A DNA stretch of 64,000 bases from Ceratodon purpureus (lineage: Eukaryota > Streptophyta > Bryopsida > Pseudoditrichales > Ditrichaceae). The stretch is taken from assembly GCA_014871385.1 (NCBI GenBank), contig CM026426.1, positions 91,593,948-91,657,947 on the forward strand, written 5' to 3'. A program made the position numbers and the translations under genes. Of this stretch, positions 1 to 64,000 are shown piece by piece. The notes beneath the pieces were generated by a model. That model was given only the letters and a program-made list of their open reading frames with translations, was not told where the DNA came from and ran no database searches. Position 1 is the stretch's first letter, and every line of letters starts with the position of its first letter.

Positions 1-520
1 CTTCACCTTGTTATTGTATTCCCAGCCTTCATGCATCAGTTGTACGGTCCCATTCTTTTTAATATTTATTACATTATTATATTAAACGTAAATAATTCGT
101 TCTCAAAGGGTCCTTGTTACAATAGAGTCCATGGTCCTTTCCCAATATTCCAATTCTATTTCTTATTCTTATTTTTGAACTACTACTACCCTCTTTATAT
201 TATTTTTAATTTAAAACTTGCTTCCCATTCATTCTGGAAACGATTTCAATCTAATACTGTTTACTTTTCAGTTCCATTTATCCTATTCTCCTTCACACGT
301 TTTCCTTTTTTATTAAGTCCCCCTTTTTTTTCTTAATTTTTTTTTTTAATTAATTTTTTTCATTATCTATGTTATTATAAACAGTTGGAGAAGTCTTGCA
401 ACTAGTCAGTAACATCTTCAATTAAATATGATTTCATTCGCCGCCCTTATTCCTCTATATATATAATATTTTTTTCAAATTGGATAGTCCACAGTGATTT
501 ATAGACCAAAGGTGGGCCTT
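1..520. other. AT-rich sequence upstream of the Tnp2 gene
   Basis: This stretch is T-rich and pyrimidine-rich with no convincing coding signal; the only open frame is low-complexity. It presumably holds the 5' part of the CACTA-type element whose transposase begins at 587. I saw no CACTA-type terminus here, so the left end may lie outside the window. Confidence 0.5.
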
Positions 521-536
521 TATATAGATGACGTCA
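521..536 (+). promoter_or_regulatory. Candidate promoter of the Tnp2 transposase gene
   Basis: A TATATAG box (521-527) is followed at once by the palindrome TGACGTCA (529-536), a bZIP-type element. The pair lies about 60 bp before the ATG at 587, a plausible core-promoter position. Whether it is active is not known. Confidence 0.4.
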
Positions 537-586
537 GCAGAAATGGCCACGTCATTTCCATGCATACATGGTGATTTTTACGGGGA

Positions 587-3500
587 ATGCTTTTTGACGC
601 CGCGGATTACTTGCAGGACTTGTATCTCGAGGGCATGAATAGCAACGCAATTGCCGGCTGTGGCGATGATCTTGGGAATCCCAGGCCAATCGACCTGCCC
701 GCAATTGGCGTTGCAACTTTTCCAGATAGCAACGACATAGACGACAACGACAATGAAGGTAACCGTTTCGACTCACCTTGGGGCGAAGAAGAGGTGATTC
801 CACACATCCTCACAAATTTAGCCCGTATAGGTTTGGAGAACATACCTCCTAATCTAAGTTCTGCAGAAGACGAGGAAATGCCCTATATTGTGAAGCAAGC
901 TTCGACTCCCATATTCACTGGTTCGAAGAAGAGTCTCCTTAACTTCATTATTTGGGCATTAGGTTTGCAAACAAAAAATAGACATTTGAACTTGGCAATG
1001 GACGACTGGTTCAGGGGAATGGCTGACAATGTGGCACCTTCCGGTCAAGGCATTGTGAACAACATGCCACGCTCGCGTATGGAGGCTCGGAAAGTTATAA
1101 CGGAATGTGGGCTGGACTATATCACTATTGACTGCTGCCCATGCGACAACTTCATTTACTATGGTCCAGTTAGTGAAAATTTACAACATTGCACGGTGCC
1201 ACAGTGTGGCCTCAGCCGGTACAGAGATGACTTGAAAAAGAAAACAGTTCCCAGGAAAAAGTTTCATTATTTCCCCCTGTCCCCGAGGTTACAGAGCCTA
1301 TATAGAAGCCCGACGTTTGCCAGACTTATGCAGTGGTATTATTTTCATCGATCTACTGATGGGGTTTTGAGGGTACCAGCTGATGGAGCAGCATTCCAAC
1401 ATGCAGAAGGTTTGCTACGAGAACAACTGGGCGTCGAACACAACATACGTAGCGTTTTTCTGAGTCTCGCTATGGATGGCTTCAATCCCCACGGACACAA
1501 CTCACTAAGCCACTCGACATGGCCAATATTATTGTCCTTGTTGAATTTACCACCGTGGATGTCTATAAAATCTACCCACGTGATCCTCTCCACTATAATA
1601 CCAGGTTCGACCTCCCTTACTATTCTCTTTCATGCATTATAAATCACTCTTCACCTAGGAACAGTATGTAACGAGATTATTAGACCACAATCCTTTATCT
1701 CTAATTTTTTTATTTCTTTTTACAAATAACACAGTTGTAATTGTCCCCCTAAACACAGGTCCACAGAAGGTAAAAGACGTGCATCTTTACATGCAGCCTT
1801 TAATTGACGAGTTAAAGCTACTTTGGGTGAGTGGCATTCCAGCGCAAGATGTGACTTCCCCAGAAGGGAAGGATAAGTTCACACTACGAGCTATGCTGGT
1901 TTGGACAATACACGACTGGCCGGGTGCAAATCTCTTTGACGTGAAACAGGTTTTTTATTCTAACATGTTTTTGTTCTCGTAAATCATAACATACACCATG
2001 TATGTGAGTTTACAGGGTTGTAGCGGTGGTTTTCCTCCCGTTTTAAATATTTACATTGTCTGCCATATCCGCAGGTTATGGACTCTGCTCTGGATTGCAA
2101 GTTTCAGGATATAAAGCGTGCCCTCGCTGCCATCCTTCGGACTTTGAGTCCCATTATTCGAAGACCTTACGGAAAACAGTATACATGGGTTACAGAAAAT
2201 ATTTACCCCCCCAGCACAGATTCCAGAGAGAGGGATTCTCACAATTATTCGATGGGAAAGTGGACACACGAAACAGTCCCCGATCGCCTGATCAAACATT
2301 CTGGTACGAGCAATGGCAGAGAAATGTAAGGACTGAGGAGGAAAGTGGAATACCTGCAAAAAGTACTGGGATCAACAAATTGTCATGTTTTTACGAGCTG
2401 CCATATTTTAAGGTAAGTTGTCCACGAAAGTCATTCGATAATGTTGTACGTGTTCTTAATGAAGCATGGAGTCATTAACGGTAACCGCAAACACTATTCT
2501 ATTCATAGTTCACTTTATTAGATTAAATATAGGCTATCCGAGTGGAGCTCAGGAGGCTCCCCCATGTCTTACTGCATCTCTGGTCATGACTACCAAAGTG
2601 CTTATATTTAGGGTGATTAGCCTTTATCGCGGAATTACTTTCTTAGATCATGTATCCACTGAGGAGTGGATCTAGTTTGATCAAATGGATTCATGAAATT
2701 TCCATTTATCCTAGCTATCTAATATTGTTTAGTTTATTTCATTTTTTTGCCAGGATCTTAAATCACCACATCTACTTGACACCATGCATATCGAAAAAAA
2801 TATATGCGTTGCCTTGCTGAAGACCTTATCCAGTGCAAATGGTGCGAAGTCAGATGGACATGCTGTTAGGGAGGAGTTGAAGGCGCAGAATAGAATGCCT
2901 GCATTGCACACCCCACAAGAAGTTACAGTCGACAAAAGGACTGGTGCCACGTCATATAAATATGCAAAGGCACCCTGGGTGTGGTCCGCAACAGAGTTCA
3001 AGACTGTTACTGAAACCATTGCGAACATAAAGGCTCCATCAAACTACGGTTCATCAATGGCGCACAAATTCAAGGACAAGAAAATTGTGGGGATGAAGAC
3101 ACACGATTGGCACAACATTCTGCATGATTATCTTCCGATAGCAATCCGCGGCACTCTAACTCTTCAGGTAAGAAATGCGATATACCGAGTTTTCCATTTC
3201 TTCAAAAATGTGTGTGCTAAGGAGATAAAAATTGCGGATTTACCAAGGCTCAAACTGGAGGGGTTCGAGATCGCTTGCTTGCTGGGGATGGTTTTACCGC
3301 CTACCTTCTTCGATATCCAGCCACACCTTATGGTCCACCTAGTTTAGGACATTTTCAACGCTGGCCCTGTCAATTACCGATGGATGTACTTCGTAGAGAG
3401 GTACATGAAGAAATTAAAGGAATGGGTTTGCCAACATGCCCGTCCGGAGTCAAGCATGGCAGAGGGATATATCAGTTACGAGGCCATGGTAATGGCTACA

Positions 3501-4589
3501 GAGTACTCAACTCTCCTCGATCCAAAAGCACGTAAACTGTGGAGTCTCGAAGAGAATTTAGAGATGGCGGATGAGCTTTTACCGAAAAGGTATGTGCTGA
3601 AGAGGATGAGTGATGTTGTGTTTGAGCAGGCTCACTCGTTTGTTGTAAAAAACCACCCTAGTCTGGCAGGATGGCGGGATAAATACTCTGATACGGTAAT
3701 GCATAGCAGCGCGCCCCCTTCGTTTCGACACTGGCTTCGGCCAGCTGTTCTAGCAGCGTTGGGGTCCGGAGAGTACGTTCCACAGGATGTATTGGATCTA
3801 AGTGCCGGGCCGGTAGCCACCGCACGTTACTACTCTGCCATGTGGTCCAAAGGACGTCATTTTAGGATAGCTAGTCGTGACAACGGCCAGAAAACCACTA
3901 GCGACTCTTACATCACGGCTTACTTTGATATGGGACTCGATGAAAAGGTGGAGTTCGTTGGGCAGGTGGACAGCATCATGTTAGTGGACTATGATTCTTT
4001 ACGGCAAACCATGATACGTGGAAACTTGTGGCAGAATAACGTTTCTACAAGGCGGCCAAGCACGACCATGATCAGAGACGAATGCGGTATTAACCGTGTG
4101 TTAGCCAAGCAGTTCATGAAATCTCATTTGGAAAAACACGAGCCTTTTGTGTACCCCTCGGAATGCAACCAGGTTTTCCTAGTGGAGGACAGGTTGCACA
4201 AGAATTGGAAGTTGGTCGTAGATGCTGAGGAGCGACGAACAAGGGTTTTTCAGAGTTCAGTCCCGGATATACCGCCAACTTACAGAACGCCCAACAGTAC
4301 TTCAGAAGAGGACGCTATAGACGAGGTCATTGTTGACGACGATGACAAGTCTGACAGTGAGAGGGATCAGGTAGAGGATGAAGATGGTAACGAAGAAGAT
4401 AGGACACAGGTTTACGTGAGACGAAGGAAGGTAGTCAACGACCATGAAATTGATCTTGAACAAGAAGAAGAGATCCGTAGAGACGAAGAGGAGGTGGCAG
4501 ATTTGTCGGATGCGGAGGAGATCGAAGACACGGGTGTCGAGGTGGACGCCCCTGTAGTCGATTCTGACTATGAAACATTGGAACTCTAA
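587..4589 (+). pseudogene. CACTA (En/Spm-type) Tnp2 transposase, multi-exon, with a nonsense mutation
   Basis: The family cuts and pastes CACTA transposons. Tnp2 blocks appear in the usual order. A first exon (587-1604) ends in STIIPG and joins through a GT-AG intron (1605-1758) to PQKVKDVHLYMQPLIDELK, then FTLRAMLVWTIHDWPG. GYKACPRC follows after a second intron ending near 2074. An exon to about 2412 and one from 2754 (DLKSPHLLDTMHIEKN) carry the middle of the protein. From about 3168 the frame reads through to FFDIQPHLMVHLV, where an in-frame TAG (3345-3347) stops it; the same frame resumes with the expected family sequence and runs to 4589, ending in a very acidic tail. The second splice as I read it leaves a one-base frame mismatch, so the acceptor choice or an indel there is uncertain. 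It starts at the ATG 60 bp after a TATA box. The N-terminal transposase-associated domain is not evident. A degenerate copy is the best reading. Confidence 0.85.
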
Positions 4590-4619
4590 AAAAAAACATA
4601 GAGCACTTAAGTTCACATG

Positions 4620-7600
4620 TTACTGTTCTGAAGTTAAATGAATGCGACAAAGTAATCCTTCTTCTCCTTCCTTGATTCCGAATATTTTTTGCATATGTTA
4701 CTTCTACAATCACTTTCCTCGCAAGCAATTTCCTAATTCATAACATGAATGAGTGAATACCTGTTCTAAATGATAAAAACATACTGGTTTTAGATGTTAA
4801 GGAAATAAATTATAGTAAACTGAGCTCAACAGATTTCACCATTAACTACTGTATGAATACAAAGATGCGTTAAACATGTTGCCCAATGAGAAGCCGAATT
4901 ATATTACACACGTAACACGTATGTAATATAAAGTAGCCAAAGACCTTAGCCAGTAGTACGCCCTTAAGAGTTTAATATTATAGTGGACAATATATGAAAT
5001 CGATAACAATAGCCAAAATGAATAACGAGATCCATTTCAACTCGTGTCAATTCTGAATAGATTAGAATTATTTGTTTATAGTACGACGCACTATCTAACC
5101 ATAGCCAGTAAAGGCAGAAATACGATTGGTAATTATCCAAACGATGCCTGGCTAGAAATCATAAACCACAAACGGATTATAGAACCGGCATCGTTTTCTA
5201 TAATTCAGAAAATTTTCAGAATTAAAACTGGACCAGAATAGGAGAAAAGGAAACTAACTCTGGTAATTTGAAATAATTAAGTTAAAGATAACCTGTAATG
5301 AAAGGACACCAACTAGGAGAGAATGGAATGTTGAAATAAATTTGAACAATAAAGAAATAAACATAAGTGTGTGTTGAATTGTAAATCCGTAACTGTGAAG
5401 TACCAAATCTCTGAGCAAAATGTTTGGAGCACTTCTAATAATTGTAAGGTCTGAAATTGTAAATGGAAAATCATAAATGAAAAGATCAAAAGTCGAGATG
5501 GAAGATCAAAAATCATAAATGGAAAATCAGAAACCATAATTGGAAGATTTAAATTCAGAAATGGAAAATCCGAAATCAAAAAAAAGGATCAAAGAACATA
5601 AATGAAAGATCAAAAAAGCATAATTGCGAGATCAAAAATCATAAGTGAAAAATAAGAAATAAAAAATGGAATATCAAAAATCCTAAGTGGAAGATAAAAA
5701 AAGAGCTACAGAAAATCAGAAATTATGAATAGACATTTGGTTAGAGGAATGAAATATTTAAAAAGGATTTTAAAAAATGCAGAACTGAAAATTTAAAATC
5801 CCTTTGTGATGAATCAAAAATTCGAAAATGCAAATTCCAGATCCATAAATGTCGACGGAAGAACCAAAATTGGAAATTGACTAATAGATAATTAAAATTG
5901 AAGGTCCAGAAAAGATAAGAATAGGGCCAAAAATTGGAAATTTAAGATACATAAATGAAAATTGAAGATCTCAAATGGAAAATTGGAAGATTAAAAATCA
6001 AGTATGGAAGATCTATAACTGAGAATCAGAGATCTTATAGAATGATAATTAAAGATCCCCAAATGCACTTATAACATATCTATTTTCATGAAATATATAT
6101 TAATAAATTTCATCTTCAAGATATATCGATGAAAAATATTACAATCTCCGAACATGTGGCATTCTTCAAATACACTGTTAGAGATACGTGTTACCAAACC
6201 TTTGAAACATTCTTGGAAAACGTATTTATGTGAAGTAGAAAAATATCATCACTAACCACCTCAATAATAGAAGAGAGGCCCGTGAGATAATATAATTACA
6301 GTAAGTCATATATCTCTATCTAATTTACACAGGTCGTAAAAAAATTTGAAATGTTTTAGAAAGTACAACGTACTATATTTGGAGACTGATCTTGTATTAA
6401 TGTAAATACATAAGTTTTTAAGTTCACAAAAGATTATTTTTTTTTTTTGGAAATACATGTAAGTGAAGACTTGATATATTTTTTTACACTACTTTATGAA
6501 ATAAGTGATATAAAATGGTCTGCATTGAAGTATATATTTAATAATAAATGGAACTGAATTCAAAAGTAGGAAAAGAATTTATTTTGAAGAGACGCACTAA
6601 GAGTTTGGAAATGAGTAAGAATGTTGAATAAATATAATTCAAGGACGAGTATAATATTATCAAGGCGGATATATAAATCTGTATGTTCATTCTAATATAT
6701 GAACATAAGTATTGAAAAAGTCTTATATATGACATTGATGGAAGGGAGTATCGCATGGATTATTTTGAATAGGATATTTTATGTAATATATACAATTTTT
6801 TATTTTTTTTCAATGAACATTTTTTTTCAAATTGGAAAAAAACATCATCTAAAGAGAATAGAGGGCCCAAAATGAAGAAATTAAGTTTTTAGAAAAATCC
6901 ATTTTCATGATTTTGAACTAGTGGTGAAATTTACATTCAATTGATGATGTTCTGTTTAGGAAGATTTGTGGAAGATACCGCATGACAGCTTAGACAGTGA
7001 CTAAATTGGTCTAGAACTACACCAAAATGCTTGAAATCAAGTATGTGCCTTTTAAAAAAGGCCAATTCATATTCAGTTATTAGTGGTCACATTGTGCATT
7101 TTGTGGTAAACTTTATTATGCTCTCCCCTGTGAGTACTGAATTAAATTCAAAATATGAGAAAGAGACATTTTTAAACAAACTCAACACCGAAGAAATTTA
7201 AAAATTCAATGATATTTTGGTATTAAAATGACATTGAATGTCCCATTAAAGCTATAGGAATAGAAAAGGATGAATAAATTAAAATACCAAATTTAAAAAA
7301 AATAAAAAAATACAAGATTAAACAATCAAAATTTTTATTTTATTTTATTTTAACGTAAGTGACGTCAAAGGAAATTTATGAGTGGCATATTATACAAACA
7401 TAATGAACCCATTATATATATGGCAACACAAAATAACATATGAAGAAATAATAGTTGGAAACGTAGTCCTCAACAAATGAACTTTGATGTAGGTGCGGAA
7501 AGACCTGTTTCGTAATATATTTAAAAACCAAAATAGTCTTTAATTGAAATTTCCATGAAAGTTAAAGGAAGAGAAGGAAGGGAAGACAGATAGATAAGAT

Positions 7601-7814
7601 AACATTAATGTAGTGGATTAGAAAAGGACAGAAGCCCTCGCTTTAGAATGAAAGGAACATAAATGAGAGTATTGTACATTTGGAATGGGAAAACCAAAAA
7701 ATACAAAAACACTGAACAGAGCACATGTAAGATTATACATGTTACATTCTAAAGGGGTTGTAACTAAATCCAAATTGAAATATGAACCTTCTACTGGAAA
7801 TATGAAGGTTTTAG

Positions 7815-7845
<31 letters not shown>

Positions 7846-8473
7846 ACAAAAAACACAAAAATCAAATAGGATAACGATTTCTGCATTGAGTAAAACTGTA
7901 TATCCCATGAAAGACGTAAAGAAACAAGGTATAATAAAATAATCATGAATTTAAAAAGCAGGAAAAATAAACACATCATAAAAGACCATTATCGTATGAT
8001 GGTATATGTGGAAATAATAAATGTCTACGGGGCATTGCGGTTTACATCGTGAATGATAAACACTATCCGGAAAATGATAACCACTCCGGAATTGGCTATT
8101 TCATTATATTGAAGCAAATTTTATCTAATCTAGAATTGTAAAAACTTGCAGATAGGGCACCAAAGACTGTTAATGTGAATGAATTAAATGGAATTACGAA
8201 CTTTACAATTAAAGTGCGAATCAAGTCAATAACTTTAAATGGGATTCAAAATAGTGAAAGGAAAACTACTTTTATGTGCCATTGGAAATATAAACTTAAA
8301 TCATATTCTCTGATCCCACCCCGTAGTGTACATACAAAACATTAGGAATTAGTTTCGTAGAATTTGACAGTGCTGGATACACATTGTCCCGGATATGATT
8401 TTAAATATTGTGGTGAATTTTCAGTAGTAAGTCTTGAGTAAACTTCGTCGACGGTAGCGTCATCGTTAATCAT
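4620..8473. other. Long AT-rich non-coding spacer
   Basis: No supported gene in this stretch. It is very AT-rich with homopolymer runs, including about 27 A residues near 7818-7844, and one block of degenerate short repeats (5440-6060, listed separately). It could be internal or terminal CACTA sequence, but no terminal or subterminal motif was recognised. Confidence 0.6.
5440..6060. repeat. Degenerate A-rich short tandem repeat
   Basis: Units such as GGAAGATCAAAAATCATAAAT and GGAAAATCAGAAA recur roughly every 18-24 bases with many substitutions, giving an irregular ladder of GATC/AATC blocks separated by A-runs. There is no coding potential. It looks like an old, decayed minisatellite. Confidence 0.55.
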
Positions 8474-9064
8474 ATGCGCTCCGTAAGCATCAGTAAACAT
8501 CGGGGCTCCGGCGGAGGGTCATTATCTATTTTTGATGCCCTGAATTGTCAATCTCGGAGTTCAGGTAAGAATCCTAAATCCTGGCATGTAAAATATCCGA
8601 AATGCCAATCAATCTTCGACAGTGGTACCCTATGCAGTCGTGATAAGACGGACAATCTATCTTCCTCCTATTCAGATATTTCCGTCATTCTTCGTTGTGA
8701 CCTTCGAAGTGCCCATGTCTGTCTGCCGCACCTTGCCTCAACCGTCCAACGAAGCCATCAAGTGCCGTATTCTGCAATGGAGGATGCCAGAGCGTGGAAG
8801 TTTCAACACGTTCTTATGAACTGGCTCGGCGACCTCCCATTCGACGACATGCCGGAATTCAGCATGTCCATCGACATCTTTCGCCGATTCTGCTCTTCTT
8901 CAAAACATGGCGCCGAATTTCTCAAGAACTGGGTGAAGATTGAGGAACAGAAGGGCGAGGATGGAAAACGCTGCCCCTTAGGGTTTCTGTACTGCTACTA
9001 TGCACTCCAGCAACCCTCACCTTACAGAAATGTTCGCCTCCGTCTTCAGAAACTAGCCGACTGA
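8474..9064 (+). CDS. Hypothetical ORF, 196 codons
   Basis: An open frame with an ATG and a balanced, globular composition in its second half, starting at the internal Met MEDARAWKFQHVL. That half has aromatic and charged residues spaced like a folded protein; the first half is Ser-rich and low in signal. A GT-AG style donor (CAG|GTAAGA near 8563) lies inside the frame, so the first part may be a separate exon. I recognise no domain. It lies between the Tnp2 pseudogene and the MULE, so it could be an exon of the outer transposon, a captured fragment or a remnant of a host gene. There is no supporting promoter. Confidence 0.3.
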   Translation: MRSVSISKHRGSGGGSLSIFDALNCQSRSSGKNPKSWHVKYPKCQSIFDSGTLCSRDKTDNLSSSYSDISVILRCDLRSAHVCLPHLASTVQRSHQVPYSAMEDARAWKFQHVLMNWLGDLPFDDMPEFSMSIDIFRRFCSSSKHGAEFLKNWVKIEEQKGEDGKRCPLGFLYCYYALQQPSPYRNVRLRLQKLAD

Positions 9065-10431
9065 ATGTCGACACACGATTTAGCTACCTTGTCAGTTAGA
9101 ACGTAGGTAAGGTTACTGTAGGCGTTATCGCTTGTATTTTGACCTACAAACTCATGTGACTTCTTAAAGTCTGACTCACTAACAAGTAAGGAGACGCAGA
9201 AGACTTTAGCAACAAATTCCATTCACAAAATTGTTGAATTTCATGCCCAACATGGAAGAGTTAGACAAAAGGCATGAAGGACTTCCTGGTCATGGAGTGA
9301 TGAAATCTGGTGATAGTCGCATGTAGCACTGGAAAATGGAGCGTCCGTTCTAAACAATGACCGCGCCAGGTATACACTTATGTCATTTCTGATGTACTGA
9401 TGTGGGGAAACCCCAATCTTCATGTCGAGCTCTGTAAAACTGTGGCATAGAAGAAATGCGTGTGAAAAGGAGCACTATGAGGGGTACTTATGTTTACGTG
9501 ATTTATTGTTGTGCTTATAATGGAATTCAGAGTGAAAGACATCCGAAACCGCTTTTGTTCACAACTTTTCATTGGTAGTTTCCAAATCTCGTTCCAGAAT
9601 TCCGTTAATCCTTGAGGGTTAGTGGCAAATTCAACAAGAGAACGTGGCTGTCATTGGGAAGCTCAGTCGAACGCAGAGACGTTGCTAAAATCAATGCCTA
9701 AAGCAAAGAGGGATCATATGCCCAGTAACGTTGCTTGAAAATGCAAACGTTGCTTCACTAACGTTGCTACGACCCCCATATTCTACTAGTGTCTACGAAA
9801 TTTCCACTGAGAGAATTAGCCAATCCAGTACAGTGTTATTTGAATTTCTAGTCCACACCGATTGGCTTGGTAATGTCTTGGACTATTCTAGCCTTGTTCC
9901 TGTAGGCTCTATGCTCATGTTGATCTGAGTATAGTGTGCTGTGTGTTCGGTCGGTTCAGAACGCATATGTGGATGTTTAAATCCTTCCGGCCATTCCTCG
10001 TGGACTTCCAGTAGCGGCAACAAATAACGATCCAGCACCTCCTGGCAAGACAAAAGCTAGGCCATCTTCAGGCACTGATATCCCCAAACCAGCGATCTAA
10101 ACACTAGTAGAGAACTGGGTATTTTCTAGAGGCTCCCATGGTCATTTTCAAGGATTTTCAGCTGGCCGTTGGGAATGACCACCATCGGAATTCAGTCTGT
10201 TAATTACGACCGGTAAGAAGACTTCCCTCCAGAACGCTGGTTGCCCACTTTGTCGTTACCTTGAGGGAACCTTCTATGTACCTGCTGATTCTTTAAATAT
10301 TAATTTTGATGAGCCAAAGTTCACGAGATCCGCAGCGGAGTGGTAATTTGTACCCCATTTTCATAATTACTACGCCTGAAGACTGAGTGACCTTAAATTT
10401 CCTTCCTTTGTGTACACTGCCCCGTTGCCCA
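9065..10431. other. Non-coding sequence left of the MULE
   Basis: No convincing gene. Only short frames with no recognisable motif occur. It ends at the MULE target-site duplication. Confidence 0.5.
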
Positions 10432-10440
10432 CTCAATTTG
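10432..10440. repeat. Left 9-bp target-site duplication of the MULE
   Basis: CTCAATTTG stands directly before the left terminal inverted repeat and is repeated exactly at 53579-53587 directly after the right one. Nine bases is the usual duplication length for Mutator-like transposition, and the match fixes both element ends to the base. Confidence 0.95.
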
Positions 10441-10673
10441 GGAGAAGGCTAAATCCCCTATAGTGAAGCCTAGCTGGCACGCACGCGCGGCCGCGGCAGC
10501 CGCGACTTTCACCCCTGGCCGCCGCCGCCTTGGTAACATGGTAACTCCTGGACTCGGTAACTTCCCCGTCCCTCGGAACACTGGCCAGTGTTACAACAAC
10601 TTCCCGCCGAGACACCAACCCGCACATACCATCCATCCCACTGCATGCCATGGCCATGGCCATGACCATGGCC
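10441..10673 (+). repeat. Left terminal inverted repeat of the MULE
   Basis: Starts GGAGAAGGCTAAAT and matches the reverse complement of 53346-53578 with about six mismatches over 233 bp. The inner end is a run of CCATGG/GGCCAT steps (about 10646-10673). The outer half includes a GC-rich block with GCGGCCGC. Both the long TIR and the 9-bp duplication fit Mutator-type transposons. Confidence 0.93.
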
Positions 10674-12168
10674 GACACTGTGGGGCCCACACTGACGTCA
10701 GCCTCACCGCGACTGTGCATTCTTTGTGTCACGAGCTTCGTTCATTTCCGAATAGTGTTTTGAGAGTGCTTAAGCTCCTCCGACGATTAGGATTTAGGGC
10801 GGAACATGAACGTGGCGATTACTTCGATTTCCGCGATTGCCCAATGTTGTCGGAACGTTCGGGGCTTCACTTCTTGATGTAGGGCTCGACGTGAACATGC
10901 AAATCTCAGATTAGGGCTATGGAGACCGCCTGATATGCGCATCTCTCCACCCAGCGCGACGAAATTGGGGGCGTGCGACTCCCTAAACTGTAGTACTGCA
11001 CATCTTGCTTGACGGGAGCACAATGCGCGTTGTTGAAGAATCGCGGAGGAAGGGGGTGGACGCGCTTGGTCTACCACCGGCGGATCAGAAGGACGTCCTT
11101 TCCTACCACCGTGTACTCCTATTCTAAACCTTCCTCTCAATGTCGTCTCCGGATTTCGTCGCGTTCTATTTCTTTGCTCCATCTGCATCTTAGTTGACAA
11201 GAGATTGTGCTCTCTTGCGACCTATTTCATTTATCCACCAACTCCCTTCAATATCCCGCCTTTGTCGTTTTGCATTGTTTCCTCTGTCTCGTTTTGGGTT
11301 CCTTCATCAGTACTCGGTGTGGGCCTCATCTGTCTCCTTTATTTCATGCTGAGGTCGCAAATGATGCAGTTTCGGACGCGAAGTCAGTTATAATTTTATT
11401 TATTTTTTTTTTTTTTTTTTAGGGTTCTGGGTTTTAATTCAGTGCCACAAACGTCACATCAGTGTCTCGAGAGGCCTTAGGGTTTTAGGTTTGACGTTTA
11501 TGATTGACATTCGGGGACTGAGGTTTAGGATTCTTATGTTTACATTAATTGTGCATTTTAATGCTAGGTCACTGGATTTATTGCTGACAAGACCTCTTGC
11601 ATGCAGACCTCGTAATTGCTACAAGCTGGATTAGGGTTCGCAGGAATGTCAGAACCGTGCCTTTACATTGGAGTGAAGGTTTAGGGTGCGGGCGTTTACG
11701 TGCATGTGCTCTGCCTCAGGCTTCATATCTCAAATCCGTCGTATTTTCTTTGCCGCAACCTCGTGAGCGCTCAACACGCAGATCACAGGTACTTCGTCAA
11801 ATCTGTGACACTATTTCATAGAACCGTCCTCGCGCTCGAAATGTGTACAAGTCCGGTCAATAGGGATGGAGATGGTGCTTCATCAGAATTGGGAGGAAGA
11901 TGTTTTGTTTCCAAGGTGTTCGTGAGTGAATTTTTACTTTGCGCATTAGGGGAAACGGTGTCACCTTTAGGAGATGAATCAAGGCGTGCAGAGAAGACCC
12001 GGAATAGTAGTCGACGGCTTAGTCCAGTTGAGCAGGGGTGTAATTTCTCGTCGTGCGAAGGATTTCTCTCCGGATTCTGTGCAGACATCGCTCTCGTTTA
12101 CCGTCATGGATCAGTACGTAGGGGTTCTAATGTGATGTTTCCACTGAAGATGATTGGAGAGAAAATAG
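10674..12168 (+). other. MULE left subterminal region and leader of the Ulp1 gene
   Basis: GC content is moderate. Telo-box-like AGGGTTTTAGGTTT near 11475, a poly-T run at about 11404-11420 and three copies of GTGACAC/GTGTCAC (10726, 11805, 11958) are present. Open frames between 11597 and 12182 have no recognisable motif; they may be 5' exons or untranslated leader of the plus-strand gene. Confidence 0.45.
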
Positions 12169-13576
12169 TTGTTGCGGGATGAAATGTCCTCTTCATTTCC
12201 ATGCAATCTTATGAATGCAGAGTTAATCGTCTCCACTGATTCTCTGACTCTACTATTCTATTGGAAATGTACAGGGGCAAATTCACTAGTATGCTTGAAG
12301 TATTCCGTTTCGGGGATCCTGGGTGACAAAGTTCTGGAGCTTTGTAAATTCGAGCATCCAACTGGGCAGTGCGCGTCTGAGGAGATGGAGTTCAAACCCG
12401 TGACTCTGGTGGTCAAAATCTATGAACAAGCATACAATGTTAGGTACCCAAGCGAGCAGCGGGTGATTGACTTGATGCGCTAGTTTGCCACTCACTGTAA
12501 GGGGGCTGTGAAGCCAGGGTGTGGGCGCAGGTTTTTTGTGTGCATACATTGCGGTAAGTCTGATTTCAGTAACAAGCTAATGCTCAACGTTCATAGGTTT
12601 GAACAAGGGTGCCCAGGTGCAGTATATGAAGATGGGACTAAGGCGCTGTTACTCCCCTACCCAGACTTCCTACCGGGGCAGGGGAAGATGGTGGAGGTTA
12701 TGGGGAAGCACGGGGGTGGGAAGACTGTGGGGAGCAAGACGCTCAAAGGGGCCACAGGCGGAGAAGCAGGCGGAGATGCAGGTGGAGTTGAAGATATTGG
12801 AGTCCAGGACAAGGAGTGGGACGAAGAGTTCCAAAGGCCACCACCTCTGAGGAGACAGAGCATTAGTGTCACGGATGCTGAGGCATACGGGCCAGGGAAT
12901 GTTCTGACTCCCGCAGCCGACCTATTCTATGGGGAAGCACCGCCGAGGTCTCATAAGGCTCCATCGAGGCCGCGGAGGCTGAAGAGAAATGCAGATGCCA
13001 TAGAGGACGCCGAGGCTGAGAGAGGAGGGAAGGTGGAAAACGCGACCGCACTGAAGAAGATGAAACAAGCTGGAAGGACTGGACGGGGGTTGATGAAAGT
13101 GTTGGCAGGGACATCGACAGATCACGCTGCGAAGGAGGCTGCGCAGACAGTTGCTCAAGGGAAGGCAAAAGCGGAGGCAGACGACCGGGGTAAGAGGTTA
13201 GAACGACATGCTGCTGAGAATCTGGATAATGCCCAAGACAAGAAGAAGAGAAGGACCGACCGCCTAAGCGCAGTGCCTGAGTTACGGGGTTCTGGGTCTG
13301 AACAACCACCCCCACTCCAAGAAGCACAGTGTGAAGCGCAACCTACTGTGTCACGGCGTCCGCAATCGCGCCACGGGATACAAACAGAGATTCCACGCTC
13401 AGACAATAAGGGAGACCGGATATTTCACGTGAAGTCCAGAAAACCGGAGTCATCTAAACAGAAGAAGGAGCTCAGACTCCCATCTAAGTCTAGATACCCG
13501 GTAAGCGTGTGGGCTGAGGATATGTTATACATTGCTAGGAAAGAGTCTAATACCGTAGAAGAGAGTTTCGTATTAG
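12169..13576 (+). pseudogene. MULE Ulp1-type gene, 5' part (zinc-finger and basic region), interrupted by retroelement
   Basis: One frame runs from about 12169 to the retroelement junction at 13576, broken once by TAG at 12481-12483. After the stop comes a zinc-finger-like pattern, FFVCIHCGKSDF then HRFEQGC, that is C-x2-C then H-x4-C, near 12538-12615. A Gly-rich stretch and a long Lys/Arg/Ala/Glu-rich disordered region with nuclear-localisation-like KKKRR follow. The frame is cut by the TGTGG start of the gypsy element and the remaining gene resumes at 41358. Function in transposition is unknown; proteins of this type may help MULE binding or counter host SUMO control (inference). Confidence 0.6.
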
Positions 13577-13956
13577 TGTGGAAAGTGATTTCCACGGTTG
13601 ACACACCGGAATACTAATCCCGGTAGGAAAATGATAAAAAAATTAAAAATTTTATGTTAGAAATACGGAAGTACTAAGCCTATAAGTAAAACAACCGGTT
13701 AAGCCGGTCGGCTGAATAAATAAGTGACCGGAAGGCCAGCCGGGTGAGATCCGGTCGTCTGCGGTGGAGGAGAGACGGGTACAGTCCATATGACAGAGCC
13801 CTGACCCGGCAGACTTAAGGATAACCACCAAAAGGTACAACGCACCCGGGGATAATGGCTGCAACCATTAAAACGCCGCCGGTCGCGACCGTCCAATAAT
13901 GATGGGCTACGACCGTCCGTCATGATGAGCTACGAACGGGTGGGCGCGAGGGCAGG

Positions 13957-13963
13957 TATAAAA
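13957..13963 (+). promoter_or_regulatory. LTR TATA box (left copy)
   Basis: TATAAAA in the context GGTATAAAAGGAGG lies about 200 bp before the ATG of the 622-codon ORF. The identical box recurs at 38063-38069 in the right repeat. It probably drives the genomic transcript. Confidence 0.6.
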
Positions 13964-14165
13964 GGAGGAAGGACCGCCATGCTCTTCCTTTCTCTTGGTC
14001 ATTTTGTGGCACGACGGGTCCTTGCGCTCTAAGGAGGTGGGCGCAGTTAGGGTTAGACGGTAGGAGAGAGACGGTGAGACGGAAGTGTTTCCGTTAGGCG
14101 AGAGATTGTGGTGAGGATCGTGCGTGCAGGTGTTACCGGAGTGACGGAGAGGAGGACTTAGCATA

Positions 14166-16034
14166 ATGGGTAGGAAAGGGAAGGAACCGGCGGCGGAAGG
14201 ACAGTCGTTCAGGGTACAACGGGTAATGCCGTTGATACCGGCCGGAGAGAAGGAGAAGGAGCTCCTCCGGACCGCCTTAGAGTCTATGGGTTGTGAGGTC
14301 CTACTGGACAAGGCATGGGGTTGGAAGCTTGCCCTTCCGGCCCAGGAGATCCTCGTCAAGAATCCTGAGAATCGAGGAACCATCCGGGGAGAGCCGGATA
14401 AGTGGTCGGCACAACTCTGGAGGGAGACGTATGGTTTCAAGAACTCCGGCGGCGAGGTCTCGACGCCGGAGCCCCGGGACTTCGTACATCAGTATCTCAA
14501 GGGGACCGGAGACCCGAGAGAAGGATGGGTGGTGGATGACATTGCGGATCCGGAGGCCCGGAGAGTAGTAGGGTTTATGAACCCTATCTTCCATCCGGAA
14601 AAGCCCAAACGGATCACCAACAAGTGGGCGTCCGTTTTCATTGGGGCCATGATCGGTGAATTCACGGTGGACTGGGGGGTCATGATGAAGACGATAGTCG
14701 ACCGACAGGTGGCCAATCTCCGGAAGACCAAGAAGCAGGCCACCTGCCTTCCGTCTTTCCTCATTCACCTCTACCGTACTAAGGGACTGTTAACTGCTGA
14801 AGAGGTCCGGGAGTACGATATGCTCTTAAGCTATCAGCAGTTCGCTGAGCCGGAAGAAGTGTCCGACCAGGACGACGAGGATGATGTTATTGAGGTCTCC
14901 CCCACGCCGGCTAAGAGACCCCGTCCTAGCCCGGAAAAGGGACAGCCATCCGGATCACCTCGGACTCCCGCACCGGCCAAGCGAACCCTGAACACGGAGA
15001 TCCAACAGCCCACCGGACCACCGGAGCACACCGGAGATCCGTACCAGGACTTAGTTAACCTATCGGAGCAGGCAACGACATATGCCCGGTTCTTACAGTC
15101 GACTAGGAAGGCGGAGGGCCGGTTGGCTAGGGAGGTAATGATCCTTACGGGTTCGGACCGGTTGGAGGATTGCCTGAACATTCTTCGCAAGCAGCGGGAC
15201 TTGGCCGGTCTCCAGGAGAAGCACATGGACCGGCTGGCGAAGTACCGGGAGACGAATCGGAAGCTCGAGGAGGAGGTGCGTGATGCCCGGAAGGATTTCA
15301 ATGACGCCCGTGACCGGGCAGTCGAGGCCATCCGGTCGGTCGCCGAGATCAAGGCCACTTTAGCTCTTCCGGTAGATGTGGCCAATCAGTGCGCCGTTTA
15401 CCAAGCTTTCCTGACCCGTCAACCGGATCCGACTACGAAGAATATTATAAAGTTCATGCACGACCGGACGCAGGTGATGAGGGACACATGGACGATGATG
15501 AAGAACCTGGTGGAAATCCTCGGTTACGCAGAGGCCGGTCCGTCATCAGGGCCACCGGCAAATCAAGAGGATCCCAGACCACCGTCCCCAACCAGGGAAC
15601 CGGCACCGGTGCCACCTCCAGCTTCTCCGATACGGTCGGCCATCCGGCCCGCCCAACAGGAGATAGGACACCCGCTGGAGGATCCTATTCCGGACACCTT
15701 GAGCAGTCTGCACACTCTACCCAACTTGGATGGAGTCGAGACTGTTAACCCCGGAAACATTCCCTTGGAACCGGACCAGAGACCACCACCGTTAGATTTT
15801 ATACCGGTACAGGGATCTCCGGAAACGCTCCAGGTGGATCTCAGCGCAGTTCCGGTGGCGGCACGATCTCCATCCCCGGCAGCTCAAGCAGAACGATCCC
15901 GGAAGTCCAGTGAACCGTCAGCATCTGCGGCTCCGGAAGAAGACCCCCCGTTGAAGAAACTGAAGCGGGTACAGAGGAAGGAACGGTTGGACGGAACCCG
16001 GCACAGTCCCCGGCTCGATAAGCACAAGGAGTAG
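14166..16034 (+). CDS. 622-codon gag-position ORF of the gypsy element (left copy)
   Basis: A single open frame from an ATG (ATAATGG context) about 200 bp after the LTR TATA box. Residues about 1-220 look globular, with conserved-looking blocks such as NKWASVFIGAMIGEFTVDWG. Residues 230-280 are acidic then Pro/Lys-rich. Residues about 290-420 are strongly helical and charged (coiled coil, around RETNRKLEEEVRDARKDF). The tail is Pro/Ser-rich and ends basic. It sits where gag should be, but has no CCHC zinc knuckle and no clear retrotransposon-gag signature. It is probably the structural protein (inference by position). The same ORF occurs unchanged at 38272-40140. Confidence 0.75.
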   Translation: MGRKGKEPAAEGQSFRVQRVMPLIPAGEKEKELLRTALESMGCEVLLDKAWGWKLALPAQEILVKNPENRGTIRGEPDKWSAQLWRETYGFKNSGGEVSTPEPRDFVHQYLKGTGDPREGWVVDDIADPEARRVVGFMNPIFHPEKPKRITNKWASVFIGAMIGEFTVDWGVMMKTIVDRQVANLRKTKKQATCLPSFLIHLYRTKGLLTAEEVREYDMLLSYQQFAEPEEVSDQDDEDDVIEVSPTPAKRPRPSPEKGQPSGSPRTPAPAKRTLNTEIQQPTGPPEHTGDPYQDLVNLSEQATTYARFLQSTRKAEGRLAREVMILTGSDRLEDCLNILRKQRDLAGLQEKHMDRLAKYRETNRKLEEEVRDARKDFNDARDRAVEAIRSVAEIKATLALPVDVANQCAVYQAFLTRQPDPTTKNIIKFMHDRTQVMRDTWTMMKNLVEILGYAEAGPSSGPPANQEDPRPPSPTREPAPVPPPASPIRSAIRPAQQEIGHPLEDPIPDTLSSLHTLPNLDGVETVNPGNIPLEPDQRPPPLDFIPVQGSPETLQVDLSAVPVAARSPSPAAQAERSRKSSEPSASAAPEEDPPLKKLKRVQRKERLDGTRHSPRLDKHKE

Positions 16035-17047
16035 GGTTTAGGATAAGGACCGGATAAAATGGCAGCGACTAACGATGGGGCTCCAGTGCACCCGGCTGCC
16101 AATCCGGATAGATAACGGCAGTAACTAGGAATAGAAGGCGGCTACCGGTCCGGGATTCCCGGATCCAAGATCCGGAATTTCTGGATCTCGGTGGGCCACT
16201 TGGTCGCTTTAGGAACCGATAGGTTTTAGTATTTAAGATAGACGTTTTTCCAAGGCCGGGGCCTTGTTTTTGTACGCCGTTTTGTTGTTGCAATTGAGAA
16301 TATACTTTTGGATTTGTTGTGTCAACCGGCTGCTGACAGGTCCGTTGCCGTATGGTTTGTGGTTCTATTGTCTTCAGTAGTGTTCCGGAGGAGTGTTGAA
16401 CAGTAGGAAGGTCAGGAGAGCGCCCGGAGAGACTGGGGAGGTGTCAAGCGTCGAGTGTTGACGGTTTCCAGTCCCGGAAGGAGCCCGTAGGGAAGGAGAG
16501 ACGTATTGCAGCAGGGCTGGTAGTCTCAAGGACACGGAGAGCCGTGTGTACACCGGGATCCGGAAACGGACCGGTCGCTTCCTGTAGATGGGATAAAAGC
16601 CGGATGTCCTACTGCGAACCAATCCGGAAGGGAGATAGTATAGTAGAATACTGCGCAGCCGTAAGGTGATGTCATTGTAGTATGATTTCCGTATCCGTAA
16701 CCGGCACTGAGTAGTTATCCGGACCGGTCCCTAGCCGTACGGAAGGATTATTACTCCACTTCTCGGGTGGTAGATAGGAACAGTGGGGTGTCCAGCCACT
16801 ATAAGTTACGGGACGGTGGAAAATCCAGCCACTTGAAAGGATAGACGGATCAGTGGGAACCGGCCACTAGTCTAAAAAGCCGGAAAATAGGAACGAGGCA
16901 AAAACTACCGGATTCGTCCAACCGTCTGTAAGACGGAGTACGGTCGGACACTGGTGGTGACTTCCGTTAAAGTCTAAAAGAAAGAAAACTATAGGTCTTC
17001 GTGGGAACGAACACGGAGTGGTTTACTTTGGAGGGTAGTTAGTGTGA
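16035..17047 (+). other. Non-coding spacer between the gag-position ORF and pol
   Basis: About 1 kb without a usable frame, rich in CCGG and GGACCGG steps. It could contain the true LTR end, the primer-binding site or an intron joining the upstream ORF to pol, but I could not place any of these. A candidate LTR end with TGTGTCA is at 16318-16324; it lacks a recognisable tRNA-complementary site after it. Confidence 0.4.
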
Positions 17048-20000
17048 ATTAAGTGCCTTCCGGAGGAATACGGATACCACGTCGTGCTACAATTAGCGGC
17101 CAGTTTAGAGGCACAGAGAGCATTACAGGAGAAGAATAAGAGTTGTCAGGTAACTAACTCTTCCGTGACGTTGTATCCCTCACCACCTGATGTTGGAATC
17201 GACCAGGTGACACGTGGGACACTATTAGAAGGGCAATGTGTGACTAATGCATTCCGGAAGATTAAGCTGCCTTCCGTCGCAGTTAATTTTGCCGAGATGG
17301 AGGATTTCGGGGCTCCGGAAATAGCTGTGGAGATCGACGGATGCCTTATCCAGAAGGTACCGGTAGATGGAGGATCCGGAGTAAATCTACTACTGGAGAG
17401 TACGGCCAATGATTTAGGGTACACTGTCTTTGAGCCTACCAATCAGACTCTACGGATGGCAGACCAGTCTCGAGTAGTACCAGTGGGAAAACTGTCGGCA
17501 GTACCGACAAAGATTTCCGGACTCACTTACCCGCTCAACTATTTGGTTATCCGGGTGGAGGAAGGAAATCCGTTTCCACTGTTACTCGGACGGCCGTGGC
17601 TATATCTAGCCGGAGTCAAGGTAAATTGGGCGAAGAAGGCTTTTACTTTCGGGGATCCGGCTGTTTTGCTATCGTGGAAACCGGAGCTCCATCTGGGAGA
17701 AACAAGTGAGACGGATGGTTACACTTCCGATTGGACAAGTTCAGAAAACTCGGATTCCCTGCAGTCATATCATGTACAAGAATTCCGGGAGGTATCAGAA
17801 GAAGATCTGGGATTCCGTAACCCGGTACCTGAACAGAAGCCGGATGGAACCGAAGTACCGAACCGACCACCGGAAGGCAGGAAGGACGATGACCGGGCCC
17901 TAGGAGAAGCAAGCGTTCCGTTGACCTCCGAATGGATTAAAGGACAGTTCGCAGATGGGATAATCAAAACAGGGATATCCGGGTCAAGGACCAGTGACTT
18001 ACCCTGGTCAGCCCTTCCGGGGTCCGTAGAAACGGATGCTAGCGAACCGGTCAAGAATGTGGTAGCACCGGAAGATTACGAAGCAGTGAAGACGGAAACC
18101 GGTAGGACTTTCTATTTGGGAAAAGGACTGACGGACCGGGAGCGGGCACAGTATTTGGAACTGCTTACGGAATATGATGACGTCTTCGCCTGGCTTCCAT
18201 CGGATCTGGTGGGTATACCGCCGGAATTGGGCGAACATCACATCGACCTAATGGAGGGAGCGGTTCCGGTTCGCCAAAGGCAGTACCGGCTCAACCCAAA
18301 GTACTCCATGATGGTGAAGGAGGAACTAGATAAACTGCTGGAAGCCGGTTTTATTTACCCAGTGAATAACTCCGAGTGGGTGTCACCGATTGTAGTAGTA
18401 CCAAAGAAAACGGGTCCGGATGGTAAAGTCAAAATCCGGGTATGTCAGGATTTCCGGAAGCTGAATGCAGCCACGAAGAAGGATCATTTCCCTTTACCCT
18501 TCATCGACATGGTGCTCGATCACGTGGCCGGTCAGGAATGCTTCAGTTTTCTAGATGGGTTTTCCGGATACAATCAGGTGTCCATCCGGAAGGAGGACCA
18601 ACTGAAAACTACTTTTACCACCGATTGGGGTACCTACGCTTTCAACCGGATGCCTTTCGGATTGTGCAATGCTCCCGGAACGTTTCAACGGTTGATGATG
18701 GACATATTTCAGGATTTCTTAAAACATTTCCTGGAAGTTTTCATTGACGACTTTGCGGTGTTCAGCCGGTGGGTGGAACATCTGGACTACCTCCGGAAAA
18801 CGTTCCAGCGATGCCGGGAGACTAAACTCAAGCTCCATCCGGGCAAGTGTTTTTTCGGTATGTTAGCCGGACTACTGCTCGGACACATAGTCAGCCGGAA
18901 GGGAATAGCAGTGGATGTAGCAAAAGTAATAGTCATGTTGGCCCTTCTTGCCCCCACCAACCTCCGGGAACTCAGAGGATTTCTGGGGTGTGTGGGATAC
19001 TACCGGAGGTTCATTGAGAATTATGCCCGGTTGGCAATGCCACTAACGGAGCTGCTCAAGAAGGAAGAAGAGTACCTCTGGACGGAAATCCGTCAACAGG
19101 CTTTTGAAGAACTGAAGAGACGGTTGGTCACAGCCCCTATACTAGCCCCACCGGATTGGTCGAAATCTTTTCATGTCACTTTGGATGCATCCGGTTGGTG
19201 TGTGGGAGCTATCCTATGGCAATTGGATGACGAGGGCCGGGAACGACCCATCTATTATGCCAGCCGGCAGATGAATCCGGCCGAGAAGAATTACACGACA
19301 ACCGAACGGGAGGCTCTAGCCGTCATTTATGCGTGCAAGAAATTTCGCCATTACCTATTGGGGTACAAAGTCATCTTTCATACGGATCATGACTCGCTGA
19401 AGTATCTAGTCAACAAACCGGATCTGTCCGGAAGGTTGGCCCGGTGGATATTACTTCTTCAGGAGTTCAACTACGAAGTTATTGTCAAATCCGGGAAGTC
19501 TAACCTCAATGCAGATTATTTGTCGCGACAACGGGGGAAGGAGAGCAAGGAGGAGATATCTTCAGAGTTCCCGGATGAATTCCCGGAAGAATACCCGGTT
19601 GGTACCAGTATACAGGATATACCGGACCCCCGCGACCTTCCGGTCGTAGGAGGTACGTCTTCCGTCTACCGAATTCAGGAGGACGAAGGGGAGGACCAGG
19701 ATCTTCAGCGGATTAAGAACTATCTCCAGACTCAGAGGTATCCGGAAGGACTGAGTAGGGAGGAGAAGAGTGTGTTTCAGCACCGGGTGGCACCGTACTT
19801 CCTCGTCGGAGAATTGCTTTTCAAACTAGGGGCGGATGAAAAACTCCGACGCTGCCTAGAACCCATCTATCGCCGGAAGGTCATCCGGGCTTTGCATGAT
19901 GGACCGGCCGGAGGACACTATGCATCCGTCATCACCGTACAGAAGATCCGCGAGGCCGGATACTGGTGGCCACACCTTCACCGGGATGTTCATCAATTTA

Positions 20001-20080
20001 TAAAAGAATGCGATCCCTGCCAACGGATAGGAGCTCCGGCCGTACGGCATCACTGGCCGTTAACTCCCATTGTTCCACTA
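17048..20080 (+). CDS. pol: Gypsy pol, part 1: protease, reverse transcriptase, RNase H, integrase zinc finger
   Basis: The frame opens after a stop at 17045 and has no ATG for its first 80 or so codons, so it probably needs splicing or recoding from upstream. The protease motif is VDGGSGVNLL (near 17360). Reverse transcriptase shows RVCQDFRKLN, LDGFSGYNQV, RMPFGLCNAP and the catalytic FIDDFAVFS (near 18740), which resembles Athila-like elements; the lineage is not certain. RNase H has its Asp in TLDASG (about 19180), Glu in TEREALA and Asp in HTDHDSLK. The integrase HHCC finger (HDGPAGGHY...CDPCQR) ends near 20030. The hAT transposon interrupts the frame at 20081; the integrase core continues at 36776. 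The frame crosses the right edge of the left repeat (17251) without a break. Confidence 0.9.
20073..20080. repeat. Left 8-bp target-site duplication of the hAT
   Basis: TTCCACTA stands directly before CAGGGTTGT at 20081 and recurs exactly at 36768-36775 after the right terminus. Eight bases is the hAT hallmark. The two flanks are neighbouring integrase codons of the gypsy element, so the empty site is known. Confidence 0.97.
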
Positions 20081-20165
20081 CAGGGTTGTCACGGTCGTCC
20101 GGGACGCTCGGGACGTGGGGACGTCCGCGGACGTCCGCCAGCGCCAGGGGACGTCCTGTGACTTA
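20081..20165 (+). repeat. hAT left terminus and subterminal GACGTCC repeats
   Basis: After the 9-bp terminal repeat come several copies of GGGACG and GGACGTCC within 80 bp. The same GACGTC word is repeated at the right end (36671-36752). hAT transposases bind short subterminal repeats next to the TIR; these are good candidates (inference). The retroelement pol frame runs on by chance into this part until 20161. Confidence 0.75.
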
Positions 20166-20220
20166 GAAAAAAAAAATCACCCGCATAGGTTTCACCCCGG
20201 GGTGAAACCACATCTTCTAC

Positions 20221-20830
20221 GCGGCGGAGGGGTTGCGGGGGAGGGTGCGGCCGTCGCCGCGGAGCGGGGGGGGCCGTCGGACGCGTCGGGAAGGGGCCGT
20301 CCCCGGCGACGGCCCCTTGCCGTCGCCGCGGTGGGGGGGGGCCGTCCCCGGGGACGGCCCCTTGCCGTCGCCGCGGTGGGGGGGGGCCGTCCCCGGCGAC
20401 GGCCCCTTGCCGTCGCCGCGGTGGGGGGGGCCGTCCCCGGCGACGGCCCCTTGCCGTCGCCGCGGTGGGGGGGGCCGTCCCCGGCGACGGCCCCTTGCCG
20501 TCGCCGCGGTGGGGGGGCCGTCCCCGGCGACGGCCCCTTGCCGTCGCCGCGGTGGGGGGGGGCCGTCCCCGGCGACGGCCCCGTTGCCGTCGCCGCGGTG
20601 GGGGGGGGCCGTCCTTGGCGACGGCCCCTTGCCGTCGCCGCGGTGGGGGGGGGGCCGTCCCCGGCGACGGCCCCTTGCCGTCGCCGCGGTGCGGGGGGGG
20701 CCGTCCCCGGCGACGGCCCCTTGCCGTCGCCGCGGTGGGGGGGGCCGTCCCCGGCGACGGCCCCTTCGACGGCCGTGACAGTCCATGATCGGACGGCCCC
20801 TCGTTGACTTACGGCCTCGACGGCCGTCCT
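20221..20830 (+). repeat. GC cluster 1: tandem array of about 45-bp GGCCGTCCCC units
   Basis: From about 20290 to 20765 a unit of about 44-46 bp is repeated roughly ten times. It contains GGGGCCGTCCCCGG, CGACGGCCCC, TTGCCGTCGCCGCGG and a run of 6-10 G. GGGGCCGTC and GACGGCCCC within each unit form an inverted repeat. The variable G-run explains the slight differences in unit length. The cluster stands upstream of the transposase TATA box (20875). Long open frames through it are low-complexity artefacts of the repeat. Confidence 0.9.
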
Positions 20831-20874
20831 CCGTTGATTTTTAGGGCTTACCCCTTGGCATTTCAGGGAATGAG

Positions 20875-20882
20875 TATAAAAG
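20875..20882 (+). promoter_or_regulatory. TATA box of the hAT transposase gene
   Basis: TATAAAAG lies about 45 bp after the end of GC cluster 1 and about 210 bp before the transposase ATG. No other TATA-like word of this quality lies between. Confidence 0.6.
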
Positions 20883-21086
20883 ACCCCTCCTGAAAGTTGC
20901 CATTACACTTCTGAATTGTACTCCATGTGCTACTAGTTCCACTAATATACGTGTGTATCTGTTGCATGGTGAACGGCGGCGTTCAGAAGTGTGTTGAATT
21001 GGAGCTTCTTCGGAGGCTCTAGTTCTCTTGAGGACGTGGTACCCCGATTTTTTGAAGTTTTTCCGGGCGATCTATCAAGTGCACCA

Positions 21087-24071
21087 ATGGCGTCTAAAAG
21101 TTACTCCCCATGGTATACCGAAGTCCATATGAGCGATGCGGAGAAGAAGAAGACTGAGATGGTTCAATGTATGCTATGCAAGAACACTTTCGCAAAGAGG
21201 ATTGAGCGGATGCTCAGTCATTTGGGCTATGACAAAGTTCTAGGGGTACGGACTAGTGGAGTAGGTCGTTGCACTAATTTGTCACCCGCTATATTGTCCT
21301 TGTTCAAGAATTGCGGTGGCAAATTCCCTAACGACTCCAGAATATTCATGTCGGAGCAGAGTACTTCCCCGGTGACTCGTGGCAATATATCCCCGAGAGT
21401 GAACACTCCCATGGATGTGGACTCATGCGCTGGATCCCGGGTTTCAACTCCGAAGAATGAACCCGTTTTAATTGGTGAGGGTGTACCTTTCATTTCCACT
21501 TTTCCGGGGGAAGGTAGTGGACCGTTTCCTCCTTTGAAGGCAAAGAGGCAATCTACCCTTCAAGAGGGCTTCGAAGAGACTCAGAGGCGGGAATGCGACA
21601 AAGCATGGGCCACATTTTTTTACGAGAACAGTATCTCGTTTAACGTGGCTCAGAGTGCCTCTTTCAAGGACGCGGTGTTGAAGACGTCCAACATGAAGAG
21701 ATCATACACACCTCCATCTTACCACCATCTCCGAACAAATTTACTAGCCCAAGCAAGGACTGATTTGGAGACTTCCTTGAATGATAGGATTTTTTCAAGT
21801 GTTAGGAAGTACGGGGGAACGTTGGCCCTGGATGGGTGGACTTCTGTAAGCAGTCGCCCTCTAATAAACGCAATGCTGGTATCTCCAGCTGGTGAGTTAT
21901 TCTTGGGAGCCGTTGACACGAGTGGGAAAGAGAAGGATGCTGTTTTCGTAGCAACCGTCATTGAGAAGTTTATCCAACAAGTTGGAGAACAGAACATCAT
22001 TCAAGTATGCTACGATAATGCTCCGGTGATGCTTAATGCCGGAAAGTTGGTCCAAGCACTCTATCCATCCATATTTGTCCAAGGATGTGCTGCCCATGCG
22101 ATGGACCTTTTGTTGGAGGATTGGAGTAAGATGAAGTGGGTGAAGGAGCTCCTAGATCGGGCTAAGAACTTGGTTAAGTTCATAAAGATAAGGCAAATGC
22201 CACTCTCGGTATTTCGAAAGCACGAGGCAAAACTTAGCTTGCTGATGCCTGGTCAGACTAGGTTCGCATCGCACTACATTATGATTTCGCGTCTACTGAA
22301 GGTTCGAGGAGCATTGGAGCAGAGCGTTGTGGATCCTGACTGGAGAAACTACGAAACGAAGAAGACCTTATCTGCCCGTGACAAAGCGAAGATCTCACGC
22401 GATGTTAAGAGGGTTGTCTTGGATGACGTTTTCTGGGAGCAATGTGCAAACTTCAAGTGGATGACGAGTCCCGTTGTATATGCCCTACGAGAGTTTGATG
22501 CAAAGGAATCGGCATTGGGTAAAGCCTACGTTGTTCTCCGCAACCTTGAGAAGCATGTTCTCTCTTTACGCCATGAGCCCTTCAAACTAGACTCAGACAA
22601 TGCTGATTACTACGAGGACTCATTTTACGAGCGTAAAGCCATGATTAAATCACCCTTACAGTGTGCTGCTGCGCTTCTAAACCCTTATCTTATTGACGAT
22701 GAGGACCTTCGCAATGATACTGATGCGATGGCATCGGCGAAGGAGGTCTTGTTGTCGATGGCTCCTCCGACACTGAAGGAAGTGGTCATAGAAGAGTTCT
22801 TTGCATTTCGTGAAGCTTATCCTCCGTTTCGTGACGTACGTGAATCCTCTAAGTCACAACTGCCGCCTTCTGGTTGGTGGGATATATACGGATCCGCTGG
22901 TAAATTCATTTCCCCAATTGCAAAAAGGATTTTAGCTCAGCCCCTGTCTTCTTCTTCATGCGAGCGGAATTGGAGTAGCTACTCCTTTGTCCACGACAGG
23001 AAGCGAAACCGTTTACTTCCGGAGAGGGCTAATGACCTCGTGTTTGTGTATACAAATTCCAAGATAATTTCCCAGTCCAAGTTGAGTGCCTTAGGCAGGT
23101 TCTACGGGGAGTTGGAGGGGAAGGAGGATCCGAAGGCCGTGGAAATTGAGGATGTTGACTACTCTAGTGAGTCTGATGTTGATCTACCCTTCGATGATCT
23201 ATCAATTGACCCCCCCATCGAGGCCCCAGTCGACGACCTTGAGGTGTCTCCGAAAGGAAAATCCCGTTGTTCTCCTGCGCCAATGGAGCGTGCTTTCGAG
23301 TATGATGATGTCGAAGAAGAAGGTACCAACGAGGAGGATACGATTCCTCTTTCCTCTTTTTTGAATGGAGACGGTTTATTAAACAGTGATAAGATTCTCC
23401 GGGGAGGATCCTCTCATACTACCGTGGATTTGGTCATACCAAAGAAAGAGGGAGACCCCACCATTGATACTTCTAAGGTTGTTTCTCCAAACTTCAACCG
23501 CCTGAAGGACGATATGGTTCCACCCACTACAAAGGAGGATGTGCCCGTACCCGTATCGGGTGCATCTCGCACATTGTTTGGAACTGCAAAGACTAGGGTC
23601 CAAGTTGGTGGGTTCGAATCGTCCACGAGGTTGGTTGAGTTGTCTAAAAAAATGAAGGCAGATGCTAAGGCTGCTGAAGTAGCGGAGAAATGTAGGAAGA
23701 GATTGGTCATAACCCGACAAGCGGACCCGGGCCTCCTCTCTACTGATGACGGACTTCCAATTGGGAATCTCTTTGGGCCGAAGTTGGCTTTGGGAAAACC
23801 GGACATATTTCCTGAGAAACCCCCTGCTAGAGCCACGTCCAAGCGAAAGGCTGTAGACAAGACTCAGAAGGTGTTGGCTTTCAATCCTGGTAGGCCAAAA
23901 ACTCCTTTGGATGACCCGAATGGCCCAAAGAAATTCCTGAACCCATTCGAGTCAAAGAAGAAGAGTAAGGCGAGGGTGAAGAAGGTACGCGAGAGCGATG
24001 GCGATGACGAATACGATTCTTCCGGTCCTAGTGGGGCCGAAGTGAAGGACGACAGCGATTATGTGGCCTAA
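21087..24071 (+). CDS. hAT-family transposase, about 994 aa, with long C-terminal extension
   Basis: Cuts and pastes the surrounding element in the nucleus. I start it at the first ATG of the frame (CACCATGG-like CCAATGG context); the frame is open further up without an ATG. Residues about 5-60 carry a BED-like zinc-finger pattern (W, then CMLCKNTF, a His and a later Cys). A DUF659-type catalytic core follows: Asp in LALDGWTS (about 248), Asp in VCYDNAPVM (about 310), then CAAHAMDLL (about 334). The hAT dimerisation region at about 590-660 has SSSSCERNWSSYSF with the expected Glu and Trp. Beyond about 690 is a 300-residue tail, acidic then Lys/Pro-rich, that most hAT transposases lack. No stops or frameshifts. 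It converges on the RING gene, with 3' ends 465 bp apart. Confidence 0.93.
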   Translation: MASKSYSPWYTEVHMSDAEKKKTEMVQCMLCKNTFAKRIERMLSHLGYDKVLGVRTSGVGRCTNLSPAILSLFKNCGGKFPNDSRIFMSEQSTSPVTRGNISPRVNTPMDVDSCAGSRVSTPKNEPVLIGEGVPFISTFPGEGSGPFPPLKAKRQSTLQEGFEETQRRECDKAWATFFYENSISFNVAQSASFKDAVLKTSNMKRSYTPPSYHHLRTNLLAQARTDLETSLNDRIFSSVRKYGGTLALDGWTSVSSRPLINAMLVSPAGELFLGAVDTSGKEKDAVFVATVIEKFIQQVGEQNIIQVCYDNAPVMLNAGKLVQALYPSIFVQGCAAHAMDLLLEDWSKMKWVKELLDRAKNLVKFIKIRQMPLSVFRKHEAKLSLLMPGQTRFASHYIMISRLLKVRGALEQSVVDPDWRNYETKKTLSARDKAKISRDVKRVVLDDVFWEQCANFKWMTSPVVYALREFDAKESALGKAYVVLRNLEKHVLSLRHEPFKLDSDNADYYEDSFYERKAMIKSPLQCAAALLNPYLIDDEDLRNDTDAMASAKEVLLSMAPPTLKEVVIEEFFAFREAYPPFRDVRESSKSQLPPSGWWDIYGSAGKFISPIAKRILAQPLSSSSCERNWSSYSFVHDRKRNRLLPERANDLVFVYTNSKIISQSKLSALGRFYGELEGKEDPKAVEIEDVDYSSESDVDLPFDDLSIDPPIEAPVDDLEVSPKGKSRCSPAPMERAFEYDDVEEEGTNEEDTIPLSSFLNGDGLLNSDKILRGGSSHTTVDLVIPKKEGDPTIDTSKVVSPNFNRLKDDMVPPTTKEDVPVPVSGASRTLFGTAKTRVQVGGFESSTRLVELSKKMKADAKAAEVAEKCRKRLVITRQADPGLLSTDDGLPIGNLFGPKLALGKPDIFPEKPPARATSKRKAVDKTQKVLAFNPGRPKTPLDDPNGPKKFLNPFESKKKSKARVKKVRESDGDDEYDSSGPSGAEVKDDSDYVA

Positions 24072-24535
24072 TTGGACACGATAGTTAGAAGGCGGCATTT
24101 CCAGTGCACCACCCTAGAATGCCACTCTTTTATGAATGTCCATTTCTAGAAACCATTATCATATTATATCTCATTTAAGCGGTGGTGCTTGCCTCTTCAA
24201 TATTGTCCTCCACATTGTGTACTTATTTTTACTTTGATTGTACTTCTCGCAATTTCTTTCTCGTAATGAATGTACACAATCTACATATGAAGTTCGATGC
24301 ATCTAAGTACTAACAATTCTTTCAACACAAATGCAACTCCAATAAAACATAAATGAAATTGTATTAAAACCAGAGGTAATTTTTGCAAGTATTTATAGAA
24401 GTAGTGTAAAGTCCATACACCGGGCTCCGCAACCAATATATATATATATATACTGCTCTAAATACGACTATCACCCAGTGTATTGTCACATTAACCGTAG
24501 TAATGCGGGTACCATGTCCAACGTAAATACTCTAC
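24072..24535. other. Convergent 3' intergenic region with (TA)n
   Basis: AT-rich DNA between the stop codons of the transposase and RING genes. It includes a short (TA)n microsatellite near 24436-24452 and AATAAA-like words (24342) that could serve as poly(A) signals. No gene seen. Confidence 0.5.
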
Positions 24536-27500
24536 TCAACGTCCATTGTTTGCATTTGACCTCCGAGTCTGGCGTCGCTGGCTTGGATGTGTAATCGTAC
24601 CCCCCGATCGATATTCTTCTTCCACGCGATCCAAAGAACGACGATTATCTTCCCCCCATTCGGGATCGTCTTCATAAGGGTTGTCTCGATTGCGCTTCTT
24701 GGAATTCTTCCCGTTCCACAACTCCTTTGCCTTGTCAATCTTGGCTACTGTTTCTTGCACAATCTTCTCAATCCTATTGCGTGACCAACGAGAGGAATTA
24801 TCCTCCGCACGAAGTGCCCTCCTCCAGTCGTTAACTATTTTATGAAGAGCATCGTCAAACTTCTTAGTGATCACCCAGTAGTCTAGGTCCGAATATTTGA
24901 AGGATTCCTCTGTAAAAGTGCGACGATGCTGAATGGCTTCTTCTAGTTTGGCCAATACAAGTGCCCTACCAACCGGGGTTCTGTCATACATCTTGTACTC
25001 ATCAAGTTGGCCATAGTCCCGTTCTACTTCTCTTCTCTTACCGTCGGCATCTACCACAACTTCCGGTTTTGGAAACCGGAAGAAGCGATTGCGATGTATA
25101 CTCCAATGTCCACCGAAGTTCCTACAAAAAAATTCTCGGTCCTTGGCATCCGGAATTTCACTTGCCCTCATCTCCACCTCATGGTCGTGAGTCATCCATG
25201 AAAAATCGTCCATTCCGGCATCGTTAGCCGTAGATAGTTGGTGAGTCATTGTCTCCGGGTTCCAAGCCAGTGATTTGCCCCAATCATAATAATTCAGCTC
25301 TTTCTTAGGTAGTTGGTCTAGTGGTAAATTCCACCGATCAAACTCATGCCCAGGCGGCATCACGTGTTGTAGTCCCAGCATCTCGTAAAAACGTGAACTA
25401 ATTGGGGAGCGACACATAACACACTGTTTGTTGTTTAAAGCAGCCTTCGCGATGCAGGTTATGTGGAACTTGTGATTACAATTTCCCATCTCAAAGGCCC
25501 CTTCCGGCCCAAAATATTGTTGACAGATGGGACACGTTTCCTTCGAATATTCCTCCGACGGTTTGCGGGTATGGATAACCACACGTTTCGATTCATCCAA
25601 ATGAGATGATAGTACATCGTACGGCATCCACCCCTCCTCGACCTCTAGCGCCCAGTCAATGACCCCTTCTTTATTTTTGGAACTATGTAATGTGCGCTCC
25701 ATCATTTCTCCTACATCGCGCCATATCGTGATTTTTGTAGCATCCTCGCCGCCCTTGGCTGCTGCCTCGTTATACTTCTGTAAAGATGATTGGATAGCTT
25801 CTTCGACATCCATAGAAGTAATTGCACATTTCTTCATATCCTGTTGTGCTCTAGAGACTATTGTCTCCTTATCTCGTAGTTTGTGGACCCAACCAAGCCA
25901 TGATAATGCCCTTATGGAAGATGGTGTATCATCAACCATCCTTATGGTGGTCTTCAGCCTTTCCAGTTCCGTACGGGCCTCGTCTCTTTCCCTTCTAGCC
26001 ACCTCCAAATCCCGTAAAAGAATGTCTAATTCTATTGAATCATCCATTGGCCCTTTTCCTCTATCCTCATGTCTTGGTGTTGCTTGGCTAGAGCCAATGT
26101 CCAATGGAACTGGACCAGATGTCATTTTAGACTTCTGAGATGCCATCCCTTGTGTGGCCCCATCTCCACTTTTATTTGAAAATTTAGAAAGGCCAAGGTC
26201 ATCGGAATCCTCACCATCGCTCAGTACTTCAATGATACGATCCTTTCCTTCCACCTTCACCACTTCCTTCTTCACCGTAGGCTTCACTTCTTTTGTTTTG
26301 TTTTTCTCCTTCTCTACCGGGTGGTAGATTTTGCACTCTTCCAATTGTGCAAAAAAACTCATCTTCACATGGTCCAACCTTCTTGTCAAACTCTTGATTT
26401 GTTCCGTTGCATCCATTAAATCCTTACTCAGAGCCACGTTCTCTTCGCCTAACTTCACACGGTCTTCCAGAAGAGGCTTAATGGAAGATGCCAAAGTGTC
26501 AAAGCCAAGGGCACCCTGTATCATGCCCGGAGTGATACTTCCAAATGCATGAGCCATATTTATGAGATCTGGTGCCATAGCGCCTAATACGGAAGCCCCT
26601 TCTTTCAGGGTGTGTGCAATCTTCAACACATTATGAATTTGTTGCACTTCCTCCGTGGTTCTTGTTGCAGCGTCTCCCTCTGTGGTATTCTCTAAGCCCC
26701 CACGCTGTTCATCAGAGGACACCTCCGTCAATTTGGTGCTAAAATCTAGTAACTCCTTCAATGATTCATTGTTTGGCATCGACTTCACCAGCTCCATAAT
26801 CTCCGAAATGGAATGAACTGCATCCTTTGTGCTATTCTCTTCGGTACGCACTTGTACTATTGCCAAGGAACTTGGACCATCATCCACTGAACGAGAGTTG
26901 GAGCATCCGGCTTCCGCAGCCGTTAGATGTGTTGAGCAGTCATTGTCCACCTCCACTTCCACCTCATCTACGGCTGCCTTGCCCTTTGTATCGTTGGAAG
27001 ATTTCACCGTGATTTCCAGGTCTGCTCTAGGAATAGTAGGGGCATTAGTTTCTGTGGCAACGGGGAACATCGTAGCGATCACATTGGCAATGGCAACGGG
27101 CTTCTTTTCCTCTGGACGATGCGGAGTTTCATTCTGTACTTTTTTTACTTCATTCTTCGGAAAGCTCTTTAGATGTGGCCACTGCCGCTTTCGGAACTCC
27201 GCTACAACCTTCTGTGCTTGCAAAGGATCGATCAGATATAAATCCGGAATGTCTGTTACCATCCATCCAATTTGCAACGGCCTGTCTTTCGTAGTGGGGT
27301 ACGTACACCAACTAATCTTCCGCTTCAATATTAGCTCCGCATATACCATACTACAAATGGTATAATTGAAATGGCCTTTGCTGGGCTTCCGTTGCCCAAA
27401 CATAGTAGTCCAGACTTCATATGCCCGATGCAAGAAATGGTCATCCATGCATAACCAGGGCTTGCAACTAAAAGTCCGTGTGTTCATCTCGTGTTCTTCT

Positions 27501-27706
27501 CGGGGCCATAACTTGTCAATGTGATACATCTTCACATACTTCTTGCACTCCTTGAAAGTCCAGAAAATCTCCCCTACAGATTCCCAGCCTTCTTCTGCTA
27601 CAATGTTTTTGTTGTCTAGGATCTCCCAAGAAAAGTTGTGGCACATTCCCTTCGGCCTGTTCCTCTTCCCGGTTCCTCCAATCTCATCATGTTCCGGATC
27701 CGCCAT
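24536..27706 (-). CDS. RING-H2 finger cargo protein of the hAT, 1056 aa
   Basis: The ATG is at 27706 and the frame is uninterrupted. Residues about 35-150 form a domain with CKKYVKMYHIDKLWP, a His-Tyr pair and MVYAELILKRKISW; the protein at 31635 has a related domain. A long disordered stretch and two charged helical segments (about 430-480 and 560-610) follow. A RING-H2 finger lies at about 725-770: CPIC, then CNHKFHITC, then CVMC, the C3H2C3 zinc pattern. A basic, partly helical C-terminal 250 residues includes KRNRDN. By family a RING-H2 finger suggests ubiquitin E3 ligase activity; the target is unknown. It could act on host silencing factors or on the transposase (speculation). GC cluster 2 lies about 235 bp upstream. 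No introns are needed. Confidence 0.85.
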   Translation of the reverse strand: MADPEHDEIGGTGKRNRPKGMCHNFSWEILDNKNIVAEEGWESVGEIFWTFKECKKYVKMYHIDKLWPREEHEMNTRTFSCKPWLCMDDHFLHRAYEVWTTMFGQRKPSKGHFNYTICSMVYAELILKRKISWCTYPTTKDRPLQIGWMVTDIPDLYLIDPLQAQKVVAEFRKRQWPHLKSFPKNEVKKVQNETPHRPEEKKPVAIANVIATMFPVATETNAPTIPRADLEITVKSSNDTKGKAAVDEVEVEVDNDCSTHLTAAEAGCSNSRSVDDGPSSLAIVQVRTEENSTKDAVHSISEIMELVKSMPNNESLKELLDFSTKLTEVSSDEQRGGLENTTEGDAATRTTEEVQQIHNVLKIAHTLKEGASVLGAMAPDLINMAHAFGSITPGMIQGALGFDTLASSIKPLLEDRVKLGEENVALSKDLMDATEQIKSLTRRLDHVKMSFFAQLEECKIYHPVEKEKNKTKEVKPTVKKEVVKVEGKDRIIEVLSDGEDSDDLGLSKFSNKSGDGATQGMASQKSKMTSGPVPLDIGSSQATPRHEDRGKGPMDDSIELDILLRDLEVARRERDEARTELERLKTTIRMVDDTPSSIRALSWLGWVHKLRDKETIVSRAQQDMKKCAITSMDVEEAIQSSLQKYNEAAAKGGEDATKITIWRDVGEMMERTLHSSKNKEGVIDWALEVEEGWMPYDVLSSHLDESKRVVIHTRKPSEEYSKETCPICQQYFGPEGAFEMGNCNHKFHITCIAKAALNNKQCVMCRSPISSRFYEMLGLQHVMPPGHEFDRWNLPLDQLPKKELNYYDWGKSLAWNPETMTHQLSTANDAGMDDFSWMTHDHEVEMRASEIPDAKDREFFCRNFGGHWSIHRNRFFRFPKPEVVVDADGKRREVERDYGQLDEYKMYDRTPVGRALVLAKLEEAIQHRRTFTEESFKYSDLDYWVITKKFDDALHKIVNDWRRALRAEDNSSRWSRNRIEKIVQETVAKIDKAKELWNGKNSKKRNRDNPYEDDPEWGEDNRRSLDRVEEEYRSGGTITHPSQRRQTRRSNANNGR

Positions 27707-27720
27707 AGTAACCTCGTTTT

Positions 27721-27850
27721 AAACAAAAACGATTTGGTTTTGTTTTAAAGAAAACAAGGAGTTGATAAATGACGTTTACAAAATAACGAATACAGAAAAT
27801 TCAAAAACTCCCCCCCCCCACAATAAAAAGGGACCCCCATCTCCTCACCC
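27721..27850 (-). promoter_or_regulatory. Leader of the RING gene with a C-tract, similar to the kinase-like gene's leader
   Basis: On the plus strand this reads AAAATTCAAAAACT followed by ten C and then a GGGACCCC-like stretch. The corresponding position before the kinase-like gene (35665-35735) reads AAAATTCGAAAAGT, a longer C-tract and GGACCCC. The shared order suggests a common origin for the two 5' regions. Confidence 0.5.
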
Positions 27851-27934
27851 CCACGTACCAACAAGCCCCCAAGTGAATTGGGAAACTGTAGCAATAGGAG
27901 AGGGACTATTGAGGAGAGTGAAGTGAGGAAGTGG

Positions 27935-28495
27935 GGGACGGCCGTCGCCATATATGGCGACGGCCCCCAACCCTACGGCCGTCCCCCCGAGCCTAGTGCC
28001 GTCGCCCCCCGATCCTACGGCCGCGGCCAATGGCCGTCGTCCCGAACCTGACGACGGCCGTTGGGGGACGTCGGGTCGGGGGCCACGGCGACGGCCGCGG
28101 AGGCCCGTGCCTCCGCAGCCGTCCGATCGGGCCGTGTCCTCGGCGACGGCCGTCCGATGAAGGCCGTCGCCGAGGGGACGGCCTTGGAGACGGCCCCCGA
28201 GGGGGCGGCTTGCGGCCCTCCGATCGCGGCCGTCCCCGCGGCCGTCGCCGTCCGATGGCGGCCGACCGCACGGGGACGGCCGCGTAGACGGCCTTGGAGA
28301 CGGCCGCGGGGACGGCACCGTCGGCGACAGCCCGCGGCCGTCCGATCGGGGCCGTCTCCAAGGCGACGGCCGTTCGATCACGGCCGCGATCGAAGGGCCG
28401 TCCCCGCGGACGGGCCCTCGCGGAGACGGCCCACGGCCGTGGAAACGGCCCCCGACCGTGGGGACGAGGCCGTCGCGGCCGCGGGAAATTTCCCT
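27935..28495 (-). repeat. GC cluster 2, upstream of the RING gene
   Basis: Dense, irregular copies of ACGGCC, GGCCGTC and CCGATCG. The gene-proximal edge is a perfect 26-bp palindrome at 27940-27965 centred on TATATA (GGCCGTCGCCA on each side), which might double as the gene's TATA region. The arrangement differs from cluster 1, which has regular tandem units. Long frames here are composition artefacts. Confidence 0.8.
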
Positions 28496-30570
28496 CCCCC
28501 CCCTTTTTTAAAATACAAATGAAAAAAACATATAATGCTACATCTTCCGACCACATATTACACTAAACCTGTTAATTTCTTTCACCAATTAAAATGAGAA
28601 CAGCAGTTAATGTAAACACGAATTAAAATACTTCATGGTATGCAAAGCATCTAAATTCTTCAACGAGTCATTATTCCGTACGCTCCACTGAAGTTAATGT
28701 ATGTGTCATTTATTCGAATCATTATTTCTGTTGTTTCTATCGTACGCATTTCAAGGTGGTCTATCATCGCACTCCAAAAGTTCCTTGCAGAAATCGAAGT
28801 CATCTAAACTTGTTTCAGAAATTGTAATCTAAATAGTTCTCCGTGGACCGTCTTCTTATTCTCCGCTTTGAATTTTTGTTTTTTTAAATACATAAGTGCT
28901 TCTATTATACTTTCATTAAACGGCTTCATATTATCAATTTAATTCGAGTTACCATCTCTTTATGTACTTTTAACGTTCCTCCCTCTATACAATTTCCACT
29001 TTCGAATATTGTTTTCATTTACCTCTTCTTTATTTTACTCTATGTTTAAACTTTATTCCCCTCTAGTTTATGCCCTTTTTTTAACGTCTAATTTGTCTAA
29101 TTTAGAACTTCAACCCTCGAAGCTCCATAAATGTCATTTCGTGAATTTCTTCCTTTCATATCGTTTTGAACGTTCGTATTTCGATTTATTTCCTCCATGA
29201 CCCATGTTAAAGTATATTTTACTAATTCGACCACTATTCCACCATTTTACTTGTTAAATTCTCTCATTCGTGCTTGTTAAATTCTCTCATTGTGTCATTA
29301 GTAAGTGTTTACTTTTGTACGTATGTACTATACATTGTACAAGTTAGAATCCCATTCCATATTTATATTTACGTTAAAGTGTATATGAATAAACATATAT
29401 TTGTATAGAGTATAATGTAAATGTGTTACCTAATTTATTTATTTTATTTCATATAAGTTGCAAGGTACAACTCAATTCTGGGCGTTGGAAACTAGAATTG
29501 TTTCTAAAAACAATGATTTCAATTACAGTCGTTCACAAATTGGCAATATTCATTGACGGTTGAATGTTTTATGTTTTAATTTTGTTTTTTACTATTATCC
29601 CTTCCTCATCTCATAATGTGAGCTAGTGATTTTTTATTTTATTTTTAATGATAACACAGTACTACGGTATGGAAGTTTGTAAAATAAAAGACATTAAAGA
29701 GGAAGGAGAGTCTTTATATTTCAAATAACTCTAAACCAGCCATGAGAAATTAGAATTGGACCATTTGTTATGAAAACAATGATTTGAGTTTTATTCCTCC
29801 CATGAATTGCATAATCCCAAGGGAATTGAATGTTTGTTTTGGTTTATTTCACTTTATTATTATCTCCAGTTTCTTTCATAATCTAAACTACTATTTATGT
29901 TTTTATTTTTGATTCTACCATAATACTAAAGAACGAGAGTATGTAAAATTAAAGAAATAAAACTAGGGTAAATCATTCCATTAAAAATTAGAGTCAAAGA
30001 ATCTATATAAATATTTTCATTGTATACCACTAATCGAGAAGAAATTGGATCTATATTTCTAAGAGATTACCCTAAACCGTAAACCGGTGAAATATAAATG
30101 CAAATCTTTTAACCATTTAAACGTAAGGTGCACCGCATCCAAAACCAAGTGTGTACATCAATTAATGCGTTGAATTACTTCTAGTGCATTCTCTCCGCGA
30201 TGTTCCTCTTATCATATTGTTGTTGACATTTACTCTTTTGATTCGTTAGTATAAAATGTTAATTCATTACCGTATGCTAAAACATGAGTACCTTCGTTTC
30301 TTTAAATGACAATTGGTAAAAACTGTTTTAGTGTACCCACAATGTCTACGGTTCTTTCCATTCAATAGGATATATATTCTTCTTCATAAACGTGTTCACA
30401 TTATTTGTAGATCCTAGGGGGTTATCCACCCCCAAAGAACCAAAATATCACATAGTTCATTGGATCCCAATTTCAAACGTCGACCCCACCTCCCCGATCA
30501 CAGGATCTTCAGGACATTCCCCACAATATCCGGGATATGTCTGAATTTTCCATTTGTAGGAGATATGCTG
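28496..30570. other. AT-rich central spacer of the hAT
   Basis: Over 2 kb of AT-rich DNA separates the two convergent gene pairs. No gene, RNA or regular repeat is visible. The step from AT-rich spacer to GC-rich clusters is sharp on both sides. Confidence 0.6.
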
Positions 30571-30600
30571 TCCAAACAATCCCAAGTGGGATTGTTTGGA
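30571..30600. repeat. Perfect 30-bp palindrome
   Basis: TCCAAACAATCCCA and TGGGATTGTTTGGA are exact reverse complements separated by AG. It lies just outside a purine-rich run (about 30601-30672) that leads into GC cluster 3. It could form a hairpin or be a dimeric protein-binding site. Confidence 0.85.
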
Positions 30601-30689
30601 ACAAGAAGGAGGGGGGAGAGTAGGGGAGGAGAGGGGGGAGGAGAGGAGAGAAAACACAAGGGGAGGGGAGTTCCTTCGACCCCCCCCCC

Positions 30690-31245
30690 ACACGGCCGTC
30701 CCCGGGGACGGCCACGGCCGACCCCGCGTGGACGGCCGTCGGCCACGGCCGTCGGATCTTCTCCGACGAGAAGATCCTACGGCTGCGGACGACGGCCGTC
30801 CACGCGGGGACGGCCGCGGCCGACCCCGCGTGGACGGCCTTGGCCGACTCCGCGGTCGCAGCCCCCCGACCCCGGGGTCGGCCGCGGCCGTCCCCGCGGG
30901 GTCGGACAAGGCCGTCCCCGCGTGGACGGCCGTCGCCGACCCCGCGGTCGGAAGGTCCGTCCGCGTGGACGGCCCTCGCCGACCGCGTGGACGGCCGTGG
31001 CCGACCGCGGGGTGGAGCACGGCCGTCCCCGCGGTGGGCCGCGGCCGACCCCAGGGACGCCCGTCGACGTGGTCGGCCGTCCCGACCGCGGGGCGGCGGT
31101 CCACCGACGCACCCTTTGGGGAGCGGTCGCGGCCGCACGACCGGTCGCGTCCGCGATCGTGGACGGCCGCGACCGCTCCCGCGACGGACCAGTTACGGCC
31201 GTTGGATTCTCCATTCCCCGAGATCCAACGGCCGTAGGGGGGCCG
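30690..31245 (+). repeat. GC cluster 3, upstream of the 500-aa cargo gene
   Basis: Irregular copies of ACGGCCGTC, GACCCCGCG and GTCCCCGCGG, with GCGTGGACGGCC repeated many times. The gene-proximal edge ends with CCAACGGCCGTAGG. The ATG of the next gene is about 390 bp downstream. Confidence 0.8.
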
Positions 31246-31634
31246 TCGTTTGACCTAACTGGCTGCCTAGGGGTTCGGGCCAGCATTAATTGCTGGCCCT
31301 TCTTCCTTTTTCTTCACTTGGGTGCTCGTGCTACATGTGCTGGATTTACTTCAGCTCAGTTGCGTTCCTCCAAGCTTTTACTTCTTCCCCACGGGTTATC
31401 GTGGGATTGTGTTTAGGGTTGTCCGCACCGTTTGTTGGTTATTATGAAACCAACAGTATAGTGCTTCATACGTACGGTTTCTTGGCAGGAGTTCTGGGTT
31501 TTGTTTTAGTCCTTATGCACTAGATATATACGAGATTAAATCAACTTTTATACGGTGGGGAGAAGTTACAGGCATTGTTACGAGGTTGGTACGATACACG
31601 GTATTCACAGCTACTCGCTTACCGGACTTTCGCC
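31246..31634 (+). other. Leader region of the 500-aa cargo gene
   Basis: Moderate GC, no obvious TATA box. A short open frame (31290-31523, 77 codons, hydrophobic) lies upstream of the main ATG; it may be an upstream ORF or simply leader sequence. A small inverted repeat GGGCCAGCA-TTAAT-TGCTGGCCC lies at about 31278-31300. Confidence 0.4.
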
Positions 31635-33137
31635 ATGCCTCGTAACGACCGGGGAGGACCCTCCACTCCTAAAAAGAAACACCCCTTGGATCCATACGCT
31701 ACGAATGACCCTGATTGTGTAGCAGAGATTGGATGGGAGGGGGAACCATCACCATGGCGGATGGTAACTTGCAAGGAATATGTCAAGATGAAGCACCTCA
31801 TGAAGTTGATCCCAGTACATCTACGTACCGAGGCTGCGGAGAAACAAGCAACACGGGGAGAAATCAGGATCGACAATTGTGAAAGTAATCATTTCAAAAT
31901 TCGATACAACGAGGTTTTTCGAGCAGCACGAATCCAGAACTCCCGACCTCATATCATGTTGTATTCGAATATGGCAATGGTGTGGGCGGAGATAGTCTTA
32001 CATAAGAGGGTTGACTGGACCACAGTCTCGGGCCTGAGGACAGATAGAATGAACAGAGACAGCATGGATCTTGTAACAGACTGGAGTGGACATAGCGATT
32101 GTCCCCCATTACATATTTCAAACCGTCGGAGTCCACCGGCACAAGATGCAGGAATACAAACTCTAGCCATCGAATATAATGATGAGGAACAGGAGAGACG
32201 TCGTTTAAGCTATGATGATGAAGACAACTATCGAGGGCGTCGCTCAAACGAAAATCCAAGGAATCGCAGAGGGCATCGTGCCAGAGAGTCATCACGTACC
32301 AACCATGAGGAGTATGGACAAAGCTCTGCCCACGGGGGACACCGTTCGCTAGATCGTCAGGACATGGGACCCCACGAACAAGGCTATGGCCACGGGGAAC
32401 CGGGAGGAGCTGATTTACCCTTTGACTTTGCGGATAGCACGTATGGACCCTATGGGGGACGACCGTGGCCAGATTATGCAACGGGATCAAGATACTTTAG
32501 TAACTATGACGACGGCTGGTCGGAAATACCGAGTCCTCGAAGGAGTGCTAGTCCGCGCCATCGAACACCTCCGAGAGAGGTACCTCACGGTTATTCCCCT
32601 GATCGCGAAGAAGATACGCAGAGACTGGGACGTGATGATTACGCAACTCCCCCTCCATACCGCGGATATGGTGGTCATGGTACCCCATCTGCCCTATTTG
32701 CAGAAGATGATTACAGATCATCTTCGCGGACTCCGCCTGGAATATTTCCTCCACCTCTAGGTTATCACACCGACGGTACTGATCACAATAGCGGGGACAA
32801 CCGCAACGTACTTCATCGCGATGACAGAGTACCACCTCCTCCTTTTGGATACCCTCCCGGTCGAGTTGTAAGAGATAGCTATGTTGAGGAAGAACTAGAG
32901 TTGGAGCGAACAAGGAAAAATTACGTACTACAGATGGAGAATCATGCGTTCCACCTAAGACGGGATAATCGAAGATTGATGGAGGAGAGAGAGAGACTTC
33001 TGAGAGCCTCCACAAATTCTGCAAGGCACGGGCCACAAGAAACGTACGATCGGGGAGGTCCAAGCGAACTCCCCAATGATGGGAACTATTATCATCCATA
33101 TGACTACAATGGATTAGGGTGGAGGGGAGACTATTAG
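31635..33137 (+). CDS. Cargo protein with the RING-gene N-terminal domain and Arg-rich tail, about 500 aa
   Basis: The frame is open from 31575, but the first ATG is at 31635 (CGCCATGC). Residues about 25-135 match the N-terminal domain of the RING protein in spacing and key words: GWEGEPSPWRM, CKEYVKMKHLMKL, then Tyr-Ser-Asn-Met-Ala-Met-Val and WAEIVLHKRVDW. The middle is an Arg/Ser/Glu/Gly/Tyr-rich disordered region (RS- and RE-like dipeptides, suggestive of RNA or nuclear-speckle proteins). Residues about 420-465 form a charged coiled coil (LELERTRKNYVLQ). No catalytic motif. The domain is not one I recognise. It converges with the kinase-like gene, about 950 bp apart. Confidence 0.8.
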   Translation: MPRNDRGGPSTPKKKHPLDPYATNDPDCVAEIGWEGEPSPWRMVTCKEYVKMKHLMKLIPVHLRTEAAEKQATRGEIRIDNCESNHFKIRYNEVFRAARIQNSRPHIMLYSNMAMVWAEIVLHKRVDWTTVSGLRTDRMNRDSMDLVTDWSGHSDCPPLHISNRRSPPAQDAGIQTLAIEYNDEEQERRRLSYDDEDNYRGRRSNENPRNRRGHRARESSRTNHEEYGQSSAHGGHRSLDRQDMGPHEQGYGHGEPGGADLPFDFADSTYGPYGGRPWPDYATGSRYFSNYDDGWSEIPSPRRSASPRHRTPPREVPHGYSPDREEDTQRLGRDDYATPPPYRGYGGHGTPSALFAEDDYRSSSRTPPGIFPPPLGYHTDGTDHNSGDNRNVLHRDDRVPPPPFGYPPGRVVRDSYVEEELELERTRKNYVLQMENHAFHLRRDNRRLMEERERLLRASTNSARHGPQETYDRGGPSELPNDGNYYHPYDYNGLGWRGDY

Positions 33138-34087
33138 AATGGGGTGCATGGTAGTACTTTCTACAGCATCGGAGCGTACCGAGACTTTAACGTGGACTTC
33201 GCATATTACAAATTTACAACGGAAAGTAAAAGATGCAAGCATAGTATGTACGTAGTTTGCAGTTTTGTAGATGGAGGTTTAAAATGTACGGACTCAAGAA
33301 TACTGGCACGTGCCACATTTTGCAAGTAGAATAGATATAATTAGTGTTTTAGAGTGTAGTTGTGTTGTCTTGTATATTGTAGTTGTCTTCACATTTGAAA
33401 GGAATTTACCTTTTTAATATTCTTGTAGCCGTATTCGAAGTGCACATTACTATCAATATCACTATTTTTAAAATGACAACTTCCTATTGACATGGGTTAT
33501 GAGTCTACGACTTACGAGCACTAGAATATAATGAATCTCAAGACAAGTATGCGAAATAATTTTCAATTATTTTTTTGGCTAAATTAATAAGAATATCGTG
33601 AATGATATTTTTTGATGGATGCATATTTATATCTAAGGTATTTGTTTGTACAGGGGATTATGAGCAATCACGTTTTGCGGCCCTTACGCTTTCGTCTTCA
33701 CGAAAAGAACTTGAGTATACGCTTGCCAATATTTGTAAGAATAAAAATTACAAAGCATAAATGTTACAATTCACATATCGCATAATTTTCATAATTAGAA
33801 TTGAGAGTTTCGACTTTTAGGTAGATGTGTGGAGCCAATCCGTTTTCCTCATAATACAAGGGGTAGAAATAGACCAATCTTAGTACAGAGACCATATTTG
33901 AACCAAATGCAAGTAAACTTTATAAACAAAATATTGACCGGTGTACAAAAATTGAGATTCCAACATCTCATAATAATATAGAGTGTAAATAGGACAGTTC
34001 ACTACTAAGAGCTATGCCCGCCGTCCGGTAACAAAAAAAACATTATGCTTTTATAGGAATACGGAAAGGTAGATATGTAACTCCATA
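33138..34087. other. Convergent AT-rich 3' region
   Basis: AT-rich DNA between two convergent stop codons. No gene seen. It presumably holds both 3' untranslated regions. Confidence 0.5.
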
Positions 34088-35563
34088 TCAGTAACCCTCG
34101 CGATAGTGCTCGATGGGAGTGGGCCAGTTGTGTGTATCTCTGAAACGGTTAATAAGATGTCCGAGTCCACCAATCGTTCCTCTGTATTTTTGGCAAACTC
34201 TCTCAAGGTAACCTTCGAAAACCATTGCGAGTTCTCCGATATTCGGGAAATGGCGTGTTTCTACTGGCTCGGCTTCGTGGTATGCCGTGCACATGTTGCC
34301 CCTGTTGATCTTCGCCGCTATCTTCGCAGCTGCGAAATCCTCCGATGCAACCGTCAAATCTGGAATGATTTGAATATCTTGGTTTTCCTTGTGTACGTAT
34401 ACCACGCGAGGATCCACCCAGTATCGCCTCCTCATAGTCTCCTCCTTCTGATGGACATTCTCAAAAACCCAAGGCGACCTTCTGTTCTCTAGTGTCTTCG
34501 TCATCAAGCCCCAATCACAAACCCCGATGTAGATCTTGGATTCATCTTCCGGAAAGTGAAGTAGGATGTTGTCCGGTGACAAGTCATTGTGGAGGTAACC
34601 GTATTTGTGTACGGCATCTATGATGTTACACAATGCCCAAGCAAGCTCTGTACGCTTACTTCGGAAAAGTTGGAGACGCTTCCCTAGAATCGGACTGTCG
34701 TCTGCATTCTCTCTGAAGATGTAGTCGATGGGGAGGTCACCCGGGGCCTCGTTGTCTCTCTGTAGCATGGCTCGAAGGGTCCCACCGTTCCACCAGAACA
34801 TGAATCCCACATGTTCCAACTGATGAATGGCCTGGAAGCGGATGACACCAGGATGGGGAATCCTTATCGCAAGAGATTCATTGTTGTGGTCCACACGTGC
34901 CAAATCCGGCCTCATAGACCAATTGAGCGGCCGTTTCTCAGCAAACTCCCAGTACGGTGGGATTTGCGGGTTTCCTTCGATACGAACCCTACGTATGGTA
35001 GCATAACCACCTCTCTGGACTTCCTTGTCCAAGTAATAGAAAACTGCAAAGTCTGCCAAGATAGTCAAATGCCGTTTACGTAAGTCAGCCGCCGTCTCCA
35101 TCCCAATCGGAGAATTCCACCAAGTAATAGACGCCCGTCGATGCTTTCTTGAGCTATGGGGCGCCATTAGTCTCGTGAAGCAATCTGCCTTTGCAATAGT
35201 ATCCTTGAAGGCCTGGACTCCCCCCCTTTGCGCCTTTGCATACTTAGTAATAACCTCTTTAGCATTCCATAACGCATCGTGTGCACGTTGTGACACGAAA
35301 TGATCGTAACCGGGCTTCTGTGTATCCGAATGCCAGCACGGATCCATCAAACGATCCCTAATCTTTGTCTCCATCTCTGACTTGAATTTCCTGGGCCCAT
35401 CTTCCTCATACCGAACATAACGACTATTCAATGAAACAAGGGTATTCTCCTGGTAAAATTCCACGATGAATGCCACAATATAATCCTTGCAATGTAAGCT
35501 CGGCATGTCATCGAATTTGTTCGCCCATTCCCCCACATTCTTCTGCTTCTTATTCTTCGGCAT
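34088..35563 (-). CDS. Protein-kinase-like cargo protein of the hAT, 491 aa
   Basis: The ATG is at 35563 (MPKNKKQK, basic start), with no interruption. The first 170 residues are helical and charged with no known motif. From about 180 a kinase-like fold can be followed: GGYATIRRVRI as a glycine-loop remnant and WEFAEKR as possible Lys strand. The catalytic loop YLHNDLSPDNILL (about 321-333) has HND where most kinases have HRD. The metal-binding motif is VCDWGLMTK (about 350), with DWG in place of DFG. The Asp and Asn of the loop and the Asp of DWG are kept, so activity is possible. The substrate is unknown. GC cluster 4 and a TATA box lie upstream. It could alternatively be a pseudokinase. 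Confidence 0.8.
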   Translation of the reverse strand: MPKNKKQKNVGEWANKFDDMPSLHCKDYIVAFIVEFYQENTLVSLNSRYVRYEEDGPRKFKSEMETKIRDRLMDPCWHSDTQKPGYDHFVSQRAHDALWNAKEVITKYAKAQRGGVQAFKDTIAKADCFTRLMAPHSSRKHRRASITWWNSPIGMETAADLRKRHLTILADFAVFYYLDKEVQRGGYATIRRVRIEGNPQIPPYWEFAEKRPLNWSMRPDLARVDHNNESLAIRIPHPGVIRFQAIHQLEHVGFMFWWNGGTLRAMLQRDNEAPGDLPIDYIFRENADDSPILGKRLQLFRSKRTELAWALCNIIDAVHKYGYLHNDLSPDNILLHFPEDESKIYIGVCDWGLMTKTLENRRSPWVFENVHQKEETMRRRYWVDPRVVYVHKENQDIQIIPDLTVASEDFAAAKIAAKINRGNMCTAYHEAEPVETRHFPNIGELAMVFEGYLERVCQKYRGTIGGLGHLINRFRDTHNWPTPIEHYREGY

Positions 35564-35664
35564 CGTGGAAAGCCTTCAAGGCTTCAAGAAATCGTAACCG
35601 CAACTCCAAAGAAACCCTCAATTCCCACAATGATTAATAAGAGCAATACAAATCCAAAGGGTTT

Positions 35665-35735
35665 TAAAAAAAACCGTTTAAAAATTCGAAAAGTCCCCCC
35701 CCCCCCAAATGAAGGACCCCTTTCCTCCCGGTGAG
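35665..35735 (-). promoter_or_regulatory. Leader C-tract of the kinase-like gene
   Basis: AAAATTCGAAAAGT, a run of about 12-13 C and GGACCCC lie 100-170 bp upstream of the ATG, in the same order as before the RING gene (27721-27850). This is read by eye and is not a full alignment. Confidence 0.5.
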
Positions 35736-35830
35736 AACGACCAACGGAGAAGGATCAAGTCCCCCACCAGTAGCAATCAGCCTCACTCGAAAAGAGAGAA
35801 AAAAGGTAAAAAATGAAGAGGCGCCTTCCC

Positions 35831-35838
35831 CTTATATA
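35831..35838 (-). promoter_or_regulatory. TATA box of the kinase-like gene
   Basis: On the minus strand the sequence is CTATATAAGG, about 270 bp upstream of the ATG and directly beside GC cluster 4. The position relative to the GC cluster resembles that of the transposase TATA box. Confidence 0.6.
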
Positions 35839-35849
35839 GGGGAAGCCGA

Positions 35850-36640
35850 CCTCGCGGCCGTCCCCACGGCCGTCCCCACGGCCGTCCCCGCGGCCGTCCG
35901 ATCTACGCCCCCGCGGCCGTCCGATCGGGCGCGACTCCGCCCGAAGGCGCCGGCCGTCCGATCGGACGGCCGCGTCGGGCGATGGCGCCGCGTGGCCGTC
36001 CGACCGACGCGGCCGTCTCCGCGGTCGGCCCCGTCTGCACGCGGTCGGCCACGCGGACGGCCGTGTCTCCCCGCGGTCGCCCACGCGGACGGCCGCGGGA
36101 TCGGACGGCCCTCCGCGGCGGCCATGGTCGGCCGCGGAGGGCCGTCCGATCCAGTGGCCGTCCCCGCGGCCGACCGCGGAGACGGCCGCCCGATCGGACG
36201 GCCCACCCAGGCCGACCATGGCTGCCGCGGGCCGTCCGATCCCGCGGCCGTCGCCGTTGCCGACCGCGGGGACGGCCACGGGGACGGCCGCGGGATCGGA
36301 CGGCCCGCGGTGGGCCGCGCCGATCGAGCGGTCCCCGATGGCAGGCGTCGGGATCGATCCGGGCCGTCGGATCCCGCGGCAGTCCTCGAGGCCGTCCCCG
36401 CGGTCGGCCGCGGCGACGGCCGTGGGATCCGACGGCCCTGGAGGGCCGCCCACATCCGACGGCCCGCGATGTGCCAGCACGGCCGCATCTTGGCCGTCGG
36501 ATCGACTAGCGGCCGTCCGCAACGACCCCGCGGCCGTCTCCGCGGCCGTCCCCGCGGCCGTCCCCGCGAACGGACGGCCGAGATGAGGCGTGGTGGCGGG
36601 ATCGGCCGATCGGACGGCTGGGGAATGTTTTTACCCCTCC
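35850..36640 (-). repeat. GC cluster 4, upstream of the kinase-like gene
   Basis: Copies of GCGGCCGTCC, ACGGCCG and CCGATCGGACGGCC repeated throughout, many with the fused palindrome CGATCG. It ends close to the right subterminal region of the hAT. Long frames on both strands here are artefacts. Confidence 0.8.
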
Positions 36641-36670
36641 GGGGTCGCAAAATTATTACCGCGGCGTAAT

Positions 36671-36767
36671 TCTCGAGCGTCGGGGACGCCACGTCCGGGA
36701 CGGGGGACGTCCGGGTCGGACGTCTTGACGTCCGGAGCCGGGTCGGACGTCTATTTGAACAACCCTG
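36671..36767 (-). repeat. hAT right terminus and subterminal GACGTC repeats
   Basis: Ends AACAACCCTG, the inverse of the left terminus. Five or so copies of GACGTC/ACGTCC precede it, matching the left subterminal word. Beyond the 9-bp terminal match the two ends are similar in motif but not in linear sequence. Confidence 0.8.
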
Positions 36768-36775
36768 TTCCACTA
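36768..36775. repeat. Right 8-bp target-site duplication of the hAT
   Basis: TTCCACTA, identical to 20073-20080. The gypsy integrase frame resumes here. Confidence 0.97.
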
Positions 36776-37671
36776 GCACCGTTTGAAAAATGGGGAGTGG
36801 ATTTTATTGGACCAATTCAACCGGTAGGCACTCAGAGGCACCGGTACATCATTTTGGCGACGGACTACGCCACGAAGTGGGTAGAAGCCAGAGCCACCCG
36901 GAAGAATGATGCCGAGACATCCGCCCGGTTCATATTCGAAAGGATAATGATGCGATTTGGCCATCCGTTGGAGATAGTGAGCGACCGGGGAACACATTTC
37001 CTGAACGAAGTGGTGGCCGGTCTGACCAACCAGTACGAGGTCAAACACCGGAAGACCACACCGTACAATCCTAAGGCGAACGGATTGACGGAACGTGCCA
37101 ACGGAATAATCTGTAAGATTCTGACCAAGGTGGTGACCTCACATAAGACGGACTGGGACCGGAAACTGACATCGGCGGTCTATGCGTACAACACGGCACA
37201 CAAGAGTACAACCGGACGGACTCCGTATTATCTGGTATACGGACAGGAGGTACTTCAGTCCATCGAGACGGAAGTAGAGACGTTGAGGGTACTCGCAGCC
37301 AACCACGGAGATAAAACGGATGCACTCGACGACCGGCTACAGGTCATCGACCGGATGGAGGAAGACCGGATGGAGGCATTGGAACGGACAAAGGAGGTCC
37401 AAGCCAAAAGGAAGGAAGTGTATGACAAGCGAATCACAACGGATAAAGGAATCGAAGAAGGAGATTGGTTCTAGTCTATGACAGCCGGTACAAGAATTTC
37501 CCGGGTAAGTTACATACTCGCTGGATGGGACCGTTCCGGGTTGATAAGATTTATTCCAATGGGTCATTACAACTTTCAGACCTAGAAGGATATCCAATGG
37601 ATACTAGGGTGAATGGATCCCGGGTCAAACTGTACAGACCGGATGACGTTCGCGAGGACGCTCACGGGTGA
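36776..37671 (+). pseudogene. pol: Gypsy pol, part 2: integrase core and C-terminal region, frameshifted
   Basis: Continues the integrase cut by the hAT. The DDE core is present: Asp in GVDFIGP (about 36800), Asp in VSDRGTHF (about 36985) and Glu in NGLTERANG (about 37088). The frame stops at 37472-37474 (TAG); a second frame running to 37671 carries the usual downstream block with GPFRVDKI. A one-base deletion near 37468 accounts for this. No chromodomain is seen. The stop at 37671 is followed directly by the polypurine tract. Confidence 0.85.
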
Positions 37672-37682
37672 AAAAGGGGTAA
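37671..37682 (+). other. Polypurine tract before the right LTR
   Basis: AAAAAGGGGTAA stands directly before TGTGG at 37683. A purine run in this place primes plus-strand DNA in LTR retroelements and marks the true start of the LTR. Confidence 0.75.
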
Positions 37683-38062
37683 TGTGGAAAGTGATTTCCA
37701 CGGTTGACACACCGGAATACTAATCCCGGTAGGAAAATGATAAAAAAATTAAAAATTTTATGTTAGAAATACGGAAGTACTAAGCCTATAAGTAAAACAA
37801 CCGGTTAAGCCGGTCGGCTGAATAAATAAGTGACCGGAAGGCCAGCCGGGTGAGATCCGGTCGTCTGCGGTGGAGGAGAGACGGGTACAGTCCATATGAC
37901 AGAGCCCTGACCCGGCAGACTTAAGGATAACCACCAAAAGGTACAACGCACCCGGGGATAATGGCTGCAACCATTAAAACGCCGCCGGTCGCGACCGTCC
38001 AATAATGATGGGCTACGACCGTCCGTCATGATGAGCTACGAACGGGTGGGCGCGAGGGCAGG

Positions 38063-38069
38063 TATAAAA
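38063..38069 (+). promoter_or_regulatory. LTR TATA box (right copy)
   Basis: TATAAAA identical to 13957-13963. From here it could drive the second 622-codon ORF and read into the MULE gene downstream. Confidence 0.55.
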
Positions 38070-38271
38070 GGAGGAAGGACCGCCATGCTCTTCCTTTCTC
38101 TTGGTCATTTTGTGGCACGACGGGTCCTTGCGCTCTAAGGCGGTGGGCGCAGTTAGGGTTAGACGGTAGGAGAGAGACGGTGAGACGGAAGTGTTTCCGT
38201 TAGGCGAGAGATTGTGGTGAGGATCGTGCGTGCAGGTGTTACCGGAGTGACGGAGAGGAGGACTTAGCATA

Positions 38272-40140
38272 ATGGGTAGGAAAGGGAAGGAACCGGCGGC
38301 GGAAGGACAGTCGTTCAGGGTACAACGGGTAATGCCGTTGATACCGGCCGGAGAGAAGGAGAAGGAGCTCCTCCGGACCGCCTTAGAGTCTATGGGTTGT
38401 GAGGTCCTACTGGACAAGGCATGGGGTTGGAAGCTTGCCCTTCCGGCCCAGGAGATCCTCGTCAAGAATCCTGAGAATCGAGGAACCATCCGGGGAGAGC
38501 CGGATAAGTGGTCGGCACAACTCTGGAGGGAGACGTATGGTTTCAAGAACTCCGGCGGCGAGGTCTCGACGCCGGAGCCCCGGGACTTCGTACATCAGTA
38601 TCTCAAGGGGACCGGAGACCCGAGAGAAGGATGGGTGGTGGATGACATTGCGGATCCGGAGGCCCGGAGAGTAGTAGGGTTTATGAACCCTATCTTCCAT
38701 CCGGAAAAGCCCAAACGGATCACCAACAAGTGGGCGTCCGTTTTCATTGGGGCCATGATCGGTGAATTCACGGTGGACTGGGGGGTCATGATGAAGACGA
38801 TAGTCGACCGACAGGTGGCCAATCTCCGGAAGACCAAGAAGCAGGCCACCTGCCTTCCGTCTTTCCTCATTCACCTCTACCGTACTAAGGGACTGTTAAC
38901 TGCTGAAGAGGTCCGGGAGTACGATATGCTCTTAAGCTATCAGCAGTTCGCTGAGCCGGAAGAAGTGTCCGACCAGGACGACGAGGATGATGTTATTGAG
39001 GTCTCCCCCACGCCGGCTAAGAGACCCCGTCCTAGCCCGGAAAAGGGACAGCCATCCGGATCACCTCGGACTCCCGCACCGGCCAAGCGAACCCTGAACA
39101 CGGAGATCCAACAGCCCACCGGACCACCGGAGCACACCGGAGATCCGTACCAGGACTTAGTTAACCTATCGGAGCAGGCAACGACATATGCCCGGTTCTT
39201 ACAGTCGACTAGGAAGGCGGAGGGCCGGTTGGCTAGGGAGGTAATGATCCTTACGGGTTCGGACCGGTTGGAGGATTGCCTGAACATTCTTCGCAAGCAG
39301 CGGGACTTGGCCGGTCTCCAGGAGAAGCACATGGACCGGCTGGCGAAGTACCGGGAGACGAATCGGAAGCTCGAGGAGGAGGTGCGTGATGCCCGGAAGG
39401 ATTTCAATGACGCCCGTGACCGGGCAGTCGAGGCCATCCGGTCGGTCGCCGAGATCAAGGCCACTTTAGCTCTTCCGGTAGATGTGGCCAATCAGTGCGC
39501 CGTTTACCAAGCTTTCCTGACCCGTCAACCGGATCCGACTACGAAGAATATTATAAAGTTCATGCACGACCGGACGCAGGTGATGAGGGACACATGGACG
39601 ATGATGAAGAACCTGGTGGAAATCCTCGGTTACGCAGAGGCCGGTCCGTCATCAGGGCCACCGGCAAATCAAGAGGATCCCAGACCACCGTCCCCAACCA
39701 GGGAACCGGCACCGGTGCCACCTCCAGCTTCTCCGATACGGTCGGCCATCCGGCCCGCCCAACAGGAGATAGGACACCCGCTGGAGGATCCTATTCCGGA
39801 CACCTTGAGCAGTCTGCACACTCTACCCAACTTGGATGGAGTCGAGACTGTTAACCCCGGAAACATTCCCTTGGAACCGGACCAGAGACCACCACCGTTA
39901 GATTTTATACCGGTACAGGGATCTCCGGAAACGCTCCAGGTGGATCTCAGCGCAGTTCCGGTGGCGGCACGATCTCCATCCCCGGCAGCTCAAGCAGAAC
40001 GATCCCGGAAGTCCAGTGAACCGTCAGCATCTGCGGCTCCGGAAGAAGACCCCCCGTTGAAGAAACTGAAGCGGGTACAGAGGAAGGAACGGTTGGACGG
40101 AACCCGGCACAGTCCCCGGCTCGATAAGCACAAGGAGTAG
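38272..40140 (+). CDS. 622-codon gag-position ORF of the gypsy element (right copy)
   Basis: The protein is identical to that of 14166-16034. Two intact copies of the same ORF in one element, one on each side of pol, is unusual. The copy has its own TATA box and start codon. The pol frame beginning near 41154 is cut after the last repeat base, 41357, and continues only into unrelated MULE frame. Confidence 0.75.
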   Translation: MGRKGKEPAAEGQSFRVQRVMPLIPAGEKEKELLRTALESMGCEVLLDKAWGWKLALPAQEILVKNPENRGTIRGEPDKWSAQLWRETYGFKNSGGEVSTPEPRDFVHQYLKGTGDPREGWVVDDIADPEARRVVGFMNPIFHPEKPKRITNKWASVFIGAMIGEFTVDWGVMMKTIVDRQVANLRKTKKQATCLPSFLIHLYRTKGLLTAEEVREYDMLLSYQQFAEPEEVSDQDDEDDVIEVSPTPAKRPRPSPEKGQPSGSPRTPAPAKRTLNTEIQQPTGPPEHTGDPYQDLVNLSEQATTYARFLQSTRKAEGRLAREVMILTGSDRLEDCLNILRKQRDLAGLQEKHMDRLAKYRETNRKLEEEVRDARKDFNDARDRAVEAIRSVAEIKATLALPVDVANQCAVYQAFLTRQPDPTTKNIIKFMHDRTQVMRDTWTMMKNLVEILGYAEAGPSSGPPANQEDPRPPSPTREPAPVPPPASPIRSAIRPAQQEIGHPLEDPIPDTLSSLHTLPNLDGVETVNPGNIPLEPDQRPPPLDFIPVQGSPETLQVDLSAVPVAARSPSPAAQAERSRKSSEPSASAAPEEDPPLKKLKRVQRKERLDGTRHSPRLDKHKE

Positions 40141-41357
40141 GGTTTAGGATAAGGACCGGATAAAATGGCAGCGACTAACGATGGGGCTCCAGTGCACCCG
40201 GCTGCCAATCCGGATAGATAACGGCAGTAACTAGGAATAGAAGGCGGCTACCGGTCCGGGATTCCCGGATCCAAGATCCGGAATTTCTGGATCTCGGTGG
40301 GCCACTTGGTCGCTTTAGGAACCGATAGGTTTTAGTATTTAAGATAGACGTTTTTCCAAGGCCGGGGCCTTGTTTTTGTACGCCGTTTTGTTGTTGCAAT
40401 TGAGAATATACTTTTGGATTTGTTGTGTCAACCGGCTGCTGACAGGTCCGTTGCCGTATGGTTTGTGGTTCTATTGTCTTCAGTAGTGTTCCGGAGGAGT
40501 GTTGAACAGTAGGAAGGTCAGGAGAGCGCCCGGAGAGACTGGGGAGGTGTCAAGCGTCGAGTGTTGACGGTTTCCAGTCCCGGAAGGAGCCCGTAGGGAA
40601 GGAGAGACGTATTGCAGCAGGGCTGGTAGTCTCAAGGACACGGAGAGCCGTGTGTACACCGGGATCCGGAAACGGACCGGTCGCTTCCTGTAGATGGGAT
40701 AAAAGCCGGATGTCCTACTGCGAACCAATCCGGAAGGGAGATAGTATAGTAGAATACTGCGCAGCCGTAAGGTGATGTCATTGTAGTATGATTTCCGTAT
40801 CCGTAACCGGCACTGAGTAGTTATCCGGACCGGTCCCTAGCCGTACGGAAGGATTATTACTCCACTTCTCGGGTGGTAGATAGGAACAGTGGGGTGTCCA
40901 GCCACTATAAGTTACGGGACGGTGGAAAATCCAGCCACTTGAAAGGATAGACGGATCAGTGGGAACCGGCCACTAGTCTAAAAAGCCGGAAAATAGGAAC
41001 GAGGCAAAAACTACCGGATTCGTCCAACCGTCTGTAAGACGGAGTACGGTCGGACACTGGTGGTGACTTCCGTTAAAGTCTAAAAGAAAGAAAACTATAG
41101 GTCTTCGTGGGAACGAACACGGAGTGGTTTACTTTGGAGGGTAGTTAGTGTGAATTAAGTGCCTTCCGGAGGAATACGGATACCACGTCGTGCTACAATT
41201 AGCGGCCAGTTTAGAGGCACAGAGAGCATTACAGGAGAAGAATAAGAGTTGTCAGGTAACTAACTCTTCCGTGACGTTGTATCCCTCACCACCTGATGTT
41301 GGAATCGACCAGGTGACACGTGGGACACTATTAGAAGGGCAATGTGTGACTAATGCA

Positions 41358-43146
41358 GCGGTGATGAACGCCGAAGACCAAAGGGATGAAGACGGGTCTG
41401 TGCAGGAATATAGTGACTTCAACGGGGATGGAGGATGGCAGATCCAAGCAGGTGACCATCGCGAGGAACCAGACTTTACGGAGATACAGAGTTCGGCTAC
41501 GACAGTTGAGGCCGCTATTTCGGAGATGGTGGTCTAGGACGACACATATACGGACAACGCGGAATTGTAGAGGTACTGGGCGGAGGGCAAAGGCTTCCCG
41601 GAGCCATTCAAGTATCATCCCGATATGGAGAATAAGTTTGTGGCTCGAGAGGAGGAGTTTCAACGCCACGAGAGGTCTTACGTAGCCCTGGAGCAAAGAA
41701 GGGCAGACGAAGCCCTACAGGCGTTGACGATCCCCCTTGCACCAGAGAAACCGGCCGTGCTAGGTCTAATCCACCTCCAGACTTTTGACGACTCGGTGAC
41801 ACTTCCGTGGTCCTGGGATCATGAGAGTGGCGAAAGTTTTCGCAAAGCTTGGGAGGACTCATACGAGAAGCCGGAGTTTCAAGAACAACTGATGGGATGT
41901 CTGTGGTGGTGGACGTCAAAAAAGGTGAGCAAGACATACTTCAATTGCAGTATTTCAGCCGATTACACTGTTCTCGTGACACTGCACTCAGTATTTCAGC
42001 GAATGTGATATTATTCGGCCACTAATTGAATTATTCTGTGATTTGTAGGCCGACAAGAACTTGCGGGAGGATGTCAAATCAGTGCGTCACTCGATTACAG
42101 CGGCGATGGATCTACTGGTAGCGAGCAGAGGTGCCAACGAGCCTTACCCGGAGTTAGACAAGGTGTGTGCCTACCTACAATGGACAAGGAATTATGCCCG
42201 TTACCTCGAAACTAGTAGGGATTACATAAAGACAAAGAAGGCGGAAATCAATGCCAAGGTAATCAGGGCCAGGGAGGAGTTTCGAGAAAAACACGTAGGT
42301 CTGAGGGAGAGGATTATTTGGGATTGGTGTCCAATCTGGAGGATATTGGCGGACCGGAGGCACTTCTTCAAGGAACTTCCCGCCTTGCCATGGAACCACG
42401 ACAGTAAGTATTGGTTGATGTTTGCTTATTCACGTATACAGACGTTGAGTTTAATCTGTAACACTGGTTCTGATCATCGGGGTATGTCAATTGCAAAGTG
42501 CGAATCAAAGGTTGTGCGATGGAAGTTAACCCTAAATCGCGTAGAAGGCAGAAAACCGAGTCCCCTAGTCCAGTTGATGAGGGTTTACTTCTGGCAAGAG
42601 TATGGACTTTTCCGACAGATGTCGTGTCCCATGTACGGGCTTACAGCTTCCAACATCCGAGATAGTTGCTCGCAGGACACGAAAATATGGAAGGCCTTGT
42701 CTACATTAGTGGCACAAGGTCCTTTTCTCTTTGCAGAGATCGAAGAGACTGGTGCAGCCCTGGATCGCAGGCTAATGCTTGATATCGACCAAATTAGACA
42801 GGGAAGGGGAGATGCCTTGGTGGAAGGGCTGCTGGAGTGGGTCCGATCAGTGCAATTGCGTGCTCTTCAAGATCTGGCTGCGGAGCATCCGCATAGGTTT
42901 CAGGAAGCATGGTGCACAGTGCACTATTGGGAGTGGGGGTCACTGTCTAAGCATTGGAGCAGGACGTTACAATATAGAGAGGACAGAGATATTGGATGGG
43001 TCCCGTCTCTAAGTACGCCAACTTGGAGTACGGGCGTAGCGAAGTTGAGGGCAGATATTCTAAAGGCCTCTTGTGACATTGGGGGAGCCGTCGAGGTGGA
43101 AGACAGAGACCACTGGATCTCTTCTGTGAGTAGGATTGAGGGCTGA
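41358..43146 (+). pseudogene. MULE Ulp1-type gene, middle part
   Basis: The gene resumes after the retroelement. The first exon (41358-41924) has TAG stops at 41535 and 41568 in the frame that later carries FVAREEEFQRHERSYVALEQ. A GT-AG intron (41925-42048) follows. The second exon (42049 to about 42403) is helical: KVCAYLQWTRNYARYLE and IKTKKAEINAKVIRAREEF. A probable intron ends at 42736, before the third exon (EIEETGAALDRRLMLDIDQ), open to 43146. Nothing outside the helical character is recognisable. The frame joins the 5' part at 13576 only if a few bases are lost, as expected for a disrupted junction. Confidence 0.55.
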
Positions 43147-43715
43147 GGCCTAACATGTTCCGGACATCATGTTCATGGGGGGCAGTCAGTGGGCTTGGCC
43201 ATGTCCGCGTCGCAAGCGGATTCTGTCATCGGGGGGTTTGTTAAAGGCTCCCCTAAAGAACGGAACGAGGGCAGCGACTCCGATGAGGGCTTCGAGAATC
43301 CAATGTGTCTGTCACCGACTGCCAAAGAGATTTCAGGGGGCAAGGAACAACATCAGGAAGATGAGAGAGCTCAGGGCTTACCTACTGCAGATCCACCGAC
43401 GTAGGCACAGCGAGCTCAACCTGCTCACATGGTATGCAGTGTCACGAGTGCTCTCGAGGAGACTAGTCCAAAGAAGGAGGAAAGCATAGCTGCGGGGGGG
43501 AATGTGGAGGACAACCCGTATGGTGAGGTCAGTCCCATCAAGACTGGATACGTTGCTCTGAAACTTCAGGAGACTCTACACTCTTCAGAGGGCCCACACA
43601 GTGGAACTTTGGCGGTGACACTGCATGAACCGGACGATGGAACAGCGGCTCCAGGAGCTTCGACGGACAGGGGCGAGGAGGAGGGACATGGCGCGACTCC
43701 GATTTTTCCCGAAAT
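43147..43715 (+). other. Low-complexity linker of the Ulp1 gene
   Basis: Frames open here in two registers (43189-43404 and 43429-43740), with Ser/Glu/Gly-rich composition. It probably encodes a disordered linker or contains an intron; I cannot place the splice sites. Confidence 0.35.
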
Positions 43716-45303
43716 ATGGACGTGCTGGGGAGTGAGATAACAACGAAGGACACTGAACCTCTGATAACTGTCACGCAGGTTGTTAGGGGGGCGCATGTAG
43801 TGGACGACATTCCACCACAGGAGTCACAGTTCGTCTACAGCTTGTCTCAGTGGATGGACGGTAGTGGTTCGATGACGTCAAAAACACCTACTAGGGGGGT
43901 GTTGCCTGAAAGCGGATCAAGTGCAGGGGGGGAACATGCTCGTGATGGACCAGACTCTACATCGAAGAATTTGGTTACTCTGTTCGATATGGAGAGCGAC
44001 ATGGAGACGGTCCACCAGTTAGTCAGGCTGTCTCGACCCGTCCACGACCTCTGTAACACTGTCGTGCTGAAGGGGCAGGGGACAGTACTGGCATCAGGGC
44101 AGGGAGAGCACTCGGAAGGGACACTTGACGGTGCATCTGGGGATTGTAGCATTCTAGATGCTTCGAGATTCAGTAAGCACAGTCTTCCACAGGTGTACGA
44201 CGACCTTCGACTTGATACACTACTGAAAGCTGTGCCTACTGTGGGCGAGGGTTCATCCCGTAGGCCAGAGACAGTCTTCTACAACCACTGTGGCAAAGAG
44301 GTTGAAGTGAGGCACAAGGCCATTCGCGAACTGAAAAAGGCTAAATCCCGACTGGAGAACGACATTGTGGACTTTGTTCTCTCTAGAGTATACATGGCGT
44401 ATCCAGAGCAGAGGCGTCGTGAGATTCATATTGTGAGTTCCCGGGTAAGTGCCCTCCTTGAGGCAGTCATCTCTAGTACGAAGACTCTACAGAAGCTTGC
44501 GAAGGATTACTTTCAGCCACCGCCCGGAGTGGAGGTCGATGAGGTGAAGGAGATTATTATACCCTGGGTCTGTGAGGGTCATTGGTCTGTATTGATATTC
44601 CAGTCAAATCGTGTCTTTCACTTGGATTCAGCCACCGGAGTTGCTCACCACCCAAAAGGCAAACACTCGGAGTTCGTGAGGTGGATGTCTGCAGCTTGGC
44701 AGTGTCTCCGAGGCGTCGAGGAGTATCCAGTTGAGGACCTTTCCCCCATCACAGTGTTTCAGCAACTTGGAAACAACGAGTGTGGTCACTTGTGCATTCG
44801 TAACACCCTTTTATATCTTAAGGTGTGCAGAAGTTTGCCCCCATTGTAACGGTTTGGTCGATCTTCATGAACAGGCGTCTCGTGACACTGTTTTGGATCT
44901 AATAGTTTCCGTGTCTTGTGTGTCACGACAGTTTCGTACAGGGGACTGTGCAGCTGGAGGAGTACAACAGACTGGAGAATTCCTCAAACCACACACAGCG
45001 GTGCAGATGAACAAGGAGATGCTGGTCTTGTTCGCTCGGGAGCTCGACCCCACAAGCAGAGATACTCGTTACGCGGCCCCATTTTGCCAGCTGCTACCTA
45101 AAAATGCAACAGACGGCGATGACAGTGGCTTACTGATGGACGGAGCTCCCCCCCTGTGCCGAGGGTCACTCGAGCATCTAAGAGGGCTGTGGCTCCGGAA
45201 GTCTCCAGCGACGAATCGTGAATTCAGTGTCACAGCAGTCACCACGGATGGAATGCAGAACGATGTGCGGCTGCACCAGCCACTCTGTACAGGGTTGTGT
45301 TAA
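43716..45303 (+). pseudogene. MULE Ulp1-type gene, 3' part with C48 cysteine protease domain
   Basis: From 43716 a frame of 377 codons ends in a Ulp1/C48 protease core: catalytic His in EGHWSVLIF (near 44580), Asp in HLDSATG (near 44624), Gln-Asn region FQQLGNNECGHLC with the Cys at 44781-44783. That is the H-D-Q-C set used to cut SUMO or SUMO-like conjugates. The frame reads to YLK and a GT donor at 44824; an acceptor before 44932 (CACGACAG) starts the last exon, which may run to about 45303. The catalytic residues are present although the upstream gene is broken. Ulp1 genes are known cargo of some plant MULEs. Confidence 0.75.
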
Positions 45304-47280
45304 TTACAATAGTCTAAACACGTTGAGGGTGTTAAGGGATCATGGTTCCATCCTGTTATGGTACAGAACAGAGGACGTAGGCAGGGTTAAACATATCTCG
45401 CTGAACCCAGTGACTTTGTTAAATTTTATTTTGGAACTCTATTGTGGCAACCAGAAACGACTGCATGTTACTCATAAGACTCTAGGAAATAGAACATGGA
45501 TTCTGCAGCCTCGTAGTACAACGGAATTATAAGAGAAAGCATACTGTGACACTGGGATTGAGACAGTTCTCAGTAGGACGTGCATCAAGTACTACCATCT
45601 CACAAACTGTTTGTGTTGCTTCAGTAAATATTGTAGTATAATTCCACAATTGCATCCAAAGTGATTTAAAGCATGCCTTCCACTCCCGTATGCCCTTTCT
45701 ACCGCAGTTGTATTTCCTTATATTCACGGGGTGGACTTCTATGAATTCCCCGGCACTTAGCTGTTTTGCATAACAACATTTTGGATTTACTTTGCGTTTT
45801 TTCTCAGTTCAGTATGGAATCAACCAACAGAAAGGCATTAGGTCCATGCCATGTAACACCAAGTAATAAATGAGCGTCGATCTTGACTACAGTGCTATAG
45901 AATAGGAAATGCACAATACATTGCACTGGTAGGTTCAATTGTATATCAATTTTGGGCAGAATAATTTATGTCATTTGCTTCTTCACCTAAAACTCATTTC
46001 AATTTCAATTAATCCATATTAATTTTGTACAGAGAATTGAGTACCATAATCCCATAATATTTAATATGTATTACTCATTTTGAAAATAAGTCATGTCTGA
46101 TTGCCATTTTTTAACATTCTTATGTTTTTATCAACCAACGAATGGAGCGCAATCTCTTCTCGTAATTCTTATAAATGCATTTGATTTTAATTTATTTATT
46201 CTAGACTTCCTTTCTTATGTAACGTCCTCCTTAGTTCGTGCCCTTTACACAATTTGTTCCCGAATACTGCCCGTCTTTGAATTAGTCCCTTCAACAAACA
46301 CATTCGTTTTACAATTTAATTTTCGCCTTGCCATACCTTCAACCATATAGTTGTTGCATAAGAATATTTCAAGAAAAAAATTTGTATAATCCGTACTACT
46401 TTGGAGGTCTTATATGCCTTTCAATTATCCCCCAAAAAAAAATATGTCATTCATCAAAGGTAAACCAAGGTCGTTTCCCTTGAAAAAATTTAAAAAATTG
46501 AATCCTATTACTTTATTAAATGCAAGAAAAACTCGTTATGAATTCAAAAAATATTATACTGTATAATATTCTGTGAAGTCATAGGTGCTGTATTCCTTGG
46601 ACTCAGGTAAAATTAAGCAAAAGAGTCAAGACAAAGTAGAAGATTAATTATTGAAAGTTTAAAATTAAATTTGAAACCCAACTTGTATTGAAGAAATTTT
46701 TATTTAATGTATACTATATTAAATGTTGTTAACACTATGATGTGTTCATATTTACTTCTGAGTCCATAATGAGCCTAGAATGAACAAGGGCTTTGTACTG
46801 AACAATGTAATCTTAAAACATTCATCTATATACAATATAAATAATATAAAGAAACGATTCTAAACTAAGTAATGCCCACATCCTTTACATACTCTCCCAT
46901 GTGATAAATTTTTGCTTCGAAGTTTTGAATGTTCCTCTCCCTCCTATATTGAAAAGGCGGAAATAAAAAGTTCAAAATTTATGAAAATATTGTTTGTCAG
47001 TGACACTTCAATGTACACTGATCATAACATAGTACTCATGGCCTCCTTCCACATACTTTCTACCTGCAATATATCCCCGCTAACATTCATCGGAAAATGA
47101 CTATTCTTATATACACTTGCACACAACAGCGTCACGGTATTTCAGTCGAGACCACTGAAAGTGTAAAACATAGGGAGTTTCACTGAAATATTTACGATCC
47201 TCAACTACATAATCCTCAACTACATAATCCTCTGTAAGAACATATAGTCCCGACGTCCGGTGCCGAAGCAGCCCTAAATC
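45304..47280. other. Non-coding MULE spacer
   Basis: AT-rich with no gene I can support. One GTGACAC copy (45546) and a short tandem CCTCAACTACATAAT (47196-47229, two copies) occur. Confidence 0.5.
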
Positions 47281-47679
47281 CTACCTAGGACTGTAGTCGC
47301 TCAAATTGTCGAGCTCTTCTTCGCCCATGGCCCCGTAGAACTCCTCCCAGATGCTGTTTTTCGTCGCGTTGTCCCATAATTCTATCTCACCCACGCCATC
47401 TGATCCACCATCGTCATCCAAAGCTGTCGTGGAAGAACCCGGACCTCGACACAGTCTGACCTCAGTTAGTGTCACTGGGACGCCCCCCGAATCATGTTCT
47501 CTCCCTGCAATAACCATAGCCGTCACAGCCGGCACCTCTTCACCTTGCCGACGCTCAAAGAAATGTAGAACCCACACTGTGATCTTCAGGAGAAGAAATG
47601 TCCAGCCTATCACTACCGGAAACCACAACATCGACAATGCGGTAACTCGTAACGAAGGCGTATCATCAGTAGACTCCAT
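47281..47679 (-). CDS. Small single-pass membrane protein candidate in the MULE, 132 aa
   Basis: The ATG is at 47679. Residues about 14-38 form a hydrophobic helix (LSMLWFPVVIGWTFLLLKI) followed by Arg-rich FFERRQ, so the tail probably lies in the cytosol. The rest is acidic, with a Gly/Asp-rich stretch and Asp/Glu at the end. A TATA-like ATAAATAG lies on the minus strand at about 47738-47745, and the CTTCATTGCGCC context before the ATG is ordinary. It is not a known MULE gene; it may be captured host sequence or chance. Confidence 0.4.
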   Translation of the reverse strand: MESTDDTPSLRVTALSMLWFPVVIGWTFLLLKITVWVLHFFERRQGEEVPAVTAMVIAGREHDSGGVPVTLTEVRLCRGPGSSTTALDDDGGSDGVGEIELWDNATKNSIWEEFYGAMGEEELDNLSDYSPR

Positions 47680-47737
47680 CGCGGCGCAATGAAGTAAGAA
47701 CTCGGGAAAGAAAGGGAGAAAGACGCAAACCCCAGCT

Positions 47738-47745
47738 CTATTTAT
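47738..47745 (-). promoter_or_regulatory. TATA-like box before the small membrane ORF
   Basis: ATAAATAG on the minus strand, about 60 bp upstream of the ATG at 47679. It supports a real transcription unit but is weak evidence alone. Confidence 0.35.
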
Positions 47746-48152
47746 GAGAACGCAGTACGTGGCGTCACCATGAAGGTACCTAAATCCGCATCACAAGCGT
47801 AATTGAACGTAAGAAGGACTTGATCGGAACGTCCCATCTGCCGTGACACTGACTGTGTCAGAGTCACTGACTCATTCTCACGACAGTGAATTCCATGACA
47901 CATCTCCTCACTCTCGTAAACGCAACGGACTCGGATGGTCAGTGCAGATCGTCACCTACGGGCTTTGACAAGGTATATACATTTTTTATAACTGTTTCCC
48001 CCTTATTGTTTAGTGATTTCGTGACACTACATATACTTTCATGTGCCCAGTCTAGTCAGGACCTAGTACACCAAAATGAAATGGAGAAAAAGGGAACGAC
48101 TTTATTCCATGTCGTCATAAACCGTGATACAAGAGGATTACGAAAATCCAAA

Positions 48153-48605
48153 CTAAGGACGTCTGAAGATTTTGTCCATGCTTTCTTTCACCTTCCAGTA
48201 CCTTGCAGGCCATGTGGCCTTCAGTTCTGCAGCATAAGAACCGCCATATGCTCTTAAGGCAGAAGCACGAACCACACTACGTTCTCTGACCCTATAAGGG
48301 TGACTCGCTCTTCCAGTGTCTCGCTGTAGTGCTCCACCTCGTCGGTGACGTCTTCCCATGCGCTGGTCCGGACGTACCTCCGCATCGTCAGGAGGGAGCT
48401 GCTCCACCATGTCTATGATCTGCTGTGAAGAATCACCCCCTTGCGCGGAACACGGTGTACCTGGATCCCTTGGCACAATCCCCTCTTTCGTCCGTGTAGA
48501 GGAACTCCAGGTTAGGAGGAATTCTTCAACCTCTCTCTCAAGATCGACTACACTATCGGCGACCATGACGGCACACACTAACGAGTCTAACAGAGTGCCG
48601 AACAC
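48153..48605 (-). CDS. Hypothetical ORF in the MULE, 150 aa
   Basis: An open frame with ATG at 48605, an acidic N-terminal half and an Arg-rich C-terminal half. Two GTGTCAC sites lie just upstream. There is no recognisable motif. It could be an exon belonging to the neighbouring small ORF or to the transposase. Confidence 0.3.
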   Translation of the reverse strand: MFGTLLDSLVCAVMVADSVVDLEREVEEFLLTWSSSTRTKEGIVPRDPGTPCSAQGGDSSQQIIDMVEQLPPDDAEVRPDQRMGRRHRRGGALQRDTGRASHPYRVRERSVVRASALRAYGGSYAAELKATWPARYWKVKESMDKIFRRP

Positions 48606-48804
48606 CGAAATACTATATGACTTATATAGTCCGTTGGTGGAACGATTGAGGTACCCTCATAAATCCAATACCCGGTATCTGTACCTAGTGTCACGAGGCA
48701 GTGTCACTATAGTATCGTTACACATACGTTAGTATTAATCCAATGTTACCTTAACTTTATGATAGTATTGGGCAGGTCAGGAGTGACCTGCCTCTGTCAT
48801 TTCA

Positions 48805-51800
48805 CTAGAATCCAGACATCCTCAAGCATCTTGAAACCCTCTTTCCTCCACGCTCTAGGAAATCCTTATCCCGGACTAAACTGAAACCCCTTCCGTCGTT
48901 AACAGTTCGTAACACTGGTGAATCCACCAAAGGATGCACAGTTCCGGTGCAAAGTTCTGCCTTCAGCGATCGAATTCTCCCTACAACCAGGTTGAGTTCC
49001 GCGACAAGATGATCCATAAGCACGGGGTCTCCTGAAACGTCTTGAGTCAAGTCAACCACCAACTGCCGTAGAGTATCAGCGACGTCCTTAATATGTACCG
49101 ATTTCTTGACAGGAGTGGGCTTGGCAGTAGATGCCGGGGAAGGAAAGTAGTCGGTATGATCACTGACCATACTTGGATCCTGCATTAATAGAACCTTCAC
49201 CAAGTGTTTACAAATATTGCCGCGTGCTGCCCATGGGCAACTGCAACATGGGTGACTGATTCAGCAACACGTCGGAGTCCGGAATCAATCGGGCCTTTGT
49301 AATTGCAGAGACGGCAAAGTCCTGCATTTTTTTATTATCAACGAACCCGCTCTCCTTACGTAGGCCCTTGTACCAAAAGTGGTCATGGACATCTTCAGTC
49401 AGACATGTAATGCTCTAGTCGACACGCCTACCAACCATGCGACTCCTCTCGGACTTCAGAACTGCTTTAAGGAACCCATGGTAACCTTCGATAGCCGCAT
49501 TAGTATCTTGGCCAGCGTAGGGCAGGTTCCGGTACCCCACGACCCACATGTGGACCTTGTTTAGCCATTGAGTCTCCATGTAATTCCAGAAGTCTTTCTC
49601 CCTTGGATATTTCTTATTCAGAGCTTCCAGTTTATCTTTCGCCCAAGTTCCACATGCGGACCCCGAGGGTGAGGTGCGGTCCTACATCATGAGCCCTAAT
49701 TCACGCAGAACTTCAGCCCTCCGCCTTGTATCCTTAATTTTATAACAGGAGTGCTTTTGCTATGCACGTCTAACATGCCAGAGACATAAGAAGATAGGAA
49801 TTCGCGGCCAAACCTCCCTGTGCATGCCAGAGAAACCGCGTACATATTAGATTAATCAGTGTTCCGTAAAAGGTTCACGTCGTGACACAGGCACATATTA
49901 CTGGGTCATGGTGACACTCATCCAAACAGGAATTTTATACAGTAATGGTCTAGGACGTACGTGATTGCGTTAATTTCACCCTGTGCGCAGTCCACAATAA
50001 ATGCAGAAGGCCTCCAGTGAGGACATTCTCGTCTCATCCGAGTGTTCAGCGATCCCATCCACGGGGTCAAGTCCGGCTCAGCGCAACGCGATGTTAGGAC
50101 CCACGCCACGGGGATGCCTTGATGCCATTCGTCGAAGACCATCAAGGTGTATAAGGGAAACTGCACAGCCATACTTCCTGTGAGACACTAAAGCATTTAC
50201 AGTGTCACGGGGTACTCCTATCAATGTACGAAGTGATAGTCTCATATATAACAATGTTACAGGGGACTGGAATACCTTTTTATCGTTTGTCCCGAAAGTG
50301 GCGTCAATGGAGATACCGCCACCATGACCATACTGGGCCATCATCTTCCATACTTTGCCATGGCGTCTGTATTCCGATAGTGAAGGAGATATTGTCACCG
50401 TTTAACAGGCCTTCGACTTGCACGGGGCTTGCCTGATTAGTCTTCATGTAATGGAAAACCTTATCAGGATTTCTCTGAACCCACATACGCACACTTTGTG
50501 CGTCGTTCGAGTCTAGCATGTATGTTTCCTTAGCATGCTTCCGTGCAATGTTCCGAACGTCCTTCGGTGTTATCAACAAGTCCCGAGTGATAACCCCACC
50601 GTCTGACTCCCATTTGCGCAAAAACTTCAGGTGCTTCTTCATAATTTGGTGAACCGTGTAGCCCTCGTGCAAGCAGTCATCAACAAATTTCCGAATTGTC
50701 GGAGAGAGGCGCGCGGCGAAGCAACCACGATCACCGAATTTCATACCGCCGTGCACAACCACCCCGTCTGTGTTTACATGCTGGGCCTCTATGACGCACA
50801 CTTCAGCTATGTGAGGTGCGTGTAACAGAACTTTCACGGTGAAACGTGCCATACAGCCTCTCTTGATGGACATTCCCCACTTCTTCCTGGAATCTCTAGG
50901 CTTGATATCCCGAGGGTCCTTTTTCTTCCTCTTCACTTTCCCTCCCTCGCCGCCTTCCTTATGGTCATGCCCCGCTAGATCAGGTTTAGAGTTTTGGTCA
51001 TTCCCGGCATTCGCGTAGTTTGTATCAACTCCCTCCGGAACAGTACTTGTTGATACACCAATTTCGCCCGTTGTAGTTGCTGTGACACTGGCATCTTCTC
51101 TTCCAGGCATTGGAGCGGTCATGCCAGTCGTGGTGGTCGTCTCCCGCCCGGCGTTCTCCAGTTCCCCCGATCGCTCGCTAGAGAGGAGACTTCCGTCGAT
51201 TACGTTTCCTGTATGGGCGGTTACGTCGATAACCTGTGTCCCCTCCGTGACACTGTTAGCGTTGCGTGGCTCCCTTTCCGCCGACGCGCAAAGAGCAGTG
51301 AGTAGTGGGCCTATACCTTGGAACACAGAAACCTTGTTTTTCTGGGGACTACTCTTCCCAATGGTTTTCTTGACATACTTCCTCCTCACAGTCTTCTTGG
51401 GGGACGTAGGATCAGGCAGCGGTTCATTGAGGTCAAGGAGCGGCTTCTTCTTAGGGGCGCGTTTACGGGGTGGTTTGGCTACTGTTTCCTCAGCAGTGAC
51501 CTGGGAGTGCTGCACAGACTCAGATTCTGAATTGTGAATACAGTCACTCGTCTCAGACCCATCGTTGCCATGACTATGGCTCCCAACCTTCCTCCAAGGG
51601 GCACGTTGTCGAACCACCTTTGGCTGCGGCTCAAGCAACGTGGGCCTCCTACTTGGAGAAAGTTCCGCACTTGCCACGGCATCGCTATGGACTACTGGTT
51701 CTCTATTCGGGACATCACGTGGGACCTTAAGTTTCTTCTTCCTAGGAGCCCTTCTTCGCGATACTTTCGTGGGGGGTACAGGACCTTCGGAGTCACCAAC

Positions 51801-52903
51801 GGAATCACTGGAACACTGAGAGGGAAGAACAATCTCTCCGGTCTTCTTACGAGGGCCTCTCTTGCGTGTTGATTTTGTTGGTTCCCCGTGACACCCCGTC
51901 ATCGTGAACCCTGGGAATTCTGCGACATCTGCAAGAAGTACGGAAGGGGCCGCAGCGTCTACCACATCGCCCGTATCAGTCAAACATCCCGTCGTATTCC
52001 ACATCGATTTGTCACGGACTACTACAGATACGCCGGCCTCAAGTGCGGAATGCACACCGTTCGACGTAGTGACGTGCTCGGAACACTGACCTTCGTCCCG
52101 TGACAGTGTGATTTTTTTGCGCGGGGCTCGCTTCCGAGTCGCTTTTTGCGGGATTTCCTCCTACTCCTCTACTTCTGGGATAGCATTCAGGTCGAGAGGA
52201 ACAGTAGGCTTCGGCTTGAACTTCCGTGGCGCCTTCCTCTTGGGCTGCTTCTTTGCGGGGGACTTCTTCGCAAGTCCTTCCTCAGTTGCTGAGGTGACCT
52301 TTACAATAGTCAACTTTTTGCGAGCTCTGGGTAGGAGTTCTGAGAATATAGTTTTCACTATCCCAGAGTAATCTTCGGGACCATACTCGCAATGCCATCT
52401 ACATAGAAATGAAGCACATTAGCCTGTGACACTGAATGAGGGAACCCTAAACCTAAGAGTTAGTGCTGTCTGTTATGAGCTTACCTTGCAAAATCGAGAG
52501 GAGTTCGCGGTCCCTCCTTCGCATCCTCCCCCCGCTTATGATTTTCCTTCGTCTCCCGGAACACGCATTGGGTCCCCTCTTTCCCGCTCTGAACTCCAGC
52601 AATGAAATCTTGTATACGTGTTGCAGGGATGTAACATTGCTGAACAACACAATCACGACCATGCTTCCCACGGCGTGCTCTGAATTCCGGCGACCATGTT
52701 AGATCTCTTGTCCCAAATGGACCCTCGGGTGGATTTTGAACCGATCTTTCGATGTTTGCAAGTATCTGGACATCGACTTCCCAGAGCCTGGGTTTCTCTG
52801 GATTCTGTGTACTCCCGGCCTTTGAGGACTGGGAATCAAATTCAGAAGTTGGCCGGGTCATACTCTTCGGCGTGGCCATGGAGGCGATCTGTTTATGCAG
52901 CAC
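48805..52903 (-). pseudogene. MULE transposase (MURA-type), with SWIM finger, heavily mutated
   Basis: The gene reads from ATG 52903. Exon 1 ends with a GT donor (about 52483) and the next exon starts near 52397. A TAG at about 52158-52160 interrupts it. A basic region has several short AT-hook-like repeats (KRAPRKK, RRAPRKKK, KRGPRKK). Then comes a MULE-type N-terminal block (GCMARFTVKVL, HVNTDGVVVHGG), the first Asp in SIDATFGTN (about 50310) and the second in FIVDCAQGEINAI (about 49995). Reading frame changes occur between about 50180 and 50370. In the C-terminal part, WHVRRA, NKVHMWVVGYRN and AAIEGYHGFLK are separated by several TAG stops. A SWIM finger (CCSC...CKH) is at about 49212-49250, in frame with the tail ending at 48805. 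It cannot give a full-length protein. Confidence 0.85.
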
Positions 52904-53345
52904 CTCAGCCGCACCCCAACCGGCTCTCCGCGAGTGTCACGACTAAGACTACGGAAAACCTAGTTTGTGCCTAGCAACGACGTGCACATTGCAACACACA
53001 AACTAAGGCGTAGACATCGTCCATGACTAAGGTTTAATATTTACATACTGCTTCGGGCTTCCTTGGGCACGGTTCGGAAGCAAGAAACGGTGGCGTGAAA
53101 CACTATCAGATCTAAAGAGCGGATGACAGAGAGGTTTTAGGGTTTAGAACGCAGGCGTCAATCTCAGCAGTCTCAAACACGGTAGGAGCAGGAGACGACA
53201 CTCTAGACAGTGCTGCATCAAATAGACAACCATTTCTTGCATCCCTAAACCCTAAACAGCTTTTCACAATGAACCCTAAACACAGACATGAAAACACTGC
53301 GCAATAATTACAGTACCCTTCAAAATGGGCGGTTGTGTCACTATG
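52904..53345 (-). promoter_or_regulatory. Upstream region of the MULE transposase with telo-boxes
   Basis: Contains AAACCCTAA-type motifs (53131-53150, 53241-53257, 53271-53281), plant telo-boxes often linked to expression in dividing cells. There are GTGTCAC sites at 52934 and 53335. The right TIR begins at 53346. No TATA box was assigned. Confidence 0.45.
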
Positions 53346-53578
53346 GGCCATGGTCATGGCCATGGCCATGGCATGCAGTGGGATGGATGGTATGTGCGGG
53401 TTAGTGTCTCGGCGGGAAGTTGTTGTAACACTGGCCAGTGTTCCGAGGGACGGGGAAGTTACCGAGTTCAGGAGTTACCATGTTACCACGGCGGCGGCGG
53501 CCAAGGGTGAAAGTCGCGGCTGCCGCGGCCGCGCGTGCGTGCCAGCTAGGCTTCACTACAGGGAATTTAGCCTTCTCC
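53346..53578 (-). repeat. Right terminal inverted repeat of the MULE
   Basis: The reverse complement matches 10441-10673 with about six mismatches. It ends CCTTCTCC. The inner end carries the CCATGG-rich run. Confidence 0.93.
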
Positions 53579-53587
53579 CTCAATTTG
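53579..53587. repeat. Right 9-bp target-site duplication of the MULE
   Basis: CTCAATTTG, identical to 10432-10440. Confidence 0.95.
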
Positions 53588-56500
53588 ACGGACCTTACGA
53601 GGGATACTGCAAGCGTGGCAGTTTATGATTTTCAATTACCATCAGAGTGAGTAACATTCAGACGTGGCCACATTCATTTTTGAAGTATTAATTTATTAAT
53701 TTTCGACTTTATCAACTTACTAATTTCTGTGGATTTGCAAAGGCCACATAAACTCTGATACTAATATACTAATTTATCAGATTTTTTATTTTTGGATGAG
53801 GTATTCAATTATATTATGAAGTCGTTAATAGAGTAACTTATAAAATTATTAATTTACTGCTTTACCAATTCAATAATGTATTAATTTATGTGACTCTTCA
53901 AAAGCCACATAAATTCTTTAACTATTATATTTATTTATTATTTTAAGTTCATTTTAAGAAGCCTCTGAAATTAGTAAGAGAAGTAATTGATTCTAATAAA
54001 ATGCGAATAATTCATGTGACTTTGCAAAGGTTTAGGACCATTTCCATATTTTTATTAAATAAAATTATTGTTTGATTAATTCATATCAGCATTCAGTAGT
54101 CCTGGGATTTTCCAAATGATGGTTCAACCTCCTAAGGTCATTTTTGCTCATCGTTGACACCAAAAAAAGGGATTGAAAACTTGGAATCCAGAAGACACTA
54201 ACCTCATTTTTTCAATAAATCTTAAAATAAATATACGTAATCGTTTATCAGTTCCGGAACTCCTATTGGAGTTCGAGTCCTTATTTTTTTAAGTTATTCT
54301 TATAACCTAGAGTTCATGTAGAATGTTAATCAACATACAAGAAAACAGAAGAAAAAGATGGAGAGATGGTCTTCGATGGTACACTTCAGTAAGGTTGTAG
54401 GGTAAATAATAATATGAAGGGTTGTGAGATAGAGGGGAAGCATCCTTCTTAAAAAGAGTTATGCACCTTCAATCAACTTATTTAACAGAATTGCAATTGT
54501 TTTCAATTTCTGTCAGCTTTCCTCGAGCTTCTATATATCATATATCTATCAATCGATGGTAAAAACATTTTTCTCCTTTCCATTGGAAAAGCTAATGTCA
54601 AATCTACATTGGTTGCTTCCATTGTTATCATTTTCAAACTTGGAGAATAGACGCTTGTTACTTCAATGCAAATACGAAGTTTCAAAGTTCATTTGATACA
54701 TTTCCTTACAGAACCTAATGAAAATGATAGTGTGGAGGACCTTTGTCAGATAGATTCCCAACGTAAGTGTCATTCATTTCCAAAAAAAACTTCAAATTAC
54801 TTCATCTTCTCCTAAACATACATGAGATCCTTGACTTATAAAATGTGAACCATTACGGTATTTTACAGCCACAATTACATACAAACATTGAGTGAGAATT
54901 TTAAAAAAACGTGTGCAATAGATTGATTATTTAAAAAATATTGAACAATCCAGGAAAACAATGAAATTATGTTATAATTCAATTAGGAATAATGGATAAA
55001 ACACTTAATTCTGAAGTACGTTTGAACAGGAAGACAATTATGTTAAGCATTTTCGTTTCATTTGTTGAAAAAGAATGAATTGATGTAGTGCATAATATCT
55101 AATTCGACCTGTTCTTATTGGACGCATATTTTTATTCTATGTGCCAAGGCAATACTTTAACTTTTTATCTCTCAAACCTTCAGATTGAAAACGCAAAAAA
55201 ATTCTACTTTCATATTTTTTTAAATCATGTTCTGGAACATTTTTGTTGCACACGGGGTATGCTTATGTTGAGTTTGTAACAAGTTCTCTTCATGTAGACA
55301 CATTCCAGTGGTGTATCCGAGATATGAAATGGACCCATAAAATGTAAGTAAAAATGATGCCATACATGTATACGCATATGAAAGTGTAAATGTAAACATA
55401 CTCTTCGTAATCAAGTATTTATTTCTAATAAAGTTAAAATGAAGGGAATTCTATAAAATTGCAAAACTGTTCCGTAAATATATTATTCTAGGTATTTTAT
55501 TAACAAAAATCCAAACAATTTATAAATTCATTTAAAGGGAGAATTATTTCACTTACTCTACTTAAGATTCTAATAACCAATCACGGTAATCTCCCATGTG
55601 ATTAAAACCTTGCTCAGATTTTCACAATATGGATATAAATTAATATAATTTCATTAGGCAATACATAAGTAAATGTATTGTTATTATTTCCTCTAAATTT
55701 ATCTTAGCATTAATTTGTTTTTATTTAGTATCTCTTTCTGAATGAGGACCTCAAAACACGGTATTGTACATTCCCAAATCATTGTAAAACCGGTGAACAA
55801 GATTGTTACTTCCAAACTGTTGAAGACCGTCACATACTAGGAGCTGATAAAAGAGATGCATTGGTACTACTGCCACTACCTTTAAATTGTAGAATTCGGT
55901 ATAGTTTGGGCATAGAAATGGTGCTTAGCAGTTCCTTGGTATGTGGGTTCTCTCTGTAAGGTACACGCACCCATTTCCAATAGCACCCGCATTTCCAATA
56001 GCACCCCCCTTTCTAACCTGTAGATGTCCCCATGACCGCAACTGTGCTGACCACCTGGCTGACTAGCATTGTTAGACCACACAATGGGCCTAACCAATCA
56101 AAACGCTCAAAAACACTCAAAAAGCTGGTGGTTTTGGGTACACTCATGAATGGAAATTAGTACCAACTAGGTGTGACAATGGAAAAGCTATACTGATTGG
56201 TTTTTGGTCACGAAGTACTTTTGTGTTTAAAAATTTGTATCTATTTCAATATTGGGAAATAAAATTTGAAAATTTTGCATTCTATGAGAAATCTATTTTC
56301 CTACACATGAAAATTACATCCCAAATATAACCCCCAAAAAAAGGGCTCAAAATCCTTACGTTGTTGGTTATAGGTGCTTCTATCTTAGTCATCCAATCTC
56401 AATTTGGACGACAACGATTAATTACCGAAACAAAGGAAGCAAACTAGAAGACAATATACTCTGTGCTCTCTTCCAAAGGGATACCTCAGTGATAATCAAT

Positions 56501-56670
56501 TTTAGTGATGTCTGAAATAAACAAAGACTATTACGCTATACGAGGTATGATCAGCTTTCCAGTTTATACTGTATGATTCTCTGAAACTCAGATGTCACTT
56601 TACCCACGAATAATAGCACATTACTCTGTCCATAGAATTCTGCAAGGGAATGTGAATCGAAAAAGCACTA
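53588..56670. other. AT-rich non-coding spacer right of the MULE
   Basis: No gene is supported. Short frames have no motif. A small tandem repeat (two copies of ATTTCCAATAGCACCC) is at about 55972-56006. Confidence 0.55.
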
Positions 56671-57045
56671 AGGTAGTGCTGTCAAAAACCGTCCGAATTT
56701 CAGGTTTGCTCATTTGGAATAGTGGTGGAATTTTTTTATAATTTTTGGATGAAGTGCAAAGCTAGTGCAAAGCCATCCCAAAAAAAAAATCATTTTTTGA
56801 GTAAGTCTACAATTTCCTATGAATTTTTGAATGTTCAGCCCTAGGTGCTCCACTAACCGTCCCTAGAGTCATGGTTAATATGACCACTTGGATTCTGTGA
56901 ATAGGACGTTTCTGCACCAATCACAAGCACTCAATTTCTCCAGCCATAGACGGAATTAGAATGATTTTGCACAGTTTCAGGAACAGCCTACAGTCAAGCC
57001 TATGGAACGGTTTTTGGGACGGGACGGTTTTTGACAGCACTACCT
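56671..57045. mobile_element. 375-bp MITE with 24-bp perfect inverted repeats and TA flanks
   Basis: AGGTAGTGCTGTCAAAAACC starts the left repeat (56671-56694), and its exact reverse complement is at 57022-57045. Both ends are flanked by TA (56669-56670 and 57046-57047), as in Tc1/mariner-type insertions. There is no coding capacity. Similarity of the flanks slightly beyond the TA leaves the exact end and superfamily open. Confidence 0.7.
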
Positions 57046-58319
57046 TAATACCACTTCGGGTTTACATTCTTTAAAACAAATTTATTTCATGAAAATTCTG
57101 TAAAGAACAAATAAAACAGGCATAAAATCCAATAGAGAGTACTTGGCAACTTCGAAAGCAGTAATTTTAAATTTAATCAATACAGTTTAAGATGAAACTT
57201 CTTAATCTAAGAGAAACGCTACTACTATCGCTAACCAAAATTATAAATTTCCAGTGCGCTCACTTGAGATGAGAGAATCACTTGGACAACCTGAACAAAA
57301 CAATGATTCAAGTGCACACGGTTGCAACAGACCCAGCAATGATCGTATTGCGAGTCTTCCTTCTCCGAGTTCCCGTAATAACATCGTTTACCTGCCATTG
57401 TACTCAAAGATATTGCACTGATTTATAAAAATATCAAAACTATATTAACAGAAATAGGAGATGTTCTTTCCTAGGTTTCCACAAGAGGATATGAAGATGG
57501 TCAATAACAACTGTAGGATCACTCTTGGAATCAACCTTTGGTGTTCAGCCTACTATGCACAAACATGTTAATTAATGAGCAGGATTCATGAAACAGAAGT
57601 TCTCTACTAAACCTACGACCAAATTTTCTCTGAAAAGGGAAAACTGAAAACAATGTGAAAAAACTTAAATAACTCACCCACTGGAGCCGGCAGCTGATGT
57701 TACTGATTCTCAATGAATTGTCCCATAATACGGTCGGTTCACTTCCAATGGCGTTGTTTGCTTCGGGAGCCCGGGAAATAGCCTAATCCATCTGCACAAA
57801 GAGGTATACGTATAAAATTATCAACATAAGCGCCCCTCACACCTACGTTTGTCTATAAGACACACATCAGATGAAACGTGTCGATGGACTTTTGAAGGTA
57901 TAGGCTTTGTAGAACACAAGCAGACATGACCAATTGTACAGTTTAACACGTGTTTGTGATATAATTTAGATGGGAAATTATCACGTGTGCATTCAACAGT
58001 CCGCATGCTCTAAACTTTGTACATTTCTGATCTACGTTATACATGAAAGATTTGGACCAGTGAATGGACTACAAAAACTGAAGGTCTAGGTGTACTAAAA
58101 GGCTATCTAGGTAAGTTGACTCCAGCAAGAGATCATCGTACCTTCAGGTTCAAGTAATTTTGTACGTCAATGTCTTTCAGTCACCACTAACTGCAGTCTC
58201 TTATGGTTCATCTCCTTCGACAGAAGCACCTTTTCCTTAGAGAGTCAGTGTTTGATCATCGAGTGACTCATTTGCGTTAGCTTTATCCCACTTCGCCCTC
58301 TCATTCTCATTGATCAGAG
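57046..58319. other. Non-coding spacer
   Basis: AT-rich to mixed sequence with no supported gene or repeat. Confidence 0.5.
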
Positions 58320-58850
58320 ATGGATAAGGTACTCCTATTTGGCTGGATGTCCGAGGTCCATAAGAAGAGAGACAGTGAAGGGGTACTCCTATTTGGCTGG
58401 ATGTCCGAGGTCCATAAGAAGAGAGACAGTGAAGGGGTACTCCTCCCCAATGTTCCTGCACTTGCGATGTTCTTCCAGTTCTCAAATGAATTCTGTTGGA
58501 GCGATTTATGCTTCCAAGAGGTCCTGTCGCTGGAGATGGCTTCCGGCATTAGCTTTGCAGATTACTGTCGCCAATTGCAGCAGCCTCCGATGCTCCACGG
58601 TACATCTCCATTGTGCCCTATCATCATCGACAAGGACACAGTCCATGAAGAATCCTTTCATAGCGCTTGGAGTGCTCCATGGTCGTATTCCTTCCGGTCC
58701 AGCGATTGCAGTCTTACCTCAAGCCAAGACTCCAGCCCCGCACTCGTAAGCGCAGAAGGCGGAGTACTGGTGCCTTCGGATGCCGAAGATGTGACTTCGC
58801 AAGAGAACGCTTTGGAGAGTACTTCGTCAGTCTCCGCTGCGAGTCAGGTA
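58320..58850 (+). CDS. Hypothetical exon with an in-frame 54-bp duplication
   Basis: An open frame starting at an ATG. Codons 4-39 consist of two copies of the same 18-residue unit (VLLFGWMSEVHKKRDSEG), from a tandem 54-bp duplication (58329-58436). A Ser-rich, mildly acidic region follows and ends at a good splice donor (TCAG|GTAAGA, about 58851). It may be an exon of the TnpA-like gene further right, but no matching acceptor was established. No domain is known to me. Confidence 0.3.
58329..58436 (+). repeat. 54-bp tandem duplication, two copies
   Basis: GTACTCCTATTTGGCTGGAT opens each copy, and the two copies are identical, so the duplication is young. Its length is a multiple of three. 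Confidence 0.9.
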
Positions 58851-58929
58851 AGATTTCACCAGAACCTAACTCAATTTTCATTCAAGATTACTACACACAT
58901 TTATTATTTGCACGTCAACTCCAACTGAT

Positions 58930-60120
58930 TAGTAACCACGTAGCCAATTAGAAGATTATTTGAACCATACATGTTGGTAGCCCTATAAATCGAAGTCATT
59001 TGTTTGGGTTCTGATTTTTGTAAACTCAGACTTCTGAAAGAGATGAAGTTTTAACTGTAAATGCAAAATAAAGACTCTTTGAGGCATATAAAGTAACAAC
59101 TCATAGTGTAGGAGTGCGCTGTATGCGACTAGAAATTAACTTACAATCTTCGTATGTCATGACGTTCAGGTGAATCTTCGTGTATTGTCGTCGGTGCAGC
59201 CCAGTGCTTGAAATCCAAAAATAGTGAAGGAAGTCAATGCGGTAGTCCATACTTGCCGCTTCCATGGAGAAGTTGTCTTCCTTCGCAGAATCGGCTTCAG
59301 TCAGTTTTTGTGTCTTCTCCTCGGTAGTTATCCATGTACTGTTCGTCTATGCCTTCCATCGCATAGCTTGGTTTCATCCGAATTTGATTAATAGATGACA
59401 AACAACTTGATCACAAATTAGATTCATTCATTTCATACATTTTGCAATGCTATTTCAGTAGACTCTAAGACGTGCATTTGATACTGAACGTTACATGAGA
59501 TCAAATAGTAGCCATAAGTCCGTTATGAAGACTGGACATTTGAATTTTTTACAATCTATTTCAATTGAACCTGGTTTCTTATTTTGTCGTATGGTCTTAT
59601 TCAGATAAACGAATTTTTAAACTACATTACTTATACATTTTGCACATCAGAATTAAAATTGTTTTTCATACTGTTAAATTTGATATTTCGTTCCATTTTC
59701 AATAATATAGCTATATTTCTTACTAAATCAGAATGCGAATATCACTTTAATATGCCTATGCACTTTTTCATTTATATTATTGACGAGGTAGACATTTAAG
59801 TTCAAATCACATTATTTTATGAATCTGTGGCAAATACACTGAACATTATTTATGTAATCTACGATGTAGTAGAAAAAGCATAGTAATGTACAGAATTTCT
59901 CCATCTTTCCTATGAAAACATATTTCAAAACAGTAACATTCGTGACTAGGCAGAATTTGATTTTACTCTATTACTTCTGTGAATCTGTTTATGGAGTATG
60001 GATTAAAGTGCCAATTGCTTTACTTTGACAGTGAGATTTAATGCACTGAAGCTACATTGACGGTAGGAACTGCAGTTCTAAGAGGCTGCAAATATCAATA
60101 GCCAAGTGGAAGAACTGTGA
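58930..60120. other. AT-rich non-coding spacer
   Basis: No gene or repeat recognised. It may be intron sequence of a CACTA gene. Confidence 0.45.
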
Positions 60121-60247
60121 CTCATGTATGCTGAAACCTCTATCTTCAAGTCGATGTTGGGTGGCGGCTACGAAGTCACTAAGCCCTCATACTCTTTCGT
60201 GCCATCATTTCGACATTCCGTTGCCGCCAATGGAGGACTCAACGAAG
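60121..60247 (+). CDS. Possible 5' exon of the TnpA-like gene
   Basis: ATG followed by an open stretch ending at AACGAAG|GTATGT, a plausible donor. The nearest acceptor (CACAG, 60469) does not preserve the frame, so the link with the next exon is unproven. Confidence 0.25.
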
Positions 60248-60499
60248 GTATGTGTGTGTTGATTTCATTGGATTTACTCTCGGATCTTCCAAGTTGCAAT
60301 GATTAAGTGAGCGCCTTTGACTTTAGTTTTAAAACCTAGAATGTCAAGTGGACATCGCTGTGCTCTTCGACAAGGTTGAAGTTCATGTATGAAAAGGTCT
60401 GCATGTGGTAGCGAGTGATATTGAACGTATAGCTGAGATCGCCTGTGTTGTCGTTTTGGTAATTCACAGCAAGCAGAGTTCATTGCTTTAGCATTAGCC

Positions 60500-63398
60500 A
60501 TGCAGGCTCGCATGAATTCGACGTTGGATAGCGTGGAGAACGCAGCAGCATCAAACGTCATTCACGAGAATGTTGTTCGCAGAAACGTGGAGGACATCCC
60601 TGCAGAAGGCCTTTCACTGTCATCGTCGTTCATGGAGGAAATGATGAGGTTGTTAGCAGCCACACACTCTTCCCGTACACTCAATAGTAACGCGCAGGCA
60701 ACGACACTGACGGAGGTTCACCAAAGAAGCGCAACTGTCAAGGATGTTGGGAGTGTCAGCGTAGGCGGAACCAGTGGAAACACTGTTCCTTTACACGACA
60801 CACTTCGGTCACAGTCGACGACCAGAACGACATGTAACGGAGAGTACAGTACCCAACCGACGCCCTATAGCAGCAATACTTCCGTAGACACCTTACCGGT
60901 TGGAGCCTCTACCGTTCCGAGCCGTCCGTCTTCTGTGCCGGAGGTATACAATACCATACCCAGCGCTGACCATATATCATCTCCTCGTAACGTCAGGGCT
61001 CGAGCGATGGATAGTCCAGTGAGCGTCACAAGTTCCGTTGCAGTGCCCTTCAGTAGTTCCGGCGATGGCCTCACTGGGAATGACAAAAGGAACTACATGC
61101 GAAGAATGAGAGTTGAGTTCATGCGACAGCAGCGAAATCCCAACGGCTCAGGAGGTAAAAGTAGAATTCCGACTGATGAGGAAGGAAACGTTGTAGGGCT
61201 ACGCACCGTCTTGAACCGCGCCATTAGGGATGTTGCGGGTAAAATTTTGGATGTCACGACGAGGGAATTCGCAAGCCATCCATTGACTGCGTTTCAGCTA
61301 ATTGAACATGACATACATAGCAAATTCATGTTTGATCCCCCGTTGAAAGAGGACTACATAAGAGAGTATTTGAAAGATTCATTATCATGGACTAAGTATG
61401 AGTGGAAAAGTTATTACTTTACATTTACGGAGCGACATCCGCAATGCCCAGCGAAGAGGTATCCTGCTGCGGTGGCGAAATGGACATCGGAGACCACAGT
61501 GGAAGAGGTTCAACGTCTCCGGGAAATGAGATTGAAGCGGAAATCGCCGAAACCTACTGGAGCTTCCTCAGAAACAGCGACCCCCGTCAAAAGGGAGGTA
61601 AGTAAGTAGGTAGATTGTATATGAAGTAAAGTTTCTCAATGTGAAAGCCGCTGAAGTAGACGTCATTCTCAACTGAAGTGCTTCTTAAGGTAAATGACTG
61701 TCACTTAAACAATCGGATCTGTTCGACATCGATGTAATCCATGATTGCCTTAATGACATTCAGTTGTATGGAAGTGGTTTTTCGTCAACATCGTGTGACA
61801 TGCTCATACTTCCAATCTCAGGAATGCCAAGTAATGTGAAACCATTTAATTAAGAGTGGTTGAACTCCAGGTGACTGACTTGGACAGCAGCGCGTTTCCG
61901 GAACAGGAGGCACTGATGGATCCGGATGATGCCCCGATGATAGAGCGCACTCAGAGTGAAGAGCTTGACACATGTGATGCACCTCAACGGTCATCAGGGG
62001 TAAGGGAATGAGTGGTTCCCAGAGGCCGCGCGACTCTAGCGTCTACCTCCGCACCTCCGACATGTACGATGGAGGAGATGAGGTCTTTGGTAGAAGCAAT
62101 CCAAGGGGAGTGTGAGGATATAAAGGTCGAGTTACATCGGACTAAAACAAAACTCATTGCCATGGAGAGAGCAGCTGAGATTTCGAACACCATCATTTCA
62201 AGAAAGGTGGCTGAGGCAGAGAAGTTGCGCAAAGAGTTCGACTCACTCTCCACGAATGTCAAGGCTCTCTCCATGACTCAGCGTACAACTGAACAGCGCG
62301 CATCCAATGTACGTCGGGATTTCCGCTTTGAAACAACGTCGCAGGAGGATTCTCCTATCGCAAGAAATATGGACGTGGATATGCACGAGACGCAGACGGC
62401 ACAGGAAAGAGAACCTGATGTACAACTCCCCGTCGATAACGACCACAGAAGTTCGGAACGGCACGTCAATCCAGGCCATACCATTGAGACAGTAGGGTCG
62501 GAGGACTACAATGTGCAATCGGAGGACATACCCCTTACGGAAGGAGTGTTTGCTGATTGCACAGTCACTCCCTCTGTCGGTAGTTTCCCTCACTGATCAT
62601 TGTTTTTTTTCAACGTTCTTATTTTTACACTTTCACTTTAATGCTTGTCGATGATATGAAAGCTTCCCATTTCAATTATGGAAGTGCACCTCTGGTGTGG
62701 AAGTGGCTTTCTAAGAGGTTAAGTTTGGGTTGGCAGCTTCTCGACGTGGAAGACCTCCCAGTAGTACGTTCTCTACGTTGGCGAAAAGGAGATTGGTTAG
62801 TACGGGAGAAGAAGTGGATAAAGGTTTGCTACTCCACATGGCAGAGGATCCAGAGTCTCTACTCAATGCAGGAAATGCTCTAAAACAGAAGATAGCCAGA
62901 CAGAAAAGGAAGCCGAAGAGACTAACCGAGGACTTAGCTCTGAAGGACCTCACTCCTAGGTCGGGACAGGTATGAAGATAAACTTTTTTTACCTCATCGG
63001 AGGGGATATGTACAGTGAATGGAAGTTTAATATAAAATATGTTAAATCTGTCCGGTAGGGCAAAATTAACATCTGCATTTCAATGTTTGCAGGATCCTAT
63101 TAGAGCACACAAAATGGTTTGGGTGCTCCATCCGGAGCATTATGGCACTGCGGTTGCACAAGGAAAAGCCGGGGTACATTACTGTATGGCTAAGTCTAAA
63201 ATTCCATCAACTATGCCATGTGAACATGGAGTGCAGTGGGTACATGTGCAAAATGTGTTTGTTCCCGGAATCAGCCCCATGTACTCGTCAAAGCAGAAGG
63301 GAGTCCGCATAATGGAGGGTCCGCCATATCCAAAGAGTGTGGGACTGACGGTTGGATTATGTGGAATAGAGATTATCTCCGAGAGGTATTGTGATTGA
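60500..63398 (+). pseudogene. CACTA TnpA-like protein gene (Transposase_24-like and Tnp1-like regions)
   Basis: In En/Spm elements TnpA binds the element ends. Exon 60500-61597 has a Ser/Thr-rich start. It continues with a block like the plant transposase Ptta/En/Spm family: NKRNYMRRMRVEFMRQQ-like basic stretch, LRTVLNRAIRDVAGKI, KFMFDPPLKEDYIREYL and WKSYYFTF. A donor (GAG|GTAAGT) leads to exon 61871-62596, which has an in-frame TGA (62009-62011) and then a coiled coil (EEMRSLVEAIQGE, VAEAEKLRKEF). An exon ending 62969 with AT-hook-like RRGRPPSS joins by GT-AG to 63093-63398. That last exon resembles the TNP1/En/Spm C-terminal region: GTAVAQGKAG, VQWVHVQNVF, PYPKSVGLTVG. The join between 62596 and 62730 is unresolved. 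Likely a decayed gene. Confidence 0.65.
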
Positions 63399-64000
63399 CT
63401 TTAAAAATCACAAGTAGGCGACAGAGTAGGATAATCGTCTGAGAAGAACAACAGATGAGTATCAGTGTTGCGACGAAGTTGTCATCACGAATAGGACGCC
63501 GAGCATCATTTGCCGCTGCGATAATGCTTTCAGAACTGGATAGGAGAGAATTCTATTGATCTGCCATGTGTATTTACATAAGTAATGTTCCAAAGATTGA
63601 CCATATGTGCATTGGTATGTAGCAGTGTTGGTTTGGAATGCTTAATTGGTCGGTGAAAAGATCGATGTAATGGGATTCTGCACTTTGCAGTAATGGGCAA
63701 TATGAACTATGAGCACGCAGAGTTATAATTTGTGGCTGTGCTAGAATGGACGCCAAACACATGCCGATGTATGGATCGAATTGAGAAAACTGCACGGTCT
63801 GACCACTATGGCCTGATTCATCGGAAGCATGACAGAGAAATCCAAGTACTATGAATTACAAGTAGTGGATAGCTCTTCAGGAGATGGTAACTTAAACGAC
63901 TAGTTTACAAGGAAGTTGAAATTCTATACTTGATTTGAATGCACATCATTCGGTTTCTAATGAAAAGGAAACGCAACTTTGAAATCTCAAGTCCATCCCA
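63399..64000. other. Right-edge sequence
   Basis: No gene recognised. It may continue the CACTA element toward its right end outside the window. Confidence 0.4.

Follow-up and report, generated by a model that had tools for sequence, protein, structure and literature searches.

In the genome of Ceratodon purpureus, a stretch of 64,000 bp (C6:91593948-91657947, hereafter the window) contains a hAT element of 16,687 bp with four long, open, intron-less frames, which encode a transposase, a RING-H2 protein, a protein denoted ORF3 and a kinase-like protein. hAT elements are usually regarded as one-gene transposons. The reading that we consider probable is that of a single autonomous four-protein hAT which moves as a unit and whose accessory genes serve the element itself; that they do so is suggested by the presence of the same three genes in copy after copy.

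Boundaries and target site

The base-exact ends, established by sequence inspection, lie at 20081 and 36767 and agree with the original prediction, as does the perfect 8-bp duplication TTCCACTA that flanks them (Table 1). The terminal inverted repeats, CAGGGTTGT and ACAACCCTG, are perfect over 9 bp and have the short length and CAGNG-type start of hAT termini, for which the consensus given in a plant survey is [T/C]AGNGNNG (PMC6027215). The element has inserted into the integrase frame of a gypsy retroelement, another point on which the prediction was correct, and separates the H2C2 zinc-binding domain on the left from the rve core on the right (profile search); the element plus one duplication measures 16,695 bp, a multiple of three. 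The host gypsy is flanked by direct repeats of 3,678 bp (13574-17251 and 37680-41357, 99.946% alike), which are either very long LTRs or an LTR plus a repeated first gene; since these repeats are nearly identical and the hAT lies inside the gypsy, the gypsy copy appears recent, and the hAT more recent still. Each direct repeat contains a 622-aa open frame (14166-16034; 38272-40140).

No internal termini were found for the extra genes within the element. The only one-mismatch CAGGGTTGT sites there (22409, 24676 and 31414, all on the plus strand) were rejected as such termini, and across the window such sites number 13 against 14.7 expected, with no excess over chance. Exact CAGGGTTGT matches at 2013 and 45290 were likewise rejected as family ends, the bases that follow being unlike the ends of the element. 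Elsewhere in the window, 587-4589 holds either the remnants or the exons of a CACTA-type transposon (Transposase_21 (tnp2), 72.9 bits; DUF4218, 28.1 bits), and a 234-bp inverted pair (10440-10673 and 53346-53579, 97.4% alike, 43 kb apart) probably represents copies of another repeat.

Table 1. Features of the hAT element and its insertion site (window coordinates).
Feature	Position	Strand	Evidence
Gypsy integrase, left piece, H2C2 zinc-binding domain	frame 17084-20161		domain match
Left target-site duplication TTCCACTA	20073-20080	.	sequence; 8-bp duplications also at other copies
Left terminal inverted repeat CAGGGTTGT	20081-20089	+	conserved at ends of other copies
Left subterminal GC block (transposase upstream region), 14 GGACGGCC on either strand	20081-20830	+	motif count
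hAT transposase, 994 aa, DUF659 and Dimer_Tnp_hAT	21087-24071	+	profile matches; at least 40 copies
RING-H2 protein, 1056 aa; N-terminal domain common with ORF3	24536-27706	-	profile match, BLASTP, hhalign, copies
GC block 5' of RING gene, 8 GGACGGCC	27935-28500	-	motif count
AT-rich spacer (30% GC) separating the convergent gene pairs	28500-30450	.	composition
GC block 5' of ORF3, 14 GGACGGCC	30680-31250	+	motif count
ORF3, 500 aa; remainder beyond N-terminal domain without known domain	31635-33137	+	BLASTP, hhalign, copies
Kinase-like protein, 491 aa; HNDLSPDN and DWG motifs	34088-35563	-	weak profile and PDB matches, copies
Right subterminal GC block (kinase upstream region), 23 GGACGGCC	35840-36767	-	motif count
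Right terminal inverted repeat ACAACCCTG	36759-36767	-	sequence; conserved in other copies
Right target-site duplication TTCCACTA	36768-36775	.	sequence; perfect match to left TTCCACTA
Gypsy integrase, right piece, rve core	frame 36590-37474		domain match

Gene complement

The hAT transposase and three further long open frames that had been noticed in the sequence are all present and intron-less, and form two convergent pairs with an AT-rich spacer in the middle. The transposase matches DUF659 (123.7 bits) and the C-terminal dimerisation domain Dimer_Tnp_hAT (39.3 bits), both above the cut-off, together with a marginal N-terminal BED zinc finger (13.8 bits against a cut-off of 20.6). It contains the strings LALDGWTS, VCYDNAPVM and CERNWSS, candidates for parts of the D-D-E triad, and a weak alignment to Hermes (E 0.087) spans the first and last of these. 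The RING protein carries a zf-RING_2 domain above the cut-off (31.7 bits, about aa 724-767), and all eight Cys/His zinc ligands of its C3H2C3 pattern are kept in each of the 11 copies read, by which it is a predicted ubiquitin ligase. ORF3, whose mechanically delimited frame begins at a TTG at 31575, had no match in Pfam at E up to 1 or in NCBIfam at E up to 0.1; the NCBIfam search yielded weak kinase matches only.

The kinase-like protein scores 23.8 bits against Pkinase, below the cut-off of 31.7, and PDB kinases match its catalytic half with E 0.001 or weaker; the Lys and Gly-rich loop of an N lobe were not identified. The usual protein-kinase motifs are HRD and DFG, in the place of which this protein has HND and DWG; the strings HNDLSPDN and DWG are nearly invariant among copies. 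About 110 N-terminal residues are homologous between ORF3 and the RING protein (BLASTP, 34% over 111 columns, E 8e-10; hhalign, probability 96%, E 6e-9). A corresponding homology of the kinase N-terminus was rejected, as hhalign gave it only 0.4% and 0.2%, although it resembles the RING/ORF3 domain in a C-K-x-Y-V/I string. AlphaFold models were of low confidence (mean pLDDT 31 for the kinase and 37 for the shared RING/ORF3 domain), and no relatives were found in viral contigs.

Copies in the genome

In the 362,488,568-bp assembly (151 contigs), each end and each gene of the element had at least 40 matches (40 of 221-611 first-look candidates being scored per search). Among the matches listed the long ones were 85-100% identical at the 5' end; at the 3' end the range was 92-100%, and in the genes 97-100%. 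Such repeated matching of every end and gene across the genome excludes chance as the origin of the observed structure. Genes were paired by expected place and orientation with a tolerance of 300-900 bp, so that an unpaired gene may be broken, shifted by nested insertions or outside the matches listed. By this measure 21 of the 40 listed transposase copies, a lower bound, are accompanied by RING, ORF3 and kinase genes whose order, orientation and spacing agree, 32 have at least two of the three extra genes in place and 5 have none at the expected place. Among the matches listed, ORF3 stands at the expected place in 68 of 87 kinase copies, and ORF3 or the kinase accompanies 35 of 44 RING copies. 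The original prediction of a mobile gene package thus held on both points by which it was to be judged, the extra genes being kept in many other copies and no separate termini for them having been found inside the element.

Nineteen copies were inspected for target-site duplications. Eight were readable at both ends, and all eight are flanked by an 8-bp duplication, as expected of a hAT, perfect in seven and with one mismatch in the eighth; in the 11 copies left out, the second end was not retrieved, fell outside the stretch or within a gap of the assembly, or had diverged too far. Empty sites had been proposed as a check, and for one copy there is a paralogous empty site: this copy, on contig C11, lies inside a relative of a 2.9-kb locus, L100 (C7:13478500-13481400), and the sequence on either side of it aligns with L100 as far as base 1779 and again from base 1772, overlapping by exactly 8 bp. 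L100 itself has the 5' end and array of the element followed by a different interior, and an end resembling the 3' end of the element lies about 1 kb from the C11 copy; both are probably non-autonomous relatives. By eye, the interior of L100 (a locus of 2,901 bp) carries about three tandem units of about 275 bp with a palindromic core. Assembly duplication probably accounts for some of the copies: those on C124 and at 10.4 Mb on C8 have nearly the same 3' flanks, and two on C8, at 4.0 and 4.7 Mb, both run into N at one end and have CCTGTGAG in common at the other.

Motif arrays

Each of the four genes is preceded by a block of 77-79% GC, the left subterminal one of which includes a 46-bp tandem repeat (20293-20766). 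All 59 occurrences of the 8-mer GGACGGCC in the element fall within these four blocks, where 0.3-0.5 per block would be expected and the maximum in 300 Markov-resampled sequences was 4. None was found in the four genes and two spacers tabulated, nor between the tabulated parts according to counts over the overlapping loci of the window (L001, L017, L025 and L009), and the 47,313 bp of the window outside the element contain a single occurrence. Arrays of similar size are present in eight of eight loci for each part, these being the best eight matches per search with the window's own among them. GGACGT(CC) also occurs in the outer 120 bp of both ends, with GGACGT present there 7 and 6 times against a total of 6 elsewhere. 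Because GGACGGCC arrays stand upstream of every gene and nowhere else in the element, the extra genes look integrated into it.

Selection and decay of the copies

Changes were placed by parsimony on FastTree trees of 8 transposase, 28 kinase, 16 ORF3 and 11 RING sequences, and internal branches were compared with terminal ones; the divergent copies were hand-picked from lists, partly for open frames and not at random. With p-values that are rough because the neutral expectation ignores methylation context, the nonsynonymous share on internal branches was lower than neutral for the transposase (4 of 13 changes, neutral 0.68, p 0.0066), the kinase (52 of 87, neutral 0.73, p 0.0055) and ORF3 (56 of 88, neutral 0.74, p 0.017), whereas the RING gene was under no significant constraint there (58 of 81, neutral 0.73, p 0.4). 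The proposed dN/dS analysis of the four genes accordingly gave signs of purifying selection, as far as can be read from substitutions, on three of them; for the kinase and ORF3 the ratio on internal branches was 0.55-0.60. On terminal branches, nonsynonymous changes made up 244 of 346 for the kinase (p 0.18), 165 of 238 for ORF3 (p 0.046), 74 of 115 for RING (p 0.021) and 6 of 11 for the transposase (p 0.26), and the difference in this share between internal and terminal branches was weak (kinase p 0.07, ORF3 p 0.35, pooled p 0.04). Inferred stops were absent from the internal branches of all four genes, where about 18 would be expected from synonymous changes, a deficit that is inflated since the copies were partly chosen for open frames, as is evident from the shortage of stops on terminal branches (21, of which 12 in the kinase and 9 in ORF3, against about 41 expected); the two kinds of branches differed in stops at p 0.002. 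Within the kinase, the catalytic segment at aa 301-356, picked after viewing an alignment of 12 copies chosen for open frames, has 2 variable sites of 56, compared with 93 of 435 elsewhere (p 0.0005).

Open frames had been taken to mean either selection or recent arrival, and it seems that both are involved. Identity is 99-100% among many copies, and stop-free frames make up 57 of 87 kinase, 47 of 86 ORF3 and 35 of 44 RING matches listed. Stops are frequent in the listed copies at 87-96% protein identity, where 17 of 38 are stop-free for the kinase and 4 of 37 for ORF3. From these tallies by identity, copies decay after insertion, while in the lineage that transposes the frames seem to be retained. 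Across 13 diverged kinase copies (L069-L081), the C-to-T changes per site, with shared changes counted once per copy, amount to 0.035 at CG, 0.040 at CHG and 0.011 at CHH; an excess at CG and CHG is the pattern expected of plant cytosine methylation and suggests that older copies have been methylated. Age also differs by contig: among the kinase matches listed, 2 of 18 at 99-100% protein identity and 35 of 38 at 87-96% lie on C6, which at 110.5 Mb is 30% of the assembly. The genome of Ceratodon purpureus is given as about 360 Mb, with U and V both exceeding 100 Mb (PMC8000587), and the bias of older copies to C6 would be explained by a non-recombining sex chromosome with slower loss.

Function and origin of the accessory genes

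The original proposal of extra proteins that assist or protect transposition gains plausibility from the GGACGGCC arrays and from the apparent selection on the kinase and ORF3, and is less well borne out for the RING gene in view of its lack of significant constraint on internal branches. Under our preferred reading, the transposase would act on the ends of the element, and the arrays would be control sites for the ends and all four promoters together, read by one or more of the element's own proteins, for which the BED-like finger of the transposase and the domain common to RING and ORF3 are candidates. The RING-H2 protein and the kinase might modify or remove host silencing factors, or else tune the transposase, which would allow the element to remain active despite its apparent methylation by the host. 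The function of the extra genes is most likely self-regulation or anti-silencing by way of the arrays, as in the VANDAL/VANC system of Arabidopsis; a specifically anti-silencing role of the accessory genes is a tentative suggestion. Similarly tentative is the notion of a self-run regulon, in which the related pair formed by the RING-bearing protein and ORF3 would read the arrays and, with the kinase, disarm host silencing.

It might be held instead that the three extra genes were acquired from the host and are merely passengers that the hAT does not use. Capture of host genes is frequent in DNA transposons (PMC6446971), and the absence of significant constraint on the internal branches of the RING gene would fit unused cargo, but the identical gene set recurs across copies, the intron-less frames stand behind arrays of the element's own subterminal motif, and the kinase and ORF3 are constrained on internal branches with no stops inferred there, so that we regard such passive carriage as unlikely. 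Quite unlikely, too, is a beginning as two elements, transposase with RING and ORF3 with kinase, that were joined with loss of the inner ends; this concerns origin only and is compatible with our favoured explanation. Two convergent pairs, each bounded by GC blocks, on either side of an AT-rich spacer, with the homologous RING/ORF3 domain once per half, are what such a fusion would leave, yet there is no internal end or duplication, the one-mismatch CAGGGTTGT sites being at chance level, and a separate half element was not seen among the matches listed.

RING and kinase domains are common in host signalling, which would suit accessory genes that benefit the plant, in defence or signalling, with the transposon as their vehicle in the manner of Starships. 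Against it stand a gene set that is constant rather than varied in the copies paired, the accumulation of stops in older copies and promoters composed of the element's subterminal motif; we consider it very unlikely. Nor is the element itself a Starship, its four proteins including no tyrosine-recombinase captain (DUF3435), and its open transposase frame rules out a Pack-type, non-autonomous gene-capturing element. If the probable reading of a four-protein autonomous hAT is right, a many-copy and recently active element of this kind amounts to a natural experiment, offering a series of copies from young to old, three accessory genes and a predicted motif for binding, that could reveal whether means of self-protection have arisen in plant DNA transposons other than Mutator; and some annotated kinase and RING genes in the Ceratodon purpureus genome may be transposon genes.

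Comparison with known systems

Ordinary plant hATs share with the present element the hAT ends and the 8-bp duplications usual for the family, but the longest consensus among 276 plant hAT sequences surveyed, that of Gulliver from Chlamydomonas (7,144 bp), is less than half as long, and the survey found no hAT in a moss, Physcomitrella included (PMC6027215). The term hAT is absent from the main text of a review of giant transposons (PMC6431247), and within the literature covered, namely titles and the starts of abstracts, with Repbase and most subscription papers outside the scope, we recognised no multi-gene plant hAT and no hAT carrying a RING or kinase gene. ToxhAT of wheat-pathogenic fungi, formerly called a hAT with cargo, is similar in its size of about 14 kb and its several genes, but has a TA duplication, for which its authors renamed it ToxTA, as well as a 74-bp terminal inverted repeat, and is non-autonomous, single-copy and not a hAT (PMC12506042).

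Parallels in gene content come from rust fungi. There, TET+ hAT7 elements combine a hAT transposase with an accessory TET/JBP gene inside the element, for which a role against silencing has been proposed (PMC12730594); they are fungal, have 7-bp duplications and encode a TET/JBP dioxygenase, in place of the 8-bp duplications and the RING, ORF3 and kinase-like proteins found here, and none of our four proteins matched TET/JBP at E up to 1. TET+ IS3EU, also from rust fungi, unites transposase, TET/JBP and alpha-kinase genes in one DNA transposon, and its kinase gene is likewise opposite in orientation to the transposase (PMC12730594). It belongs to another superfamily, however, with 6-bp duplications and long terminal inverted repeats, and its kinase is an alpha-kinase, unlike the present one, which weakly matches ordinary protein-kinase models. 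hATs with an accessory gene are already known, then, from rust fungi.

In regulatory layout, the element resembles VANDAL21/Hiun, a Mutator transposon of Arabidopsis with several genes and an arrayed motif that is rare elsewhere (PMC5735166, PMC6446971). The VANC protein of VANDAL21 binds a 9-base motif in tandem repeats of the non-coding and terminal parts, and brings about loss of methylation (PMC5735166). VANDAL21 differs in its Mutator transposase (no Mutator model matched the proteins of our element, whereas hAT models did) and in having no terminal inverted repeats, and its anti-silencing by VANC has been experimentally shown, where the binder in the present case is a candidate. Should the regulon proposed above be real, it would represent anti-silencing by ubiquitination and phosphorylation, unlike that of VANC or TET.
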